Source: a virus. Taken from it: a stretch of 64,000 nucleotides of DNA. Positions within the stretch are counted from its first letter, which is position 1. Every line of letters starts with the position of its first letter. The notes below the pieces were generated by a model. The model had not been told where the DNA came from, did no database searches, and was given only the letters and a program-made list of their open reading frames with translations. The position numbers and the translations under genes are program-made. Location: the IMG/VR virus record IMGVR_UViG_3300021513_000001, positions 1 to 64,000 of that record; one strand, written 5' to 3'. Of this stretch, positions 1 through 64,000 are shown piece by piece.

Positions 1-28
1 AGTTGAAATTGAAAACACAGTTTTTCAT
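1..28 (-). CDS. Start of a gene running off the left edge
   Basis: An ATG at 26-28 opens a minus-strand frame of nine visible codons (MKNCVFNFN) that leaves the window. The sigma-54-type promoter at 64-80 would start transcription near position 52, so a gene start just downstream is expected. AGGA abuts the ATG with no spacer; a GTG at 16-18 in another frame has better spacing to it, so the true start and frame are uncertain. Nothing can be said about function. Confidence 0.3.
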
Positions 29-63
29 TCCTGTCGAATTCTATCAACTCGTGCTATTAGTTT

Positions 64-80
64 ATGCAATTAACATGCCA
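64..80 (-). promoter_or_regulatory. Sigma-54-type -24/-12 promoter (site 1)
   Basis: The minus strand reads TGGCATGTTAATTGCAT. GG and GC are separated by exactly 10 bases, as required for RpoN holoenzyme. Transcription would begin about 12 bases past the GC, near 52, and run off the left edge. It lies in the 121-base gap after the HAD-like gene. It is one of six matching sites in the window, all on the minus strand. Confidence 0.72.
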
Positions 81-121
81 AATATTGTCGCCTCGTATTC
101 AAAGGCTAAAGCTCCTTGGTT

Positions 122-625
122 TTACGGTAGTTTTTGATAAAATTTATATCTAAGAATTATTTCTTGAAACAAAACTTTATACAACTCATAAATTACACCA
201 GTACCGCCATTAGCTGATAAAACCGTTGCAATCTCTTTAACCTCGTAGAAAGCATCTTTTGGGCAAAATGAATTAGGAATTAACCTAACACATGGCAAAT
301 CTAACAAGTCATCCCCAACGTAAATACATTCATCAGGCATTGTACTTCTTTCTCTTAATATTTGTTTTAACATTTTCTTTTTATTTTTTGAACAATAAAA
401 TTTAAATCCTTTTTTCTTAAACACGCCTCTATTTATATGTTCTTCGCTAGACAAAATAATGATATTAAAAAATTCACGAAGCTTAGATAAAGATTTAAAA
501 TCTTTATCTAAAAAATTTTTCGATATAATACTTCCATCGCATTTATAAGCACCTTTACCGTCGGTAAACACGCCATCAACACTTAAAACTATTAATTTTA
601 TATTTGAATATTTTGTTTTATCCAT
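122..625 (-). CDS. KdsC-like HAD-family protein lacking the nucleophile Asp
   Basis: This 167-residue protein matches the KdsC/CMAS group of C0-type HAD phosphatases, which act on 3-deoxy-octulosonate 8-phosphate or nonulosonate 9-phosphate. Motif I is recognisable at residues 14-22 (LSVDGVFTD), followed by a GDD-LLDLP motif IV near residue 104 and a GGTG segment near residue 140. Family members carry DxDGV in motif I; here the first Asp, the phospho-acceptor, is Ser15 (codon AGT), while Asp17 is kept. The protein is therefore probably inactive as a classical phosphatase, or has another role such as binding or regulation. The length is normal for the family. The ATG directly follows the stop of the upstream gene. 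It lies downstream of the lysis genes and may relate to the sugar cluster at 2320-14572. Confidence 0.75.
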   Translation of the reverse strand: MDKTKYSNIKLIVLSVDGVFTDGKGAYKCDGSIISKNFLDKDFKSLSKLREFFNIIILSSEEHINRGVFKKKGFKFYCSKNKKKMLKQILRERSTMPDECIYVGDDLLDLPCVRLIPNSFCPKDAFYEVKEIATVLSANGGTGVIYELYKVLFQEIILRYKFYQKLP

Positions 626-946
626 TTACAAATTTAAACCTTCTAAAATCGAATAATTAACTAAAGAACAGGTTTTAAGATTTGTCAAAGTATCTGCATC
701 ATCTATGCCACAATACTGTGCCCACCCACAAGTTATAGAATCTATTATCTCGTATTTTTTTATCTTTTTATTTTTCAACCACATATAGCATAAAAATTTA
801 CCATCTTCAGCATCAAAAAATATTGTTATTACTTTTAATTGTTTAAATTCTTTTAAAAGTTTTTCAACATTTTTATTTTCTATTACTAAAAATTTAACTA
901 TGTCTTTGATAAATTCTTCTAAATCATCATACAATACTAGTTCCAT
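626..946 (-). CDS. Hypothetical protein, 106 residues
   Basis: No family is recognised. The start is taken as the ATG at 946 because GGAG sits seven bases upstream; an in-frame TTG four codons earlier overlaps that ribosome binding site. The N-terminal half is acidic then lysine-rich and likely helical, and the middle has a beta-type stretch (ITIFFDAEDGKFLCYMWL). It is followed without a gap by the HAD-like gene and preceded by the small holin candidate, so it is co-transcribed with the lysis genes. Confidence 0.6.
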   Translation of the reverse strand: MELVLYDDLEEFIKDIVKFLVIENKNVEKLLKEFKQLKVITIFFDAEDGKFLCYMWLKNKKIKKYEIIDSITCGWAQYCGIDDADTLTNLKTCSLVNYSILEGLNL

Positions 947-965
947 AATTTGCTCCAACCAACAA

Positions 966-1220
966 CTAAACGGTTCTTTTTCTTTTAGATGTTATTTTTT
1001 TACTAGTATTATATCTACCAGGAACAAGTTTATTCAAGCTATTAACCAATAACGTATAAACCCTATCATCTTTAGTGCTTTTTGTAACTTTTGCAATAGC
1101 CTTTAATACTGCTAAAACAGCACCAATAGTTATTGGATTGCTAGTTACGAATACACTGACATACGTAATAGCGTCTATTAAATACTGATCAACGTTTGGA
1201 ATCATTTCTGGTGTAACCAT
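966..1220 (-). CDS. Small membrane-type protein, holin candidate
   Basis: This 84-residue protein has one hydrophobic stretch at about residues 19-44 (ITYVSVFVTSNPITIGAVL and following), then a K-x-T-K-x-T-K-D-D segment and a basic tail ending KRKRTV. Small proteins with one or two membrane segments and a charged tail next to an endolysin gene are often holins, which permeabilise the inner membrane. Here the gene lies five bases after the lysozyme gene and has a strong ribosome binding site (AGGAG). Only one short membrane segment is visible, so the assignment rests mainly on context. Confidence 0.45.
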   Translation of the reverse strand: MVTPEMIPNVDQYLIDAITYVSVFVTSNPITIGAVLAVLKAIAKVTKSTKDDRVYTLLVNSLNKLVPGRYNTSKKITSKRKRTV

Positions 1221-1225
1221 TTTTT

Positions 1226-1627
1226 TTATCTCCTATTTCCTTTCATTTTTCTTGATAATTTTCGTGCTCTTGATTTGTAGCATCTTGCCCATTGACTATC
1301 AAGCATTTCTTCTGCAGCCGCCTCAAAATTTTTAGCACGTATATATCTTATAGTTTTTTTAAACTTAAACAACCCAGCAACCCCCATTTGATATGCCATT
1401 TCTATTAATACTTCTTTGACATTTTCTGGTAAATCAGCCCAGACATTGGAAAGCCTTCTTTGTAATCTTTTTTTAATTATAGAAACTCTATTTTCAAGAA
1501 TTAACTCCGCCTCTTTTCTACTAATAGGAAGCCTACAGCCGTATCCTATAGTAAGTTTCCCTCTCACACATTTATAAGGCATTCCTCTAAAACCTTCATT
1601 TCTTTTTAAAGACTTTATTAATTCCAT
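1226..1627 (-). CDS. GH24 lysozyme (T4-type endolysin)
   Basis: This 133-residue protein is a GH24 muramidase that cleaves the beta-1,4 bond between N-acetylmuramic acid and N-acetylglucosamine. The catalytic positions fall at exactly T4 numbering: Glu11 in NEGF, Cys20 where T4 has Asp20, and Thr26 in LTIGYG. GH24 enzymes are known to use Glu-8aa-(Asp/Cys)-5aa-Thr, so the Cys form is a natural variant. There is no signal peptide, so it would need a holin to reach peptidoglycan; the candidate gene follows at 966-1220. The C-terminus is strongly basic (KSRARKLSRKMKGNRR), and the protein is about 30 residues shorter than T4 lysozyme. Confidence 0.9.
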   Translation of the reverse strand: MELIKSLKRNEGFRGMPYKCVRGKLTIGYGCRLPISRKEAELILENRVSIIKKRLQRRLSNVWADLPENVKEVLIEMAYQMGVAGLFKFKKTIRYIRAKNFEAAAEEMLDSQWARCYKSRARKLSRKMKGNRR

Positions 1628-1649
1628 GCAAATCTCTAACTATAATTAA

Positions 1650-2108
1650 CTATTTTCCATATTTAAAAAACACATCGGGGTGTTTAATTAAAAGAAAATT
1701 GTTTAAATTTGTCCATTTTCCGTCTATAACAATAAAAATATCTGCCAACATTCTACCATAGCGTCCGTATTTATGTTCTCTAAAAAAAAGTACAACGTGT
1801 TTATTTAAAACCAAAGTACTTGTTATTTTCTTTGCTTTTTTTCCTCTATTTATTACTTCATCTATTGTTATATTGTAAGTTTTTGCCTGTTTGTACGCCC
1901 TAGGAAACCTACGAGATTCAAAAGAATCTATAGTATTTAATCTAATTGTAGATCTGCCTCTAAATACACATTCAGCTTTAATAGTATCCCCATCTATTAC
2001 TTTTGTTACCGTACAAATATCTGCACAATCAGTACAAAGTTCTGATGAATTAGCAGGAACAACAAATAAAAACAAAACAAAAACTAATAAAATAAATATT
2101 TTTTTCAT
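1650..2108 (-). CDS. Exported thermonuclease-like (SNase) protein
   Basis: This 152-residue protein has a signal peptide (MKK then a hydrophobic core, with likely cleavage after residue 20-22) and a staphylococcal-nuclease OB-fold domain. Catalytic features are present: the DGDT segment at 39-42, Arg56 and Glu64 in RLNTID-x2-E, and Arg119 in YGRML. Such enzymes hydrolyse DNA and RNA with calcium. Secretion implies action in the periplasm or outside the cell, for example on released host DNA or on DNA of competing phages. It is in the lysis operon immediately before the lysozyme gene. Cys25, Cys28 and Cys32 just after the signal peptide could form disulfides. Confidence 0.87.
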   Translation of the reverse strand: MKKIFILLVFVLFLFVVPANSSELCTDCADICTVTKVIDGDTIKAECVFRGRSTIRLNTIDSFESRRFPRAYKQAKTYNITIDEVINRGKKAKKITSTLVLNKHVVLFFREHKYGRYGRMLADIFIVIDGKWTNLNNFLLIKHPDVFFKYGK

Positions 2109-2123
2109 GACTATTTTCTCTTA

Positions 2124-2330
2124 CTAATTAGGTTGTGTCTCAGCAAAATACGTCCCACAAATAGGGCACTCATACCATAAAACATCTACATCATCATATT
2201 TTAACACCGCATCCGGATGTGCCCAACGGCCTTTACCATCACAAGGTGTTTCTTTGGTACATATTTTTCGTTTATTTTGTTTTATTTTTTTTTTTTCATA
2301 CAAATATTTTATGCAATAATTATGCCACAT
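2124..2330 (-). CDS. Small Cys-rich protein, zinc-binding candidate
   Basis: This 68-residue protein has CxxxxxC then a C-P-I-C-G knuckle near the C-terminus, with a GRWAHPDAV segment between them, suggesting a small zinc-binding fold. The only in-frame ATG is at 2330, overlapping the end of the upstream glycosyltransferase gene by 11 bases. Its first codons (W-H-N-Y-C-I) coincide with a sigma-54-type promoter at 2311-2327, so messages from that promoter would lack this start; translation would depend on read-through from upstream or on a TTG near 2303. The ribosome binding site is weak. Function unknown. Confidence 0.55.
   Translation of the reverse strand: MWHNYCIKYLYEKKKIKQNKRKICTKETPCDGKGRWAHPDAVLKYDDVDVLWYECPICGTYFAETQPN
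2311..2327 (-). promoter_or_regulatory. Sigma-54-type -24/-12 promoter (site 2), lysis operon
   Basis: The minus strand reads TGGCATAATTATTGCAT, with GG and GC separated by 10 bases. The site lies inside the first codons of the 68-residue gene. The predicted start point near 2302 would give a message encoding the exported nuclease, lysozyme, holin candidate and the genes downstream, so it could time lysis. Confidence 0.68.
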
Positions 2331-3222
2331 TCTTTTTTAAAAAATCAAGAATACCGGCAACTCTAAAAGATACATCATGCTCTTTTTTACACCTGTTAGC
2401 TGCATTTACTCCTATTTCTGTTAACAGGTCTGCATTTTTTAAATAATAATTTAATTTTTCTTTTAAATCTTTTTTGTTTTTATATGTTAAAATTTCTTTA
2501 TCTTTTTCAAATACTTTAAAAACCTCATCTCTTTCTCTTGTTATAACCGGAGTAGCACAGGCTGAATACTCAAACATTCTATGTGCTAAAGGTGAAAAAA
2601 AATCCTGTATATCTAAACCTATTTTACTTCTGTTAATTACATTAAGAAATTCACTACCTGTTATTGCTTTATGTGTATAACTTGCACTAAACCATCCCGA
2701 ACCGTAAACCTGTAAATTACAACTTACAGTGTTATTTATATCTTTAACTATTTCAAGGCGTTCCTTTTTATTCTTAAATCTTGGATGTAAACCACACCCA
2801 ATTAAAGAAACATCTATATCTTTTTTTAAATATAAATTTTTGTGATACTTAAAATCACAAGCTGTTTGATTATAGTGTACTGGTATTACTGTTTTATACT
2901 TTTCAAAAGTCTCATAATGATTTGTTACATAAACGTCATAACTTTTAAATCTTTCCGAAGAAAAATAATAAGGATCACTAAAACCAAAACCAATAATTGG
3001 AATTTTAATTTGTTTTTTAATACCATAAGGAAGTACTAAACCAGAATGAGATAACCAAATTTGATCTGGGTTCAATCTATCAATTAAATTTAAAACACTT
3101 ATAATTTTACTTTTATCTACCCAAATAATATCATATCCCTTATTTTTGACTTCTTCATATATAGATCTCTTTGTACCATAAGTATTAAAGGTATATTTAT
3201 CAGTAAAATATAATATTTTCAT
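2320..3222 (-). CDS. Glycosyltransferase, GT-B type with CgeB-like C-terminal half
   Basis: This 300-residue protein begins at the ATG at 3222 ([10 protein letters not shown]), which has AGGAG nine bases upstream and overlaps the acetyltransferase stop as ATGA; an earlier in-frame start adds 13 residues but lies inside the neighbour. The C-terminal half has the pattern of GT-B enzymes of the Glyco_trans_1_2/CgeB type: a VSLIG-type strand, a region with [21 protein letters not shown] for the nucleotide-sugar site, then [11 protein letters not shown]. It probably transfers a sugar from an NDP-sugar to a glycan or protein acceptor in the cytoplasm. The sugar is unknown. Confidence 0.75.
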
Positions 3223-3704
3223 ACACGTTCTCCTATTTTCCTTACTGGATTCCCTGCCCAAATTCCATAATCAGGAATATTTTTTGTAACAACACTTCCG
3301 GCCCCTATAACACACCCATTTCCTATTTTAACACCACCACACACAACAGTATTTGCACCGATCCACACGTCACTACCTATTATAACATGTTTTGGTATAT
3401 TTTTTTGTTTCATTATAAGTTGATTAATTGCTACTCCATGATCTTGTGCATATATATGAACATTTGGACTAAATAAAACATTGTCTCCTATTTCTATTCC
3501 TCCCATACCGTGCATAACACAATAATAACCTATACTTACGTTATTACCTATGTTTATTATTCCTGTACAGGTTCTTATAACACAATTATGCATTATTCTT
3601 ACATTGTTACCAAGTATTATTTTCCCACCGTGTTCTTTAAAACCAACATAAGCATCAGGTGATATATTACAGTTATTGCCTTGAATTAAATTTGCCGTAA
3701 TCAT
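3219..3704 (-). CDS. Hexapeptide-repeat O-acetyltransferase
   Basis: This 161-residue protein is a left-handed beta-helix acyltransferase (WbbJ/LacA type). Hexapeptide-type repeats run through nearly the whole chain (for example [37 protein letters not shown]), and an AQDHG segment near residue 88 supplies the likely catalytic His. The [10 protein letters not shown] ending is typical. The enzyme would acetylate a sugar hydroxyl using acetyl-CoA. It overlaps both neighbours by four bases (ATGA type), so it is translationally coupled with the methyltransferase and the glycosyltransferase. Confidence 0.88.
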
Positions 3705-4396
3705 TTTTTTATGTATAAATTCTCATCTATTTTTTTAAATAATTTGTTTAAAATAGTAACGCCTTCTTTTTTCCATAAACTTATCGAATGTGCAAAATGT
3801 CCAGATGATGGTTTAATTTTTCTACTCACCTCTAAAAATAATTTACCATTTTGTTTAATAGATAAGCATATCCTTTCAAATTCCTTTAAGGGGTTATAAA
3901 CATGTTCTAATACATCTGAACAAATAATTACATCATATTTGTTTTTTGGTAATACAGAATCATGATAAAACACATTGACTTTAAATCCACGTTTTTTAAT
4001 TCTTGCTCTAGCAAATTTTAATAGCGGACCTTTCACATCAAGAATATCTACATCATTTCCATTTTCCAACAAAGCAATAGCGTGTGTACCAACGCCGCTT
4101 CCAAAATCCAAACACTCTTTGTTTGACGTATCATTTATTAGTTTTTTAAGCGTCGCTCCTCTACGCATCACACTTGTAAACATCATAGTTTTTAAATATG
4201 CATCCAAATCTAAATAATTATATTCTTGATACAAAGATAAGAAATCTTTCTCTGTCTCAATAACCCCTTTTTCATTAAATATTCTAATAGAATCTGGTGT
4301 ACAAATACTAAGTTGTTGTATATAATTCAAGGGTTTATTTAATATTTCCGCCAATTCTAAATCCCTCTCTTTTTGTGTTTCTTTTAATATGGCCAT
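3701..4396 (-). CDS. Class I SAM-dependent methyltransferase
   Basis: This 231-residue protein has a Rossmann methyltransferase core: motif [12 protein letters not shown] near residues 93-103, acidic motif II VDILD, and motif [13 protein letters not shown] near residue 155, the usual pattern of Methyltransf_11/25 enzymes acting on small molecules or sugars. The N-terminal 85 residues are extra and may bind substrate. It sits between a radical SAM gene and the acetyltransferase in the glycan cluster, so a sugar or modified sugar is the most likely substrate. Confidence 0.85.
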
Positions 4397-4399
4397 TAT

Positions 4400-5674
4400 T
4401 TATCCTTTATTAACTTTACCTGTAGCTTGTATCCACTTTCTAAAATATTCAGATTCTTCTTGAAATTCTTCAAGACTTCTATCTCTAATTTTAATGAGGG
4501 GTTTTAATTTATTAACACCATCTGGACCAAAAAAATAAAAATTATAATCATTAAGATCTCTACTAAGAATTTCTATATTATACTTCAATGGGTTATACCA
4601 TACATCACATCCTGGAATTGGAACAAAAGAAGTACATGCAATAATATCATAAGGCACTTCCTGTAAATATTTAATATTAATAGGTACGGTGTGTTTTGTT
4701 TGACCGGGCGTTCTTATCATAAATAATATTCTTGTTTTTAAACCAACCTTAGCACATATTTCTAACGCCCTGACATTATCTTTTGCGGTAGTTTTCTTGT
4801 TTAATATTTTTAAAACATTATCATCAAAACTTTCAACACCAAAAGAAGCCTCAACACATCCAGCATCATACATAATTTTAGCCATATCTTCATCAAATGG
4901 GTTTACTCTACAAGATATTCGCCATACAACATCAAGACTTTTAATTTTTTTACACACACTTTCAACATGTTGGCGACTCGCCGTAAACATGTCGTCTGAA
5001 AACCTAAATTGTGTTATTCCAAAATTATCTATCACTTCACGCATTTCATCATATATTGATTGGGCAGTTCTATATCTTACTTTTCTATATGTGAATTTAG
5101 AAGCACAACAAAAAGCACAAGAAAAAGGACAGCCCCTTGAAGTCAAAATTATTGTACTACCACCCTCACGATAGTTTTTATTAAAGATAAAAATATTTCC
5201 GCCTTGAAAATCTAATAAATGTCTTGCTGGTAAAGGAATAGTATTAAGATCTTTTACAGGTTCCCCCTGATAAACTTGTTGTAATTTGTTTTTCTTTATA
5301 TCCTTAATAATATTTAAAATAGTTATTTCTCCCTCACCCACACAAATAGAATCTACTACTTTAAAATCTACAAACTCTTTCGATATAGTACCTGGACCAC
5401 CAAGAACTACTTTGGCATTGGGATATTTAATTTTTATCAATTTTGAAAACTCATTAGCAACAGGTAACTCAAGACAGGTAGTTGTTATTCCATACATATC
5501 TGCTTCAGAAAGATCTTCTATGGCTGTTTTCTTAGAATAAGAAGAATAATTTTTTATCTCTACGTCTATATCGTTTTGTTCTAATACTGCAGCCAAATAC
5601 ATTAACCCTAAAGGCGCTTGCGCATCGGGTTGGTTTAAAAAATCATGTGGTAAATAAATAAAAACTACTTTCAT
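4400..5674 (-). CDS. B12-binding-domain radical SAM enzyme
   Basis: This 424-residue protein has an N-terminal cobalamin-binding-like Rossmann domain (residues 1-125, with VVLGGPG near 89-95) and a radical SAM domain with the 4Fe-4S motif Cys182-x3-Cys186-x2-Cys189. The cobalamin-His loop DxHxxG is not seen, as in many BchE-like members. Such enzymes carry out methylations, ring closures or other radical reactions. Its place beside a methyltransferase, a pyruvyltransferase and glycosyltransferases suggests modification of an unusual sugar or lipid carrier. A good ribosome binding site (GAGG) precedes the ATG. The exact reaction cannot be inferred. Confidence 0.88.
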   Translation of the reverse strand: MKVVFIYLPHDFLNQPDAQAPLGLMYLAAVLEQNDIDVEIKNYSSYSKKTAIEDLSEADMYGITTTCLELPVANEFSKLIKIKYPNAKVVLGGPGTISKEFVDFKVVDSICVGEGEITILNIIKDIKKNKLQQVYQGEPVKDLNTIPLPARHLLDFQGGNIFIFNKNYREGGSTIILTSRGCPFSCAFCCASKFTYRKVRYRTAQSIYDEMREVIDNFGITQFRFSDDMFTASRQHVESVCKKIKSLDVVWRISCRVNPFDEDMAKIMYDAGCVEASFGVESFDDNVLKILNKKTTAKDNVRALEICAKVGLKTRILFMIRTPGQTKHTVPINIKYLQEVPYDIIACTSFVPIPGCDVWYNPLKYNIEILSRDLNDYNFYFFGPDGVNKLKPLIKIRDRSLEEFQEESEYFRKWIQATGKVNKG

Positions 5675-5677
5675 GTT

Positions 5678-6448
5678 TTACCTCGCTACTTTTTTAAAAG
5701 GACAAACATTATACAATCTATCTATATCTATATCAAGAACATAATCTTTAAATTTATCATAAACCTGTTGTAATGTAGTATTTTCATTAATCACTAGTGG
5801 TAACTTTTCTTCTCTGTGTACAGACTCAAAGTAATCTCTAAATTTAAAACCATTACCCTTTACCTTAGAAGACAATTCAATCCATATTGAGGGTATATTA
5901 TAAGCATCAGAGACTATGATACCGTGTAAAGAACTCGACGCTATTAACTCACAACTACAAACTTTATCAACAAAAACATTAATATCTTCCTGAATATCTA
6001 TAATTAAAATATCAGAAATTCCTCTAAATTTATTTAAAAATTCAGAATTTTTATCTATAAAATGAGGAATAACCCCCAATTTATATTTTTTCTTAACACT
6101 AACAGGTGTATAAAATCTCGGATAAAGTAAAACTGGATCACCATAAACGTTACAAGTATACCCCTGCTCTTTTAATTTTTTAATAGTAAGTGGCCCCCTT
6201 ACTGCGTAAATTTCCTTTGGTTTATATATAATTTTACTCGATTCTGTAATAAAACCAGGCCCCCATATAATAGAATAAGGATCTGCTCTTTGAAGAATAC
6301 TGCCAACTATTAAATAAACATCTTTTTTTTCAATGTTTTCAAAAGACATACCTACAGCTTTAGGTTTAATTCCTGATATGCATTCAAATAAAATAGGACC
6401 TATTTTGTCCCCCCAATTATTTAATTTACTATGATGTTTAACAAACAT
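5678..6448 (-). CDS. Polysaccharide pyruvyltransferase-like protein
   Basis: This 256-residue protein resembles the WcaK/AmsJ/CsaB family (PF04230), which puts a ketal-pyruvate from phosphoenolpyruvate on sugars of exopolysaccharides or cell-wall polymers. Visible features are the N-terminal NNWGDKIGP segment, a VRGPLT stretch, YGDPVLLYPRF near residue 105, and the diagnostic SSSLHGIIVSDAYNIPSIW near residues 172-190. Some members of this fold transfer other groups, so the product is tentative. It is shorter than typical cellular members (300-400 residues). It is four bases upstream of the radical SAM gene. Confidence 0.82.
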   Translation of the reverse strand: MFVKHHSKLNNWGDKIGPILFECISGIKPKAVGMSFENIEKKDVYLIVGSILQRADPYSIIWGPGFITESSKIIYKPKEIYAVRGPLTIKKLKEQGYTCNVYGDPVLLYPRFYTPVSVKKKYKLGVIPHFIDKNSEFLNKFRGISDILIIDIQEDINVFVDKVCSCELIASSSLHGIIVSDAYNIPSIWIELSSKVKGNGFKFRDYFESVHREEKLPLVINENTTLQQVYDKFKDYVLDIDIDRLYNVCPFKKVAR

Positions 6449-6482
6449 TTCTATGTGTTATATCTTTATTTTATTTTTTTTT

Positions 6483-7115
6483 CTAATACTGTATAAAATT
6501 AAATTTTATTGGCTTTTTTAACCCTTTAAGCTCTAACCATTTTCTACCAATATCTTTAACAATAATATTCTTACCAACTGTTATAATATTTTTCTTAGTA
6601 AATTTTTCTGCAAACCTACTACTCCTCAACTGTACTTCAGGATTCTTACTAACATCTAATTTTCCAGCAAAAACTTTATATAAATCATATTTCCAAACAC
6701 TCGGGCTAAGGGCAAGTTTAGTATACCTAGTAGTATAGGCTCTTAAAATTACCTCCAATGCCCCCGTCTTATCAAACAAATTAAATATGTTATTAATATT
6801 TATTTTTTCAAGTAATACCCAATCATCTTCAAGCTGAAAAATATAAGGTGTTTCTGCGCTAGACCAACACCAATTAACTGCATCTGTAAAATTTGGTTGT
6901 TTAGGCAATCTATAAATTACATTATTAAAATATTTTTTTGCTACTGCTAAAGTATTTTGTTGTAATTTACTATTAGGTACAGGATCTATATTAATATATA
7001 AAATACATTTAGATATATTTATACCTTCTATATTAGTAAAAAAAGATTTATACGTCTGCTCTAATATTTCTGGTCTAGATAACGCTGTTGTCGTAAATGC
7101 CATTTTGTTACACAT
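6483..7115 (-). CDS. GT-A-fold glycosyltransferase, short
   Basis: This 210-residue protein resembles family-2-type glycosyltransferases: TTTALSRPEILEQTYKSF at the N-terminus, an FTDAVNWCW segment, and a DxD-like metal-binding motif LEDDW near residue 97. The acceptor-binding C-terminal half is short. The ATG overlaps the stop of the upstream glycosyltransferase by one base, and a second in-frame ATG lies four codons later. The donor and acceptor sugars are unknown. Confidence 0.72.
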   Translation of the reverse strand: MCNKMAFTTTALSRPEILEQTYKSFFTNIEGINISKCILYINIDPVPNSKLQQNTLAVAKKYFNNVIYRLPKQPNFTDAVNWCWSSAETPYIFQLEDDWVLLEKININNIFNLFDKTGALEVILRAYTTRYTKLALSPSVWKYDLYKVFAGKLDVSKNPEVQLRSSRFAEKFTKKNIITVGKNIIVKDIGRKWLELKGLKKPIKFNFIQY

Positions 7116-8047
7116 TACATCTGCTCAATACATTTAATAAATTTTTGCATATTTGTCTTTCTATTTCCTATTTTATTAACAATAAGTTTTTGCATATTAT
7201 TAATTAACGACCAATCAGGATTTTCTATCAATTTTACTGCATTATCTAAATTACCAAATTTATATATCATAGCTGTATCACCAAAGGCATAATCTAATAC
7301 CATACCATTTGTCTTTATGTTATTACAAACAATTAAACAACCACATAATGCAGCCTCCATTGCTACATTAAAAAGACCTTCAAGTTCAGTAGGGGCAAAC
7401 CATATGTGACATGAACTGTACAAATCAACTAGTTGTTCGTGTGTAGGAGAACAAACAAAATAATCAAGAAAAGAATCTTTACGCATCTCTGTACCAAACC
7501 CTACATATTCATAATTTTTAGACCCTAACGCTTCGGCCAATTTAATAAAATCTACCCATCTTTTTGTGGGTTTTTTTTGATACAAACACCCAATTCTTAT
7601 TTTGTTTTTTGGTCTAAAATTTCTATCTTCCCACTGTTCGATATCTACTCCTTGGTGGATAACTACAGATTCGACACCAAGTTTTTTTAATTTTCTTTGT
7701 AATCCATATGAATTTGTTATATTAAACAGCCCAGAATTATAACCTGCAATTAATTCTTGTTCTTTCATTACCCAAGTCTCAAAACCTCTAATATAATAGG
7801 CTTTTTTTGGTACATTGGCTTGTAATGTGCTTTGCACTGTCGTACACGCTGTTGCTACTATGACATCCAAATTTTCTGGTATATAATTAATAACAGACTT
7901 ATGCTCAAACCACGTAAAATTGTCTACAGTTGCTACTATATCACATTTGTGGCCTAAATCTTCTAAAACTTTAGCACACATAATAGTTGTTTTCGAGCCG
8001 CCGCTATTTCCAAGTCCGCTATTTAAACAATTAAACGCCAAGTACAT
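7115..8047 (-). CDS. GT4-type (GT-B) glycosyltransferase
   Basis: This 310-residue protein has an N-terminal glycine-rich acceptor loop (GLGNSGGSKTTI) typical of GT-B enzymes and the retaining GT4 signature APTELEGLFNVAMEAALCG (E-x7-E) near residues 218-236, which binds the nucleotide sugar. The AAGGGA ribosome binding site precedes the ATG at 8047, and the start overlaps the next upstream glycosyltransferase gene by 17 bases. It is a cytoplasmic enzyme of the glycan cluster. Confidence 0.85.
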   Translation of the reverse strand: MYLAFNCLNSGLGNSGGSKTTIMCAKVLEDLGHKCDIVATVDNFTWFEHKSVINYIPENLDVIVATACTTVQSTLQANVPKKAYYIRGFETWVMKEQELIAGYNSGLFNITNSYGLQRKLKKLGVESVVIHQGVDIEQWEDRNFRPKNKIRIGCLYQKKPTKRWVDFIKLAEALGSKNYEYVGFGTEMRKDSFLDYFVCSPTHEQLVDLYSSCHIWFAPTELEGLFNVAMEAALCGCLIVCNNIKTNGMVLDYAFGDTAMIYKFGNLDNAVKLIENPDWSLINNMQKLIVNKIGNRKTNMQKFIKCIEQM

Positions 8048-9029
8048 TTATTTTTTCCCTTAAAAATTTAGCAGCTATTTCCAAAGAAAGATTTTCTTTA
8101 TAATACTCTCTTGGATTATATTTATTTAAATTATCAAGAACATATTGTACCGCTGTCCAAAAATTATCTTTAGTAACCAACTCGCCTGTAGCCCACCGAC
8201 TTCTCGGATTAACTAGAGAGTTTATATATTTATCCCTCCAAAATCTTACTGTATCCAATACTACTATTGGTAACCCACAGGCCAACATTTCAGCAATAAC
8301 GCGTGGACAACTGTCTATTTCAGAATCAACAGCAATAATACCCATTTTACATTTAGCTATGTGTTTTGGCATTTCTGATTTTAATACTCTATAAGATGTT
8401 ACGTTATTCGGGTATTTAAAATTACGTGGGTTATTTCCAAGATTAAGTAATGTAAACCGCGGTGGTAAGGTATTATATACAAAAGCATGTCCTTTAAAGT
8501 TTTGACTCCCGTTAGCTGGAAAACAAATATCATATTCTTTTTTTATTTCAGGATATGGATAAAATAAATTATCTGGGGCCGGTTTTATAAATAGACTGCT
8601 GGGTATTCGTGGAAATCTTTGTTTACATATTTTTAATTGTTCAATAGAATCTTGTAAAATTAAATCATAATCATAAAATCCTTGACATGGCAAATATCTT
8701 CTTCCAGCGCCATAGCGTATTTTAAAAGAAGTGGGGAATTGTTTCAATATGCTATGATATTCTTTGAAACCGCCACGACAAAAAATAACATCAGGAATAA
8801 AAACACTTTTATAGGTTTGAAAATTAGGAATCCACCTCTCCGTGAAATTAAAGGTAAATTTTTTTTCACGATTCCCGCCCCAATACCAAAGTTCTGCCTT
8901 ATCTCCTTTTTTTAATATAGAAAAAATCAATTGTGTCCAAACATCATCACAGTCTTCAATTTTATCAAATACGATTTCTTGCGGATCTCTATCTTGAGGA
9001 ACCTGGCCTCTTAGCATAAGAAAATTCAT
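8031..9029 (-). CDS. GT-B-type glycosyltransferase
   Basis: This 332-residue protein has a C-terminal GT-B half with ICFPANG, a YRVLKSEMPKHIAKCKMGI stretch and SCPRVIAEMLACGLPIVVLD near residues 245-264, the nucleotide-sugar-binding pattern of GT1/GT4 enzymes. The N-terminal half is less typical and contains a DVIFCRGG strand. A 19-codon frame at 9030-9089 immediately precedes the ATG with no spacer and might be a leader for translational coupling, but is otherwise unsupported. Confidence 0.76.
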   Translation of the reverse strand: MNFLMLRGQVPQDRDPQEIVFDKIEDCDDVWTQLIFSILKKGDKAELWYWGGNREKKFTFNFTERWIPNFQTYKSVFIPDVIFCRGGFKEYHSILKQFPTSFKIRYGAGRRYLPCQGFYDYDLILQDSIEQLKICKQRFPRIPSSLFIKPAPDNLFYPYPEIKKEYDICFPANGSQNFKGHAFVYNTLPPRFTLLNLGNNPRNFKYPNNVTSYRVLKSEMPKHIAKCKMGIIAVDSEIDSCPRVIAEMLACGLPIVVLDTVRFWRDKYINSLVNPRSRWATGELVTKDNFWTAVQYVLDNLNKYNPREYYKENLSLEIAAKFLREKINVLGV

Positions 9030-9103
9030 TTATATTTCTTCCAATCTACTAAAAAATTTTCTAACTTGCGTTTTTATATAATCTAACATGACAAATTCTC
9101 ATA

Positions 9104-9979
9104 CTAAATTATTTCTTTAACAACATTAACTATTGTTTGTGGATCTATTTCTCTACATTTCCAAATTTTACAATTTTTCCAACCACGATTACCCTGACAC
9201 GGTTGGCATTTCAAATCATTTCTTTTAATAACGGTTGAATATTTGTGAAACCTCAAATCAAAATTTTTCTTTATACTAGTTGCTGTAAAAATTACTATAT
9301 TAGGTATCTCTAAAGCATTAGCACAGTGATACATGCCACTATCATTTGAAATTAGTAACTTACTATTCTTTATTACTCCCAAAGAATCTAACAAAGATAA
9401 TCCAGTCTCATCGTATGTTCCTTTAACATACTCTTGTTTAGAACCAATAGAACATATTTTATATTTTTTATTTAATAGCTTTACTACTTTTTCATAATAA
9501 GGGTAACTTTTTATACTCCAATCAGCGCTACCGTGCGGATTGTAACCATTTGCTATTACTATGTCGTACTGTCTGTCTACTTTGTTATATAAACAATTAC
9601 CGTGCCAAATTAAATCTCTTTCTTTGACTCCCAAATCTCTCGCAATTTGCATATATGTATCTACTTCAGAGATATCCATACTTAAAGGATAAATACCTGC
9701 TAATAATTTCATTCCAATATTTAAAAAAAGTTTAACATGTCTTTGAGTCCAATATGTAGACACCATTCCTATATAATTATTAGGATTAATGTGATTAGCT
9801 TGATTACCAACATACCACTCATTAACATAAGGAATCACTTTAGGAATGAAAAAATTACCAAATACGTGATAATAATCAATATTATACCCTAAAACTTCTT
9901 TTATAGTACGAAGACATGGAATAAGTTGACAACAATTTCCTATTCCTTCGGCTGATAAAAATAATAATTTTTTATTCAT
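9104..9979 (-). CDS. GT9-like (heptosyltransferase-family) glycosyltransferase
   Basis: This 291-residue protein matches the GT9 family of ADP-heptose:LPS heptosyltransferases. Evidence is the AEGIGNCCQLIPCLRTIKE start, the ISNDSGMYHCANALEIPNIVIF signature near residues 207-230, and a C-terminal cysteine cluster (CQPCQGNRGWKNCKIWKC) of the sort seen in some GT9 members. It would add a heptose or similar sugar in the cytoplasm. The family link fits a Gram-negative surface glycan, but the substrate may differ in a phage. Confidence 0.83.
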   Translation of the reverse strand: MNKKLLFLSAEGIGNCCQLIPCLRTIKEVLGYNIDYYHVFGNFFIPKVIPYVNEWYVGNQANHINPNNYIGMVSTYWTQRHVKLFLNIGMKLLAGIYPLSMDISEVDTYMQIARDLGVKERDLIWHGNCLYNKVDRQYDIVIANGYNPHGSADWSIKSYPYYEKVVKLLNKKYKICSIGSKQEYVKGTYDETGLSLLDSLGVIKNSKLLISNDSGMYHCANALEIPNIVIFTATSIKKNFDLRFHKYSTVIKRNDLKCQPCQGNRGWKNCKIWKCREIDPQTIVNVVKEII

Positions 9980-9982
9980 ATT

Positions 9983-10141
9983 TTATTTTATAATATCATT
10001 TATTTCATTAGTTATTTTTTCTAAATCTTTATCAAACAGTTTATTAAATATTTTCTTTGACATATTTTTTTTCTTGATATAATCAAGAGCTATAGATGAA
10101 GATTTAATTTTAAGTATTGTCTTTATTTTTTTTTCTATCAT
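9983..10141 (-). CDS. Small lysine-rich hypothetical protein
   Basis: This 52-residue frame starts at the ATG at 10141 inside the 3' end of the preceding gene (a TTG or GTG start upstream would lengthen it slightly). It is mostly charged helix with many lysines (IEKKIKTILKIKSSS, KKIFNKLFDKDLEKI), possibly a coiled coil. The ribosome binding site is poor. Its conserved position between two real genes with a small overlap is the main support. Confidence 0.42.
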   Translation of the reverse strand: MIEKKIKTILKIKSSSIALDYIKKKNMSKKIFNKLFDKDLEKITNEINDIIK

Positions 10142-10427
10142 CTGTAAAATCCGACCAACACACACCAGTTATCAACCCATCGTCTTCAATTATAAAACCC
10201 AGCCTCTCATCACATAAACAATCAGTTATAGTAGCAATTATAGACAGAGTACTAATGCCTACGTCATCATAATTAAAAACAAGATCCCCATCATTATCAC
10301 GTATAAAATAATAGGCTATACCCAATTTTTGCATATCTTTTTCTGCACTTAATAGTTTATTTTTATCCAATGCAGCATAGAATTTGTTAATGTCTTCATA
10401 ATAAATTGGTTCTGATAATTTAATCAT
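10110..10427 (-). CDS. Hypothetical protein, about 105 residues
   Basis: No family is recognised. The ATG at 10427 is chosen; a GTG seven codons earlier (10448) is possible and neither has a strong ribosome binding site. The protein is acidic, with a central alternating stretch (IAYYFIRDNDGDLVFNYDD) and a C-terminal DDGLITGVCWSDF. It lies downstream of the methylase gene and overlaps the next small gene. Confidence 0.55.
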   Translation of the reverse strand: MIKLSEPIYYEDINKFYAALDKNKLLSAEKDMQKLGIAYYFIRDNDGDLVFNYDDVGISTLSIIATITDCLCDERLGFIIEDDGLITGVCWSDFTDDRKKNKDNT

Positions 10428-10480
10428 TTTATTAATTATATTCAACACTTCTTGTTTTCTTTTTTCAATTCTATACCCCT

Positions 10481-11263
10481 TTAATGGTAGTTTTTAATTA
10501 TTAAATGTTGATTTCCGCTATCTCCACTTATCCTACCAGAATGAATTTTAAACATATATTTCTTAAAATAAGAATCTACAATGTACCCACTATAAAGTCT
10601 TCTTATTAGTTCGCTATCGCCTATAATCATTAGACATTTGTTTTTAGTAGATTTAAATAAATCAGCTAACCTTTCTTGGTGTTCTTTACCAAACTGGCAA
10701 TAACCATAATTTTTAAATACAGAATCATATGGTGGATCTAAAAAAACAAAATTGTTTTCATCATTATATTCATTAAAAATTTTTTCAAAAGAAGCTAGTT
10801 TTACATCGGTTCGTTTTAATAATTCAGTGTATCTTGAGTCTTTTATTAATTCGTAATTTACTGTTTTATAACGCCCCCACGGTATATTAAATTTACCACT
10901 TTTATTATACCTTAGCATGCCTCTAAAAGCTGTTTTACGTAAATAAAAAAATCTACTTGCTTCTTCAATTTTAGTTTTAACATCCATTTCGTCTCTTACA
11001 AAATAATAAAAAGCCTCATCTATATCCCATTTACAAACCGTTCTATATATTTCAAGAGCGTTTCCTTCCTTAATTTGTTGATAAAAATTTATTAATTCCT
11101 CGTGCACATCAGCAATGACATTTTTTTCAAAATTTAAATCAAAAAAGACAGAACCGCCCCCAACAAAAGGTTCTATATACCTATCAAAAGTTTTTGGGTA
11201 ATGGCGACAAAAGCGAGCTATTTCTCTACTTTTGCCACCACTCCACTTAATTATCGGGTTCAA
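10481..11263 (-). CDS. DNA N6-adenine methyltransferase, Dam (D12) family
   Basis: This 260-residue protein is an alpha-class adenine methyltransferase. It has the SAM-binding KWSGGKSREI at residues 6-15, FVGGGSVFFDL near 33-43, the KTAFRGMLRYNKSGKFNIPWG segment of Dam-family enzymes near 110-130, and catalytic DPPY near residue 175. The family includes Dam (GATC) and the methylases of DpnII- and EcoRV-type systems, so the target is not determined. The start is TTG at 11263 with AGGA nine bases upstream. It is 17 bases after a PD-(D/E)XK-like gene, suggesting a restriction-modification pair or protection from host nucleases. Confidence 0.9.
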   Translation of the reverse strand: MNPIIKWSGGKSREIARFCRHYPKTFDRYIEPFVGGGSVFFDLNFEKNVIADVHEELINFYQQIKEGNALEIYRTVCKWDIDEAFYYFVRDEMDVKTKIEEASRFFYLRKTAFRGMLRYNKSGKFNIPWGRYKTVNYELIKDSRYTELLKRTDVKLASFEKIFNEYNDENNFVFLDPPYDSVFKNYGYCQFGKEHQERLADLFKSTKNKCLMIIGDSELIRRLYSGYIVDSYFKKYMFKIHSGRISGDSGNQHLIIKNYH

Positions 11264-11280
11264 ATTAACAATCCTAAATG

Positions 11281-12105
11281 CTAAATAGCATATTTAATTT
11301 TTTGTTCTGATTTATCTTTGTTAAGTATACTAAAATATGTTTGTAGTAACTCATCACCCAAAGTAGCATGAAAAGCTTCCCACTCTTCTTTAGTTACATT
11401 TATATTAAAAAACTTAAAGAAATCAACATATCCAACAATATACTGCTTTTTAATAGCTTTAAAATCAGAATTTAATTTTACTATATCATCAACATGTGGA
11501 TATCTTAAAGATACAAAACTAACCTTTGTATTAATATTATTTTTATTATAAAACTTTTTTAAAGCAATACTTAAAAGATCTAATTTTTCTATTACTTTAG
11601 CTGTCTTTTCTGTATCTAAATTAAAATTATATTTAAGTTCACTAATAAAATAAGTATTATCTTTGCGTATTGCAACATCTAATTGAACAGTTCTATCTAA
11701 AAAACCTTTTATTAACGGACTAATTTCACTAGAAACATCTTCGTATTTAGACGTAAGATATTTTCTAATAGCAGATTCTACAGCATTACCAACTCTGATA
11801 AGCAATGTTTGTTTTGGAAAAAACGGAAGAGATGAAAACAAAATTTCATTTAGAGAACCTTGTTCTTTATTTGCATTTTTAATAATATTTTCTATTATTT
11901 TTTCAGATTTTACTTTATTTCTTACTTCGCTAATAATACAATTTTTAAGCTCATCGAATGATTCTTTTGGATCTTCAATATATATATCACCTATTGAACT
12001 TTCAGATTGTTGTTCTACTACCAACCTATATAATCCAACCATTCTAGAACTTAAACCCTTTAACCTTGTAAATTCATTCATAAAATCACGACCTTCAGTT
12101 TTCAT
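11281..12105 (-). CDS. PD-(D/E)XK-like protein, candidate restriction endonuclease
   Basis: This 274-residue protein begins at the ATG at 12105, which has a strong AAAGGAG; an earlier in-frame start adds 19 residues without one. A candidate nuclease core lies near residues 145-190: a helix with RVGNAVESAIRKYL, then LDVAIRKDNTYFISELKYN, where Asp and Glu-x-Lys are spaced as in PD-(D/E)XK active sites. No specific restriction family is recognised. Being directly upstream of a Dam-family methylase is the usual layout of a type II system. Alternatives are a host-DNA-degrading nuclease or an inactive relative. Confidence 0.6.
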   Translation of the reverse strand: MKTEGRDFMNEFTRLKGLSSRMVGLYRLVVEQQSESSIGDIYIEDPKESFDELKNCIISEVRNKVKSEKIIENIIKNANKEQGSLNEILFSSLPFFPKQTLLIRVGNAVESAIRKYLTSKYEDVSSEISPLIKGFLDRTVQLDVAIRKDNTYFISELKYNFNLDTEKTAKVIEKLDLLSIALKKFYNKNNINTKVSFVSLRYPHVDDIVKLNSDFKAIKKQYIVGYVDFFKFFNINVTKEEWEAFHATLGDELLQTYFSILNKDKSEQKIKYAI

Positions 12106-12170
12106 AATAAAACTCCTTTTAGAAATAGTATTTAAAACATACCCAAAGGGGTAAAACGCCAATTTAACAA

Positions 12171-13055
12171 TTATTTTTTAGCAAATCTTAAACTTCCTGT
12201 CCAATTCTCTAATTTTGGGCTAAAAACTTTGTAATCGTTATATTGCGGAGTAGCAGAAGCCTTATAAAGTTTATTGGCATCTAAAATAATTTCACGTAAA
12301 TTCTCTAAACGACTATAAAAAGATTTGCCTGGAATAACACCACCCGGCCTATTTTTTCCAGTAAACCCTATGTGCTGAGAGCGGTTAACTTCCGGCATAA
12401 TAACATAACCATCCTCTTGTATATGATTTATATCAACACATCTATTTATCAATCCGGCTTGCTCTACATGAGCAAGTTTCTGATATTTATATAATTTATT
12501 GCCTTTATACTGCTTATCGAGATGTGCTATATATCCATATGTATCATTATAATATCTTGGTAAAGAATTAGGATAAACATAATCCAAATAAAACTTTTTA
12601 AATATTGTCGTACAAATGGCTGCATAATGATACCCTTTATAAAGTACATGGACATCTCCATTATCATCTTTATTAAACGAAGATATTATACTTGCTTTTT
12701 CTATTTCAGGCATATTTAATATTATATCTAAATATTTAAAAAAAGTTTTATGAGGCAACACGTCATCTTCTATGTATAAAACATAATCACTTGTCAAATT
12801 AAAAGCGTCTTTAAATCCCTCTAATATATTAGTAGTTAGTCCTAATTTTGTTTGTCTAAAAATACAATAACTTTTTGCTGGGTACTGTTTTATAATATCT
12901 ATACATATTGGGTCTGCGCCATGTTCTATAATAAACAAAGTAAGTAAGCTGTCTGAAAACTTATAATAATTTCTTGCTTCAATTTCTGCTTCTATGCTAA
13001 GATAAAGCATTTCTGGCCGATTATATACTGGTCGCATAAGTATTTGTGTAGCCAC
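12171..13055 (-). CDS. GT-A-fold glycosyltransferase
   Basis: This 294-residue protein has the GT-A pattern: RPVYNRPEMLYLSIEAEIEA at the N-terminus, a DxD-like metal site YIEDDV near residue 94-99, and a late RSQHIGFTGKNRPG segment recalling GT13/GT2-like enzymes. The start is GTG at 13055 with AGGAG nine bases upstream. It may be an inverting transferase; donor and acceptor are unknown. Confidence 0.75.
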   Translation of the reverse strand: MATQILMRPVYNRPEMLYLSIEAEIEARNYYKFSDSLLTLFIIEHGADPICIDIIKQYPAKSYCIFRQTKLGLTTNILEGFKDAFNLTSDYVLYIEDDVLPHKTFFKYLDIILNMPEIEKASIISSFNKDDNGDVHVLYKGYHYAAICTTIFKKFYLDYVYPNSLPRYYNDTYGYIAHLDKQYKGNKLYKYQKLAHVEQAGLINRCVDINHIQEDGYVIMPEVNRSQHIGFTGKNRPGGVIPGKSFYSRLENLREIILDANKLYKASATPQYNDYKVFSPKLENWTGSLRFAKK

Positions 13056-13093
13056 TTTAACTACTCCTAAAAACTGTATATTTTTATAAAACT

Positions 13094-13276
13094 CTATATT
13101 TTATCTAGTTTACGTTTCCAATTATACATAGAGGCTTTGGGTTTAAACTCAAAAACTGTTTTACAATGTACACACATTATTGAAAAATTATCACAAACTT
13201 TCCAAACATCTCCTTTACAGTTTGGACAAACTAAAAAAGTTGCAACAACTTCCGGATGTCTCCTTATTATACTCAT
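13094..13276 (-). CDS. Zinc-ribbon-like small protein
   Basis: This 60-residue protein contains two CxxC knuckles (CPNC near residue 17 and CVHC near 35), as in zinc ribbons, plus an aromatic/basic tail (MYNWKRKLDKI). The ATG at 13276 is preferred because GGAG lies 10 bases upstream and because the preceding 51-codon gene ends five bases before it. Role unknown; nucleic-acid binding is plausible. Confidence 0.6.
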   Translation of the reverse strand: MSIIRRHPEVVATFLVCPNCKGDVWKVCDNFSIMCVHCKTVFEFKPKASMYNWKRKLDKI

Positions 13277-13280
13277 TGTA

Positions 13281-13436
13281 TCAATCTCCGGTTGTTTTAA
13301 AAAAAGCCTTAGCAAACCTACGAATTACTTCTAACTCATATTGACTCAAAACATTACCAATACCTTCAATCCAATCTCCTATTTCTATATTATCAAAATC
13401 TTCAATAGTTGCCTTATTCATATAAATTTTTTTCAT
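13281..13436 (-). CDS. Hypothetical protein, 51 residues
   Basis: An open frame from the ATG at 13436 reads MKKIYMNKATIEDFDNIEIG then DWIEGIGNVLSQYELEVIRR and FAKAFFKTTGD, ending in TGA. It fills the gap between a glycosyltransferase gene (stop at 13439) and the zinc-ribbon-like gene, and its 3' end contains that gene's ribosome binding site. AGGAG lies in the preceding gene end at wide spacing. A second ATG at codon 6 is possible. No family is recognised. Confidence 0.55.
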   Translation of the reverse strand: MKKIYMNKATIEDFDNIEIGDWIEGIGNVLSQYELEVIRRFAKAFFKTTGD

Positions 13437-13438
13437 AA

Positions 13439-14572
13439 CTATTTTTTAGCTCCTACAACTTTTTTTAAAGTTTCAATATATAACTGGCCTATAATCTGAT
13501 AATTAAAATATTTAATTACATGTTCTTTAGCAGATAAACCCGTTTTTTTAGCCTCGTTTTTATGTTCATATATATACTTCATTATATCAGAAGCTTGTTT
13601 AACATCAGCTTGTGCCCAACACTGATCTGAAACATACCAAGGAGTATTAATCATTCCAAACACAGGAGTTAAAACATAATCAATTAAATAACTATTATTT
13701 TTATTTAAAAATTGATTTACTCCGCCATATCCAGTTACTATAGAAGGATTCCCAACCGCAGATGCTTCAGCAATAGGTAATCCAAAACCTTCTCCTCTGT
13801 TCAAACTAACAAAACAATCACCAAACTTATGTAATTCTAATATTTCTCTATTAGATAATATATCTAATATTAAATACACTCTAGCATAATTTTTTCCTTT
13901 TGGAAGTATTATACTTTCCTTTATTTTTTTAATTGTTTGTATAACAATATTTTGTTCCTGTTCTGAATAACCATACCTATAAACCTTAAGAACCAACGCT
14001 ACGTTGTCTTCACCACTAAAAGCATGCCAATATGCTCTAAGAAGAGAAACTGGGTCTTTCTTTTCAACCATCTGAAACACAGAATAAAAAATATAATCAT
14101 CTTTTTGTGGGCCATTCATAATAAATTTACCAATGCCATTAAACTGCGTGGTATCTATAATGTGAGGAACACAATATATAGGAACAGTCACCCCACTATT
14201 ACTAAATACTTCAACATTCCACTTACACGGAACAAGTATAGCATCCATGCTATTACAATAATTTATCCAATCATGTGGTATCTTATCAGTCTCCCATACA
14301 GTATATCCTATATTTATTTTTCCTTCTTCTCTATATAAAGGATAGTGTTCTGGAGTTAAATGTATTAAATTAACATCATAATCTATTCGCCTGTTTATAT
14401 AACTTGATAAATAATCTCCAAGTTTTCCAAGATCTGGCCGTTGTTGTTCAAAACTAACAGGTGATAATGTAAGATCAACACCTTGTTCTATCAAAGCTTT
14501 TATATAATGTCTAGCACAAGAACCATAACCACTACCGTCTAGTATAGAACCCCAATATTTTATTTTTAACAT
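13439..14572 (-). CDS. GT4-type (GT-B) glycosyltransferase
   Basis: This 377-residue protein resembles large-phage and bacterial GT4 enzymes: an N-terminal GSGYGSCARHYIKAL acceptor loop, a VWETDKIP segment, VFQMVEKKDPVSLLRAYW near the interdomain region, and the E-x7-E signature NRGEGFGLPIAEASAVGNP near residues 255-273. It is related in layout to the intein-containing transferase at 15105-17561. Its start is 11 bases after repeat copy A, and the repeat end contributes the weak ribosome binding site (CGGA). Confidence 0.86.
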   Translation of the reverse strand: MLKIKYWGSILDGSGYGSCARHYIKALIEQGVDLTLSPVSFEQQRPDLGKLGDYLSSYINRRIDYDVNLIHLTPEHYPLYREEGKINIGYTVWETDKIPHDWINYCNSMDAILVPCKWNVEVFSNSGVTVPIYCVPHIIDTTQFNGIGKFIMNGPQKDDYIFYSVFQMVEKKDPVSLLRAYWHAFSGEDNVALVLKVYRYGYSEQEQNIVIQTIKKIKESIILPKGKNYARVYLILDILSNREILELHKFGDCFVSLNRGEGFGLPIAEASAVGNPSIVTGYGGVNQFLNKNNSYLIDYVLTPVFGMINTPWYVSDQCWAQADVKQASDIMKYIYEHKNEAKKTGLSAKEHVIKYFNYQIIGQLYIETLKKVVGAKK

Positions 14573-14582
14573 AATTAAATCC

Positions 14583-14651
14583 GATGCTTTTTTGTTAACT
14601 TACGTTAACAAATGCACCACTCTCCTTTTTCAGAGTGATGGGGGCATCTCC
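14583..14651 (-). repeat. Dispersed hairpin repeat, copy A (with tnpB 3' end)
   Basis: One of three copies (others at 19975 and 27749) of an element read on the minus strand. The core GGAGAGTGGTGCATTTG leads into a perfect hairpin, TTGTTAAC-GTAA-GTTAACAA (14592-14611), then A6 and GCA. A second small stem CACTCT/AGAGTG spans 14618-14637. The repeat is about 75-80 percent identical to copy B by eye over 69 bases. It ends 11 bases before the start codon at 14572. Confidence 0.8.
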
Positions 14652-14717
14652 CAAAACTCGCAATAAAATGTTGCGAGTGCCATTAATGTCTCTATCGATC
14701 TTGTTTTTTTTAAAATG
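14595..14717 (-). pseudogene. TnpB C-terminal relic (IS200/IS605-type)
   Basis: A 40-codon open stretch ends in TAA and encodes KIDRDINGTRNILLRVLGD followed by APITLKKESGAFVNVS. The DRDxNGxRNI pattern is the RuvC-III catalytic segment near the C-terminus of TnpB, the RNA-guided nuclease of IS200/IS605 elements. An in-frame stop lies at 14718-14720 and no further TnpB sequence is recognisable upstream, so the gene is a remnant. Within it, an 8-base inverted repeat ACTCGCAA/TTGCGAGT (14656-14678) could form an RNA stem. Farther upstream, TGTATC/GATACA near 14725-14770 form another. Confidence 0.72.
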
Positions 14718-14796
14718 TTAATGTATCAGCAACAGTTAATTAGCCTTTATAAATTTCTAATGATACACCCACGATCGAAGGCCGGGAATTACGTGA

Positions 14797-15024
14797 CTAA
14801 ATTTGTTCATCATCAAGTTCGTTTATTCCACATATTTTGACCATATCCCATAACAAAACATAATCCTTTTTTTCTAAATAATGACAATAACCATAAGAAC
14901 AACCATCGTCATCTTCACCATACTCCCAATATGGACACGGTTTTATTTTGTATTTACCGTCTTTAAATCCAAGAGATGTATAACAATAATCACCATAAGG
15001 TATTTCTGCAATTTTTTTACTCAT
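14797..15024 (-). CDS. Cys-rich hypothetical protein (CPYW type)
   Basis: This 75-residue protein has the pattern K-P-C-P-Y-W, then C-x5-C-H-Y-L and LLWDMVKICGIN. Small proteins of this pattern occur in phages and bacteria, without a known function. A good ribosome binding site (AAAAGGA) precedes the ATG. It is the first gene after the sigma-54-type promoter at 15060-15076, and the tnpB relic and repeat copy A follow it on the same message. Confidence 0.65.
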   Translation of the reverse strand: MSKKIAEIPYGDYCYTSLGFKDGKYKIKPCPYWEYGEDDDGCSYGYCHYLEKKDYVLLWDMVKICGINELDDEQI

Positions 15025-15059
15025 ATAAAAATCCTTTTAATATAACTTTATTTTATTGT

Positions 15060-15076
15060 ACGCAATTTCTATGCCA
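15060..15076 (-). promoter_or_regulatory. Sigma-54-type -24/-12 promoter (site 3)
   Basis: The minus strand reads TGGCATAGAAATTGCGT, with GG and GC separated by 10 bases. It lies in the 80-base gap between the intein-containing glycosyltransferase and the 75-residue gene. The predicted start near 15050 leaves a short leader with the ribosome binding site and would drive the downstream glycan genes. Confidence 0.72.
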
Positions 15077-15104
15077 AATCTTGAAAACTTGTATCCCCAA
15101 AATA

Positions 15105-17561
15105 TTAAATACTCACAGATTTAAACGGTTTAATTACTTCAGTATTTGTTACTGTAAACTGTGATTTAAATATATTAGATGCTTCATTAAATAAATTAAT
15201 CCATTTAGGTACAATACTACGTTCCCAGGTTAAATTATTTATAACATACTTATAAGCCGCCTCTGCTTTTTCTTTAGCCTCTTCTGGATTATTTATAACA
15301 TGATTCATAACTTTAACAAGATGATCTATATCAACTAAAGGTCTTAAAACCTCATTATCGTTTGGTAAAATAGTATATAAATTTTCATTTGTTCCTGAAT
15401 CTACCAAATAAGCTATATCATCATTTATTAATTCAGGAATCATTGTATTATTTGGCATAATAACGGGTTTTTTTGTTGCCATACCTTCAATCCAAGAGTT
15501 ATGAACTATCATATTTTCTGCTACAAAATTATTAGTATTTTCGACTTGAATATCTACAAGAGTTCCCCTATACGGAACTTTATTAATTGTTTTGATAGGC
15601 AAAAGTAAATATTTTTTATTTTGACTACATTTTTCGCCATTATATACACGATCAGAAATAATGTTAGGTTCTATATTAAACATTTTTAATAATTTTCTTT
15701 TTGAAATACCAGAAACATTTACCTTATATTCAACCCTACTAGTTCTCACAGAACTTAGTATTCCTAGCTTTGCTAAAATTAATCTAAGACCGTAAGCTAC
15801 GTGTTTTGAAGTAGTCGAAAAAGTCATCTCATAATCTGTTTTACAATAACAACCATCACCAATAAACTCACCATTAACAAATTCGATTAAATACTCTAAC
15901 GGTTGATTCAATAAAATAGATGGTATTTTTTTATTTCTAGCCCCATGATCAAACAAATTATAAAATAAATTTGCAACAACAGACGAATAAAATCTAATAG
16001 TTTGACAACCATATTTATTGCCACGACTTTTGTTATCTGTATAATAAACATTTAACCCAAAAACCTTTTTCATTTCATTCGCTACAAATTCAATTATATT
16101 TGTTTCTTTTTTATTAAAACTAAATAAAATACTATCTTTTTTAGAAGCACTAACGCACCCTTCAGCCAAATATAAACCAAATAAACGCATAAGTGTTTTT
16201 GTTATTTTTATTTTTTTAGGTATAAAAATACCAGCATTTTCAATAAAATTAGAAGTTAGCCTAAACATGTCCCCTGTTTCTTCTAAATTTAATATTTGTC
16301 TTGCGTTTAAAGTTTGTGTAACTATATCATATATATCTAATTCGCTTTTTGTTTCAAAATGTTTCTTTGGAAATAATAAATTATCTCCTATTTTTAAATT
16401 CTCAGCTTTTTTCCATATATATTCTCCATTTTCAAAAACTTTAAAACCATGCTCTGGAGAAGTTTTTAATGGTATATTAGATAACCACGTAGTTATTTCA
16501 TAAAGATCACCATCAAAATCTCTCGACATTATTGCTCGAACTTTATTATAAGTTCCGTCATCAGACAAAACTTTATCTTGTATTGTAATATCTCCAATCT
16601 CTTTAAGCCCTTCTTCCGTATATATTGTTGAATGATTACAAATACATAAACCAAAACCTTCTCCTAACGCAGTACTAACAACACAATCACAAGAATTATA
16701 CAAAATATTAACAACTGGAACAGGATATCCCTGATTTGGGCCAAAATTTTGTGGAAATACTACATCTGTTTTAGTACTTAAACCTAAAACTTCACAGACT
16801 TTATCTAATCGCCACCCCTGATCTCTTACTGCCATGTGACAATAAGCTAAAACATTCGAATTAGTTTCTTTTACTTGTTTATATGCTCTTATAAATCTTG
16901 GAATATCTTTTCTTTGTTGATTTCTATTTAAATTACAAAAAATAAACTTATCTGCTTGAGGACCAAAGTATCTTTTCCTAAAATCTACTGCTTCTTGATC
17001 CTGTCTTGGGTAAAAATCTTTATCATTAACCCCGTGATAAATAACTCTAATATTTTTTTTAGTCGCAGTATCACCAAGAGCCAATAATGTAGCATCTTTA
17101 GCAAACTGAGTATAAGCTACAGGAATATCAACCGAAGTTACTGCCTCTGCCCAAGACTTTTTAATAATAGAGTCACATGGATAATAACACAAACTAACAA
17201 ATTTCTTTCCTTGCGCTTTTAATTGCGGAATATATTCTGTAAGAAACTGCAAAATAAAAGAATCTTGCAAAAAAAACAAGATATCAAACTCCATATGTTT
17301 AGCCATTTCCATAAACTTTTTTCTTCCATAAGGATCATGCTCTGAATTTAAACCGGCAGGCCAAATATTAAACACCTGTGTTAATGGTGGAGCAGGTGAT
17401 CCCCAGTAGTTAATTGCAAAAATATCAATATCATATTTACCTGTTTCATATAGCCCTGTAAAAATATTCTTAGCCACTGTTCCAAAACCAGTCGCCACAG
17501 TAGGGCTATCGCAATAAGCCAAAATTTTTAATTTCTTTTGTTGTCTTGGTTGATTAAACAT
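15105..17561 (-). CDS. GT4-type glycosyltransferase containing an intein
   Basis: The 818-residue precursor has a 435-residue extein that is a GT-B glycosyltransferase: TVATGFGTVAKNIF at the N-terminus, YHGVNDKDFYP near residue 175, and FCNLNRNQQRKDIPRFIRAY near 208-227. The extein signature ALGEGFGL-SWIEGMATKKP is broken after Leu305 by an intein (residues 306-688). This is the E-x7-E nucleotide-sugar-binding motif, so splicing should be required for activity. AAGGAG precedes the ATG. It is likely a cytoplasmic sugar transferase of the same glycan pathway as the 2320-14572 cluster. Confidence 0.9.
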   Translation of the reverse strand: MFNQPRQQKKLKILAYCDSPTVATGFGTVAKNIFTGLYETGKYDIDIFAINYWGSPAPPLTQVFNIWPAGLNSEHDPYGRKKFMEMAKHMEFDILFFLQDSFILQFLTEYIPQLKAQGKKFVSLCYYPCDSIIKKSWAEAVTSVDIPVAYTQFAKDATLLALGDTATKKNIRVIYHGVNDKDFYPRQDQEAVDFRKRYFGPQADKFIFCNLNRNQQRKDIPRFIRAYKQVKETNSNVLAYCHMAVRDQGWRLDKVCEVLGLSTKTDVVFPQNFGPNQGYPVPVVNILYNSCDCVVSTALGEGFGLCICNHSTIYTEEGLKEIGDITIQDKVLSDDGTYNKVRAIMSRDFDGDLYEITTWLSNIPLKTSPEHGFKVFENGEYIWKKAENLKIGDNLLFPKKHFETKSELDIYDIVTQTLNARQILNLEETGDMFRLTSNFIENAGIFIPKKIKITKTLMRLFGLYLAEGCVSASKKDSILFSFNKKETNIIEFVANEMKKVFGLNVYYTDNKSRGNKYGCQTIRFYSSVVANLFYNLFDHGARNKKIPSILLNQPLEYLIEFVNGEFIGDGCYCKTDYEMTFSTTSKHVAYGLRLILAKLGILSSVRTSRVEYKVNVSGISKRKLLKMFNIEPNIISDRVYNGEKCSQNKKYLLLPIKTINKVPYRGTLVDIQVENTNNFVAENMIVHNSWIEGMATKKPVIMPNNTMIPELINDDIAYLVDSGTNENLYTILPNDNEVLRPLVDIDHLVKVMNHVINNPEEAKEKAEAAYKYVINNLTWERSIVPKWINLFNEASNIFKSQFTVTNTEVIKPFKSVSI
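15498..16646 (-). other. Intein with LAGLIDADG (DOD) homing endonuclease
   Basis: This 383-residue in-frame insertion begins at Cys306 (CICNHSTIYTEEGLKEIGD, the N-terminal splicing block) and has a block B TSPEHGF near residue 368. It ends FVAENMIVHN with His687-Asn688, followed by Ser689 as the +1 nucleophile, so it is a class 1 intein. Two LAGLIDADG helices are seen, LFGLYLAEG near residues 460-468 and LIEFVNGEFIGDG near 558-570, each with its acidic residue, so the homing nuclease looks intact. All splicing residues appear present. Confidence 0.93.
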
Positions 17562-17596
17562 AAAACTTTCTCCTTAACAATAATCATTTATAATAT

Positions 17597-18733
17597 TTAT
17601 TTTTTCTTCCTACGAATATCTAAAATAGAAGTAGTATAACTAACATTTGAAATAGCATCTGCCTCTTCTTTAGTAATTATCTTCTTTTTAATAAGATCAT
17701 TTAATTTCTTATTTACAACACTAACACATTTAACTAAATCATCAGCACCTACAATACTATATAAAGCATAAGGATCATAACTAATCCTGGGTATTTGTCT
17801 TGTAAAAATATTGAATTCGTCTGTAACTATTTTATTATTATTCGAAGCATTAATTTTTTTAACTAAAATACTTTTAATTTCTTTCATTTTTAACTCTAAA
17901 CTTTTAACCAAAATACGCATCTTATCATATGCATCTGCCAAAGCATTTTCATCATCAAAAATATGATGATCTGGTATATTATCCTTTATTTCTTTTATAG
18001 CAGGGCACACATTTATATACTCACACCAAGGACAAAATTTATTAAGCTCTGGTTTTAAATCTTTCTTTTTTGCCTTTAAAATTAATTCATAATTAGTTTT
18101 TAATAATTGAATAAAAGAATACCTCTGTTCTTCTGTTCTTTCACTATATTTTGGAAAAAATCTTAAATAATCTAAACATACAATATATTTACTATAATCA
18201 GGAAAGAGTACTCTCGCCGCAGAATCATACAAAGAAAGCTGAATATCTACATTAATTTCATTATCAGTAAGAACACTATGCGATGTTTTGTAATCTATAA
18301 CACACAAAGTACTATTGTTAAACTCAACTACTTTATCCATAGCCCCTATAACAGGAACACCGGCAACTTCAACTTTAAAATTTTTTTCTAATGTTATAAT
18401 CTTTTGATTAAATTCAAATTTATCTAATTTCGATAAAAGCAAATTAAGACCATCAAAAATAACAGCTTCATCACCAATATTTAAACGAGAACACTCAGAC
18501 ATATAAACTCTAACTATTTTATCTATATCGTTCTCATCAAAACTTTTTAATGATTTAGTTTTAACTAAGCTTCCTGCGTATTCTAAAGCAGCATGATCAG
18601 CAAGACCCATAGTTAAATAATCCTCATTTTCTTTTACAGGTTTGGCCTGAAATTTATGATAAATACAACCATATTTATATTTACATTGTAGCCATGTTCT
18701 TAATCTTGATGCTGATAAAGCAGATATTTTCAT
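17597..18733 (-). CDS. Cas4/RecB-like PD-(D/E)XK exonuclease with Fe-S cysteines
   Basis: This 378-residue protein matches the PDDEXK_1 (Cas4/AddB/RecB nuclease) group. The N-terminal LSASRLRTWLQCKYKYGC holds Cys17; the catalytic region has GAMDKVVEF and CVIDYKTSHS near residues 125-150, followed by the QLSLYDSAARVLF helix; and the C-terminal CPWCEYINVCP near 233-243 completes the usual Fe-S cysteine set. It likely degrades or resects DNA ends during recombination. A strong AGGAG precedes the ATG, and it sits with DnaJ and SSB in the replication region. Confidence 0.85.
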   Translation of the reverse strand: MKISALSASRLRTWLQCKYKYGCIYHKFQAKPVKENEDYLTMGLADHAALEYAGSLVKTKSLKSFDENDIDKIVRVYMSECSRLNIGDEAVIFDGLNLLLSKLDKFEFNQKIITLEKNFKVEVAGVPVIGAMDKVVEFNNSTLCVIDYKTSHSVLTDNEINVDIQLSLYDSAARVLFPDYSKYIVCLDYLRFFPKYSERTEEQRYSFIQLLKTNYELILKAKKKDLKPELNKFCPWCEYINVCPAIKEIKDNIPDHHIFDDENALADAYDKMRILVKSLELKMKEIKSILVKKINASNNNKIVTDEFNIFTRQIPRISYDPYALYSIVGADDLVKCVSVVNKKLNDLIKKKIITKEEADAISNVSYTTSILDIRRKKK

Positions 18734-18743
18734 AATATTTCTC

Positions 18744-19553
18744 CTAATTTAATAATTTTCGTAAAATTTCTTTATCCTCATCAGAAAAAGAAGAACTACT
18801 TGGAAATTTTATATCTATATTTACAACTAGAGAACCAAAATTACCAGAATTGTCTGGTACACCACCGCCGTTTACAATAATACTTTGGCCGGGTTTTATT
18901 CCTGGTTTTATACTCACTAGTGTTTCTTTTGTTTTAACTTCACCTTTACCGGTTCCATTACACAAAGTACATTTTTTTGTTGCTATCTTACCCGAACCCC
19001 CACAAGAACTGCAAGGCATTGTTATTATAGAATTCCGACCGTGTTGTATTCTTCTAACGCCAGAACCACCACAAGCTTCGCAAGTTCTATATTCTTCTAC
19101 ACCAGAACCACCACAATGTTTACATACAGTTCTATAATTAAATTTTACATTTTTTTCAACTCCAAAAATACTTTCATACAAAGTTATTTCAATACGTATA
19201 TTTGTAGTTTTTGGTTGAGAAGAACGCTTACCGTGAAATATATTATTAAAATTCATATCAAAACTAGAAAATATATCTTCAAAAGGATTCCTTCCAAAAC
19301 CAAAACCACCAAATGGGTTATCAAAACCAGAACTACCCTGTCTGTTAGGGTCTATACCCATATCATACATCTTTCTTTTTTCGGGATCACTTAGAACAGA
19401 GTAAGCCTCGTTAACTTTTTTAAACATCTCTTCTGCTTTTTTATCACCAGCATTCTTATCTGGATGATATTCCATAGCTTTTTTACGAAAAGCTTTCTTT
19501 ATATCAGAATCAGATGCCGATCTTGAAACTTCTAATATTTTATAATAATCCAT
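18744..19553 (-). CDS. dnaJ: DnaJ-type co-chaperone, C-terminally short
   Basis: This 269-residue protein has a J domain with His30-Pro31-Asp32, a Gly/Phe-rich linker (about residues 72-92) and four CxxCxGxG zinc motifs between 144 and 202, then only part of the substrate-binding C-terminal domain. Bacterial DnaJ has about 375 residues, so most of the second beta-domain and the dimerisation tail are missing. It would recruit and stimulate the host DnaK, for example for virion protein folding or replisome remodelling. Such proteins are uncommon in phages. A ribosome binding site (AGGA) precedes the ATG. Confidence 0.93.
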
Positions 19554-19570
19554 TATCGTTTTCCTATATA

Positions 19571-19936
19571 TTATTCCATAATTTCTAACAAATCTCCGAC
19601 TACAGATAGTACTTTATCTTTATTGTTTACTGTTATTGAAGCTATTGAAAAAATCTGATTTTCTTTTAACGCAGGATATTTCTCTGTTGCAAATAAAAGC
19701 TCAATAACTTTTACTGACATTATATAAGTATACAAATCATTTTGTATTACAACCTCAATATCATCATTAGTTTTATCTTTATTTGTCAACTCAAAGAAAT
19801 CTGGATACAACTCTGAAAATTTACCATGCAAAGGTACATCAATAATGTAAGAACTAACTATTCGTTTAAAAGAATATGCCTTAAACGGTAAAATAACAAA
19901 GCCTGGCTGTCCTTTTATAATATTATTTTTTTCCAT
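19571..19936 (-). CDS. Hypothetical protein, 121 residues
   Basis: No family is recognised. The ATG at 19936 ([10 protein letters not shown]) is preferred to a TTG five codons upstream. The protein looks mixed alpha/beta with a [10 protein letters not shown] ending. It lies between repeat copy B and dnaJ, so its expression may depend on that leader. Confidence 0.6.
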
Positions 19937-19974
19937 TTTATAATATAACAAGGTGTTTTTATTAACCTGTTACT

Positions 19975-20041
19975 AGTGCTTTTTTATTAACTTGTGTTAA
20001 CAAATGCACCGTTCTCCTTTCTTAAAGTGATATGGTCATTT
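19975..20041 (-). repeat. Dispersed hairpin repeat, copy B
   Basis: This is the second copy of the element at 14583, in the same orientation. The hairpin is TTGTTAAC-ACAA-GTTAATAA (19984-20003). The single change in the right arm still pairs as G-U in RNA. Similarity to copy A extends upstream through ATATCACTTTAAGAAAGGAG, and the encoded ending (KENGAFVNTS and stop) echoes the TnpB tail. It lies in the 152-base gap between the SSB and the 121-residue gene. Confidence 0.78.
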
Positions 20042-20088
20042 CAAAAAACAAACAACAAACAAATACTAATACATCAAATCTACTTTAC

Positions 20089-20424
20089 TTATACTAAATC
20101 TACATCATTAACTACTATGTCTGTCCAATACTTTTTTATAACACTATTACAATCTGGACAATTACTGTCATAACTACTAATTCTTAAATCACCCTCCATT
20201 CTAACAAGAACATCTTCTGGAATTTCTGCTACTGTTTCTGCCAAATCTTCCCATACTATAAAATTATAAAATTTATGTTTCTTATCTCCATCTCTTGTCA
20301 AAAAAGGAATAGCAATTTTACCTTTAGTATAGGGGTTTCCTTTTTTAGTATAATTTAAATTTGATTCTACTATTTTCCCAACCATCGTTACAGTAAGGTA
20401 TCCTTCTTGTTTTTCTTCGGACAT
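20089..20424 (-). CDS. ssb: Single-stranded DNA-binding protein (OB-fold)
   Basis: This 111-residue protein resembles bacterial SSB: TVTMVGKIVES then GNPYTKGKIAIPF, YNFIVWEDLAETVAE and VLVRMEGDLRISSYD, the usual order of OB-fold strands. A CPDC pair near residue 90 is unusual for SSB and may bind zinc. The acidic partner-binding tail of cellular SSB is missing. A strong GGAGG ribosome binding site precedes the ATG. It is the first gene after promoter site 4 and follows the primase gene. Confidence 0.8.
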   Translation of the reverse strand: MSEEKQEGYLTVTMVGKIVESNLNYTKKGNPYTKGKIAIPFLTRDGDKKHKFYNFIVWEDLAETVAEIPEDVLVRMEGDLRISSYDSNCPDCNSVIKKYWTDIVVNDVDLV

Positions 20425-20464
20425 AAATTTATTCCTCCATTTTTTTATTTCTATACTAAATTAT

Positions 20465-20481
20465 ATGCAACATCCATACCA
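20465..20481 (-). promoter_or_regulatory. Sigma-54-type -24/-12 promoter (site 4), ssb
   Basis: The minus strand reads TGGTATGGATGTTGCAT, with GG and GC separated by 10 bases. It lies in the 71-base gap between the primase stop and the ssb start. The predicted start near 20455 gives a leader of about 30 bases carrying the GGAGG site. Confidence 0.7.
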
Positions 20482-20495
20482 ACAAACAAATCATT

Positions 20496-21518
20496 TTATA
20501 TTAAAATATTTTTATTATTTTTCATATACTGATATAATAAACTATCCGCCTCCTCTTTTGTCAAATCTGCAGGATCAACATTAAAACTAGAAATAACAGG
20601 AATTAATGGTAACAATAAACCATATTTATTATTTGTTATTATTGTTCCTTGTATTCCTGCTGAATCTGGATCAAAAAACAAAACCACTTTTTTTAACGTG
20701 CGTATAAGAAGTTTAACTTGATTTGGTGTTAATAAAGAACCCATACAACAAACAACATTATCATATTGATATTCGTATAGCCTCCAAACAGCTTTAAATC
20801 CTTCAACAACTATAATATAATCGGATAAACTGTTTTTTGCATTGTTTAAATTATATAATATATCACCAGAAGCTATATTCCCAATAAGTAAATATTTTCT
20901 TTTTTTAATACCCTTTCTTGTATCTCTTGCACTATAACCAGCTAAAACATTATCACTATCATATATAGGAATTAATGCCCTGGTTACACCAAATTTGTCA
21001 ACATAACATTCTCCAGACACTCCAAAAAAATCTAAAGTATCTTTACTAAACGGTCCACCACCTATAGGTGGTGAATTTAAAAAATAACTACAGGGTTTAG
21101 TATCTAATTTTATATTTTTAATATTATAATCTTTTTTTGTTAATCCTTTTAAATAACTTAAAAACAAAGCATCTTTTTTACCATCATCACTAAGATTTCC
21201 GTCAAAAAAAACAGACTTATCAATTACAAATTCCGCACAAAACAAATTAACAGCTTCATTAAAAGAACATTTAAACACAGCTCCAACTAAATCAAAAAAA
21301 GACGACCCGTATATTTCATTACATTTGTTAGAAAAACATCTCCAAATAAGAGTATTTTTATATAAACAAAAAGAATCTTTTCTATCTCCACCATGAACTA
21401 TACAAGGAGCACGAAGAGACGAAGAATCACTAGTTATATTAGAAAACCCTAACCAGCTTAAAACCCTATCATACCCAATACTGCTAACAACAGTAGATAA
21501 ATTAATATAATTTACCAT
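20496..21518 (-). CDS. Short DnaG-like primase (zinc-binding plus Toprim)
   Basis: This 340-residue protein has an N-terminal CHC2-type zinc site (Cys39-x2-His42 and Cys61-x4-Cys66) and a Toprim domain with YIIVVEGFKAVWRLYEY near residue 234 and a catalytic DPDSAG near 280. It would make RNA primers on template DNA. It lacks the helicase-interacting C-terminal domain of DnaG (about 580 residues), so it must contact the helicase otherwise. The ATG overlaps the upstream helicase gene by seven bases, which fits a coupled primase-helicase pair. Confidence 0.86.
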   Translation of the reverse strand: MVNYINLSTVVSSIGYDRVLSWLGFSNITSDSSSLRAPCIVHGGDRKDSFCLYKNTLIWRCFSNKCNEIYGSSFFDLVGAVFKCSFNEAVNLFCAEFVIDKSVFFDGNLSDDGKKDALFLSYLKGLTKKDYNIKNIKLDTKPCSYFLNSPPIGGGPFSKDTLDFFGVSGECYVDKFGVTRALIPIYDSDNVLAGYSARDTRKGIKKRKYLLIGNIASGDILYNLNNAKNSLSDYIIVVEGFKAVWRLYEYQYDNVVCCMGSLLTPNQVKLLIRTLKKVVLFFDPDSAGIQGTIITNNKYGLLLPLIPVISSFNVDPADLTKEEADSLLYQYMKNNKNILI

Positions 21519-23104
21519 AAATCTGCGACCTCTGATATTTTACTTGTATCTTTTTTTGGTTTTACATTTTCAATAAGAACATCTTTATTTTCTTCCATTT
21601 CTTCATCAAGTACTTCGTAATCTTTATAATCTATTAACTGTGTATCAGATTCTTGAATATTTAAAATTGATTTTCTAAAATGAACTCCAATACCCTCTGC
21701 TGGTGTTTCACCACCGCGTCTAGAATATTTAATTACAAATTTGTGTAACCCACCACAAAAACCTAATTTTTCTATTTCTTCTTTAGTTTTTTCTTCCAAT
21801 ATTATAACAACATCTGCATATCTAGCTATCCTATCACTATCAGCAATATCCCCACTACGCCCGCGTTGAACAGCAGCAAGTATTGGTATATTTAACATCC
21901 CAGATAAATCTTTTAACGCTATTGTAGTATTACCTAACAACTGGTATTCTTTAATTGTTGAAAAATCTTCTTGAGCGCCTGATTTAATATAATCAAATAT
22001 TACCAACCCTATATTATGTTTACTATGAAATTTTTTTATCAAAGAAGTAACAGCTTCCAAAGTAAATCCAGGCATATATTTATGAAAATATTTTCCTTTA
22101 TTTTCTTTTTCTTTTAAAACTTTAGCTGCTAAAATAACCAAATCTTTTTCTGAATCATTAAATTGACCTCTTTTTATTTTCTTTTCTGGTATTTTTGTAA
22201 GTCTAGATAATATACGTGAACAATTTTGTTCTGTTGACATTTCTGTATCTATATACAAAATTGGAATATCTAGTTTAAAAGCTACATGTAAAGCTATATT
22301 CATACAACAACAAGACTTTCCACCTTTTTTATAAGCAGCTATAACATTAAGTGTTCCATTTACAAGCCCATCAATTCTGTCATCAAGTATTGGAAATCCT
22401 GTAGATATTCCAAGCATATCAACTGGGTTGATTAACACTTTTTCTACATAAGAACCCATATTAGAAAAAATATTTTTAGGATCATCATCGGTACTATTAT
22501 GTTGCATTAAATCTAATATACCAAGCTCTACATCATTCACAAGATCGTCATAATTTACCCCGTGATTAGTCAAAACTTTTTTTACATTATCACTCTTATT
22601 ATCTAAATAAAATAATAACTTATTTTTTTTGCTTGTATTTAAAAATCTTTTTATATATAAATCTATATTAAAAAAATCAAAAGAATTTAATATATCATAC
22701 AAAGAATCAATTTGCAAATTAACATTTGCAGTATTTAATACACCAGAATCCTTACACTGTTGTACAATAAAATCATTTTTTTTAGAAATAACTACACTTA
22801 AAATTTCGTTTACTAATGTAAGTTTATCTATTGATTTAATCTCGTCCTTATAAATACTAAAACAAACTCTAAAAAGCAGCCTGTTAAATGGTATAAGAAA
22901 ATCTTCATCAGAAGCAATAGAAAGTATATTCATAAAATTATCATATGAATAAATACAATAAGCCAATATTACACGTTCTACAGTTATATCAGTGCTCAAT
23001 TTATTGAAATTCTCACAAGAATTATCTTGAGAATTTTGTTCTACAGTAAGGCACTTTGGGGCGAGCTCGTGTGAATTTTTTGATTGCTTGTTTAATTCAC
23101 TCAT
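21512..23104 (-). CDS. DnaB-type replicative helicase
   Basis: This 530-residue protein has an N-terminal DnaB-like helical domain (about residues 40-110), a Walker A of the DnaB form, AYKKGGKS, near residues 255-262, a Walker B LVIFDYIKSG near 370, and a late AAVQRGRSGDIADSDRIARYADVV stretch near 415-440 typical of DnaB motif H4. It would unwind DNA at the fork. A serine/asparagine-rich 40-residue extension precedes the core. It overlaps the 156-residue gene upstream as ATGA. Confidence 0.9.
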   Translation of the reverse strand: MSELNKQSKNSHELAPKCLTVEQNSQDNSCENFNKLSTDITVERVILAYCIYSYDNFMNILSIASDEDFLIPFNRLLFRVCFSIYKDEIKSIDKLTLVNEILSVVISKKNDFIVQQCKDSGVLNTANVNLQIDSLYDILNSFDFFNIDLYIKRFLNTSKKNKLLFYLDNKSDNVKKVLTNHGVNYDDLVNDVELGILDLMQHNSTDDDPKNIFSNMGSYVEKVLINPVDMLGISTGFPILDDRIDGLVNGTLNVIAAYKKGGKSCCCMNIALHVAFKLDIPILYIDTEMSTEQNCSRILSRLTKIPEKKIKRGQFNDSEKDLVILAAKVLKEKENKGKYFHKYMPGFTLEAVTSLIKKFHSKHNIGLVIFDYIKSGAQEDFSTIKEYQLLGNTTIALKDLSGMLNIPILAAVQRGRSGDIADSDRIARYADVVIILEEKTKEEIEKLGFCGGLHKFVIKYSRRGGETPAEGIGVHFRKSILNIQESDTQLIDYKDYEVLDEEMEENKDVLIENVKPKKDTSKISEVADLW

Positions 23105-23571
23105 CTTGCTTTAAAACCAAGTTCTCTTTCTCTTCTAGTCAATTCTTTCTTTAAAGCATTAACATAAAATTCAAGATATTTATCAATATTATCAAGTAGA
23201 GCAAGCTCCACTAAAATATGATTCAATTTTTCATCTTTATCTGCCAACTCACTAGAAGACCCAAGAGCTAACATTCTTTTTTCAGCTTTTGTTCCTTTTA
23301 CTATATTATTTTTTGCTACAAAAGTTGCAATATCAACATCTATATCTCTTTCTAAAGCAGCCCTTTGTATTTTAAATTTGTTTATTTCTAAAGTTATATA
23401 AATTATATATTGCGACACCCCAACTATCATCTTTGTAATTTCTGTCTCTGGAACAGTATCGAGATCTCTAACGTTAAAAGAAAGAGCGTTATCTATAATT
23501 TCACTGCTCGGCTGAATTTTTCCTATTCCCGTTCTATTAAGAGAACCTTGTATTATCTTATTTATGTCCAT
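23101..23571 (-). CDS. Helical hypothetical protein, possible recombination accessory factor
   Basis: This 156-residue protein starts at the ATG at 23571, with GGAG nine bases upstream; an earlier start adds seven residues. It is almost entirely helical, with a KGTKAEKRMLAL segment near residue 90 and a basic end (LKKELTRRERELGFKAR). The shape, length and place between helicase and RecA genes recall recombination mediators of the UvsY type, but no sequence signature proves this. It overlaps the ligase-like gene by 14 bases. Confidence 0.62.
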   Translation of the reverse strand: MDINKIIQGSLNRTGIGKIQPSSEIIDNALSFNVRDLDTVPETEITKMIVGVSQYIIYITLEINKFKIQRAALERDIDVDIATFVAKNNIVKGTKAEKRMLALGSSSELADKDEKLNHILVELALLDNIDKYLEFYVNALKKELTRRERELGFKAR

Positions 23572-24388
23572 AATCAGAATCTCCACTAACAAAACATTTA
23601 AAACGTGGAAACATTAAACTTCCATCTTTTTTTACATCCTCTGCTTCAACCACTATTTTTTTACCCAACAACTTTTCTCTATTTTTCCAAAACTCTTTTC
23701 TTTGATAATACTTCATCCCACTAACTTTTTCTATAAGACCATTAAAATTAACAGAAAAAGAACCAAGAACCCCTGATTTTCTTCCAACACCCTCATTACA
23801 AGAAACAATACTTAAATTAAAAACTTTTGTTGGTTTTTTTTCAAACCATGTATTTTCTTTATCATACAATGAATAAAACTTCTTTAATATAATACTCTCA
23901 AACCCTTCTTCTAAACAGTATTTATAAAAATCCAAAATATCCTTCTTATCTTCTAACAAAACATGATAAGCCATACTTATAAAATCAGAACGAATTAAAG
24001 ATAAAACATCTAATAATCGGTTGTACCTTTTATATAGTGGTTCTTTTACAGCAATATCTGTAATTAACTCTTCAGAATAAATTGAATCAAATATATTATA
24101 TTTTAAACTTTCTTGGTTATTTAAATCAACAGTTGTTATTTCCCCATCAAACACTAAGCCTGTATTTCCAAAATATTTATCAAGAACTTCTGTTATCCTT
24201 GGAAAAATTAACTTTTTACCTTCTTCAGAAAAAAGAAAATAGTTGCCTTCTTCTGGAATAGCAACACATCTAACACCACCAAGCCTTGGATAAACTAAAA
24301 ATTTACCGCTAGGAATCTTTTTTATAAGAACGTAAGGTTTCACAACAAACCAATTATCTCCTATTTTAACAGTATTGTTTATAAACAT
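23558..24388 (-). CDS. ATP-dependent DNA-ligase-like protein without the catalytic Lys
   Basis: This 276-residue protein has the nucleotidyltransferase domain of ATP-dependent ligases in order: motif III LVFDGEIT near residue 80, IIIa YNIFDSIY near 96, IV EGFESIILKK near 165, and V TWFEKKPTK near 183, followed by an OB-like domain (residues 195-276). Motif I should read KxDGxR, but is RLGGVR at residues 35-40 (codon AGG at the Lys position, GGT for Asp). Adenylation of lysine is therefore impossible by the known mechanism. It may bind nicks or DNA ends, act with a host ligase, or be decaying. The promoter at 24399 lies just before it. Confidence 0.78.
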   Translation of the reverse strand: MFINNTVKIGDNWFVVKPYVLIKKIPSGKFLVYPRLGGVRCVAIPEEGNYFLFSEEGKKLIFPRITEVLDKYFGNTGLVFDGEITTVDLNNQESLKYNIFDSIYSEELITDIAVKEPLYKRYNRLLDVLSLIRSDFISMAYHVLLEDKKDILDFYKYCLEEGFESIILKKFYSLYDKENTWFEKKPTKVFNLSIVSCNEGVGRKSGVLGSFSVNFNGLIEKVSGMKYYQRKEFWKNREKLLGKKIVVEAEDVKKDGSLMFPRFKCFVSGDSDYGHK

Positions 24389-24398
24389 ATCTCAAACT

Positions 24399-24415
24399 AT
24401 GCAAAAATTACACCA
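24399..24415 (-). promoter_or_regulatory. Sigma-54-type -24/-12 promoter (site 5), weaker
   Basis: The minus strand reads TGGTGTAATTTTTGCAT, with GG and GC separated by 10 bases. The predicted start falls almost exactly at the ATG (24388) of the ligase-like gene, which would leave no leader, so either the annotated start is late in the message or this site serves the 156-residue gene and helicase. The match is good but the geometry lowers confidence. Confidence 0.5.
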
Positions 24416-24420
24416 CAAAA

Positions 24421-24651
24421 TTATTTAGCTTTATCAAAATCTAAATTTTCATTTTTATCTTTTATTTTGTTTCCCGTACATAAAAAATCATAAACAACTT
24501 CTCCTTCTGGAGATATAAACTCAACATATTTTGATATCATTCCTGTTTGTTTACATTTAAAACTTAAATCACAATACCTTTCATCACCAAGTATTGTTCC
24601 GTCTTTTAATGGTACAAACGAAGGACAGTCTTTAATTAACAATAGCCCCAT
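24421..24651 (-). CDS. Hypothetical protein, 76 residues
   Basis: No family is recognised. It has four Cys residues (CPSF, YCDLSFKCKQTG and a late LCTGNK) that could bind a metal. The ATG lies inside the 3' end of the preceding nuclease-like gene (20-base overlap), implying coupled translation. The C-terminus is rich in Lys and Asp. Confidence 0.55.
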   Translation of the reverse strand: MGLLLIKDCPSFVPLKDGTILGDERYCDLSFKCKQTGMISKYVEFISPEGEVVYDFLCTGNKIKDKNENLDFDKAK

Positions 24652-24979
24652 TTATTTTCTCCTTTACATATTCTGGTGATAGTTTTTTTAACTCGTTATA
24701 AAAAAATCTAACCAAAATATAATTATTATCAGTAGCATACACCTCTTTAATTTTATCTCTTATTTTTTGTCTATTAAACCCTACTATATCCCCATGATAG
24801 TGTTTAACAAACTTTACATGTTGTTCTCCATGGCACTCGACTAAAACATTTAATTCCTTAATAAAAAAATCATAAAAATATTTATTTTTATTAATATTTA
24901 CATAAAATTGAGATTCAATTTTAAAATACGGAAAACATCTTTTTAAACATTTAAACATTTTATCTTCAAAATAACTCAT
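24632..24979 (-). CDS. PD-(D/E)XK/Vsr-like small nuclease
   Basis: This 115-residue protein (ATG at 24979; an in-frame TTG is four codons upstream) has the layout of small DUF559/Vsr-like nucleases: YFYDFFIKELNVLVECHGEQH near residues 35-55, where Asp and Glu-x-x-Gly-x-Gln-His lie on adjacent strands, then an RQKIRDKIKEVYATDNNYILVRF helix-strand end. It probably cuts DNA, perhaps in recombination or host DNA breakdown. It follows recA by 30 bases. Confidence 0.74.
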   Translation of the reverse strand: MSYFEDKMFKCLKRCFPYFKIESQFYVNINKNKYFYDFFIKELNVLVECHGEQHVKFVKHYHGDIVGFNRQKIRDKIKEVYATDNNYILVRFFYNELKKLSPEYVKEKINGAIVN

Positions 24980-25009
24980 AGACCAATCCAAATATCAAAT
25001 GTTGAAAAA

Positions 25010-26101
25010 TTAATCCGTTTTTTCAATATATGCAGGATTCAAATATTCATCTACAACTTTCTCATAATTATGATTTCTTATTCCAAACAAAAGAAGAACT
25101 TTATTCAATATATCATTAAGTAGTTTCCTATCTTCAACTAAAACATTACGAAGATTATCGAAACCTTGTGCTAATGATTTTCCATTATAAGAATACCAAG
25201 GGCCACCTACCTCTAGTACACCAATATCAACAGCTATAGTTATCAAATCTCTAATAATATCAAAGCCTTTACCAAAAATTAAATGTGTTTCAAAAGTAGT
25301 TCTTGGAGGAGCAAGTCTATTCTTTGTTATTGATATTTTTATCTTTTGCCCTATAATTCTACCGTCATTGTCTACTATATTATTACTCTTACTTTGTGTA
25401 CTAAAAAGCTTTATTTTACATGATGGGAAAAATTCTACTGCAAAACCGCCCGTTGTTTTTATTACAGGACCTCCTGGAGAATGCTGGCTAGCTGTAATAT
25501 CAACCCTTTGTTGATTTATTAAAATAAGAGTTGTGCTTGTATCTCGTAATAAAGCATTTATCTTTTGTAAAAACTTTCCAATTAAAACTGCCCTAGCTGC
25601 TATCTTAGAATTATCTGACAATGATTTAGATTCTTCAATTTCAGGAAGCAACGTAGCCAAACTATCTATAACTGCAACAGAAATCATATTAGATTTTATT
25701 AATGATTCACACCCTTCTAGCAAAACCTCTCCAATAGAATGTCTTTGATAAATTAATTTTTCTGGATTAATATGCATTCCTTTAAACAAAGATTCTTCTA
25801 TTGCACACTCAGCATCACAAAACAAAGACAATTTGTCCTCTTTCTGCACATACCTAGAGGTACTCATAGCTAAAGTTGTTTTACCTGATGAATAATTACC
25901 CGATATTTCATACATTCTTCCTGTTGCAAGACCTCCTATACCTGTTGCTAAATCTACCGCTAAACTTCCAGTGTGTCTAACATTATAAGACAAATTAAAA
26001 TCTTTAAGCCTACCAGCTACAGGTATTCCAATTTTTTTATTTAAAGCGCTTATTATTGCATCTACGTCTTGCACTTTATTAATAACTTTACTTTTAGCCA
26101 C
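25010..26101 (-). CDS. recA: RecA/UvsX-type recombinase
   Basis: This 363-residue protein has the RecA core: Walker A GNYSSGKT at residues 68-75, Walker B VAVIDSLA near 145, the NQQR sensor segment near 195, and loop L2-like TTGGFAVEFFPS near 215. It catalyses strand exchange on single-stranded DNA. The length is close to bacterial RecA. The start is GTG at 26101, with AGGAG and a seven-base overlap with the upstream gene. Confidence 0.93.
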   Translation of the reverse strand: MAKSKVINKVQDVDAIISALNKKIGIPVAGRLKDFNLSYNVRHTGSLAVDLATGIGGLATGRMYEISGNYSSGKTTLAMSTSRYVQKEDKLSLFCDAECAIEESLFKGMHINPEKLIYQRHSIGEVLLEGCESLIKSNMISVAVIDSLATLLPEIEESKSLSDNSKIAARAVLIGKFLQKINALLRDTSTTLILINQQRVDITASQHSPGGPVIKTTGGFAVEFFPSCKIKLFSTQSKSNNIVDNDGRIIGQKIKISITKNRLAPPRTTFETHLIFGKGFDIIRDLITIAVDIGVLEVGGPWYSYNGKSLAQGFDNLRNVLVEDRKLLNDILNKVLLLFGIRNHNYEKVVDEYLNPAYIEKTD

Positions 26102-26624
26102 ATTTTTCTCCTAACATATCTACCAATTCAGATTTTATTTTTTCTAAATTTGGTTTTTTATATACAGCTCTTTCATATTCTACATATAAAGCTTTCCAAT
26201 CTTTTTCTGTATACCCTGTTCTTTTATTAATTTCATTTTCATCTAACGAAAGACATTTTTCTATTATCCAACTCCCTTTATTAGATGATAAAATTTTTAA
26301 TGAATCAAACCTATAATAAACACTAAAAAAATCAAGATTATCAAAAACCATATCAATAATTGTTTTACATTTAAATAAAGCTAATTTATCAGAAGCACTG
26401 CCATCATGAGACATTTGTTTTACAAACGTGTTTGCATATCCTATCTCTGCTTTCCATAAAATAGAAGAATAATCTATACCATAAAAAACACGGACCTTAC
26501 TAAAAAAATATTTTGTTAATTCTACACAATTTTTCGGTACATTTTCAATATTAAAAGGTTTATATATACAATACCCTCTTTTTTCTAAAAATTCAATACA
26601 AGTTTTTTCATCCAAAAACAACAT
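26094..26624 (-). CDS. Hypothetical protein, 176 residues
   Basis: No family is recognised. It is aromatic- and lysine-rich and predicted mostly helical. A central WKAEIGYANTFVKQM stretch and a GYTEKDWKALYVEYE stretch near the C-terminus are the most distinctive parts. Its place between the sliding clamp and RecA, with overlap to recA, suggests a role in replication or recombination. Confidence 0.62.
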   Translation of the reverse strand: MLFLDEKTCIEFLEKRGYCIYKPFNIENVPKNCVELTKYFFSKVRVFYGIDYSSILWKAEIGYANTFVKQMSHDGSASDKLALFKCKTIIDMVFDNLDFFSVYYRFDSLKILSSNKGSWIIEKCLSLDENEINKRTGYTEKDWKALYVEYERAVYKKPNLEKIKSELVDMLGEKCG

Positions 26625-26647
26625 TAGTACTTATACCACCAATTAAT

Positions 26648-27739
26648 TTATTTAAGCAAAGCCATAAATGATAATTTAATTCCAGTATCATCACTAATTT
26701 TTATTATATTACCATCAAACTGTAAATTAATGTTTTCACCTTTAAACGATGAACACAGATTATATAAAAAAAGAGAATTTAAAAAAACATTAACGTTTAT
26801 TGCATTCTTGTTTAATGCCGTATCCAATTCTAAAGTTGAATCAAATCCATCAGAATTTATCTTCATCCTATTATTATTAATAGTAAGATTTACTTTATTA
26901 TCCTGCTTTCCTTTTGTATCAATATTTGCACCCCTAATAACATTTATAAAACTATTTCGATTAACATAAACACCAGAACCAACAAAATTTATTAAAGAAT
27001 CTAACGAAGGAAAAGCCAAATTTATTTTTGGAGAATAAATAACAACAGCACCAAAATCACACACAAAATAAGTAGAAGAATAACAAATATTAGCATTTTT
27101 ATCTAATAAAGAAGCGATATTAGAAATAGCTCTTGCAGTATTAGATGGAATTACAATAGAATGATCAGAAAACTGATCACTTTTTATAGTATATATACAA
27201 CATCTTACACCATCTGTTCCAGCCAATCTAAACATTTTATTTTTACTTTCAATAAGAACTCCTACGGTTTGAGCTGAATATTTTTCAGAATTATCAGCAC
27301 CTGTTGCGACAAAAGCCATCCCGTCTTTTGCAGTCGCTGGATCTATTGATGCTATTTTGTTAAAATTTTTAGCTCTTATTTTAGTTGTAGTCTTTTCAAT
27401 ATATTCCAAATAAAGATTATTTTTAATTTTATTTTTATTATTATTAACTATTTTAAAAACATTATCTTTTATTAACAAGGAACACGTGCCTTCTTTTCCA
27501 AAATTTTTAATATAACTTATATACTCTATAAATTTATTACAATCAATACAAATATCTATATTACTAGATGTATTTATAAGCGTATCTACAACCACTCTAA
27601 CTTTTTTTCCAGAAGCCATTAAAACTCTTCCATCTTTTGTATAAATATTCAACCAGTTTATATCTTTAGAAATATCAGAAAAACTAAGACATTTAGACAA
27701 TAATAACAAATTAGAAATAATGAAATCAAATTTAACCAT
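26648..27739 (-). CDS. dnaN: Sliding clamp, DNA polymerase III beta-subunit-like
   Basis: This 363-residue protein has the three-domain beta-clamp pattern at usual length: a RLAGTDGVRCCIYTI segment near residues 170-185 corresponding to LVATDGHRL of bacterial DnaN, SIVIPSNTARAISNIASLL near 200, and a C-terminal LYNLCSSFKGENINLQFDG then DDTGIKLSFMALLK, like the end of DnaN. It would tether a polymerase to DNA as a dimer. No polymerase gene is in the window. The start is 10 bases after repeat copy C. Confidence 0.83.
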   Translation of the reverse strand: MVKFDFIISNLLLLSKCLSFSDISKDINWLNIYTKDGRVLMASGKKVRVVVDTLINTSSNIDICIDCNKFIEYISYIKNFGKEGTCSLLIKDNVFKIVNNNKNKIKNNLYLEYIEKTTTKIRAKNFNKIASIDPATAKDGMAFVATGADNSEKYSAQTVGVLIESKNKMFRLAGTDGVRCCIYTIKSDQFSDHSIVIPSNTARAISNIASLLDKNANICYSSTYFVCDFGAVVIYSPKINLAFPSLDSLINFVGSGVYVNRNSFINVIRGANIDTKGKQDNKVNLTINNNRMKINSDGFDSTLELDTALNKNAINVNVFLNSLFLYNLCSSFKGENINLQFDGNIIKISDDTGIKLSFMALLK

Positions 27740-27748
27740 AAAACATCC

Positions 27749-27795
27749 AGTGCTTTTTTGCTAACTTATGTTAACAAATACACCACTCTCCTTTT
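27749..27795 (-). repeat. Dispersed hairpin repeat, copy C
   Basis: The third copy, in the same orientation, retains only the 3' portion of the element: GGAGAGTGGTGTATTTG, then the hairpin TTGTTAAC-ATAA-GTTAGCAA (27758-27777), A6 and GCACT. The single right-arm change again keeps pairing as G-U in RNA. It ends 10 bases before the sliding-clamp start codon, and its end GGAT serves as a weak ribosome binding site. Confidence 0.76.
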
Positions 27796-27836
27796 TTTTT
27801 AATCAATAAAATAATAAATTTTTTTATAATTTATAT

Positions 27837-27853
27837 ATGCAATATATGTGCCA
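27837..27853 (-). promoter_or_regulatory. Sigma-54-type -24/-12 promoter (site 6), clamp operon
   Basis: The minus strand reads TGGCACATATATTGCAT, the closest match to the RpoN consensus, with GG and GC separated by 10 bases. It lies in the 217-base gap between divergent genes. The predicted start near 27827 gives a leader of about 90 bases containing repeat copy C before the clamp gene. Confidence 0.78.
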
Positions 27854-27956
27854 ATAACCATTAAACTCATTATATAGTTACTGAACAAAGAGTAGAAAGA
27901 AAATCAAAACTTAATTATCATACATTATTAATACAAATTAATACAAAAGGCGTGCC

Positions 27957-30900
27957 ATGTCAGTATCTCTAAACACAAATATTGATAAAATTGTTTTCAC
28001 TTCACCTAATATGCCAAGCCCAAGCCCAGCAGGCTTACGTTCGCACATAATACCAACACAAACAGATTTAGGTACCTGGTATGAATCAGGCGCAACAATG
28101 ATCAGAGTTGCTTTTGCACAAAATATTTATGATCTCTCATATAACACTGGAATAGACAGACCTGTTTTTGGTATATCAGGCATAGTTACCTCAGATACCT
28201 CATTTGTAGAAAATCAAACAAACATAATATATGTAAATACAGACCAAACCTGGTCACTATCTCTACCAAGAAATGCTTATATAGATGACAACAGCTGGTT
28301 TGTAGTAACAGATATTTCAGAATATGATTATGCTGACTCTCCACCAAATGAAGACTCTTTTTTAAAAAACAGCTTTACATCTTCTGGTACTTTAAACTCA
28401 ACAAGAGATATAATAATAAATGGCTGTGCTACATATATGGAACAGTACAATTATATTTTTAATACAAACCAACTATACAAATATGATCCTTCTACAGAAC
28501 AATATAACTTAGTATCTCAATGTCCTTATAATATAAGTTACCCAGTAACAATGCTTGGCGTTAGTGGAACATTACACATATTTTATCTAGACACAGAAAA
28601 CAGCTTAATAAAAAACATACAATATAACACGGATACATCAACATGGAATACTAAAAGCAACCACGAATATTATTCCTCTGCTTCCTCATTAACCGCTTTA
28701 AAAGCCGTTTTTTTAGACGATACAATAAAAATTACACTAAAATACAGTGAAAACTCTGTTCCCCCAAACTTATATATTTATAGTTATATTCCAACTTCTG
28801 ATTCATGGAGCAGCACTTTTATAGCAACATGCGGATACTACAATCTTAATTTTAATAATGCAATTATAGAATGTAATAGCACACATTTATTTTCATTAGA
28901 AAGATCATCAAAACTCCTACACAAAATAGACCTTGATACAAAAACTGATGATCAAATGATTATAAAATATGAAACTTCAGACAAAAGTTCTTCAATATTA
29001 AAAGATAATTATTTATATACTTACATTGAAAATTCTAACAAATTTACAAAAATAAACATAAATACAAAAGAAAATTACATCCTTACATCGCCAACAATAT
29101 CAGGAACAGATGCAACAATACCAAACGAGTCTACTACATTATCTACAAACGGCACAGACTTGTTTTTAAGTCTAAATAAAGGCGTTAGTTGGGATTCTCA
29201 AACAAATTTATACAAATATAGTATAAGCGAGGACTTGTGGTCAGAAATAAATGTTCCAAAAGCAGGTAGCGTATTCTTTAATGGAAAAATGTGCAAATAT
29301 GAAAATAATATATATGGAACTGATGATGAAAATTTATACAAATATGATACTACAAACAATAAGTGGGTTGTACTTACAACGTTACCAAGAACAGATGCTT
29401 TTGATTCAATAATAGCAGCAAACTCTACACATATATATATAATAATATCAGAATGCGGTTATTTTTGGAGATATGATTTAACAACAAGTACTTGGGAAGT
29501 ATTACAAAGCATTTCTTTGCCTGCACCGCTATCTTATGAAGGAACATGTCCAGGAAGTTTGCTTATAGATGGTAATATTATATATTTAGGTTTATATTAT
29601 AATTATGTATTATCTACAAGAGACACTTTTTATTATAAATATAACATATCTGAAGGAACCTGGTCTGCTTATGTAGCCCCTAAAACTAGTACAAACAGAT
29701 CATTTTATATGTTATTTTATAAATCTGGAAGTGATATACATTTAGCCGGGGATATTTCATACACAGGAAATCCAGTAGATACATATACATATAGAGATCA
29801 TAAATGTACAAGTTTAGAAAACAATACTTGGGAAGTTAATAAAGCAGTAACTATAAATGCTATAAGCCAAGAAAAATATATATGTATGTACGGTCAATAC
29901 TATTTAAATAATAAAATTTATATTAGTTTTACAACAGCTACTAACTTAGGTTTTGTATGTAGTGGGCCAACATGTAGACAAATAGATGTATCAACAGGAA
30001 CGTCAGATTACTGGATGATAAACCCGATAGACAAACATTACATAATATCTGACCCAAACGATGTCAATTTATATTGTGCTTCAGTAACTAATGGAATATT
30101 ATACAATTACAGCACAGCTTCTGGCACAACAACAAAACTTTCTGTACCAAGAAAATCATTTGTAAATTATTATATATGTAAAAACGGAAGCAACGACTAC
30201 CTTCTTGGGAAACAGGAAATAGAATACGATCCAGATCTATACAACTATAAATTTTATGTATACAAATATAATACGGGATCTTGGGATGAGTACGATGTTA
30301 AAGAAATAACCTGTACCTCTGGGACTTTAAAATTAAACACAATACAAGAATACTATAATCTAGACAATACTGTGTACATGGCCTCTTTTATAAGAAATAC
30401 TAAAAATTTAGATGTTTCTGAAGCAAAACATAAAAAATACAACATACCAAACAAAATACTTGATGATTTCTCTGCTCCGGAATTAACAACCTCGATAACA
30501 TCATCCGGAACAAATTTATTTCTAGCAATAGGAAATACAATTAAAAAATATTACACAGAAACAGAAAATACAGAACTGTTTCAAGAAGGTATAGCAGGAA
30601 ATAGATCATCTTCTTTTCCATACACTTACAAACACAATGGAAAATTAAGAGTTACAGGAAACCAATATTTTACACCTACGGACGGTGGAAAATTTATAAC
30701 GTATGAAGAACCAACAGGAAGTGGGAACTGGTCAATTGTAGATTCCAAAAACACACCCTCTTCGTTATACAACACTTTAGACTATGCAGAAAAAAACAAC
30801 GAACTATATATAATAAACACAACAGAACAAATAATTTTAGATTTAAACACTTTAAATCTAGAGTATGTAGCTAACGCCCCTTACTCAACACTGTGTTCTA

Positions 30901-32546
30901 CAACTTCTTCTGGAATTATAGTATATAACGATCACTATGCATGTCCAACTTATGTATATTATAATAATACTTTTTCTGAAATTCCAAGTGACACTGCAAA
31001 AACAAACAAATCATCCAACCTATTATTCATAAATAATAAAATATACTTTACAAAAAACAGCGTAACAAATGAAATTTCTCTAATAGACACTGTATCTGGA
31101 ACAAGTTCTATAATATATGACAATAAAACAGTTGGAGAAACTCCGTTTTTATTTAGTGTAAACAATACAGTGTATATATTACAACCTGAGTATAAAACAT
31201 TATCAACGATAAGCGGTAGCAACATTACAACAATAAAAAATAACTTAGATATTGAAGAACATACATTTGCCTGCTCAGATAACACAGATACAATATATTT
31301 TGCAAAAGGAAAAAATTATTATTCTTTTTACAAATTTGTTATAAGTAGCGGAACAGTAACACAACTAAACAATATACCAGAACATGGAACAACGCATTCT
31401 TCTCTAGAGTTTTATAACAACAAACTTTATTATATAACGTCAAATAGATTATATTTGTATAACATTTCAACAAACAATTGGGACTCTTCTACATATTTAC
31501 CAGAAGAAATATACTCAAAAGGAATAAAAATAGACGAAAAACACATATATTATTGTGGTAATACAAGCATACGCCGTATAAATAGAAACCATCCAGAAAC
31601 AAACGGAGCGGTCTTTTCTCCTATTCCTTTTAGACACCACTCTTCTTGTTACTTTTCTGGTACAGATATTTATTTACATTACAACACAGAAAATATACCT
31701 TTTGAATGTACCGCTTTAATAGGAAATGAAAATATAACAACATTTAATTTAAACAACATTAGTCATCTTTTGCCATCTGCTGTTCCTTATAACTTTAATC
31801 TAATATCAAATATAGAAAAAGAGGTTGAATTCACTTGGGAAATATCATCTACCATGAACATAACACACTATAGAGTATATAGAAGTGAAGCTGAGACAGG
31901 ATTACGCAACTACATAGGAAAAACTACAACGTTGTCCTTTAAAGACGCCCTTTCAGATAGAGGAAAAACATACTACTACTTTGTTAAATCTTGCAATGAG
32001 TATGGAGATTCTGATTCGTTCTCTTCTCCATACGAAATAACAGTAGCAGGAAACTCATATAAATATGCGCTAACAGTTAGCAGCTGGGAAAATAGAAAAA
32101 AAGAAATAACTCAGCTACCTTCATCTGGTCTTTATATTTGGGGAAATAGTAACTTAACTTTTGAAAATACTGTTAGAATAAATATAACTTTTGGAGAAAT
32201 ATACAATTGTTACTTAACTGCTTGGGACGATTCATCGCATACCTCTACAAATAATATCTTACTTTCAAACGAATGCTATAGAATAGCCGCTGTAGCTTTT
32301 GCAACCAAAGAAGATACCACACTTACCGAGCCAGATATTAAAGCGATGTACTATAAACCAGAATTCAATAAAATATTAAAAGGAAACGATAGCTATTACG
32401 GTAAATTTTCAATAAATTATGAAGCTTTGCCAAATAGATATGGCGCATATGTTATATTTAAACCAATACTAATAAATATACCAGAAAGCCAACTAAACAA
32501 GGGTATTTATGAATTTAAAACTGCTTTTCATTATCAATATACTTAA
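27957..32546 (+). CDS. Giant kelch-like/FN3 virion-type protein
   Basis: This 1529-residue protein has long kelch-like beta-propeller repeats from about residue 150 to 1260 (recurring LYKYDTTNNKW, LYKYSISEDLWSEI, LYLYNISTNNWDSS), a fibronectin type III domain near 1271-1366 (FTWEISSTMNITHYRVYRS, GKTYYYFVKSCNEYG) and a distinct C-terminal domain. No signal peptide is seen. The many Tyr, Ser, Asn and SGT turns resemble phage surface fibres. It is on the plus strand, opposite the other giant proteins, and shares its repeat pattern with the protein at 48241-53451. AAGG precedes the ATG. A receptor-binding or decoration role is inferred. Confidence 0.72.
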   Translation: MSVSLNTNIDKIVFTSPNMPSPSPAGLRSHIIPTQTDLGTWYESGATMIRVAFAQNIYDLSYNTGIDRPVFGISGIVTSDTSFVENQTNIIYVNTDQTWSLSLPRNAYIDDNSWFVVTDISEYDYADSPPNEDSFLKNSFTSSGTLNSTRDIIINGCATYMEQYNYIFNTNQLYKYDPSTEQYNLVSQCPYNISYPVTMLGVSGTLHIFYLDTENSLIKNIQYNTDTSTWNTKSNHEYYSSASSLTALKAVFLDDTIKITLKYSENSVPPNLYIYSYIPTSDSWSSTFIATCGYYNLNFNNAIIECNSTHLFSLERSSKLLHKIDLDTKTDDQMIIKYETSDKSSSILKDNYLYTYIENSNKFTKININTKENYILTSPTISGTDATIPNESTTLSTNGTDLFLSLNKGVSWDSQTNLYKYSISEDLWSEINVPKAGSVFFNGKMCKYENNIYGTDDENLYKYDTTNNKWVVLTTLPRTDAFDSIIAANSTHIYIIISECGYFWRYDLTTSTWEVLQSISLPAPLSYEGTCPGSLLIDGNIIYLGLYYNYVLSTRDTFYYKYNISEGTWSAYVAPKTSTNRSFYMLFYKSGSDIHLAGDISYTGNPVDTYTYRDHKCTSLENNTWEVNKAVTINAISQEKYICMYGQYYLNNKIYISFTTATNLGFVCSGPTCRQIDVSTGTSDYWMINPIDKHYIISDPNDVNLYCASVTNGILYNYSTASGTTTKLSVPRKSFVNYYICKNGSNDYLLGKQEIEYDPDLYNYKFYVYKYNTGSWDEYDVKEITCTSGTLKLNTIQEYYNLDNTVYMASFIRNTKNLDVSEAKHKKYNIPNKILDDFSAPELTTSITSSGTNLFLAIGNTIKKYYTETENTELFQEGIAGNRSSSFPYTYKHNGKLRVTGNQYFTPTDGGKFITYEEPTGSGNWSIVDSKNTPSSLYNTLDYAEKNNELYIINTTEQIILDLNTLNLEYVANAPYSTLCSTTSSGIIVYNDHYACPTYVYYNNTFSEIPSDTAKTNKSSNLLFINNKIYFTKNSVTNEISLIDTVSGTSSIIYDNKTVGETPFLFSVNNTVYILQPEYKTLSTISGSNITTIKNNLDIEEHTFACSDNTDTIYFAKGKNYYSFYKFVISSGTVTQLNNIPEHGTTHSSLEFYNNKLYYITSNRLYLYNISTNNWDSSTYLPEEIYSKGIKIDEKHIYYCGNTSIRRINRNHPETNGAVFSPIPFRHHSSCYFSGTDIYLHYNTENIPFECTALIGNENITTFNLNNISHLLPSAVPYNFNLISNIEKEVEFTWEISSTMNITHYRVYRSEAETGLRNYIGKTTTLSFKDALSDRGKTYYYFVKSCNEYGDSDSFSSPYEITVAGNSYKYALTVSSWENRKKEITQLPSSGLYIWGNSNLTFENTVRINITFGEIYNCYLTAWDDSSHTSTNNILLSNECYRIAAVAFATKEDTTLTEPDIKAMYYKPEFNKILKGNDSYYGKFSINYEALPNRYGAYVIFKPILINIPESQLNKGIYEFKTAFHYQYT

Positions 32547-32555
32547 ATACTAGCA

Positions 32556-32612
32556 AAAAGGGGAGAGCGTTTCTTACAAAGGCTAAGGTCTTTGAGCTTT
32601 TGACGCTAAAAT
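32556..32612 (+). other. Possible RNA double-stem after the giant gene
   Basis: Following AAAAGGGGAG, the gap contains nested inverted repeats AGCGT/ACGCT and CAAAG/CTTTG, followed by AAAATTTTT. It could be a terminator-like or leader structure before the 78-84 residue gene. The stems are only five base pairs each, and the strong ribosome-binding-like AAGGGGAG has no start codon at usual distance. Confidence 0.3.
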
Positions 32613-32854
32613 TTTTAATGAATACTATTAAAAAAGAAAATTTAAAAAAAGCATTATCAACAACTATAACCGTAGCCTCTCTTATGGAAATATTAGCACA
32701 ATATGATGGAAGATTTCCAGTATGTTTTATAGATAAAAAAAATAACATGCTGCCTATTACAAAAAAAGACATTGCTATGAAAAAAATAAACATACTACTT
32801 CCTAATCATTCACATATTTTTGATATAGCAGCTTTAGTAATTAATAAAAACTAA
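32600..32854 (+). CDS. Hypothetical small protein, 78-84 residues
   Basis: This plus-strand gene starts at either TTG 32600 (with AAGG upstream) or ATG 32618 (without a clear ribosome binding site). No family is recognised. It has a helical lysine-rich first third, then ITVASLMEILAQYDGRFPVCF and a C-terminal IFDIAALVINKN. It sits between the kelch protein and the papain-type protease. A frame on the opposite strand here is a shadow. Confidence 0.5.
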   Translation: MTLKFLMNTIKKENLKKALSTTITVASLMEILAQYDGRFPVCFIDKKNNMLPITKKDIAMKKINILLPNHSHIFDIAALVINKN

Positions 32855-32904
32855 ACTTTCTGTTTTATTATAGTAAGCACTCTAATATTGGAGATAATAA
32901 TACC

Positions 32905-33792
32905 ATGTTTAATTCTATAAAAATACAAAACACATTAATCAAGGGCGGTTGGATACCACAACTTCCAGATATTCGAGACTACACGATGGAAAACCCGAAA
33001 GTTTTTAAAGCCTACCAACGCGCTGGTATTTTCTGCGGAGATGACGAGGGTTTAACAATACCGCCACAAGTAGATATAAGTGAATTTGACAGTCCTATAG
33101 AAAATCAGGGCTCCCAAGGAACTTGCACAGCCAATGCCGGAGCTTCTTTATTAGAGCATTTAGAACGTAGAACATATGGTACTTATATAGAACATTCAAG
33201 AAAATTTTTATATAAAATGTCCAGACAATTACTTGGTCTAACTGGAGATGTTGGATCTACAATTCCGGCTACTCTTGGCTCTATAGTAATATTTGGTATG
33301 CCGCCAGAAAAATACTGGCCTTATACCAAAGGTGTTGATGACCAGCCTACTGCGTTTGTACATGGTTTAGCACAAAATTACCAAGGAACAAGCTACGTAA
33401 ATCTGTCTAAAACAGGTACAACTACAGCACAAATTTTATATAATATGAAAGTAAATTTAACTTCAGGATTACCAGTAATCTTTGGATTTTCTATGTATTC
33501 ATCAATAACCACCTGTGATGATGGCTACATAAAATATCCACTACCGGGTGAAACAACAGAAACAGGCCACTGTGTTTTAGCTGTCGGATTTAATGATACT
33601 GTTGAAATAAACAATGGAAGCTATACTTCTGTTGGTGCTTTTTATATAAAAAATAGTTGGGGAACTGGTTGGGGAATTAACGGGTACGGCTGGTTACCTT
33701 ATGATTATATTACAAACGGTATAGCTACTGACTGTTGGGTATTAATAAACAGCGAATGGATAGAACTTGGTCAATTCGGAATTTACCCCTAA
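32905..33792 (+). CDS. Papain-family (C1) cysteine protease
   Basis: This 295-residue protein is a C1A peptidase with a complete active site: oxyanion Gln68 and nucleophile Cys74 in ENQGSQGTCTANAG, His222 in TGHCVLAVGF, and Asn250 in YIKNSWGTGWGINGYG. The N-terminal GWIPQLPDIRDYT resembles bacterial members. There is no signal peptide and no long pro-region, so it may be virion-packaged or act in the infected cell. GGAG precedes the ATG. Its stop overlaps the stop of the convergent gene at 33789. It could process the neighbouring giant proteins or host proteins; this is inference. Confidence 0.93.
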   Translation: MFNSIKIQNTLIKGGWIPQLPDIRDYTMENPKVFKAYQRAGIFCGDDEGLTIPPQVDISEFDSPIENQGSQGTCTANAGASLLEHLERRTYGTYIEHSRKFLYKMSRQLLGLTGDVGSTIPATLGSIVIFGMPPEKYWPYTKGVDDQPTAFVHGLAQNYQGTSYVNLSKTGTTTAQILYNMKVNLTSGLPVIFGFSMYSSITTCDDGYIKYPLPGETTETGHCVLAVGFNDTVEINNGSYTSVGAFYIKNSWGTGWGINGYGWLPYDYITNGIATDCWVLINSEWIELGQFGIYP

Positions 33793-35936
33793 TTAGGAAC
33801 AGCGGATATATTACATTTTATATCTTGAATTCCACTAAAAACGCTTGTTCTTGATTTATGCAGAACATGATTAATACATGTTCCCATAAAAGATACAGAC
33901 CCAGATTTTAAATATGTAAACGGAGAATCTGAATATATAGGTTCTTTTACTATACCTTCTATTTTTGCATTTAGTTTTAAGTTTTTAACTACTGGTTGAA
34001 TTTTAGCTGTAAGTCTTTTGACACCAACTTTTCCTGATACCTTTAAAAGACCGTATCTTATAGCAGAATCAGTACTATCAAAATATAAATCATGTCTTAA
34101 ACTATACTCATAATTAAGACCTATATTAGAATTACGCTTAAACAAAAATGAAATTATAGGATCATTATAATTTTTAGAAAATACTTTACCATCTGAATAA
34201 TAAAGAGGTTTTTCTATATTTAAATAAACATCAACATAGTCAGACCATCTTTTTTTACAATCTTCAATTTCAACAAGCTCCTCAGTTAAAACTTTTTCAT
34301 TACTTCTTCCGTGTATTATTAATAATTTAGATCTTATAGTCGCACCTAAAGATAAATTATGAGGTTGTGCTTTTAGTAAAGCTTTTAAATTTGTCTGACC
34401 ATTAATTATTTTAAATGTAATATTTAATAAATTCTTAGAAAAAGCAGGCTTATATCTAACGCAATCAGAAATAGAAGTAGACATTTTAAAAGATAAAAAC
34501 TTAAACAACATGCTATATTTATTAGAATAATTTATTAGAACACCGAGGTTTTTTGTCCCACTATACATAACTTTAATTCCGTTTATTAATGCTTTCAAAT
34601 CATAAACAGGTATCGATAATATAGAAGACATTAAAGATTTATATGCTGATCTTGGAGTTCTTAATGTACACAAAGAGAATCCAACATATGCTCTAAGGTC
34701 AAAAGTATTAGCCGTACTAAACCTGTAAAACTCATTAAATATTATTTCCTTTACTTTAATATCCGCTTTTAAATCTATAGTTCCACCAGTAGATATTATG
34801 CTCGCCATAAGAGAAACGGCGCCTATAGAAAAAACAGATGATATTAAATCAAGACTTCTCCAACCAGATACTATCGCATATAAATTTTTATTTTGTTTTG
34901 TTCCAAACAAACCTAAAATATCTGCATCTAAATTCTTATACCCGCCACCGGATATTATCTTAGCATTTAAATACTGCGGCAACGTTTTAGAACTTATCAC
35001 TGCATAAAGATCTCTATTTGCCCAACCTACAATTGAACCTTTCAACAAATAAATAGGATCACATACAATAGTTGACACAAAATTAGAATAACTACGATTA
35101 AAACAATTAATCTTTGAAGTAATATCAAAAATATGCTGATTAACTATACCAGCTGATAAATTATAACTACCAAACTTAATTGTTTTAATAATAGTATGAA
35201 GATCTTTTGGATAATGACCCGCTATAGTTACAAAAAGACTACGTTCTTCTCTTACTGCTATTTTTGCTAAAAGATCAAAAACAGCCCAACCCTGTAAACT
35301 CGCTAACAAATCTTTATAAGGCCACACTTTAATATATGATGATAAATCCTTTGGCAGCACTGCTTTTATATTAGCACTTATGTATTCTTCAACATAAGGT
35401 TGAATTAAAGTATTTAAATCTATATCATCGTAATACCAGCCTCTTATTATACCTTTATATTGGTCTGTTCCTTTTCTACTCGCCCTTAAAGCCCCTATTA
35501 AATTTAAAGGCTCAATCATGTCTATGTTTGTAAACAAATCTACGCTATCTGCCTGTTTCCACATTCTTAAAAAAGAGTTTAAATCAAAAAAATCTAACAT
35601 AAAATTTCTTATAAAACTTTTTAAATTTTTTTCTCCAAGTAAAAAAGTATTAATATAAGCTCTAAGATTTTCATTAAAAAACAAATCTTCAGACACAATA
35701 AAAGCATTAAGATCTTTAATTGTTTGTTCAAAACTTCTTAAATTAGCTGCTAAATTTAATGGTTGCCCTGTACTATATCCAACAAATAAAATCTTTGTAA
35801 GTTTTTTAAGCCCCTTAGAAGTTCCAATTATTACATTTTCTACTTTCCATAGACCGGTTTTATGCTCAGCACAAGCCCTATCTTTTGGGTTTACAGCATC
35901 TATTAAGCTTTTTAATATACTCGTTCCGCTAGACAT
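33789..35936 (-). CDS. Repetitive virion-type protein with L-x-A-x-I repeats
   Basis: This 715-residue protein consists largely of degenerate repeats of roughly 20-30 residues containing D/N-L-x-A-x-I (for example NLAANLRSF, DLNAFIVS, NLRAYINTF, DLYAVISS, NLDADILGLFG, NLYAIVSGW, DLKADIKV). The pattern suggests a repetitive solenoid or fibre. The last 150 residues depart from it and contain more Tyr and Lys. No enzyme motif is seen. It directly follows (TAA-ATG) the 1617-residue giant gene and ends the structural run, converging on the protease gene. Confidence 0.65.
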   Translation of the reverse strand: MSSGTSILKSLIDAVNPKDRACAEHKTGLWKVENVIIGTSKGLKKLTKILFVGYSTGQPLNLAANLRSFEQTIKDLNAFIVSEDLFFNENLRAYINTFLLGEKNLKSFIRNFMLDFFDLNSFLRMWKQADSVDLFTNIDMIEPLNLIGALRASRKGTDQYKGIIRGWYYDDIDLNTLIQPYVEEYISANIKAVLPKDLSSYIKVWPYKDLLASLQGWAVFDLLAKIAVREERSLFVTIAGHYPKDLHTIIKTIKFGSYNLSAGIVNQHIFDITSKINCFNRSYSNFVSTIVCDPIYLLKGSIVGWANRDLYAVISSKTLPQYLNAKIISGGGYKNLDADILGLFGTKQNKNLYAIVSGWRSLDLISSVFSIGAVSLMASIISTGGTIDLKADIKVKEIIFNEFYRFSTANTFDLRAYVGFSLCTLRTPRSAYKSLMSSILSIPVYDLKALINGIKVMYSGTKNLGVLINYSNKYSMLFKFLSFKMSTSISDCVRYKPAFSKNLLNITFKIINGQTNLKALLKAQPHNLSLGATIRSKLLIIHGRSNEKVLTEELVEIEDCKKRWSDYVDVYLNIEKPLYYSDGKVFSKNYNDPIISFLFKRNSNIGLNYEYSLRHDLYFDSTDSAIRYGLLKVSGKVGVKRLTAKIQPVVKNLKLNAKIEGIVKEPIYSDSPFTYLKSGSVSFMGTCINHVLHKSRTSVFSGIQDIKCNISAVPN

Positions 35937-38900
35937 TTATCTTCCAATAGAATCCAAGGTAATAGGAACAAAATCAGAAAAACTACCATCAGTTAAACTT
36001 ACCAAAATAACATCATTAATTTTTATTTTATTATTTAAATCAAATTCAAGTAATCTAATCCCAGCAACGTCTCTATAAATATAAACTACATGGTTATTAT
36101 TTATATAAACATGATAACAGTAATTTGACACAGGAGCAAAGTCCTTTAATATACCTTCAATCCCGACAAGATTAATCCTAAACTCATCAAAAACGTCATC
36201 AAAAATATAAAAACCAGATGAAGAACTAACAACAAGAAAATCACCATAAGAAACATCAGTTATTTTTTCACTAATAGTCAATATAATTTTATCATCTTTT
36301 ACTCTTTTTATATAATTATCATAGACAACTAATACATCATTATTGTAATTAAACAAACCATTAGCTTTTCCACAATAACACACCTCAACACCATCTGTTA
36401 TATTAATTATTTTCTCATTAGATAAAATATATATTTTAGAATTACACTGTATAACAGATTTAATAACAGAATCACCACTATATACAGGAATAACTTTACG
36501 AACAATAACCCCATCTAAAATATCTTCTAAATATTTTATTTGAACAAAACCAAGCGACTTACCAGATGCTATATAAACATTATCATCCGAAACTAAAATG
36601 TCATTTACACCATTATCAAAAAGCCAATACTGTTTCATTAAATTATCATCAAAAATATTATTTATTTTTACTACTCCACCAATAGTTCCAAGTAACACAA
36701 AATTATTTAAATATTTTATCGTAGTAATATACTTCAATTTATCTATATTTGATATATTTTCTAAACTATACTCTATTTCATTGTCTTTTGTTATACTGTA
36801 TAAACCGCCCACACCGTCATATGCAAAATCAGAGCACCCAGTAAAAGAATGTAAAACATAATCTAAAGTATCAACATTAATTTTTATAACTTTTTTTAAT
36901 AAAGCCCTAGAAAAAATAGAATTTTCTTCAACGGAAGATACTTCACAAATCCTGTCACTGCCTATAAAGTAAAAATCATACAACCTAAAAAACCTCGTAA
37001 GTGGATTACTAGGAGATGAATAAAAAGTTGACGCTATTTTAAAAGTAGTATTATCAACATTATAATACTTATCCAAATTTACAACTTCATCATAAAAATT
37101 CTCATTAACTTTAGAAGTTATATATATAGAATAATCATAATTAATTGATACTAAAGACCCGGATTTATTTATATCGAAATATAACATATCACCAACAAAA
37201 TTTGAAGCCCTATTATTCAAAGAAATACCAAAACCTACATACACCTCGCTCTCTACTACATCAATAATACCATAAAACGGAATTCTTTTATAAACACCAT
37301 CAACAAGAATATCAATATAAGTATCGCTCACATAAATAGCAACAAACACCCACCCACCAACATTAATAGATGTGTCTAAATCTAAAACAGAATTTATACC
37401 ATTCTGCCCAAATAAAAATTTTAATTCGCGACCATATAAAGCTAACCCATAAGAAAGTTTAGATTTAGTTGATTTAGAAAAAATTGGATTAAATTCTTCA
37501 ACAGAAGTTAAACGCAATACAAACTCTGCACTAAAATTATATACCGGAGTATCATTAAACTCGTTATTTATAAAATAAGCATTCCCATCAAAAGTCCCAA
37601 AAACAAAACCGTCTTCAATTCTATGTTTAACCCCGTTTCCTAATCCACCACGAAAATCATAAGCAAATCTGGATGAAGATTCTATATAATTTTCTAATAC
37701 TTTTGTTTTTCTTTCCTTTAATAATTTAAAATTATCACTAGAAACTTCAAAACAAAATTTTATTCTTGATAAATTAAATAATGAACTTTCAGAATGGTAC
37801 AACCTACACGGAGATATTCCTAAAAACCCGGCCAAACTTTCTGCAATGCTAATGGAAACAGGTTCATAAGGATAATTTATAACCCCATGCCTTCCAATTA
37901 TAAACTTATAAGTATACTCATATGGATTTTGACATAACAAAACATAGTTTAATTCCACAAGTATATCAAATAAATTTACAAATACATTGCTTTCGTTTTG
38001 ATATTTTATATCTAAAAACAAATCATAAAAACTTCTAGTAATATCATTGTAATATAAAATAGAAGACATACAAACATCTTCTGCATAGGCAGAGCTACTT
38101 CCCCACTCACTAGTACAACAAGCTATAGCTTTATCACTAAGTATAGAGTTAGCATAGGTATCTCCAAGTACTACATCGTTCTTTTCGTCATACCCAAATT
38201 CACCAACAAGTTGTATTTCATTGTTAAGAGAATCAATAGAAAATTTACCTAAATTATAATAACCAACATTAGTATTTTTTCCAAAATAATCACTTACGTC
38301 TATAACAAAAGCACTTCCATTTACTAACTCAACATAGGTATTTCCATTATAAATACAGGAATTACAGGCTTTATTACCTGATAAAAAAATTTTTCCATAT
38401 AACTCCTCGTTTATTTTTACAACATTTCCTGGTAAACCTACTAATTCTCCCGAAGCTGGAATATCTATTAAATTTGCAAAAACATTATCATTAAATTTCT
38501 TTAAATCTAAAACAGCACTGCCAGCACCAAGAATTTTAATTAATTTAAAAGAAGTTGTTTCATAAATATATAAACCATCATATGTTCCAACAAACATTAA
38601 TCCGTTTTCATATAATAAATCAGTTACTCCAGCAGCATCTATGTAAGTATTATATTCAGAAAATGTTTTAGGATCTCTAACGCCGTTTTTATTTAAATCA
38701 CGCACTACCGTTTCATTTACAAATGACCTTGAAATAAAACACTTTCCTCTAATAAAACCCTTAAACTTATATGCAGAATAAGAATCAAAACCGTAACCAC
38801 CTATAGTAATATATTTCTGTCCTAATGTTCCTCCCGTATCATAACTAAATTCTTTTTTACCAGCTTCATTTCCATTAACATATATATAAATACCAGTACT

Positions 38901-40790
38901 AGAATGATAAGTTATATATATATCGTACCACACATTAACATTAAACAAACAAAAACACTCTACTGAAACTTTTGTGTTTACACAGCATAAATCTACTTTA
39001 AATTTTCCATCTTCCATATACACATCTAAAACTTCTGGTATCCTTACTATATATCTTTTAAATTCTAAAGACATGGCTTTAATACTGACAAACAAAGTAA
39101 AACACTTTAAACCGTCCTCAATGGGGTTATTAGCAAAAATTCTATAACAAGCTAAAGTATTAATACCAGTAAATTTTGTAGCATTTTGAACCAAGTCATA
39201 TTCAAATAAAAGATTACTTTTAGTATTAGAATCAATTGTATATGTCCTAATATCAAAATAATCATACAAAGGCCTATATCCAAAAACACTCTGCTCCTTA
39301 ACAACCGAAACATAGTCATTATTAACAACAGAAAAAGGCCCACCAACTTGACATATTTTATATTTTGTATCAAAATCAACATTCATTAATACAGACGGTA
39401 ATTCAAAATTTCTAAAATCATTAGAATAAATCCTATAAAGCCTAGCTCGTGTTTTATCATAAAATAAAACATAATTATCTATATAAAAAAGTTTTGATAT
39501 ATTTTTACAATAAATATATCTAAGAACAACCCCAAACTTATCTATTATTACTAATCTATCTTCAAGAAGAAGTATAAAAACACCATTGTTATACAAAACA
39601 TCAACAATACGATACCTATCTAATGAAAATCCATACGACGTTGTTATATAATTATCATGGGCATACATTAAATTATTATAAAGACTTGATATTGTACTTC
39701 TTTTAAGCCTGTCTCCGTATAAAACCATTAACGTGTTATTATAATAATCTAAAACCCACACAGCATAATCTGTTTTATATATAAAAATATTATCATTATC
39801 GTATATATTAGATTTTGAAATTGGATAATTTATAGACCTACAACATATATCATAAACAGAAGCTGGACATGGTTTTTTACTTACAAACAGGCCGCAACTA
39901 TACATTTTTGACGAAAACAAAGTACTTTGTATATTAATAGAAGATATATTAATATTTATTGGTTTTTCTTTATTTAAATGAAAATTAATAAGCTTACCGC
40001 TACCAATCAAAAAATAATTACAATAAATAAACACATCTGTATCTTCTTTATTTACGAAATATTCAAAATCTAAAACACAAGGGGTATTAATAGGAAGTTT
40101 AAAAGGGCCTATCTTTGTATTTTTTGAATACATGTATAAACCTTCTGCTGTGGTTTTAACTAAAAACTCACCAGCACCAATAGATCTTAAATAAATTGTT
40201 TCTGTACCAGATCCTGAAAAAGTAATAGTTGTATTTCTTCCGGCATAAAAAACTATTAAAGACTCTGTATAAACATCCGATTCTCCATTTCCATATTCAA
40301 TAGTAGTAGTAGGAGGATTATTAGTGTTGATATATAAAACATAATAAGCTTCTGGAATATTACCAGACCACACCTGCCCACCAGCAGACACCGCCTCCTT
40401 ATAAACTATATCCCACTTATCATCCCAAACAAAAAATAAATAATTATATACATTTGTTAACTCTAAAACAAAAGTAACTGTATTATAAACGTTTGTAGGC
40501 TTGATAATTAAGTTGGTTTTATTATTCGAATCAAATTTTAAACAACCACCAAGACTAGAAGATATAACAACATAAGCGTCATCTATAAAATATGAAACTC
40601 CAACGAATTTACACAAGTTTTCTTTTATATAAAATCCTTCGTTTATTGTATCTATATACCTAGAAAAATCACCAATAGGAAAATCAGAGACTAGTACATT
40701 GTTTTTATATATTCTACTGGAACTGTTAGTTACAAAATTAACAGCTTCCCCATTAATTTTTGGAAATATGTCATAATTATTTTTTATCAT
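35937..40790 (-). CDS. Giant virion-type protein with LamG-like and propeller-like domains
   Basis: This 1617-residue protein appears to have two concanavalin/LamG-like lectin domains (about residues 530-700 and 1037-1217, with patterns like WYDIYITYHSSTGIYIYVNG and WVFVAIYVSDTYIDILVDG), a calcium-loop-like DLNKNGVRD near 695, and propeller-like repeats near 330-470 and 1300-1600 (VASGKSLGFVQI and similar). It contains many Tyr, Asn and Ser and a notable number of Cys. A surface fibre or receptor-binding role fits. It is 8 bases after the 2479-residue gene. Confidence 0.65.
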   Translation of the reverse strand: MIKNNYDIFPKINGEAVNFVTNSSSRIYKNNVLVSDFPIGDFSRYIDTINEGFYIKENLCKFVGVSYFIDDAYVVISSSLGGCLKFDSNNKTNLIIKPTNVYNTVTFVLELTNVYNYLFFVWDDKWDIVYKEAVSAGGQVWSGNIPEAYYVLYINTNNPPTTTIEYGNGESDVYTESLIVFYAGRNTTITFSGSGTETIYLRSIGAGEFLVKTTAEGLYMYSKNTKIGPFKLPINTPCVLDFEYFVNKEDTDVFIYCNYFLIGSGKLINFHLNKEKPININISSINIQSTLFSSKMYSCGLFVSKKPCPASVYDICCRSINYPISKSNIYDNDNIFIYKTDYAVWVLDYYNNTLMVLYGDRLKRSTISSLYNNLMYAHDNYITTSYGFSLDRYRIVDVLYNNGVFILLLEDRLVIIDKFGVVLRYIYCKNISKLFYIDNYVLFYDKTRARLYRIYSNDFRNFELPSVLMNVDFDTKYKICQVGGPFSVVNNDYVSVVKEQSVFGYRPLYDYFDIRTYTIDSNTKSNLLFEYDLVQNATKFTGINTLACYRIFANNPIEDGLKCFTLFVSIKAMSLEFKRYIVRIPEVLDVYMEDGKFKVDLCCVNTKVSVECFCLFNVNVWYDIYITYHSSTGIYIYVNGNEAGKKEFSYDTGGTLGQKYITIGGYGFDSYSAYKFKGFIRGKCFISRSFVNETVVRDLNKNGVRDPKTFSEYNTYIDAAGVTDLLYENGLMFVGTYDGLYIYETTSFKLIKILGAGSAVLDLKKFNDNVFANLIDIPASGELVGLPGNVVKINEELYGKIFLSGNKACNSCIYNGNTYVELVNGSAFVIDVSDYFGKNTNVGYYNLGKFSIDSLNNEIQLVGEFGYDEKNDVVLGDTYANSILSDKAIACCTSEWGSSSAYAEDVCMSSILYYNDITRSFYDLFLDIKYQNESNVFVNLFDILVELNYVLLCQNPYEYTYKFIIGRHGVINYPYEPVSISIAESLAGFLGISPCRLYHSESSLFNLSRIKFCFEVSSDNFKLLKERKTKVLENYIESSSRFAYDFRGGLGNGVKHRIEDGFVFGTFDGNAYFINNEFNDTPVYNFSAEFVLRLTSVEEFNPIFSKSTKSKLSYGLALYGRELKFLFGQNGINSVLDLDTSINVGGWVFVAIYVSDTYIDILVDGVYKRIPFYGIIDVVESEVYVGFGISLNNRASNFVGDMLYFDINKSGSLVSINYDYSIYITSKVNENFYDEVVNLDKYYNVDNTTFKIASTFYSSPSNPLTRFFRLYDFYFIGSDRICEVSSVEENSIFSRALLKKVIKINVDTLDYVLHSFTGCSDFAYDGVGGLYSITKDNEIEYSLENISNIDKLKYITTIKYLNNFVLLGTIGGVVKINNIFDDNLMKQYWLFDNGVNDILVSDDNVYIASGKSLGFVQIKYLEDILDGVIVRKVIPVYSGDSVIKSVIQCNSKIYILSNEKIINITDGVEVCYCGKANGLFNYNNDVLVVYDNYIKRVKDDKIILTISEKITDVSYGDFLVVSSSSGFYIFDDVFDEFRINLVGIEGILKDFAPVSNYCYHVYINNNHVVYIYRDVAGIRLLEFDLNNKIKINDVILVSLTDGSFSDFVPITLDSIGR

Positions 40791-40798
40791 TATACAGC

Positions 40799-43700
40799 CT
40801 AAACTAACAAAGACGAACCATAAACTTCATTTACAGATAATTTTCCATTTAAATATACAGTTATATTTGTGATAATATTTGTTTCATTATTCTTTATATT
40901 TAAAACTATAGTTCCTTTTAATATCTTTTCCAACACATCCTTATTAACATTAAAATAAAATATAGATTTTTTATCATAACAAGTACCTATTAGATTATAA
41001 TTAAATACTAAAGAACCCTCTCCTATATTACCAAAAGAATCATAATAACTATGACTTACATTATATTCCGTAGCAACTACTGTTATTGATGTAACTTTTT
41101 TTCCAGACAAGTTGGAATAATCACACCTTATCACTATATTTGAAAATACAACAGCCTGTAACATATTTGGATTAACTAAAATCTTCATATCTAAACTATT
41201 TCCAAAAGATAAACTACACGCTATTGTCTTTAAAACAGACAAATATGAAGGGTTATCGTAACTATAAATTGTTGATTCAGGATTTAAACTTGTAACCATA
41301 TTATTACCAAAAACTTTCCTCCCGCAAAAATCAAAACCAACATACCTTGAAAGATTTGATACTCTAAAATTATAACCAGTAGTATCAAAATCACCATAAT
41401 ATCCACAAAAATAAACTACTCTTCCGCTAAAATTATTACCTATTGGATAAAAATGATAAGGCAAACTTTTTGTAAAATTTGTATCATATACAAACACCTG
41501 CTTATTAATACGTAAAACAGTTTCAGGATTTCCTATTGACACAGCTATATATATATAATTATTAAAAAACTCTGATATACTATCTGTTATTATATGATCA
41601 TTATCTCTCATTACAACATACAAATATTTATCTTTAACATCTATATTAATCCACGGAAATAAATCTATTATTTTTGTATCATCATAAGTTAAATAAACAA
41701 GTATTTCTATATTAAAAATATCATAATTAACATTATCAAAAATATTATTATTTAAAGTTAAAACATGCGAAATATCTAAATTTCCATTTATAAACTGCAA
41801 TGAATGAATACAATTGTCACCAGAAAAAGAAGAATCTATTTCAAAGACATCATTATCCAAAGTTAAATTCGCAACGTTTTCAAATATTTGACTATAAAAA
41901 GCGCGACCATAAGGTATAGAATCATAAAATTGTGCTGTTACTCCATCAGAAATTGTATCACAATAAAGTTTAGATGAAAAATTAGTTAATTTAGCAACAA
42001 ACCAAGAATCCCAATCATCGTTATTTAACATTACCTCTAACCACCCACTTGTTTCAACGAATAAATTCTGAGGTGACTTCCATAGAGTATACCAAAACCC
42101 ACTATTCCCCATTTGTGCATAAGTATACCCACTATAATCTGTAAAAAATCTTATACCGCACGGAGAAATAACAAGTCTTTCTTCCATTGTATTGTTTTTA
42201 TAACCATCATAATAATATTCACACTTAATATACATATAATCATATTTAACATAATTTATAATTATATTTATATAATTTCCAGAAATAAATTTATACTTAA
42301 ATTTTATAGACCAATCTCTATTAATACTATATTCTAAAAATTCGCAAAATATAGACACATCAAATATAACATTATACGATATAGCCTTCGATTTAATTTT
42401 TTTCGTTAATCTAGAATCAAGAACAAGACCTTCTTCAGCTTGTGGTTTTATATATGACCTGTACTCCCATTTAGACACATCTATCTTACCATCCGATTCT
42501 ATAAATCTATCAGATGGAGAAACCTTAATAGGTTTGTCGCTTGAAACTACTACGTTATTAATCTTTATCCAAGGAGCACTATCACCACCACTTATCTTAT
42601 TCCAAGTATTTATTATTTCATTTTCTGTTTTAATTGTACTTGTTATACACAGCTCTTCAATACAAACTTGTTTTTTATAGTGATAGCCGGAATAATACCC
42701 AGACACTATGTTTAATCGTTCTGAATTATTTACTATTGTTAATTTATCTGTATATTTAATTCCTGCGTTTTCACCATTTATATAAAATGATACAGTGTTT
42801 GTTCCAATAACAACACAAAGATAAGTTATATCACCAATCCGTATTTGTCTATTAGCATAAATTATATTATCACCTTCCCAAGACCATTTAAAATAAGGTA
42901 TATGCTTATCACTTATACCAACACAATATGCTATATTATAAGCAGCAGTTCCCTTTGTTAAAAGAGTTCCATCAAACCCATTATCATCAAAATGTGTAAA
43001 TAAAAACTCAATTGTAAAATTATTATTTAAATTTAATACACTGCTATGCTCAATATAAAAATAACTTCTCCCCCAGCACTCTATACATTTATGAAAAATA
43101 CCATTTTCATTGTACATAACTCCATAATATCCATAATACGCATTACATATTAAATGATTAGGCCCTATGTCCTGAAGTGCTGATAAATCAAAACTAAGCA
43201 TTATAATCGAAGAAGATGCGTCAAAACAATAGTCTGAACGTTCTATCGCAGGTAAAGGTAAAGACAAATACAAAGCAACATAGCCGTAGGGATCTATAAT
43301 ATCACAATATCCAAATGTGTAATTATCTATTTTAGCAGCACTAAAAGTTATAGAATCATACCTAGGTGGAGATATATATATAGTATCAGACTCATTAACA
43401 CAATTACCATGTACATCTTTTATTTTATAAGTACCAATATATTTTTTTGTTATATTATTATATGTTTTACATGACTTATTAGCCTTAAAATAAATATATT
43501 TATATTCATAAGAACTCGTATTAAAATAAATACCAACACCTGTACTATATGCAGAATATCCGTAATAGTTAGTAATACCATGATACTCAGTTAACATTGG
43601 AAAAATATCAAATTCCATATTAACTCTTATTTGAACAGAACTATTAGATCCTTTTTCTTCAATATGAGTACCTAACAAAAAGTCTATACATTCATACAAA

Positions 43701-46700
43701 ACAGCGCCCTTTAATAATAAACCATTTCCATCACATACAAACTTACTATCATCAAAAAACAAAATAGAGTCATCTAAATAAGAAGAAGGATCATTGAAAT
43801 CTACAACAATAATATATTTAGTAGCCAATTTTGCTCCATTTAAATAAATAGAAATTGAACCACCATCAAAAACAACAGCAACAACAGCTAACCTAAAAAC
43901 ATTCGAATGGGATATTGGAACGGACATGTCTACGGCAAGCCCATATATCCTCATTATAAGATGAATCCCACAACTTAAGTCATTAGAATTAATAGTTAAT
44001 ACAAAGTCAGAAGAGTTTTTAATTTCCATAGATCCATCTAAATCTTGAACAAACAAATACATTGAAAAAGAATTTAATTTTTTGAGATCTCCATAAAAAT
44101 AGACACTATATGCATCTTCTCCTGTTATAAATTGACTACATAAATCAGACCCTATTGCACTTTGGTTATATAACGGAAAATGATTATATATAAAATTATA
44201 ATAAAAACTCAAAACTTTTACACTTTCAACATGGGATAACCCAGATATAACTCTAACTCTATTAAATTCTGGACCATATCCATAATACCCTCGTGTAGAA
44301 TATGTAGATCCATCAACCACAGTAATATAATAACCATGTAGTCTATCAAAAATACTTCTATATACTATACATTTACATAATAATGCTGTTGAATCATGGT
44401 AACTCATATGACTATAATTATATAAATCACAATTATAAAAATTAATATTAGAAGTTGTATACAAAAGTATAACATGTGATCCTCCCGATCCGCCATCCCA
44501 AGGTAAAACATAACAATTATACATATTAAACACACCAGAACCGTTACATTTTGTAGTAGTACAATTAATAACAGTTATTCCTGCACTGGCGTTATCTATA
44601 CTTATATATATATCTGTAGAATGTCCAACTCCTATAATGCATATTTGTTTATCTGTTATTACATTATAATTACCTGGATAAAAATAAACCTTATCCCCAT
44701 GTTGAACTAAACCTGAAACATTAGAAAAAGAAGTATACTTTTGGTTTTTACCTACAAGATAAATCTTATAAAGAGAGGTTGGAACAAACAAATAATCAGA
44801 AAACAAACTTATCCTATTAAATTTAGAAACCTGCTGTATACCACCTACTACTTGTTCAAAAGTTTTAACAGAAATATTATTATCTACCAAATCAGAAGAT
44901 AAACAAAAACCAGAAGACGTAAGCTCGTAACAAGCCTTGTGTGATTGTCCTACGTAACTACCTGCAACTTTATCAATAAACAAGTTTGGTGGATAAGTAT
45001 TAAACCCAACACCGGTTTTAACAAGATTATCAGTACCATCAAGCGCAGTATATTTATAACCAACAGCTATAGAAGAAAAATTAACAAAATAATCATTTGC
45101 TTCAAAACCAAACAAACACCCAGAACCAACAGCATGCGGAAAATTTTTATTATAAAATATAAGCTCAAGACCTAAACAATCAGAAGAAAAAGAATAACTA
45201 CTATATATATTTGTTCCACTACAAGCATCAACATAACCAGTTAGAGTAATAACATCTAAAAATCTAGAAACACTAAAAATGTATTCAACAGTACCAGAAA
45301 TACCAGACATGCTGGTACTTATATCTCCATATAAAGAACTTGCTATTATATTACATCCAGAAGAACTTACCCAATCTGTTTTTATATAACACTCATTTCC
45401 AGAATAATCCCTTAAATATAGTTGTGAATTAAAAGGATAATAATTAATACCAGAAACAGACAAACTAAATTTATCTTCTAACATGTACTCAGAATACACA
45501 TATAAAACATCATCTAAAGCAACATGTATACAAGTTACTCCACTCGTTGTACAAACAGCAGTTCCTCCGTAATAATAAAAAGAAGAAGGCCTTATTTCTG
45601 TTGGTACTGTTTGATCCCAATTGCTATTTACATTTAATCTTATTCTTGAACACCTTGTTGGTGGTACTATTATAGTATGTCTAATTGGCCAAGAAGTGCC
45701 AGACAAAACAGGAGAAACATAATTGTTTAATACTATATTCCAACTGCTGTCATAATAAGCCAACACATCACAAGAAATACTGAACCCGTCTTCGGGATTT
45801 ATATAATCTGACGTAATATATACATCTACAGAATCAACAAAAGAAACCTCATTAAACTGTAACCTAAAATAATCACTATCTGTTAAAACATCCCCATAAT
45901 TACAAATACGTTCAGAAATATTACCATCAAACATTTTAGTAATACTACCAAAATTTGTATAAGTATCTCCACCGTTATAAATAGGTATCCACCCAGGCTG
46001 GTTACAAATATAAACACCGTAAGGATCACAGACTAATCTCCACCTCTCTATTATAAAACCACGTTCAAAATTATCACTTATACCTAAAAAACTATAATTA
46101 TTAATATTAAATATTCCACTAATAGAGACATCTTGATATGAGCTAAAGGAACATTCTAAATCATAAAAAGCACAATCATACAAAACTATTTTATTTGACA
46201 GAACATTACTACTTATGTTATAAAATAATTCATTATAACTATCATCCAAGTTATAATATTCAGGTAATGAATAATCAAAACATTTATTAGTTAAGGTTTT
46301 TATATTTTTTTGTGCCGTAGAAATATATACTTTATCTATAAAAGCCCACGTTTCACAATCGTTCTTTATAAAATATCTCATATAATCGTAATCAGAAGTA
46401 ATAACACCAGAAGCCAACACTCCTACATTAGATCCAGATATCAAAACATAAAAACCATCAAAATAAAAATATATTGAATCATTACTATTTATGTCCAAAC
46501 CAGAAAAAGTTGTCTCACCTATATATAAAATCCCACTACTATCAACTGCCGTACTATTTATATTTGGAAATACTGGTATAGACTCAACACCAAGTAAAAC
46601 CCCAAAACTCAAAGAATTCACCCAATCAATGTTAGAAAATTCTACAACACTGGCTGGACTAATAGGATCAAACACTTTTGAATAATTACGTATATATAAA

Positions 46701-48238
46701 CCAGAATTTGTAGTAATAAAATTATCATTTATATAATTATAATTGGTAAAACTTTCTGCTACTATTTTCCTTGATAAAACTGTTATATCTGAAAAATAAG
46801 TTAAAAATGTCTTATCATTTTCACAAACAAAACAATTATAAACATCTTCTTTAAACGGCGGTCTACTGACATAAAAATAGTCAGAAGTTAAACAAACTTC
46901 ACCGCCAGCAATAGAATAACCAACATAATAATCAAAATTTGAAAAAATAATTGGAACATTGTTTATACCAGAACCTGTACCAATATAATTATAATCTTTT
47001 GGATAAAAATTATCAACACCAAACAAAACCTTATTAACTTCATGTGATTTTATAAGGGCTGTACTAGAAATAACGGATACATACTTATCCAAAATTACAT
47101 CATAAGATTCTCGTGTTGGATACTTGTCTTCATATAAAGCAAACGAATCTATAATTAAAGTATTATTTGTTATTATATTTAAATATCCACCAGAAATTGT
47201 AACACAATCACAATCAACATAAATATCCTCGCCGTTTAATATAATCCCAAACTTATTATCTTTATAATAACACCTCATAAAATAATAATTATTTATTGAA
47301 GAAACCGTACCACTAACCGTTATTACGCCGCTTGTTGTTACAATTCTACCATAAAAAATCTCATTAACTGCGTCGATTTCTGTCCATATATTAGGGTTAC
47401 TCATAATAAAACTAAAACCATCAAATATTGCCCCATCAGAAATACTAAAAGGAATAGAATTACCAACAGCCCTAAAAGCAATATCAAAAACAAAACCACC
47501 ACATTGTGTTAATATATTACTAGCTTTAGATTTTAAATATCCTAAATCAGATTCTTGTGCTGTTATACAATAAGCATCTCCATAAATATCATCTATAACC
47601 TTACCAGTACCTTCTAAAATCATCGGAATAAAACATTCGGAATTAATATTTATATTTTCAAAGTTACCATATATAAAAAAATTATAAGGTAAAAAATAAC
47701 TATCAGTTATATATATTGTTTCAGAATTTATTATTAATTTACCATTATAAAATTTAAAACTAAAACCTGCTTCTTGTAAAAAACAACTATACAAAGTACT
47801 CTCGTTATTTTTTATATATAAATTACTGTCATCAACATAAACCCAAAAAGAAAATACAGGGTTATAAACATCTATAAACGTTACTTTAATTCCAAAATTA
47901 CCATTAAAACTAATTAAAACTTCTGAAGGGCCTAAAAAATTAAAAGTAGATTTATAACCAGACATTATATCTAAATTATGATTAATATCAAAATCATTAT
48001 AAAAAGTTTTATTTGAAAAAGATACACCGCTGCTTTTATATCTACCTGTTGGGAAAAGAAGATCACCAACATTCTTATAAAAACAAAAACAAGCACTACT
48101 ATTAGTATAATCTGACACTATAGATTTTTCTGTAGCAAAATCACAATTAAAATTAAAAACATCAACATAATTAATATCAGAAATATTGCTAATGTTCCCT
48201 GTATAAAAATTGTCATCTGAATATTTTATTGTATACAC
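40799..48238 (-). CDS. Giant virion-type protein with lectin-like, discoidin-like and beta-helix regions
   Basis: This 2479-residue protein starts at GTG 48238 with GAG upstream. Visible regions include a discoidin (F5/8-C)-like segment near 760-900 (FRLQFNEVSFVDSVDVYITSD, CSRIRLNVNSNW), a right-handed beta-helix-like stretch near 1170-1330 (GDKVYFYPGNYNV, NINFYNCDLYN), and LamG-like domains, the clearest near 1680-1880 (FTIEFLFTHFDDNGFDGTLL, VSFYINGENAGIKY). Cys residues are frequent, unusual for a cytoplasmic virion protein. It is most likely part of a tail-fibre or adhesin assembly. Confidence 0.65.
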   Translation of the reverse strand: MYTIKYSDDNFYTGNISNISDINYVDVFNFNCDFATEKSIVSDYTNSSACFCFYKNVGDLLFPTGRYKSSGVSFSNKTFYNDFDINHNLDIMSGYKSTFNFLGPSEVLISFNGNFGIKVTFIDVYNPVFSFWVYVDDSNLYIKNNESTLYSCFLQEAGFSFKFYNGKLIINSETIYITDSYFLPYNFFIYGNFENININSECFIPMILEGTGKVIDDIYGDAYCITAQESDLGYLKSKASNILTQCGGFVFDIAFRAVGNSIPFSISDGAIFDGFSFIMSNPNIWTEIDAVNEIFYGRIVTTSGVITVSGTVSSINNYYFMRCYYKDNKFGIILNGEDIYVDCDCVTISGGYLNIITNNTLIIDSFALYEDKYPTRESYDVILDKYVSVISSTALIKSHEVNKVLFGVDNFYPKDYNYIGTGSGINNVPIIFSNFDYYVGYSIAGGEVCLTSDYFYVSRPPFKEDVYNCFVCENDKTFLTYFSDITVLSRKIVAESFTNYNYINDNFITTNSGLYIRNYSKVFDPISPASVVEFSNIDWVNSLSFGVLLGVESIPVFPNINSTAVDSSGILYIGETTFSGLDINSNDSIYFYFDGFYVLISGSNVGVLASGVITSDYDYMRYFIKNDCETWAFIDKVYISTAQKNIKTLTNKCFDYSLPEYYNLDDSYNELFYNISSNVLSNKIVLYDCAFYDLECSFSSYQDVSISGIFNINNYSFLGISDNFERGFIIERWRLVCDPYGVYICNQPGWIPIYNGGDTYTNFGSITKMFDGNISERICNYGDVLTDSDYFRLQFNEVSFVDSVDVYITSDYINPEDGFSISCDVLAYYDSSWNIVLNNYVSPVLSGTSWPIRHTIIVPPTRCSRIRLNVNSNWDQTVPTEIRPSSFYYYGGTAVCTTSGVTCIHVALDDVLYVYSEYMLEDKFSLSVSGINYYPFNSQLYLRDYSGNECYIKTDWVSSSGCNIIASSLYGDISTSMSGISGTVEYIFSVSRFLDVITLTGYVDACSGTNIYSSYSFSSDCLGLELIFYNKNFPHAVGSGCLFGFEANDYFVNFSSIAVGYKYTALDGTDNLVKTGVGFNTYPPNLFIDKVAGSYVGQSHKACYELTSSGFCLSSDLVDNNISVKTFEQVVGGIQQVSKFNRISLFSDYLFVPTSLYKIYLVGKNQKYTSFSNVSGLVQHGDKVYFYPGNYNVITDKQICIIGVGHSTDIYISIDNASAGITVINCTTTKCNGSGVFNMYNCYVLPWDGGSGGSHVILLYTTSNINFYNCDLYNYSHMSYHDSTALLCKCIVYRSIFDRLHGYYITVVDGSTYSTRGYYGYGPEFNRVRVISGLSHVESVKVLSFYYNFIYNHFPLYNQSAIGSDLCSQFITGEDAYSVYFYGDLKKLNSFSMYLFVQDLDGSMEIKNSSDFVLTINSNDLSCGIHLIMRIYGLAVDMSVPISHSNVFRLAVVAVVFDGGSISIYLNGAKLATKYIIVVDFNDPSSYLDDSILFFDDSKFVCDGNGLLLKGAVLYECIDFLLGTHIEEKGSNSSVQIRVNMEFDIFPMLTEYHGITNYYGYSAYSTGVGIYFNTSSYEYKYIYFKANKSCKTYNNITKKYIGTYKIKDVHGNCVNESDTIYISPPRYDSITFSAAKIDNYTFGYCDIIDPYGYVALYLSLPLPAIERSDYCFDASSSIIMLSFDLSALQDIGPNHLICNAYYGYYGVMYNENGIFHKCIECWGRSYFYIEHSSVLNLNNNFTIEFLFTHFDDNGFDGTLLTKGTAAYNIAYCVGISDKHIPYFKWSWEGDNIIYANRQIRIGDITYLCVVIGTNTVSFYINGENAGIKYTDKLTIVNNSERLNIVSGYYSGYHYKKQVCIEELCITSTIKTENEIINTWNKISGGDSAPWIKINNVVVSSDKPIKVSPSDRFIESDGKIDVSKWEYRSYIKPQAEEGLVLDSRLTKKIKSKAISYNVIFDVSIFCEFLEYSINRDWSIKFKYKFISGNYINIIINYVKYDYMYIKCEYYYDGYKNNTMEERLVISPCGIRFFTDYSGYTYAQMGNSGFWYTLWKSPQNLFVETSGWLEVMLNNDDWDSWFVAKLTNFSSKLYCDTISDGVTAQFYDSIPYGRAFYSQIFENVANLTLDNDVFEIDSSFSGDNCIHSLQFINGNLDISHVLTLNNNIFDNVNYDIFNIEILVYLTYDDTKIIDLFPWINIDVKDKYLYVVMRDNDHIITDSISEFFNNYIYIAVSIGNPETVLRINKQVFVYDTNFTKSLPYHFYPIGNNFSGRVVYFCGYYGDFDTTGYNFRVSNLSRYVGFDFCGRKVFGNNMVTSLNPESTIYSYDNPSYLSVLKTIACSLSFGNSLDMKILVNPNMLQAVVFSNIVIRCDYSNLSGKKVTSITVVATEYNVSHSYYDSFGNIGEGSLVFNYNLIGTCYDKKSIFYFNVNKDVLEKILKGTIVLNIKNNETNIITNITVYLNGKLSVNEVYGSSLLV

Positions 48239-48240
48239 GA

Positions 48241-51200
48241 TTATCTCACAATATCTTCAGATAAAGCAATGAGTTTTACAGAATAAATATCTTCTTGATC
48301 ATCAAGTGGTACATTTAATTTCACAAAAAAATCCTTAGCAGAATGTGGTAATATAGGCCCCACCCTAACTGGCAAACCAAAATAAATCCTATTTAATATT
48401 GGAGTAGCGTTTCTATTAGAACCGGCTTTAAAAACCGCTTTCAATTGAACATACCTTTTTCCTATAACAAACCCAGAACTTTTTGATCCTAATGGAACCC
48501 AATCAAGCAAATCAGACCACACCAAATCATTATTAGATAAATAATCCAAAGTATAATATGTTGTTTTATTTGTAGGATTATAATCAAAAAATACAACATT
48601 ACCGCTATTTATATAAGGGAGTGGATAATTAGACACTGCAATAAAACTATTCTTAGTATAAATAGATAAATTAGAATCTACAATTAAAATTACATAATCA
48701 TAAGTAATCTTATATATATCATTAACTTTATCAATTCCTGTGTCTAAAAATTCAAGCTCATATCCCGAATTTGACTCAACAAAGCGCATTCTCTTTAAAT
48801 TTCCACCTAACGTTACATAATACATCCACTCTGTGACATAATCAAATTCTATACATTTACTGAAATCGATATCATCAACTGTATAATTATAATATACACC
48901 ATCTTTATTAAGCAAAACAGAACTGTCGCTATTCTTTATAACAACACTGCCATAATAAATACTAAATATACGATAAGCGTTAATAACGTAGTCTTCTTCA
49001 CCTAACATATAATTATAGACATAAACACCTTCATCAACAGCAACCGACAATCTTTGTGCATATTTATCCCAAGAAACGTGGTTTACTGAACTATAAACAA
49101 CACTGGCCCTCATACATGGTATTCCGAGATGTTGTGGAAAACCAACAAGATATTTATCAGAAGTATAATACAAAATATAAGAACCGTTGTAAGAAAACCA
49201 GGTTTTCACTACATTTGCCAAAGTATATCCGGTTAAATCAAAGACATTTATAGGAGTAATATAATTAGTACTATTATAAACAGAACCATCGACTGTTACT
49301 TTAATTACATCATTATCATAATAGACATCACAAGACTTAGAAAGATTAACACTAAACTCGTTAAAAACTTTTCCCGTAGCCAAAGACAACTCTATAAAAG
49401 TATTAGTATTATCAATATAATAAATATGACAAAAATCAACAGGTTTATCGTTGGCGTAACGTATATAAAATTCTAAGTAAGCATCTCTTGTAAGACTATA
49501 CTCAAAATTATAAGCAATAATTCCAATTTCTCCAACATCAATAACAGGAGAAACAAAGGTTCCAACGTCATAATATTTAGTTGAAGTATCAAATACGTTA
49601 CTTCCTATATAAACTAAACCATACACTGACTGCCCAGCAACAGTATTAAGTGTTGTTTCCACAAAACAATTTTTAATTATTTGAGTCTCAAAATTATAAT
49701 CACAATTATTGTTATAATTCTTCCTCAAATTTGTAACTTGCGGTGTTGAGGTAATAACATCAAGTTTAATCATAGTATAATCAGATAAATAATATATATA
49801 ATCAGAAATATAATCATATATACTATAAACACGTTTTACACCATCATAGCGATAATCTGGTGGATTAGGTGGAATTGAAGTATTATAACTACTTTGTGGA
49901 AGTCTTGATTCATTAATCACATTATAATCCATTAAAATTCTAGCTATTAATTTCCCAGAAGCATTATAACTTATATCAAAAAATTCTTGATTAGATAAAA
50001 CCCTATTAAAACAGGTAAATTCTGTAAGCCTACCTTTACATCCATTATGATAAAAACCGGTGCTATTTTTATACGGAGACCCTGTAGTATACATAAAGTG
50101 TAATATAGAATTAGAATTATAACCAGAACATGAAGTACTAATACTAGACGATGTAATATTCTGGCCATTAATATATAAATTTATACATGTACCACTAGCA
50201 CAAGACAATGAAGCACCAAAATCTACCCAATCTCCTTTAGATACTCCAGCAGACGACATCGGATAAACTAAAGTTAAACTTGTTTCACCTTTTCTGCAGC
50301 AAGAAATAATATCATTATTATCAAAACCAACTTCAAAACCATCTTTACCTCCATTCGGACTATCAAGCACAATTGGCATATACGTATCCCTATCTGGTAT
50401 TTTAACCCTAAAATTTAAAGAAAACTCATACCCTGTTTTAAAACCAACACTACCACCAAGCCACCTAAAATTATAATATTGACTAACACTACAAGCATAT
50501 ATAGATCCTCTTTCTGGTATATCTGAATCGTCAACATTAAAATAATAACCCGTATAAAAATAATAATTATTCATTAGGTTGTTAAATCTACTATTAGTAC
50601 AGGGGTTATATATTATACAACCATAATCATATAAATCTTCCAAAGAATCAAATACATAATCAACCGAGCCAGAAGGTGTAGGAACAGTCATATCAAAAGT
50701 ATAACTTAAAGCCCTAGAGGTATACTGAGAAACAGCCAAAAATAAAAATTTATTAATAACATTATAATTTAAATCACATGTAAAAGAAGTACCTCCTAGC
50801 GATAAGTTTTCTCCAGAATTACTTTTACCAACAACAGATGAATAAGGCAAATAATATAAACTATGTATAATATCTGTATCAACATTTATATATCCAAAAA
50901 AAGAATAATACCTATCAGGAACCTCATCATAATTTTGATGTACATAGCCACCTAAACTTTCCCCAGCAATATAAATTTTTTTATCTAAATCCCAAACCGC
51001 CGATATAATAGTACAATTAGAAACACTAGAATATGTCTTTGGAGAAGAAATAGGAATCCAAGTATCTATAGATATTATATATTTATAATAATGACCTTTA
51101 TTAAAATTAATATAATAAACATAATCATAAGTTTCTACTAAAAACCCGTGTTCCACGTCAATTATATTATTTGTAACTACAGAAGATAAATTTGTATACT

Positions 51201-53451
51201 TCTTTGTAATAGAATTAAAAGACATGAAAACAGACATCGTACCTATTGACGGTGTAGTATCCCTAGAAAAACCATATATAACAGACTCACTTAAACTAAA
51301 TTTAGACATTAAATAAAAATCAGGCACACCCTCTTCAGTATCTAACCACGCCCAAACAATCTTATACCTTGGTGTAGAAAGAGGCAATAAAGATAAAGTA
51401 TTATTATAATTATTAATAATATTAACATCTTTGTCTGTGTATCTATAATGAAAAAGTCTTGCTAAATAAACTACATTAGACTTAACAAATGCTATATTTT
51501 GCACACAACTGTTAACATTCGATATACTAAACGAAGAAGAAAAATCATAAACTTTTAATAATAGACCCCATTCTTCTTGAGAATAAGATAGGCTGTATAC
51601 TGCAGAAGTAGTTACTATTGAAATATAGCCACAAATATCTTTAATCTCAGATACATTTTCCAAACCGATATGTTGTGACACAGATATAACATCTAAAGTA
51701 TCAACATCATATTTAAACACAGTATTACCGTTAAATACAAACAATACATTATTGTTACTTTCTATTTTCAAAGAAGATACATTAAAACCAACTACACTAT
51801 CAACCACACCAGTATTCAAGTCATATCTGAACACTTCGCTAACAGGTGATTGATAATAAGCATAAAAAACATATTTGCTAGAAATTGAAACACAAACATT
51901 ATTAGAAGTAGAACAAGACTGCAACAAAGACCATGCATCTGTAATTATATTATATTTATATAAACCTGTTTTATAATATATAAAATAAATACAATTATTT
52001 TCATTATCAAAATCCCAGTTATGTTTTTGGTTTACTATACTTGTTTCTGAAATAAAATATGGATAAGTCCTATCATAAAAATAACCAGTTTTAAGATCAT
52101 AAAAACCAAAATTATCTTTAGATAAATACCACAAACATTTTCTACTATTATCGTGCAATACTATAGCGCCGGTACAATCTATCTTTGTATTATAAACATT
52201 ATTAATAACTATCTCATTATTTACTCCAGAATTAAACTCTCCAACAGTAAAAGATACATCATTAGGTAATGATATCTGATTAGAATAATAATTTATAGCA
52301 TCATTAGAAATAGATAAAGCTTTATATCTATTTGAATCATAAGCAAACATATAAGCATACGTTTGATAATCTGTATTATTATAAAGAGAAATTGGATAAT
52401 CTGTAGAAGTATACCCCCTAACAACTGTACCACAAAACAAAGTATCAACACCAGAAGCTAACACATAATTATCATCATAAGTATTTACAGTTATACCTGT
52501 TATTTTATTTACCGCAGGAAAATCAAACTCTAAATATATTCTACTAGGATAGTTTTTACCTAAATCAAAACTGACACCAGAAGAAGTTATTGTTGTGTTT
52601 ACTTGTCTGCGTTGTCCATTCAGAGCAACAAATGGATCAGATATTGCATTTTCTATAAATATATTATCACAACAAGCAGACCACCAAGTAAAGTCAGACA
52701 AAACCCCATTAAAATATCCTACTCCTGGAGCCCCACCAAGATAAATTACAGAACTTCCTCCAAGAAAAGTACAAGGTTTATTTACCTCAATAAAAGCATC
52801 GTTACATCCAACCCTAAGTTTAGTTTTTGGTTGACATCTTAAAGATATTAAATTCCAAATTCCAGATACAACCGTAATGCCAGTATTATATAGTTCTTCG
52901 GATGTACCATTATATAACATTAAAGATAAATTATTATATTGATTTATTCCTAAACTTAAAATCTCATCATTAGGACCTTCCGCTCTAAAAAACATATTAT
53001 CCTGCGTAACACCGCTTAAATAATCAAAAGGCTTAACATACAATAAAAAAGTATAAGAACAGCCAAACAAAAAATAAGGTTCTGATTTTAAATAAGATGT
53101 TCCACTACACAGCATCCCACTACAAACAACCCCATGAGTAGGTGTAACCCCATAATTTTCAAAATCTAAATCTAAATAATTTTCATTAACGAAATCGAGA
53201 CAGCGACTAAAAGAATAATGACAACACGGATAGCCAAGATCTGTAATATTACCATAATATCCACTAGCTGTTACACCGCTTGTTGTCGATAAACCAACAT
53301 ACACAGATGCAACATTTATATTAAAATCAAAATTTAAACGAAATTTTTTACTTCCCGCTTGTATTGGAACGTTTACCAAATCCACATACGGTATTATTGT
53401 ATCACTGTCTGTTTGATATATAAAACTATCATTTAAAATATCAAGTATCAT
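48241..53451 (-). CDS. Giant virion-type protein with LamG-like and kelch-like repeats
   Basis: This 1736-residue protein has a LamG-like domain near residues 70-270 (YSFSRCLDFVNENYLDLDFE, SGIWNLISLRCQP), kelch-like repeats near 430-920 (GLYKYNIITDAWSLLQSC, KYIISIDTWIPISSP), a second LamG-like domain near 930-1130 (FSLNFRVKIPDRDTYMPIVL, GTCINLYINGQN) and a C-terminal VGPILPHSAKDFFVKL domain that recalls the end of the 3320-residue protein. The kelch-like part resembles the opposite-strand protein at 27957-32546. A surface attachment role is inferred. Confidence 0.66.
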   Translation of the reverse strand: MILDILNDSFIYQTDSDTIIPYVDLVNVPIQAGSKKFRLNFDFNINVASVYVGLSTTSGVTASGYYGNITDLGYPCCHYSFSRCLDFVNENYLDLDFENYGVTPTHGVVCSGMLCSGTSYLKSEPYFLFGCSYTFLLYVKPFDYLSGVTQDNMFFRAEGPNDEILSLGINQYNNLSLMLYNGTSEELYNTGITVVSGIWNLISLRCQPKTKLRVGCNDAFIEVNKPCTFLGGSSVIYLGGAPGVGYFNGVLSDFTWWSACCDNIFIENAISDPFVALNGQRRQVNTTITSSGVSFDLGKNYPSRIYLEFDFPAVNKITGITVNTYDDNYVLASGVDTLFCGTVVRGYTSTDYPISLYNNTDYQTYAYMFAYDSNRYKALSISNDAINYYSNQISLPNDVSFTVGEFNSGVNNEIVINNVYNTKIDCTGAIVLHDNSRKCLWYLSKDNFGFYDLKTGYFYDRTYPYFISETSIVNQKHNWDFDNENNCIYFIYYKTGLYKYNIITDAWSLLQSCSTSNNVCVSISSKYVFYAYYQSPVSEVFRYDLNTGVVDSVVGFNVSSLKIESNNNVLFVFNGNTVFKYDVDTLDVISVSQHIGLENVSEIKDICGYISIVTTSAVYSLSYSQEEWGLLLKVYDFSSSFSISNVNSCVQNIAFVKSNVVYLARLFHYRYTDKDVNIINNYNNTLSLLPLSTPRYKIVWAWLDTEEGVPDFYLMSKFSLSESVIYGFSRDTTPSIGTMSVFMSFNSITKKYTNLSSVVTNNIIDVEHGFLVETYDYVYYINFNKGHYYKYIISIDTWIPISSPKTYSSVSNCTIISAVWDLDKKIYIAGESLGGYVHQNYDEVPDRYYSFFGYINVDTDIIHSLYYLPYSSVVGKSNSGENLSLGGTSFTCDLNYNVINKFLFLAVSQYTSRALSYTFDMTVPTPSGSVDYVFDSLEDLYDYGCIIYNPCTNSRFNNLMNNYYFYTGYYFNVDDSDIPERGSIYACSVSQYYNFRWLGGSVGFKTGYEFSLNFRVKIPDRDTYMPIVLDSPNGGKDGFEVGFDNNDIISCCRKGETSLTLVYPMSSAGVSKGDWVDFGASLSCASGTCINLYINGQNITSSSISTSCSGYNSNSILHFMYTTGSPYKNSTGFYHNGCKGRLTEFTCFNRVLSNQEFFDISYNASGKLIARILMDYNVINESRLPQSSYNTSIPPNPPDYRYDGVKRVYSIYDYISDYIYYLSDYTMIKLDVITSTPQVTNLRKNYNNNCDYNFETQIIKNCFVETTLNTVAGQSVYGLVYIGSNVFDTSTKYYDVGTFVSPVIDVGEIGIIAYNFEYSLTRDAYLEFYIRYANDKPVDFCHIYYIDNTNTFIELSLATGKVFNEFSVNLSKSCDVYYDNDVIKVTVDGSVYNSTNYITPINVFDLTGYTLANVVKTWFSYNGSYILYYTSDKYLVGFPQHLGIPCMRASVVYSSVNHVSWDKYAQRLSVAVDEGVYVYNYMLGEEDYVINAYRIFSIYYGSVVIKNSDSSVLLNKDGVYYNYTVDDIDFSKCIEFDYVTEWMYYVTLGGNLKRMRFVESNSGYELEFLDTGIDKVNDIYKITYDYVILIVDSNLSIYTKNSFIAVSNYPLPYINSGNVVFFDYNPTNKTTYYTLDYLSNNDLVWSDLLDWVPLGSKSSGFVIGKRYVQLKAVFKAGSNRNATPILNRIYFGLPVRVGPILPHSAKDFFVKLNVPLDDQEDIYSVKLIALSEDIVR

Positions 53452-53497
53452 TTAATTTTTTCCAATTTTTAGATATAAATTAAATATATTTTCCATT

Positions 53498-56400
53498 CTA
53501 ATAAACACCTGACCATTTTATTTTCAAATTTAACTGATTTAATTCTTTGCTTTTTCCCTCATAACGTATTGGAATTTTTATATATTCAGCTGGTTGTATT
53601 TCCCCAACATATAGTGGTGAGCTTTCTACTAAATTTTTATATTCATTTCCATGCTTAACAAATAGTTTATCGTTTACTAATAGGTTTTCTCTATTCCTTG
53701 AATGTATCTTTATATAATTAACTTGTCCGCATAAACCAAGAGAATTATAAATACTTGTTATATATACAGGACTTCCACCTACCATAACACCAAAAACTTT
53801 TAGTTTCATTATTTCTATTATATTAAACTGAATTCTTCCAACCATAAACCCGTTAACATATAATTCTGACCAAAAACACCCGCCTTTACAAAACCAATCA
53901 AGTTTTAGCTTTATTCTATCATTTACATTAAACTTACATGCCTTACCAAATTTTTTAACTGTTCTAACATCATGCTTATAAGAGTACACACCCAATACGA
54001 ACTCACCTGATAGCTTGTTCACAAGAGAAAAACATAACTCGTCACTAAACACTGATAATAAGACCTTATCTGATAATATATTTCCAAATATCTTACCATC
54101 ACTATCCCAATATGTTATATAATCTAACTGAACACTACCCGAATCAGACTCATAATACAAATGCATACAAAAAGCATCTTTATTAGACGACAAAACATTC
54201 TTAACAGAGGATTTATCAACAAAAATATTATCAAGTACTAAAATTCCTAATTCATGTAAATAAATTCCACCAAACCATACATTAAATATATCTAAATCAT
54301 TAAATAATAAACTATCTGTAACAACATTAAATACATACTTAATAACATAACTACTATAAAAATTAAGTCTAATAGTATTCCACCCGCTCATTAAACTTAA
54401 ATTCCATCTATAGTAAGTGCCGTTTCTTTTATCTCCAATACATAAATAAAAGTTATCAACGTTATTAGATGAATATATTCTTAATACTAATTCGTCTGTA
54501 ATAGACCATTCTTTATCCATTCCAAATTTTTCATAATAAGTACCTACTTCAAAAACAGTATTCTTAAAAAACCTTACACCTATAGAAGTAGAACATCCTT
54601 TTATATAAAAAAATTCTTCATAAAGTTCTACATCTCCAAAATATACTCTCCAAGAATCAACCGAGGCTGTTATAAAATCCTCTGAAACACTAACAGTATA
54701 TTCGTCTATAATGAAACCACAGTCATACAAACCGTCAGTTTTAGCTAATACAGAAGTAAAATTACCCGCAGGCAAACTATCTAAATCTAGAACAGAATAC
54801 GACACACATTCGTTAACAAACTGCTTACTGAAATAATAATTTGGTTGGCACACCCCTGTTTCAGAATAATTAATAGACTCTAACGCTAGCGTTTTATCTA
54901 ATTCATAAATATTACAAAAAGTATTATCAAATTTTCTAACATTAGAAAATGATAAAATCTTAATATATTCTATAAATACTACATTACCCGAAAGCAAATT
55001 ATTATTGAAAAAAAACTCTGATACTTGTTTGGTTTCATAAATTATTAAATCAATAGTAGTAAAAGAAACAGAATCAAACTCAGCAATTATAGTAGAATTA
55101 ATATTATCTTCTATATCAAATACAGTAACTGAATCCATAACTATACTACACTTTGTTATATATCCAGCATACTCAGTGCCAACATTATATCCAGATTTTA
55201 TAACAATACGATCACAAACTCCACCGCCAAAAAGTTTCAGATGTATTACCAAACTATCAGAAAAACTTGATACCATATAATCATTTATATCTGTTTTATT
55301 TCGTTTCCATTTAACATTATAAACATCTGTCAAAGTTGAACTAACACTTAATACTGAAGCCGAAAGAAGATCTATATATTTAGAATCTCCTGTATATTCC
55401 CATCTCGAATCCTCACAGCCGCTAATTGTTGGAAAAACACTAAATACCCCAGGATCTAAATTAAAAGCATCTTTACTAACGTTATTAGACAAGACATACC
55501 ACCTAGCATCAGACAAAGAACATTGAGTAGTCAATAAACAAGGATTATCAATGTTATCTGAGTAATACATAACATTTGAAAAGTTATGCGCTTGTTGCTG
55601 GGTAAGAAACCCAACCCCCACATTAGAACCAAAATCTATAAAAAATTTATATTTTATATTACAGTCACTAATACTACAACTAGTATAACCTAATTTTTCC
55701 AAATAGGAATTATAATATAATAATAACTCTGAAGAACTTGTTTCTATATTTGACCATATAAATTCGTCTATTATAGAAGGTGTATTACGTCCAAATATTA
55801 AACTAGAACTATATTGATTTATTGGTTCATAAATTTTATAATCTACTATTGTATTATTATGTGCCAACTTTAAACTAATACCCAGATTATCTATAATATT
55901 AATATTATTTAAAGTCTCATTATATGTTTGATACCTATCAAATACTCTTATTGTATCTACATATCCCTGAATAAATAATTTAAAACTAGCGTCAACCGGA
56001 GGCATGAAATATTCAGAAAAATAATAGTTATTATCACCGCCATAAAAAGTAACCCCGCCAGGGGTATTACCAAAAGATAAATAATTAAATGCATTCTTTT
56101 TACTTCTTACTATTTTTTCTAAACCGTTAGGTGTATTTAAATAAATATTCGTATCATTATGTGGAGAAAATAATACAAAAACAGGAATTGTATCCATGAT
56201 TATGGGTTCATATAAAGAAGAATCTGAATAAATCTCAGATCGCATTTGATATCCATTTCCACTCTTCAATAAGTAATCTCTAGAAAGATTAATTCTACAA
56301 TTCAATATATCAAACATTATATCAAGATAACCACTAGCAGTATAAGCCAAACGATAAGAGGAAAGACCAGAAAAATAACACTTTCTTAAATAAACATAAA

Positions 56401-59400
56401 AAGACCGCGTGCCTTCGATCTTAAACACGTACGTACTTGATGTAGCAACATACCTACAATTATCCATTGTAAAATAACTAACTTTGTCACCTTGTGTTCT
56501 AAAAGAAATATTATTAGTCGGCAACTGCTCTGTTATTGTTATATTCTTAAATATCACCTCACATCCATTTAATTTTACTGAACTTCCACTTATAACTATA
56601 TTTATATCACTATAATTACCAACACCAATTATTATAATATTTTTACTAATTGTATAACCACCTATGCTATAAGTACCAGGCAATACATAAATAATTTCCC
56701 CATTCGAAGCTTCAGATATAGCAGAAGTTAGAGTAATATAATTATCACCAACTACTTTTGCCCCATCAAATTTTACCAAATCTTCATTTATTTCAATATA
56801 AGACAAAAATATTGAATTGTCTATTTTAACAACAGAATCAACAAAAAAATATCTACACTTATCTACTAACTCATTCAAATTAACATATATAATATCTTGA
56901 TATGCTTTATTTGTTGGTGAAAATTTCCATGCTGTAGGAACTAATGCTACAGCATCTGCTGGTGTCATAAATTCTTCACTATCAACAGTAATACTATCCA
57001 AATAAGCTATAACACCTGGACCTGTTCCTTCCACAGACACTTTATAATAATATTGTTTAGCACAATCCTGCGATAATATAACTATCCAATCATCACCATC
57101 ACTTAAAAAATATTGTATATTATAACCGTCATTTATTATTTTCAATTTTCTATTACTAACATTTGAAACGTGGTAAATAGAAGAATTGCCGGATGATCCA
57201 CTACAATAATAATTTACCCAAGAAGCAGTCCCATCATTATACCCAACTTTAAATTTAGATACACCAAATATCCTATCTTTATAACTATCATACGCTTCTA
57301 CATTTAAAGACAGAGCTAAACCGTTTACAAAATCAAACGATAAATCATTATAGCTTAAAACTACTTCAAAAGGAGCACAGAAAAATATATTTGACTGTAT
57401 TTTATCTCCATTAACTGACATTAGCTTCAAAGAACTATTATATATTCTAGGATCACCGCTAACTGCCCACCTTTTTAAATTTGGAGACCTACCATCAGAA
57501 AGATTAAAATTATCATTAGCCCCAACAGAAAACAACCAATCTCTTTTTAATTCTCTATATAAAATTCTATCTTCAAAACATCTAAATCTATGAACTGTAG
57601 TAACTTGATTACCGTAGGTTCCCTTGCCATACAAATTACCCCACCAAGCATATAAATCACCATTTATAATATAATCTAATACTAAATAACCATTAGTAGG
57701 ACCTTGCCAATAAATTATAGTCCCAGTTCCTGGTACAAATTTAACACCTATCATATAAGGCCGACCATATACAGGATAAAACAACCTATTATCGCCATCA
57801 TATATACGACTATAAGAATAACCATCAATATAAAGTCTAAATACACCGGCATCATAACTAATATAAATACTTTCCCCAGTATGATCATAATAAGCACTAC
57901 GAAAAGGGGTATTACAAACAACAAAACCAGCACTATAACTATTATTATAATCTTCTATAGTAAAAGAACATTCAAATGTAATAACACCGGCTGAACGTAT
58001 TATTTTATTTGTACGAATATTTCCACCTTCTAACTTTATATAATTATCATTAACATACGAATAATTTCCATCTATAACAACATCACAATATGAATTCAAG
58101 TCATCATTAATTACAAAATTATCAAAATAACATTCTAATTTCGAGCTACCATCCCAAGAACTGTGCTCTAATCTAATATATGATACATTAACATCCTCTG
58201 GCACCATCCAATCAACAAGACGAAACCACTGATTTTTTTGCAAAAAATATGAAGAAAATATATTTTCTTTTTTAATTATTCTAATTTTTCCAAAATCATC
58301 ATTTTGTGCTGCATATTGTGCCAAAGTAGTCCAGTCACCATCTATACAAATAGTTGTTTTATATCCACAATTAGAATGAGTCCCCTGTCTTCTAATATCA
58401 AAGCGGTTTCCATTCTCAAAATAAATAACAAGTTGCTGAGACAATTCAGACGAATAGTAATAATTGCCTAACTCAAAATCTACCTGAACATTAAAATCTC
58501 CAACAGGCGTATATTTAGTATCAATATAAATATGTTCAGCACAATATTTTACATGAAGCTTATTATTTTTTATCTCTATATTAGAAGTTGAACCAGACCA
58601 CAAGGTTTGATCATATAAATCGCCATCATTACCTGTAAAATCATCACTCATATACTCTACAAAACCAGATCCGCTAAATGAAGTATTAAATGTTCCTTCT
58701 CCGGCTTTAAAAGTTTCATCAATAATTGTATTTACATCATATCTCGATTTATAAATTGCTTTTATTGTTTGGTCAGATGTATTAGTAAACAGCTGCTTAT
58801 CTATATTATAATTTCCTACTGATACACTAGATACAGTATTAACATCACTACTATATGATAAAACACTATCTATTTTAAGTTCAACAAAATACTCACTAAA
58901 CCAACACAAAGATAGATCCTTCTCTTTGTATGTTAAACCTATACTATACGGTTTATTAATTAAAAATCCGCCAGCGGGGATTGAAGAACTAACACCTCCT
59001 ATCCATGAAAAACTAAAAGGATAGTCGAGTTTAGAAACCAACTCACTATTAACAACACCGTAACTATCTTCATTAATAAATTTTCTACCACGTACAAATA
59101 AAGTACTAATACCGGGAGATTCTAACAACTCTAAATCAGTATCTGCTATACCTACCCCCTTTGTTAATAAAATCTTTTTTATTCTTAAACTAAAACTGTT
59201 ATCACCATAAAGATAAACTTTCACATCTACAGGATAAATATAATCATAACCATAATCATATGAACCAATTTCACACCAGGTAGTTCCGTATTTTCTATAA
59301 TAAAAATAAAAAACAGAATCTGTTCTTTCTATACGTAATCCTCCTGATACACTACCAACACCGCCGCTTTTATAACCATGAGAAGCATAAACATAGTGAT

Positions 59401-62400
59401 TATCAAACCGATGTTTTACATAAACATCATTATAATAAGTATTATTTTTAAACACTGCTTTTAAAACTACTGAAGCTTCTCCACTAGAATAGTCGCTAAA
59501 ACCATCAAAATATACATCTATAATAAAAGCCCCATCTATCGAAAATCTTGAACGTAAACTTTCAGCACTTCCCAAATGCTCAAGCCAAACTCCGCCGCTA
59601 TCTACCTCATACGGAGAAGATATAATCCACTTATAGTCTAAAACACCTTCTTCAGAAAAATCAGTACTGTACTGATCATTAGATGTAAACTTATAAGCTA
59701 TTTCATTTTTAGATTTATAACCAACGAACTCATTAAAAAGATAATGGGCTGTTGTATATGCATTTTTAGAAAACAAAGAAAAATTATCATAAACATCATA
59801 ATAAGTAATATTGTCGTAACTATACATTAATGTGCACGGTTCGTATGAGCCTGTTTCACTAATATAATAAATAACAGCCCTATTAACACCACAATTACTA
59901 CCAAGATCCACCCCAACAGCAGACAAAACATCATCTCCACCCTTTTGTATAGAATGTGACAAATCATAATTTATAACTACGTTGTCATCAAGATAAGAAG
60001 TTTTTCCAGATAAAATACCAAAATATAAATCATCAGAATAAGAAACATACCCCTGCCGTATAGGAATAAGAACATCATCAATATAACACTTTATCTCAGT
60101 TACTTTTATACTTTTTGAAGATTCGTTTACAAACTTTAAATATCTTAAACTTATATTATTAAAATTATATACAAACTTCTTAACAGTATAATCTCTACAA
60201 AAAGTTAAACTTTTGTTAAAGTTGTCTAAAATAGTAGAATTGTCCAGAACATTACCAGAATACACATAACTTAATCCATCGTTTACAGTATACCAAATCT
60301 TTTTTCCAGAAACAACTTTAGACGCTTTAATCTCACAAGATATAAACTCGGCTATTATATTACCTTTAACATGCGGAGCATTAAAAATAGTTGAAATAGC
60401 TACTAATACCTCAGTATCAAATAAAGAAAAGGTTGTTAACTCATGCCATTTGTCACTATAAAAACAATAAAAAGTCCAAGCATTGTCACGCTTCTTTATT
60501 TTTAATCCAACATTTCTTCCTAAAACATTACTAAAATTATAATAAGTAGGATCAACTTGATTTTCTAACTTAAATTCTAAACCATACTCCGGACTGAGTT
60601 GAAACGAAGAATAAAATCTTAAATAATTATTGTAATTCCGATCACAACAAGCCAGCCCTATATATACAAAATCTTCTATATTGCCTACATAATTAAACCT
60701 CAGTTCTATATCTATATCATTATAAAACTCATTAACATTTATATAATTAAACCATCTTATCGCTTCATTTTTTAATGGTCTTAATTTTAACCCCACATCT
60801 ATATAAACAAATTCACCATCTTTACCAGGAACTAAATAATCATAAGGAGCGTACCAATCATCATAGACAGTAGTCTTAAAATTATAATATTTACTTACAA
60901 AAAAATTTTCTAAGTTAAGCAAATTTTTTAATGAATATGTATTATATTCACTATTTATATAATTACTAGAAACAAAATAAAACTCAGAATGTGTATACTT
61001 AGTAGGAACAAAACCTTTATGTACAATGTCGTTATCAAAATCATATTCATACACCAAACTGTCTAACAAGTCTGCAGTATAATCTAACAAATAACAATTT
61101 AATGGTTTAATTCTAGTATTATATATTGTTAAAACACCTTCTCCTGATTCGTTACTGGAGACAAAATAATCATCTGGAACAAAAGACGAATATACATTAA
61201 TATTATCAAGGTTAAAAACCCTGTCATTAGAAATAAGACAAACATTTATAACTAAACTTTTTATATGGGTACCTATATAAATATCTTTTTTATCGCCATT
61301 ATTATTTAAATCAAACATTACCATTTTAGAACAGTCTAAAAAACCACACACATCAACAACATAAGCTAACATATTACCTGTTTTTGTACATATTTCTATT
61401 TCAGAAAAACTTATATTTGGAAGATTCTTGTTATTATAAACAAAAACACCAACCCCTTTAGTTTTTACCTCATTTTTTATATCAAACTTCCAATTATCAA
61501 TTTGATATTCTGAAATTATAACATCTTCTATATTAGAAAAACTCGGAGAAGTTTTAGTATTATCCAAAATTTCTAATAAATAATTATCAAAACTTTCTTC
61601 TTCAGTGCTATATATTAAAACACTACATATATCTATTGCTACCGGAAACTCATAATAAAACAAAACACTTCCTGGTATAAAAGAACATGTATAATTATTA
61701 TACTCATATACATTAATTATATAATCATTCCAACTATATCTTAAAATATTTTTATTTTTTATTGATGTTAAATCTATAGGAGGACTATAATCATAATTAT
61801 CTAACTCTATTTCAGTAACATCTGCATAAAGTATATTGTCAGATAAACAATCTATACCTACAATCTCGCCAGGAATTTCTGTCACATTTCCTTGATCGTC
61901 TTTAACATTAAGTTGACAACCAAGTATTTTATAATTAAAGTTATTATTAAATATTATATTAAATTCTTTATCATAAGAATCGGAATACTCTAATAAAAAT
62001 GACAGTTTATCTACATAAGAGGTTTCATTATAAACAGCAAGTATTGGAATATCATTATTTGTCGGTGCTTTAAAATAAGCATAAAAAGAAACAGAAGAAA
62101 ATGAAGTTTCCTCTATATCACTTTTATTTATACTATCAGAATACCCAGAAACTACACCGTAATAATTTATAACAAAATCAGCCTTTCTAGATATACCTAT
62201 CTTTAAATTATAAAAACCTATTACATCTCCTCTATATACTCTACATACCCAATCTAGTATATGTTTTGACATCTTATTTGTTTCTGATAAAAAATAACTA
62301 TTAACTACCTCATAAACATCTTTATTTTTCCTATATATTAAAATTTTTCCACCGCCAGAAAGAGCTTTACAATAAATTTCAAAACAATTAAGATATCCAT

Positions 62401-63460
62401 CAAAATTAACACCAATTGTATAAAAAATAACAGTTTTATTCAAAAATTCAAAACTAGATTCTGGATATAGATCCTTACTATCTGAGAACCCAACACTAAA
62501 CACTTTATTAAAATCTAAACTTTTTAAATCAGACGTCTTATATATACCCTTTAAATTACCAGCAACGTCTATATAATCAGATTTACCACTACTTTCTACA
62601 ATATAAGTATAAGAAATAGAACCATCGCTATTAAAAAATCCAAGCTTTTCTGATATATCCGTATAAACAATTTCTGGTTTTGTATAATCACAATTTAATC
62701 TTATTTTATTTCCATCTTTTAATATTTTAAGACACGGAATCGGCATAGAATCAAAAAAAGAATTTAATTTACTTAAAATCTCATCTAAAAAGTAATAACC
62801 GCGCACAAACTCTACAACAAAATCTATACCATATATATTAAACAAAAAACTAGAATCCTGACTAATATTTATATTATTACTGTTAATAAATTTACCCAAT
62901 AATATATGTAAATCTTTCCCGCCGCTACACATATAGCTATACTTACTATAATAAGGACACGTAGGCTTAGAACACCTGTATTCAATAGGAGAATATACAG
63001 AAAAATATCTTATAAATAAAGGAACTATCTCGTCATTAAAAATACAAAGCCTTATATTAGTAATTTTTCCCACCCAGGCAGCATTTTGTCTTAAATCTAT
63101 ATCAGAATACAAAAATCCAGTAGTTAATTTTTCTAAAATTACATTTTCATAGCACTTATCACAAAAATCAAAATCTCCATCCTTCTTCCAAGCAATTTTT
63201 AACTTTAAACTGTCAACATTTTTAATATAATAAACCAGCCTTAACATATAAAAACTACTAGAATCAATAGAATCATCAAACAAAACCTCTAAATAAGAAG
63301 ATGTATCCATAAAAACACAACAAACATTATCATGCTCAGTAATATACAAACTACTTATTGTATTAAAAGATTGTTTGGGAAACTCAAAAATTTTGTTAGT
63401 TTCATAAGCACATCTTCCACCAACAAATATATAATCAAAAGCTGCTTTAGTTCCATACAT
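53498..63460 (-). CDS. Giant 3320-residue multidomain virion-type protein
   Basis: This is the largest gene of the window, with GGAGAA before the ATG. Several consecutive lectin/LamG-like beta-sandwich domains are seen, for instance near 910-1080 (DIELRFNYVGN, VGLKIKKRDNAWTFYCFYSD), 1270-1440, 1600-1780 and 1950-2150. A beta-helix-like region near 2235-2360 (GEIIYVLPGTYSIGGYTI, IIIIGVGNYSDINI) and a discoidin-like segment near 2740 follow, with a final lectin-like domain and a YVGEIQPAEYIKIPIRY end. A calcium-loop-like DLNNNGDKKD is near 715. The N-terminus has a CSKPTCPYYSKYSYMC cluster. No signal peptide. It is most likely a tail-fibre or central tip protein. Confidence 0.66.
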   Translation of the reverse strand: MYGTKAAFDYIFVGGRCAYETNKIFEFPKQSFNTISSLYITEHDNVCCVFMDTSSYLEVLFDDSIDSSSFYMLRLVYYIKNVDSLKLKIAWKKDGDFDFCDKCYENVILEKLTTGFLYSDIDLRQNAAWVGKITNIRLCIFNDEIVPLFIRYFSVYSPIEYRCSKPTCPYYSKYSYMCSGGKDLHILLGKFINSNNINISQDSSFLFNIYGIDFVVEFVRGYYFLDEILSKLNSFFDSMPIPCLKILKDGNKIRLNCDYTKPEIVYTDISEKLGFFNSDGSISYTYIVESSGKSDYIDVAGNLKGIYKTSDLKSLDFNKVFSVGFSDSKDLYPESSFEFLNKTVIFYTIGVNFDGYLNCFEIYCKALSGGGKILIYRKNKDVYEVVNSYFLSETNKMSKHILDWVCRVYRGDVIGFYNLKIGISRKADFVINYYGVVSGYSDSINKSDIEETSFSSVSFYAYFKAPTNNDIPILAVYNETSYVDKLSFLLEYSDSYDKEFNIIFNNNFNYKILGCQLNVKDDQGNVTEIPGEIVGIDCLSDNILYADVTEIELDNYDYSPPIDLTSIKNKNILRYSWNDYIINVYEYNNYTCSFIPGSVLFYYEFPVAIDICSVLIYSTEEESFDNYLLEILDNTKTSPSFSNIEDVIISEYQIDNWKFDIKNEVKTKGVGVFVYNNKNLPNISFSEIEICTKTGNMLAYVVDVCGFLDCSKMVMFDLNNNGDKKDIYIGTHIKSLVINVCLISNDRVFNLDNINVYSSFVPDDYFVSSNESGEGVLTIYNTRIKPLNCYLLDYTADLLDSLVYEYDFDNDIVHKGFVPTKYTHSEFYFVSSNYINSEYNTYSLKNLLNLENFFVSKYYNFKTTVYDDWYAPYDYLVPGKDGEFVYIDVGLKLRPLKNEAIRWFNYINVNEFYNDIDIELRFNYVGNIEDFVYIGLACCDRNYNNYLRFYSSFQLSPEYGLEFKLENQVDPTYYNFSNVLGRNVGLKIKKRDNAWTFYCFYSDKWHELTTFSLFDTEVLVAISTIFNAPHVKGNIIAEFISCEIKASKVVSGKKIWYTVNDGLSYVYSGNVLDNSTILDNFNKSLTFCRDYTVKKFVYNFNNISLRYLKFVNESSKSIKVTEIKCYIDDVLIPIRQGYVSYSDDLYFGILSGKTSYLDDNVVINYDLSHSIQKGGDDVLSAVGVDLGSNCGVNRAVIYYISETGSYEPCTLMYSYDNITYYDVYDNFSLFSKNAYTTAHYLFNEFVGYKSKNEIAYKFTSNDQYSTDFSEEGVLDYKWIISSPYEVDSGGVWLEHLGSAESLRSRFSIDGAFIIDVYFDGFSDYSSGEASVVLKAVFKNNTYYNDVYVKHRFDNHYVYASHGYKSGGVGSVSGGLRIERTDSVFYFYYRKYGTTWCEIGSYDYGYDYIYPVDVKVYLYGDNSFSLRIKKILLTKGVGIADTDLELLESPGISTLFVRGRKFINEDSYGVVNSELVSKLDYPFSFSWIGGVSSSIPAGGFLINKPYSIGLTYKEKDLSLCWFSEYFVELKIDSVLSYSSDVNTVSSVSVGNYNIDKQLFTNTSDQTIKAIYKSRYDVNTIIDETFKAGEGTFNTSFSGSGFVEYMSDDFTGNDGDLYDQTLWSGSTSNIEIKNNKLHVKYCAEHIYIDTKYTPVGDFNVQVDFELGNYYYSSELSQQLVIYFENGNRFDIRRQGTHSNCGYKTTICIDGDWTTLAQYAAQNDDFGKIRIIKKENIFSSYFLQKNQWFRLVDWMVPEDVNVSYIRLEHSSWDGSSKLECYFDNFVINDDLNSYCDVVIDGNYSYVNDNYIKLEGGNIRTNKIIRSAGVITFECSFTIEDYNNSYSAGFVVCNTPFRSAYYDHTGESIYISYDAGVFRLYIDGYSYSRIYDGDNRLFYPVYGRPYMIGVKFVPGTGTIIYWQGPTNGYLVLDYIINGDLYAWWGNLYGKGTYGNQVTTVHRFRCFEDRILYRELKRDWLFSVGANDNFNLSDGRSPNLKRWAVSGDPRIYNSSLKLMSVNGDKIQSNIFFCAPFEVVLSYNDLSFDFVNGLALSLNVEAYDSYKDRIFGVSKFKVGYNDGTASWVNYYCSGSSGNSSIYHVSNVSNRKLKIINDGYNIQYFLSDGDDWIVILSQDCAKQYYYKVSVEGTGPGVIAYLDSITVDSEEFMTPADAVALVPTAWKFSPTNKAYQDIIYVNLNELVDKCRYFFVDSVVKIDNSIFLSYIEINEDLVKFDGAKVVGDNYITLTSAISEASNGEIIYVLPGTYSIGGYTISKNIIIIGVGNYSDINIVISGSSVKLNGCEVIFKNITITEQLPTNNISFRTQGDKVSYFTMDNCRYVATSSTYVFKIEGTRSFYVYLRKCYFSGLSSYRLAYTASGYLDIMFDILNCRINLSRDYLLKSGNGYQMRSEIYSDSSLYEPIIMDTIPVFVLFSPHNDTNIYLNTPNGLEKIVRSKKNAFNYLSFGNTPGGVTFYGGDNNYYFSEYFMPPVDASFKLFIQGYVDTIRVFDRYQTYNETLNNINIIDNLGISLKLAHNNTIVDYKIYEPINQYSSSLIFGRNTPSIIDEFIWSNIETSSSELLLYYNSYLEKLGYTSCSISDCNIKYKFFIDFGSNVGVGFLTQQQAHNFSNVMYYSDNIDNPCLLTTQCSLSDARWYVLSNNVSKDAFNLDPGVFSVFPTISGCEDSRWEYTGDSKYIDLLSASVLSVSSTLTDVYNVKWKRNKTDINDYMVSSFSDSLVIHLKLFGGGVCDRIVIKSGYNVGTEYAGYITKCSIVMDSVTVFDIEDNINSTIIAEFDSVSFTTIDLIIYETKQVSEFFFNNNLLSGNVVFIEYIKILSFSNVRKFDNTFCNIYELDKTLALESINYSETGVCQPNYYFSKQFVNECVSYSVLDLDSLPAGNFTSVLAKTDGLYDCGFIIDEYTVSVSEDFITASVDSWRVYFGDVELYEEFFYIKGCSTSIGVRFFKNTVFEVGTYYEKFGMDKEWSITDELVLRIYSSNNVDNFYLCIGDKRNGTYYRWNLSLMSGWNTIRLNFYSSYVIKYVFNVVTDSLLFNDLDIFNVWFGGIYLHELGILVLDNIFVDKSSVKNVLSSNKDAFCMHLYYESDSGSVQLDYITYWDSDGKIFGNILSDKVLLSVFSDELCFSLVNKLSGEFVLGVYSYKHDVRTVKKFGKACKFNVNDRIKLKLDWFCKGGCFWSELYVNGFMVGRIQFNIIEIMKLKVFGVMVGGSPVYITSIYNSLGLCGQVNYIKIHSRNRENLLVNDKLFVKHGNEYKNLVESSPLYVGEIQPAEYIKIPIRYEGKSKELNQLNLKIKWSGVY

Positions 63461-63466
63461 AAAATA

Positions 63467-64000
63467 TTATTCTTCTCCTATAGGTTCTCCATTTTCATCA
63501 TAAAAAAAATAAGCCGTTGGTTTTGTTGGCTGTTCAATCCAAGTTGAAACATCTACTACATCAGGATAACCAAACATTCCATGCTCTACATGTGTTACAA
63601 AAAGAATATTATAAGGAATTACAAAATAATTACCAACAGCGGAAGTATTAAAAGAAACATTACACCAATTTAAAAGTTCTAAACATGTTTTTTCTTTTTC
63701 GCTTGGAACTTCAGCAAGAATATTTAAGTTATCACTATACATATCCAAACACCCACTACAGAAAGCTTTAACTAAATAGGTACTATTACAAGCCGCGAAA
63801 TGATATGTTGAATAAAAAGAATCTGGATACAAATCTAACTTATGACCCGGAGCTACCCACTGCGAAATCGGAACATAACCAAAAGCTTTATATAAATCTG
63901 GAACTAAACCCGCATTAAAAATAACATATTCTTCCGTTCTTGTATTAAAAACTTCGCTTTTCAAACAAAATCGAATAAAAGAAGTAGAATAGTGTATTAA
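63467..64000 (-). CDS. Virion-type protein, 5' end beyond the right edge
   Basis: The frame is open from the right edge to the stop at 63467 (at least 177 codons). The first possible start, TTG at 63964, has no ribosome binding site, and 12 more sense codons precede it, so the true start is probably outside the window. No family is recognised. The sequence is Tyr/Phe/Cys-rich (YHFAACNSTYLVKAFCSGC) and ends YFFYDENGEPIGEE. It precedes the 3320-residue gene by six bases, so it belongs to the structural operon. Confidence 0.62.
   Translation of the reverse strand, partial: LIHYSTSFIRFCLKSEVFNTRTEEYVIFNAGLVPDLYKAFGYVPISQWVAPGHKLDLYPDSFYSTYHFAACNSTYLVKAFCSGCLDMYSDNLNILAEVPSEKEKTCLELLNWCNVSFNTSAVGNYFVIPYNILFVTHVEHGMFGYPDVVDVSTWIEQPTKPTAYFFYDENGEPIGEE

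What the first reader, a model, noticed from the sequence alone, without database searches (positions are those of the whole stretch)
14583..14772. The repeat is attached to a decayed tnpB end: possible domesticated omega-RNA
Seen directly: copy A overlaps a 40-codon relic encoding DRDINGTRNILLRVLGD, the RuvC-III end of TnpB. Additional inverted repeats (ACTCGCAA/TTGCGAGT, CACTCT/AGAGTG, TGTATC/GATACA) lie in the same 190 bases. Established: the guide RNA of TnpB is made from the 3' end of tnpB and the element's right end, with the guide starting just past the end; some phages carry nuclease-dead TnpB repressors (TldR) that use such RNAs. Inference: the three copies are right-end remnants, possibly making guide RNAs, with divergence after A6-GCA marking a scaffold/guide boundary.
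Basis: partly seen in the sequence, partly recalled or inferred. Interest (0 to 1): 0.85.

Follow-up and report, generated by a model that had tools for sequence, protein, structure and literature searches.

The report
Phage insertions carrying TnpB guide-RNA scaffolds
The repeat is the right end of a small transposon family (IS607) that has spread through a phage genome, each full copy still carrying the folded part of the guide RNA used by the TnpB DNA cutter and lying just in front of a phage gene, which makes RNA-guided spread between phages directly testable.

Summary
The relic (minus strand) is the 3' end of a tnpB gene. The 114-kb virus contig holds seven copies, all in gene direction. 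One (D) is joined to a real TnpB C-terminus cut off by the contig end. Three (A, E, F) are ~165-bp cassettes with a left end, a complete guide-RNA scaffold and a right end. Three (B, C, G) are right-end stubs.

The element belongs to IS607, not IS605: cassettes start and end in GG; unrelated cyanobacterial copies with serine recombinase plus TnpB have the same right end; cultured Vibrio phages show occupied and empty alleles joined exactly at GG. The scaffold folds into three hairpins and a closing helix beside the guide, with strong covariation. A model built without this phage finds A at E=2e-15.

E and F are absent from syntenic relatives; E sits where those have a Shine-Dalgarno sequence. 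A, C, E and F end 5-8 nt before start codons.

Best explanation: non-autonomous IS607 elements carrying omega-RNA, usable in trans by a TnpB for retention or homing. Domestication as a TldR-type repressor is not supported. Expression, TnpB activity and targeting are untested.

The parts
14581..14745 (-). Copy A: IS607-type cassette, GG to GG (left end, tnpB 3' part = omega-RNA scaffold, right end)
   Evidence: Shared with E/F from left GG to right GG; GG termini as in relatives
14707..14745 (-). Left end: GGCTAATTAACTGTTGCTGATACATTAACATTTTAAAA
   Evidence: GGWWRATYAAY start shared with cyanobacterial (GGTTGATCAAC) and Vibrio phage (GGTAAATCAAT) left ends; E/F have GGATAATTAAC, A has GGCTAATTAAC; resemblance read by eye
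14581..14690 (-). Omega-RNA (reRNA) scaffold, complete
   Evidence: cmsearch with model R2 built without this contig: 78.1 bits, E=2.1e-15, positions 1-111/111
14656..14678 (-). P1 hairpin ACTCGCAA/TTGCGAGT
   Evidence: 5 of 10 pairs with double-sided changes; A-U in A versus G-C in E at its base
14618..14637 (-). P2 hairpin CACTCT/AGAGTG
   Evidence: 4 of 4 consensus pairs covary; MAFFT register shifts by about 2 columns between phage and cyanobacterial rows
14590..14612 (-). P3 hairpin over the right-end GTTAAC repeats; contains the tnpB stop codon of D
   Evidence: 99.4% of cells paired; may double as TnpA-binding repeats (inference)
14644..14648 (-). P4 5' strand GATGC
   Evidence: pairs with 14583-14587; GATGC/GCATC, GATAC/GTATC, GCTAC/GTAGC, GATAG/CTATC across relatives, 100% paired
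14583..14587 (-). P4 3' strand GCATC, last bases of the scaffold before GG
   Evidence: as above; lies outside the tnpB reading frame
14581..14582 (-). Terminal GG (IS607 exchange dinucleotide)
   Evidence: divergence of all copies right after it; empty-allele join in Vibrio phages
14561..14580 (-). Presumed guide (flank) ATTTAATTATGTTAAAAATA, containing the start codon of the next gene
   Evidence: position by homology with IS607 reRNAs (PMC10711439); not tested
13439..14572 (-). Downstream gene of copy A, glycosyltransferase (GT4-like)
   Evidence: PF00534 5e-7; ATG 8 nt after GG
19973..20080 (-). Copy B: decayed right-end stub (GCACTAG), no left end
   Evidence: 27.0 bits with R1
27747..27806 (-). 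Copy C: right-end stub (GCACTGG), GG 7 nt before ATG of a beta-clamp-like gene (26648-27739)
   Evidence: 28.7 bits with R1; PF02767

Best explanation
The region is a non-autonomous IS607-family insertion (left end + omega-RNA scaffold + right end, GG to GG) in a tailed-phage genome that also carries the tnpB of the same family (D) and two further cassettes of the same kind (E and F, identical to each other). Shown: homology to tnpB and IS607 right ends, conserved covarying RNA fold, exact GG ends, multi-copy spread, insertion just upstream of phage gene starts in gene direction. Inferred: an IS607 serine recombinase, not seen in the contig, moved the cassettes by GG-GG exchange; when the phage operon is transcribed, each cassette yields an omega-RNA whose guide is the flank starting after GG; a TnpB supplied in trans loads it and cuts empty alleles of that site (upstream RGG, for instance a Shine-Dalgarno GG, as TAM), favouring retention or homing of the cassette in mixed infections. 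Self-cutting is avoided because the right end presents CGG, not RGG. B, C and G are dead stubs. The confidence given is for identity and anatomy; for the trans-acting guide function alone I would say about 0.45.
For: tnpB 3' end plus the same right end in the same contig. Complete cyanobacterial IS607 elements with serine recombinase and TnpB and the right end ...GTATCGG. Cultured Vibrio phages: occupied allele GGTAGGGG|TAAATC...CTATCGG|TTTCTTG against empty GGTAGGGG|TTTCTTG, no duplication. Covarying fold: 96.8% of cells paired, 12 pairs changed on both sides, 0/500 shuffles as high, no slid version above 52%; closing helix with 4 pair combinations, 100% paired. Independent model R2 finds E/F 8e-18, D 2e-16, A 2e-15 and the Vibrio phages 1e-13, nothing in the empty alleles. 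A has lost the TnpB frame, yet against E no scaffold pair is newly broken. E=F over 167 bp, so recent spread. The region of E and F is syntenic with two relatives that lack the RNA; at the E site they have AAAGGAGG / TAGGAGG 7-8 nt before the start. The Vibrio phage's natural guide matches the empty alleles after GGGG with 1-2 mismatches in 20. IS607 GG exchange: PMC6188088; IS607 TnpB cleavage, TAM AGGAG/GAGGG: PMC11061315; reRNA: PMC10711439.
Against: No tnpA in the 114-kb contig and only the last 69 aa of TnpB, so activity is unproven and the autonomous partner may be absent. No RNA data. No relative of the gene behind A was found, so the empty site of A itself was not seen. Most other copies (B, C, G; five in the L007 record) are decayed, which is what plain relics would look like. 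The phage guides A, E, F and D match no second target in the loci held.
Confidence: 0.8

Rival explanations
1. Dead relics: the cassettes are decaying IS607 deletion derivatives that still look folded because they are young; they make no working guide RNA.
For: Stubs B, C, G and the L007-record copies lost P1, P4 or both; no tnpA in the contig; no RNA evidence.
Against: A and E/F differ at several sites (91% identical overall) yet no scaffold pair of P2-P4 is broken and one P1 pair changed on both sides (A-U to G-C); three cassettes and L006 (a different phage) keep the whole scaffold while losing the rest of tnpB.
Confidence: 0.4
2. Domesticated guide RNA for a nuclease-dead TnpB repressor (TldR-like) that represses phage or host promoters.
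For: Phages with TldR exist (PMC13418256); guides here overlap gene starts.
Against: Guides equal each insertion's own flank and have no second match in the loci held; the only TnpB fragment keeps the RuvC-III motif DRDINGARN; multi-copy GG-bounded spread is transposon behaviour.
Confidence: 0.06
3. Translation or leader element of the phage: the right end supplies a replacement leader (AAAGGAG, short GTG-CAT-TTG-TTA-ACR-TAA frame, hairpin, GG 5-11 nt before ATG) and the short forms are kept for that.
For: Short forms keep the 3' ~50 nt and mostly lie 4-11 nt before starts; only 12.6% of intergenic GG lie 4-12 nt before starts; some stubs keep the small frame.
Against: The same sequence is the tnpB end in elements that are not near starts (cyanobacteria, Vibrio); proximity to starts is expected from insertion into Shine-Dalgarno GG; one G000 stub (B) is 36 nt away.
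Confidence: 0.15
4. IS200/IS605 right end with a subterminal hairpin bound by a Y1 TnpA.
For: TnpB and subterminal hairpin occur there too.
Against: GG at both ends, empty alleles joined at GG, serine recombinase next to homologous tnpB.
Confidence: 0.01

Closest known systems
Cyanobacterial IS607 elements with DPG-type TnpB ('pro-Fanzors', PMC10711439), e.g. Microcoleus L029
   Same: Right end, scaffold fold, GG termini, TnpB C-terminus (44-60% to D)
   Different: Those encode tnpA and tnpB; the phage cassettes are ~165 bp without genes; [quoted passage not shown]
Vibrio phages 184E37.1 / 355E48.1 / F88-F102 element at thyA
   Same: Same scaffold family in a cultured phage, exact GG insertion, 59-60% TnpB C-terminus identity
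   Different: One copy per genome, long tnpB frame, RuvC-I is DVG, decayed tnpA, inserted in a terminator-like hairpin rather than a Shine-Dalgarno sequence
RAGATH-18 reRNA / IS607 TnpB (PMC11061315)
   Same: IS607, G-rich TAM, scaffold at the tnpB 3' side
   Different: No RAGATH-18 or other credible Rfam match here
TldR (phage TnpB-like repressors)
   Same: Phage, TnpB-derived RNA
   Different: No evidence of nuclease-dead protein or of repressor-type guides

Membership tests
IS607 family insertion | GG dinucleotide at both termini, no target duplication | tested here: met
   A/E/F GG to GG; relatives and empty Vibrio alleles
IS607 family insertion | Serine-recombinase TnpA of the element | tested here: inconclusive
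   Present in homologous elements; none in G000, but tnpB is cut by the contig end
IS607 family insertion | TnpB | tested here: met
   D, PF07282 over cut-off; only 69 aa visible
OMEGA / omega-RNA (reRNA) | Structured RNA scaffold overlapping the tnpB 3' end and ending at the element end | tested here: met
OMEGA / omega-RNA (reRNA) | RNA made and bound by TnpB; guided cleavage | not testable with these tools
   needs RNA-seq and biochemistry
Non-autonomous (MITE-like) element | Both ends kept, coding part deleted, several copies at unrelated sites | tested here: met
   A, E, F; syntenic relatives lack E and F
Pro-Fanzor clade | DPG RuvC-I motif and relocated RuvC-II Glu | tested here: inconclusive
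   Relatives carry ALDPG; that part of D is not in the contig
TldR | Mutated RuvC catalytic residues | tested here: inconclusive
   RuvC-III motif intact in D; RuvC-I and RuvC-II not in the contig
TldR | Guide matching a promoter elsewhere | tested here: inconclusive
   No second match (<=4 mismatches, GG before it) in the contig or loci held; host genome unknown
RAGATH-18 reRNA | Match to the Rfam RAGATH-18 model | tested here: not met

The most novel reading that the evidence does not exclude
Phages carry sets of small TnpB guide cassettes that act in trans: ~165-bp gene-less IS607 elements, each recording its own Shine-Dalgarno insertion site as a guide, served by one TnpB, acting as RNA-guided homing elements that drive themselves into rival phages and couple guide-RNA maturation to the expression of the downstream gene.
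Probability: 0.3. Interest if true: 0.85.

Novelty: new variant of a known kind. Interest (0 to 1): 0.65.

Why it matters
It gives a phage case of trans-usable omega-RNA cassettes without their nuclease gene, an IS607 guide-RNA family with no credible Rfam match, and a link between the IS607 target/TAM (G-rich, GG) and Shine-Dalgarno sequences. The close relatives are the bacterial TnpBs proposed as ancestors of eukaryotic Fanzors, which one study reports only from cyanobacteria. Cultured Vibrio phages with occupied and empty alleles, where the natural guide matches the empty site, make RNA-guided homing between phages directly testable.

Tried and rejected
Chance repeat: rejected. IS605 assignment: rejected on GG ends and serine recombinase. 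Known Rfam RNA or RAGATH-18: no credible match. DNA-level search of annotated phages with copy A: nothing. LE pattern in viral contigs: nothing. Relatives of the gene behind copy A: none. Second targets of guides A, E, F, D, L006: none in loci held. L008 hit (back-to-back right-end motifs) and L031, L033 pattern hits set aside as unrelated or unclear. Promoter scan near A: 7 against 4.0 +/- 2.3 in shuffles, not informative. TGTATC/GATACA inverted repeat: lies outside the scaffold, no support found. Insertion into Shine-Dalgarno as a universal rule: rejected, the Vibrio insertion is in a terminator-like hairpin.

Full report
What is there. The window is bases 1-64000 of a 114,332-bp virus contig. 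On the minus strand, 14581-14709 encodes the last part of a TnpB (KNKIDRDINGTRNILLRVLGD...). The contig ends inside a genuine tnpB of the same family (D, 114186-114332, PF07282 E=5e-9, 69 aa visible). A search of the whole contig with D found seven copies, all on the minus strand, the direction of nearly all genes: A 14581-14745, B ~19973-20080, C 27747-27806, E ~83771-83936, F ~84665-84830, G ~107845-107913, D at the end. E and F are identical over 167 bp although 894 bp apart, so at least one arose recently.

Anatomy of the cassette. A, E and F share more than the right end. They begin GG-MTAATTAACTGTTGYTRATACATTAACATTTTAAAA, then have the last ~125 bp of tnpB and the right end, and stop at ...AAAAAAGCATCGG; flanks differ on both sides. 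D has the same right end but continues upstream into tnpB. B, C and G lack the left end and most of the tnpB part. A and L006 (a copy in a different 22.7-kb viral contig) have a one-base loss that destroys the TnpB frame but not the RNA.

Which family. Pattern searches found the same kind of right end at the 3' end of tnpB in cyanobacteria (Microcoleus L029, Oscillatoriales L027/L032 and others), where a serine-recombinase TnpA precedes TnpB in the intact copies. Unrelated insertion copies within one genome show that the right end stops exactly at GTATCGG and that the left end starts at GG (GGTTGATCAACAG...). IS607 transposases exchange at GG with GG at both termini and no target duplication (PMC6188088). 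This makes the element IS607, not IS605. The cleanest proof is in cultured Vibrio phages: 20 isolates carry a homologous element upstream of thyA (59-60% identity in the TnpB C-terminus), and related phages (K470, K406, 1.161.O) have the empty site. Occupied: GGTAGGGG|TAAATCAAT...AAACTATCGG|TTTCTTGC; empty: GGTAGGGG|TTTCTTGC. The BLAST match to the empty phages begins at the terminal GG (query position 208).

RNA structure. The last ~110 nt of 18 elements (A, E, D, L006, cyanobacterial ones, L012) were aligned and RNAalifold was left free to choose a structure. It gives P1 (hairpin in the tnpB 3' codons), P2, P3 (the right-end GTTAAC hairpin) and P4, a helix between GATGC just after P1 and GCATC, the last bases before GG. 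Of 28 pairs, 12 have changes on both sides; 96.8% of cells pair; none of 500 shuffles reaches the observed covariation score, and sliding partners by 1-3 columns drops pairing to at most 51%. Adding the Vibrio element, P4 exists as GATGC/GCATC, GATAC/GTATC, GCTAC/GTAGC and GATAG/CTATC, always paired. The 3' strand of P4 lies behind the tnpB stop codon, so protein coding cannot explain it. A model built only from the 14 sequences that come from neither this contig nor L006 finds E and F at 8e-18, D at 2e-16, A at 2e-15, L006 at 1e-14, and the Vibrio elements at 1e-13 with nothing in the empty alleles. Its structure was taken from the 18-sequence fold, and part of the score is plain sequence homology; the covariation is the structural evidence. 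No credible Rfam family matches.

Where the copies sit. The terminal GG lies 8, 8, 5 and 7 nt before the ATG of the next gene in A, E, F and C. In L006 it is 11 nt, and in the L007 record all five copies (some no longer ending in GG) end 4-11 nt before a start codon. Only 1.1% of all GG on that strand and 12.6% of intergenic GG are 4-12 nt before a start by a crude gene call. B (36 nt), G (19 nt, with its own GGAGG) and D do not fit. In two viral contigs with a 42-43% homologue of the gene behind E and matching gene order, there is no cassette; the E-site homologues have AAAGGAGG or TAGGAGG followed by 7-8 nt and the start codon, and the F-site homologues have genes directly abutting. So E sits in a Shine-Dalgarno region, and the right end puts a GG back at about the same spacing. 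IS607 TnpBs studied by others use AGGAG or GAGGG as TAM (PMC11061315), which resembles a Shine-Dalgarno sequence; left flanks here are AAAGG, AGAGG, TGTGG and TAGGGG (Vibrio), whereas the right end shows CGG. A TAM of type RGG with self-avoidance by CGG is an inference from these flanks (F with TGG and L065 with CGG are exceptions to RGG).

Mechanism. Shown by sequence: transposon ends, RNA scaffold, insertion at GG, recent multiplication. Inferred: TnpA-driven GG exchange (no tnpA in the contig; it may lie beyond the end), transcription from phage operons, maturation of an omega-RNA whose guide is the flank after GG (in ISXfa1 the fixed flanking nucleotide belongs to the scaffold, PMC10711439), and TnpB cutting of empty alleles in mixed infections, as TnpB does for IS elements in plasmids (PMC11870625). 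The Vibrio phage's own guide matches the empty alleles of its relatives with 1 mismatch (K470, K406) or 2 mismatches (1.161.O) in 20, next to TAGGGG, which is what homing needs. In the Vibrio element tnpB is open over its length while the tnpA region carries a stop and lacks an intact start, suggesting that the nuclease outlasts the transposase.

What it is not shown to be. Nothing favours a TldR repressor: guides match only their own site in the loci held, and the RuvC-III motif is intact. RuvC-I and II are outside the contig, so this stays open. D is 60% identical to the C-terminus of a cyanobacterial DPG-type TnpB, the kind that PMC10711439 calls pro-Fanzors and reports exclusively from cyanobacteria; membership of D cannot be tested on 69 residues, and the Vibrio phage protein has DVG.

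Limits. The host is unknown; the contig is a metagenomic fragment; no RNA or protein data exist; the literature library lacks subscription papers, so trans-acting omega-RNA cassettes in phages may have been reported elsewhere (from memory, standalone omega-RNAs are known for IscB in Ktedonobacter and gene-less IS605 derivatives in Geobacillus).

Noticed in passing
window 15105-17561 (-): Glycosyltransferase gene interrupted by an intein with a LAGLIDADG domain (PF14890 1e-15, PF14528 3e-11); inteins in glycosyltransferases seem unusual.
   Followed up: partly
L007:4243-7086: Terminase large subunit of another phage with an intein/LAGLIDADG block; the same record has five right-end stubs, each upstream of a gene start.
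   Followed up: partly
L004:5867-6706 (-), i.e. contig 109867-110706: Free-standing LAGLIDADG_2 homing endonuclease gene (5e-25).
   Followed up: no
L006:1174-1499 (-): A tmRNA (RF00023, 101 bits) in the 22.7-kb viral contig that holds the copy closest to A; that copy also truncates a cold-shock-like gene.
   Followed up: no
IMGVR_UViG_3300032431_000001 (L005/L074): 188-kb 'virus' record with 14 TnpB-type genes and IS607 elements; probably not a phage.
   Followed up: no
L052/L057 (cyanobacterial genome G074): Right-end hairpin P3 enlarged by an inserted CCCGAAGGG / CCCGCAGGG stem, still paired.
   Followed up: no
L008:1169-1271: Two right-end-like motifs back to back forming a long palindrome ending at TATAGG/TATCGG, one arm 2 nt before a start codon.
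   Followed up: no

What the first reader, a model, noticed from the sequence alone, without database searches (positions are those of the whole stretch)
32905..33792. Complete papain-type protease next to giant surface proteins
Seen directly: Gln68, Cys74, His222 and Asn250 are all present in C1A context, without a signal peptide or long pro-region. Papain-family enzymes are rare in phages; capsid proteases are usually serine types. It lies between a plus-strand kelch protein and the convergent structural operon. Inference: virion maturation of the giant fibres, or attack on a host protein.
Basis: partly seen in the sequence, partly recalled or inferred. Interest (0 to 1): 0.62.

Follow-up and report, generated by a model that had tools for sequence, protein, structure and literature searches.

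The report
Bacterial-type papain-like protease in a phage
This phage carries an intact-looking copy of a common bacterial papain-like protein-cutting enzyme (the xylellain type), probably picked up from bacteria as an accessory gene; this is already known to happen in phages, and its target here is still a guess.

Summary
Window 32905-33792 (+) encodes a 295-aa C1A peptidase with Gln68, Cys74, His222 and Asn250. Pfam Peptidase_C1 E=1.7e-11. The predicted fold (pLDDT 84, pTM 0.85) matches xylellain 3ois at Z 30.1.

Two details need correcting. The first ~50 residues are not blank: they carry the motif GWxxxxPDxRD, nearly as conserved in relatives as the catalytic residues. Rarity is relative: 3 of 50,697 GenBank phage records match, but at least 416 IMG/VR stretches and at least 570 in cellular genomes do. 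Acquisition of xylellain-type C1A peptidases by tailed phages is already published (PMC10380794).

No consistent role emerges. In some phages the enzyme is fused to, or sits beside, cell-wall lysis enzymes; in one clade it is linked to tail-fibre/LamG proteins; most neighbours are unrelated. A small-membrane-gene enrichment did not replicate in held-out loci. Fibre maturation is therefore poorly supported.

Best reading: an accessory, bacterially derived endopeptidase made with a tail-like adhesin and directed at host proteins. Enzyme identity is near certain; the role is inferred. Ordinary to mildly interesting.

The parts
32905..33792 (+). Xylellain-type C1A (papain family) cysteine peptidase, 295 aa; oxyanion Gln68, nucleophile Cys74, His222, Asn250
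32947..32982 (+). Codons for Gly15-Tyr26 (GWIPQLPDIRDY), the conserved N-terminal motif GWxxxxPDxRD of xylellain-type enzymes, in a ~52-residue N-terminal segment
   Evidence: structural superposition with 3ois from model residue 8
27957..32546 (+). Upstream co-directional 1529-aa virion-like protein (weak kelch signal); its N- and C-terminal segments are homologous to minus-strand ORF L005:11881-13488 (contig 75881-77488), which lies in the tail/structural gene block
   Evidence: (C-terminus 35% over 133 aa, E=1e-21; N-terminus 50% over 48 aa, E=3e-9)
32600..32854 (+). Small 84-aa ORF between the two; no family
33789..35936 (-). 715-aa last gene of the convergent minus-strand structural operon; its stop codon overlaps that of the protease; no family match

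Best explanation
The gene encodes a single-domain xylellain-type C1A endopeptidase with an intact catalytic set, which this phage lineage acquired from a bacterium or archaeon (shown: sequence, predicted fold, relatives; acquisition inferred from the tree). It is made without a secretion signal. The short N-terminal segment with the GWxxxxPDxRD motif probably lies against the body or active site, as in xylellain, and may act as an on-board restraint in place of a long propeptide (inferred). It is probably co-expressed with the upstream tail-like adhesin (inferred from shared strand and order; no transcription data). It most likely acts on host proteins, at the cell surface as a tail-linked enzyme or in the dying cell as an aid to takeover or lysis. 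It is an optional extra, not a core part of virion maturation (inferred).
For: Family and fold. All catalytic residues are kept in 141 homologues and the N-terminal motif in nearly all. The closest sequences are cellular, up to 48% identity from many phyla, and the protein branches at the base of the cellular clade, apart from the main 60-row phage group. Sporadic occurrence: 3 of 50,697 GenBank records with this query. No consistent neighbour across 108 dereplicated phage loci. Host-directed precedents in other phages: MMB025 fuses a C1A domain to a glycoside-hydrolase-like and a peptidoglycan-binding domain; THSA-485A places a distant C1A directly after its GH25 lysozyme, before a holin-like gene, with a similar C-terminal tail; L086/L087 fuse it to a LamG lectin domain.
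Against: No substrate, activity, timing or location is shown. The window gene is 31 kb from its phage's own lysozyme (1226-1627), so no lysis-cassette link exists here. The small-TM neighbour enrichment found first (37/188 vs 64/685, p=1.5e-4) did not replicate in held-out loci (21/131 vs 65/556, p=0.12). The MMB025 and THSA-485A copies are distant relatives of the window protein, so their context transfers weakly. The position of the window protein in the tree rests on a long branch (1.2) without strong support.
Confidence: 0.55

Rival explanations
1. Virion maturation protease: it trims the giant tail or fibre proteins during assembly.
For: It lies between a virion-like protein and the structural operon and is convergent with it. 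One well-supported phage clade (10 rows, SH-aLRT 99) is linked to tail-fibre/LamG genes, with one LamG fusion.
Against: The gene is sporadic and probably bacterially derived, unlike a core maturation protease. Large neighbours are not enriched overall (p=0.28). The kelch-like partner has no relative in IMG/VR by pattern scan, so co-occurrence cannot be tested.
Confidence: 0.12
2. Tail-borne surface protease: it is packaged on the virion with the adhesin and cuts host surface proteins at entry. (A more specific form of the best explanation.)
For: Same strand as and adjacent to a protein whose ends match a tail-block ORF; LamG-C1A fusion in L086/L087; a clear kelch protein directly upstream of a C1A gene in L046.
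Against: No attachment domain in the window protein; the kelch arrangement was found in only 1 other locus; the XacN1 C1 peptidase was not reported in virions, though it is a distant relative.
Confidence: 0.28
3. Lysis co-enzyme: released with the lysozyme, it degrades envelope proteins or peptidoglycan cross-links. (Another specific form of the best explanation.)
For: MMB025 fusion with peptidoglycan-binding modules; THSA-485A lysozyme-C1A-holin order; BFVD phage C1A models named 'Peptidoglycan binding-like' and 'N acetylmuramidase'; possible lysis-like neighbours in L013, L032, L037, L065.
Against: In this phage the gene is 31 kb from the lysozyme and on the other strand; the neighbour enrichment did not replicate.
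Confidence: 0.2
4. Neutral or decaying passenger gene with no role.
For: Sporadic distribution and a long branch.
Against: Full-length ORF, all catalytic and motif residues kept although no relative found exceeds 48% identity.
Confidence: 0.06

Closest known systems
Xylellain (Xylella fastidiosa cysteine protease, PDB 3ois), peptidase family C1A
   Same: Fold over model residues 8-285 (Z 30.1, 2.2 A, 35% identity over 244 residues), Gln/Cys/His/Asn set, short N-terminal segment, single domain
   Different: Encoded by a phage; loop lengths differ (for example residues 231-243 of the window protein, alignment); activity not measured
Short bacterial and archaeal C1A peptidases (loci L090-L169)
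   Same: Closest sequences, 39-48% identity, similar length, same N-terminal motif and a similar C-terminal EWxDxxxF-like tail
   Different: Cellular; no shared gene neighbourhood
Phage C1A peptidases (LR756511 huge phage, Burkholderia phage FLC9 gp163, THSA-485A Tsac_2838, MMB025 CDS0095, IMG/VR loci)
   Same: Same catalytic set and family; single-domain in most
   Different: Most fall in a separate phage group in the tree; some are fused to LamG or peptidoglycan-binding modules; contexts differ
NlpC/P60 and CHAP lysins of phages
   Same: Papain-like fold superfamily, cysteine nucleophile (established knowledge; also PMC10318531)
   Different: Peptidoglycan hydrolases of other families; no match to them in Pfam

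Membership tests
Peptidase family C1A (papain) | Oxyanion Gln, catalytic Cys downstream of it, His, and Asn in NSWG context | tested here: met
   Gln68, Cys74, His222, Asn250-Ser-Trp-Gly; the four are invariant in 141 homologues
Peptidase family C1A (papain) | Profile above curated cut-off over the catalytic domain | tested here: met
   PF00112 45 bits against 20.7, residues 53-274
Peptidase family C1A (papain) | Papain fold | tested here: met
   AF2 model pLDDT 84; 3ois Z 30.1, then mite and cathepsin C1A enzymes Z 21-24
Peptidase family C1A (papain) | Thiol-dependent proteolysis | not testable with these tools
   Needs purified protein
Xylellain-type short C1A | Short N-terminal segment with GWxxxxPDxRD instead of a cathepsin-type propeptide; no signal peptide | tested here: met
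   Motif at residues 15-25, kept in nearly all homologues; segment superposes on 3ois from its residue 25; signal peptide judged absent by reading the sequence, no predictor run
Phage lysis-cassette enzyme | Adjacent to holin, endolysin or spanin genes | tested here: not met
   Lysozyme at 1226-1627 and a small membrane-protein candidate at 966-1220, 31 kb away on the minus strand
Phage prohead or virion maturation protease | Conserved place in the head or tail assembly module and cleaved virion substrates | tested here: inconclusive
   No conserved tail adjacency overall, but no head genes were recognised on the contig and there are no proteomic data

The most novel reading that the evidence does not exclude
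Tailed phages repeatedly recruit bacterial xylellain-type proteases as host-envelope weapons, in some lineages as protein-cutting partners of the lysozyme and in others as enzymes tethered to tail lectins or adhesins; the window enzyme is a stand-alone, adhesin-paired version.
Probability: 0.25. Interest if true: 0.5.

Novelty: new member of a known kind. Interest (0 to 1): 0.27.

Why it matters
Peptidoglycan enzymes of phages are well studied, but protein-cutting enzymes aimed at the host envelope are not. A phage C1A peptidase with a short built-in N-terminal restraint would be easy to express and assay, and the many uncultivated relatives give a ready set for testing whether phages use proteolysis at entry or at lysis.

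Tried and rejected
Pattern scan of IMG/VR with the single protein found no relative; profile scans found hundreds. The kelch-like ORF gave no IMG/VR locus and no PDB sequence match. The closest related phage found (L227, 76% UvsX) has no C1A in its 52-kb record, but its contig ends just before the relevant region, so this shows nothing. A small-membrane-gene enrichment beside phage C1A genes looked significant at first (discovery set p=1.5e-4) but not in held-out loci (p=0.12), so I do not rely on it. Lipoprotein neighbours were too few and not homologous to each other. Neighbours of cellular homologues show no theme. Large-protein neighbours are not enriched. Promoter and terminator scans were at or near shuffle level. 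No Rfam or tRNA hits.

Full report
1. The observation. The ORF at 32905-33792 (+) is real and complete, 295 aa, with a ribosome-binding-site-like GGAG about 12 nt before the ATG. Pfam Peptidase_C1 matches at E=1.7e-11 over residues 53-274. The best solved relative is xylellain from Xylella fastidiosa (3ois, E=6.8e-27).

2. Fold. An AlphaFold2 model built from the window protein and 13 relatives has mean pLDDT 84 and pTM 0.85; residues 1-12 and 44-47 and the C-terminus are weak. Foldseek puts 3ois first (E 2-3e-20). VIA-align gives Z 30.1, 2.2 A over 244 residues for 3ois, against Z 23.8 for the next entry, a mite allergen. The alignment starts at model residue 8, so the N-terminal segment is also shared with xylellain. 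That this segment restrains the active site is an inference: the structure paper (Leite et al. 2013, title cited in PMC10380794) could not be read here.

3. Relatives. In an alignment of 72 phage and 69 cellular sequences the four catalytic residues never vary, and the motif GWxxxxPDxRD near the N-terminus is nearly as conserved. Among GenBank phages the family is scarce: 3 records with the window query and 12 with a huge-phage query, of 50,697.

4. Origin. In a quick tree the window protein branches at the base of the cellular clade (69 cellular and 9 phage rows), apart from a 60-row phage group; its branch is long and no starred set holds it. The cellular set was chosen for similarity to the query, so the tree is biased towards near cellular relatives. 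The closest sequences are cellular, at 44-48% identity. The simplest reading is acquisition from bacteria. Kordis and Turk (PMC10380794) already state that xylellain-type C1A peptidases were horizontally acquired by Myoviridae and Siphoviridae, so the kind is known.

5. Context in this phage. The contig is a 114,332-base IMG/VR record. Almost all genes run on the minus strand. The plus-strand unit consists of a 1529-aa protein, an 84-aa ORF and the protease. The 1529-aa protein is only weakly kelch-like (E=1e-5 to a kelch-annotated Erwinia phage protein), but its N- and C-termini are homologous to a minus-strand ORF in the tail block (L005:11881-13488, E=3e-9 and 1e-21). It is therefore probably a virion protein, and the protease is probably expressed with it. 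The phage has its own lysozyme at 1226-1627 (Phage_lysozyme E=8e-12), 31 kb away, so the protease is not in a lysis cassette here.

6. Context in other phages. I examined 108 dereplicated loci. No neighbour is constant. Large proteins (>=450 aa) are not enriched within two genes (35/318 against 111/1241, p=0.28). Small membrane proteins were enriched in the first set (37/188 against 64/685, p=1.5e-4) but not in the held-out set (21/131 against 65/556, p=0.12). Gene calls in these loci were mechanical. Individual cases are informative. Alicyclobacillus phage MMB025 fuses a C1A domain to Ig-like, glycoside-hydrolase-like and peptidoglycan-binding domains, with a holin-like gene next. Thermoanaerobacterium phage THSA-485A carries a GH25 lysozyme with peptidoglycan-binding domain, then a C1A peptidase, then a holin-like gene; by eye the lysozyme and the peptidase share a similar C-terminal tail (YTIVFDDQNQANLVAQVLGGKVRQIQ and YEIYFDDINKAKNVANLFKGNIKIN). 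In a 10-row phage clade (SH-aLRT 99) most neighbours are tail-fibre or LamG proteins, and in L086/L087 the peptidase is fused to a LamG domain. Locus L046 has a clear kelch protein directly upstream of the C1A gene (Pfam E=3.6e-16), the same order as in the window; it was the only one found.

7. Function. Xanthomonas phage XacN1 encodes a distant C1 peptidase (ORF382); its authors found a chitinase, a lipase and an M23 peptidase in virions and did not list ORF382 there (PMC5852040). With a sporadic, probably acquired gene and precedents linked to lysis enzymes and tail lectins, a host-directed role is more likely than a core role in virion maturation. Whether it works at entry or in the dying cell cannot be decided from sequence.

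8. Verdict. The enzyme is near certain, the family is known, and the role is open. New member of a known kind, interest 0.27.

Noticed in passing
window 27957-32546 (+) and L005:11881-13488 (-): Two ORFs on opposite strands share N-terminal (50% over 48 aa) and C-terminal (35% over 133 aa) segments but show no similarity in their middles, as in modular, exchangeable adhesins.
   Followed up: partly
window 15105-17561 (-): An 818-aa glycosyltransferase-like protein is about twice as long as its 409-aa relative in L227 (11057-12286); the extra middle reads like an intein with a homing endonuclease.
   Followed up: no
window 122-18733 (-): Many sugar and envelope genes by reading or profile: KdsC-like phosphatase, several glycosyltransferases, a pyruvyl-transferase-like protein, a hexapeptide acyltransferase-like protein and a B12-binding radical SAM-like protein; suggests a Gram-negative host and surface modification.
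   Followed up: no
L006:5369-19984 (-): A 4871-aa ORF that reads like a giant tape-measure protein.
   Followed up: no
L007:5867-6706 (-): A 279-aa ORF among tail genes that reads like a LAGLIDADG-type homing endonuclease.
   Followed up: no
L075:8967 and 9875 (+): Two C1A genes in tandem, beside an RNA-ligase-like gene of the T4 Rnl1/tail-fibre-attachment family; similar genes sit beside the C1A gene in L061, L062 and L072.
   Followed up: partly
L170:5080-5985 and 6001-6834 (+): Phage THSA-485A lysozyme and C1A peptidase end in similar ~26-residue tails, possibly a shared wall-binding module.
   Followed up: partly
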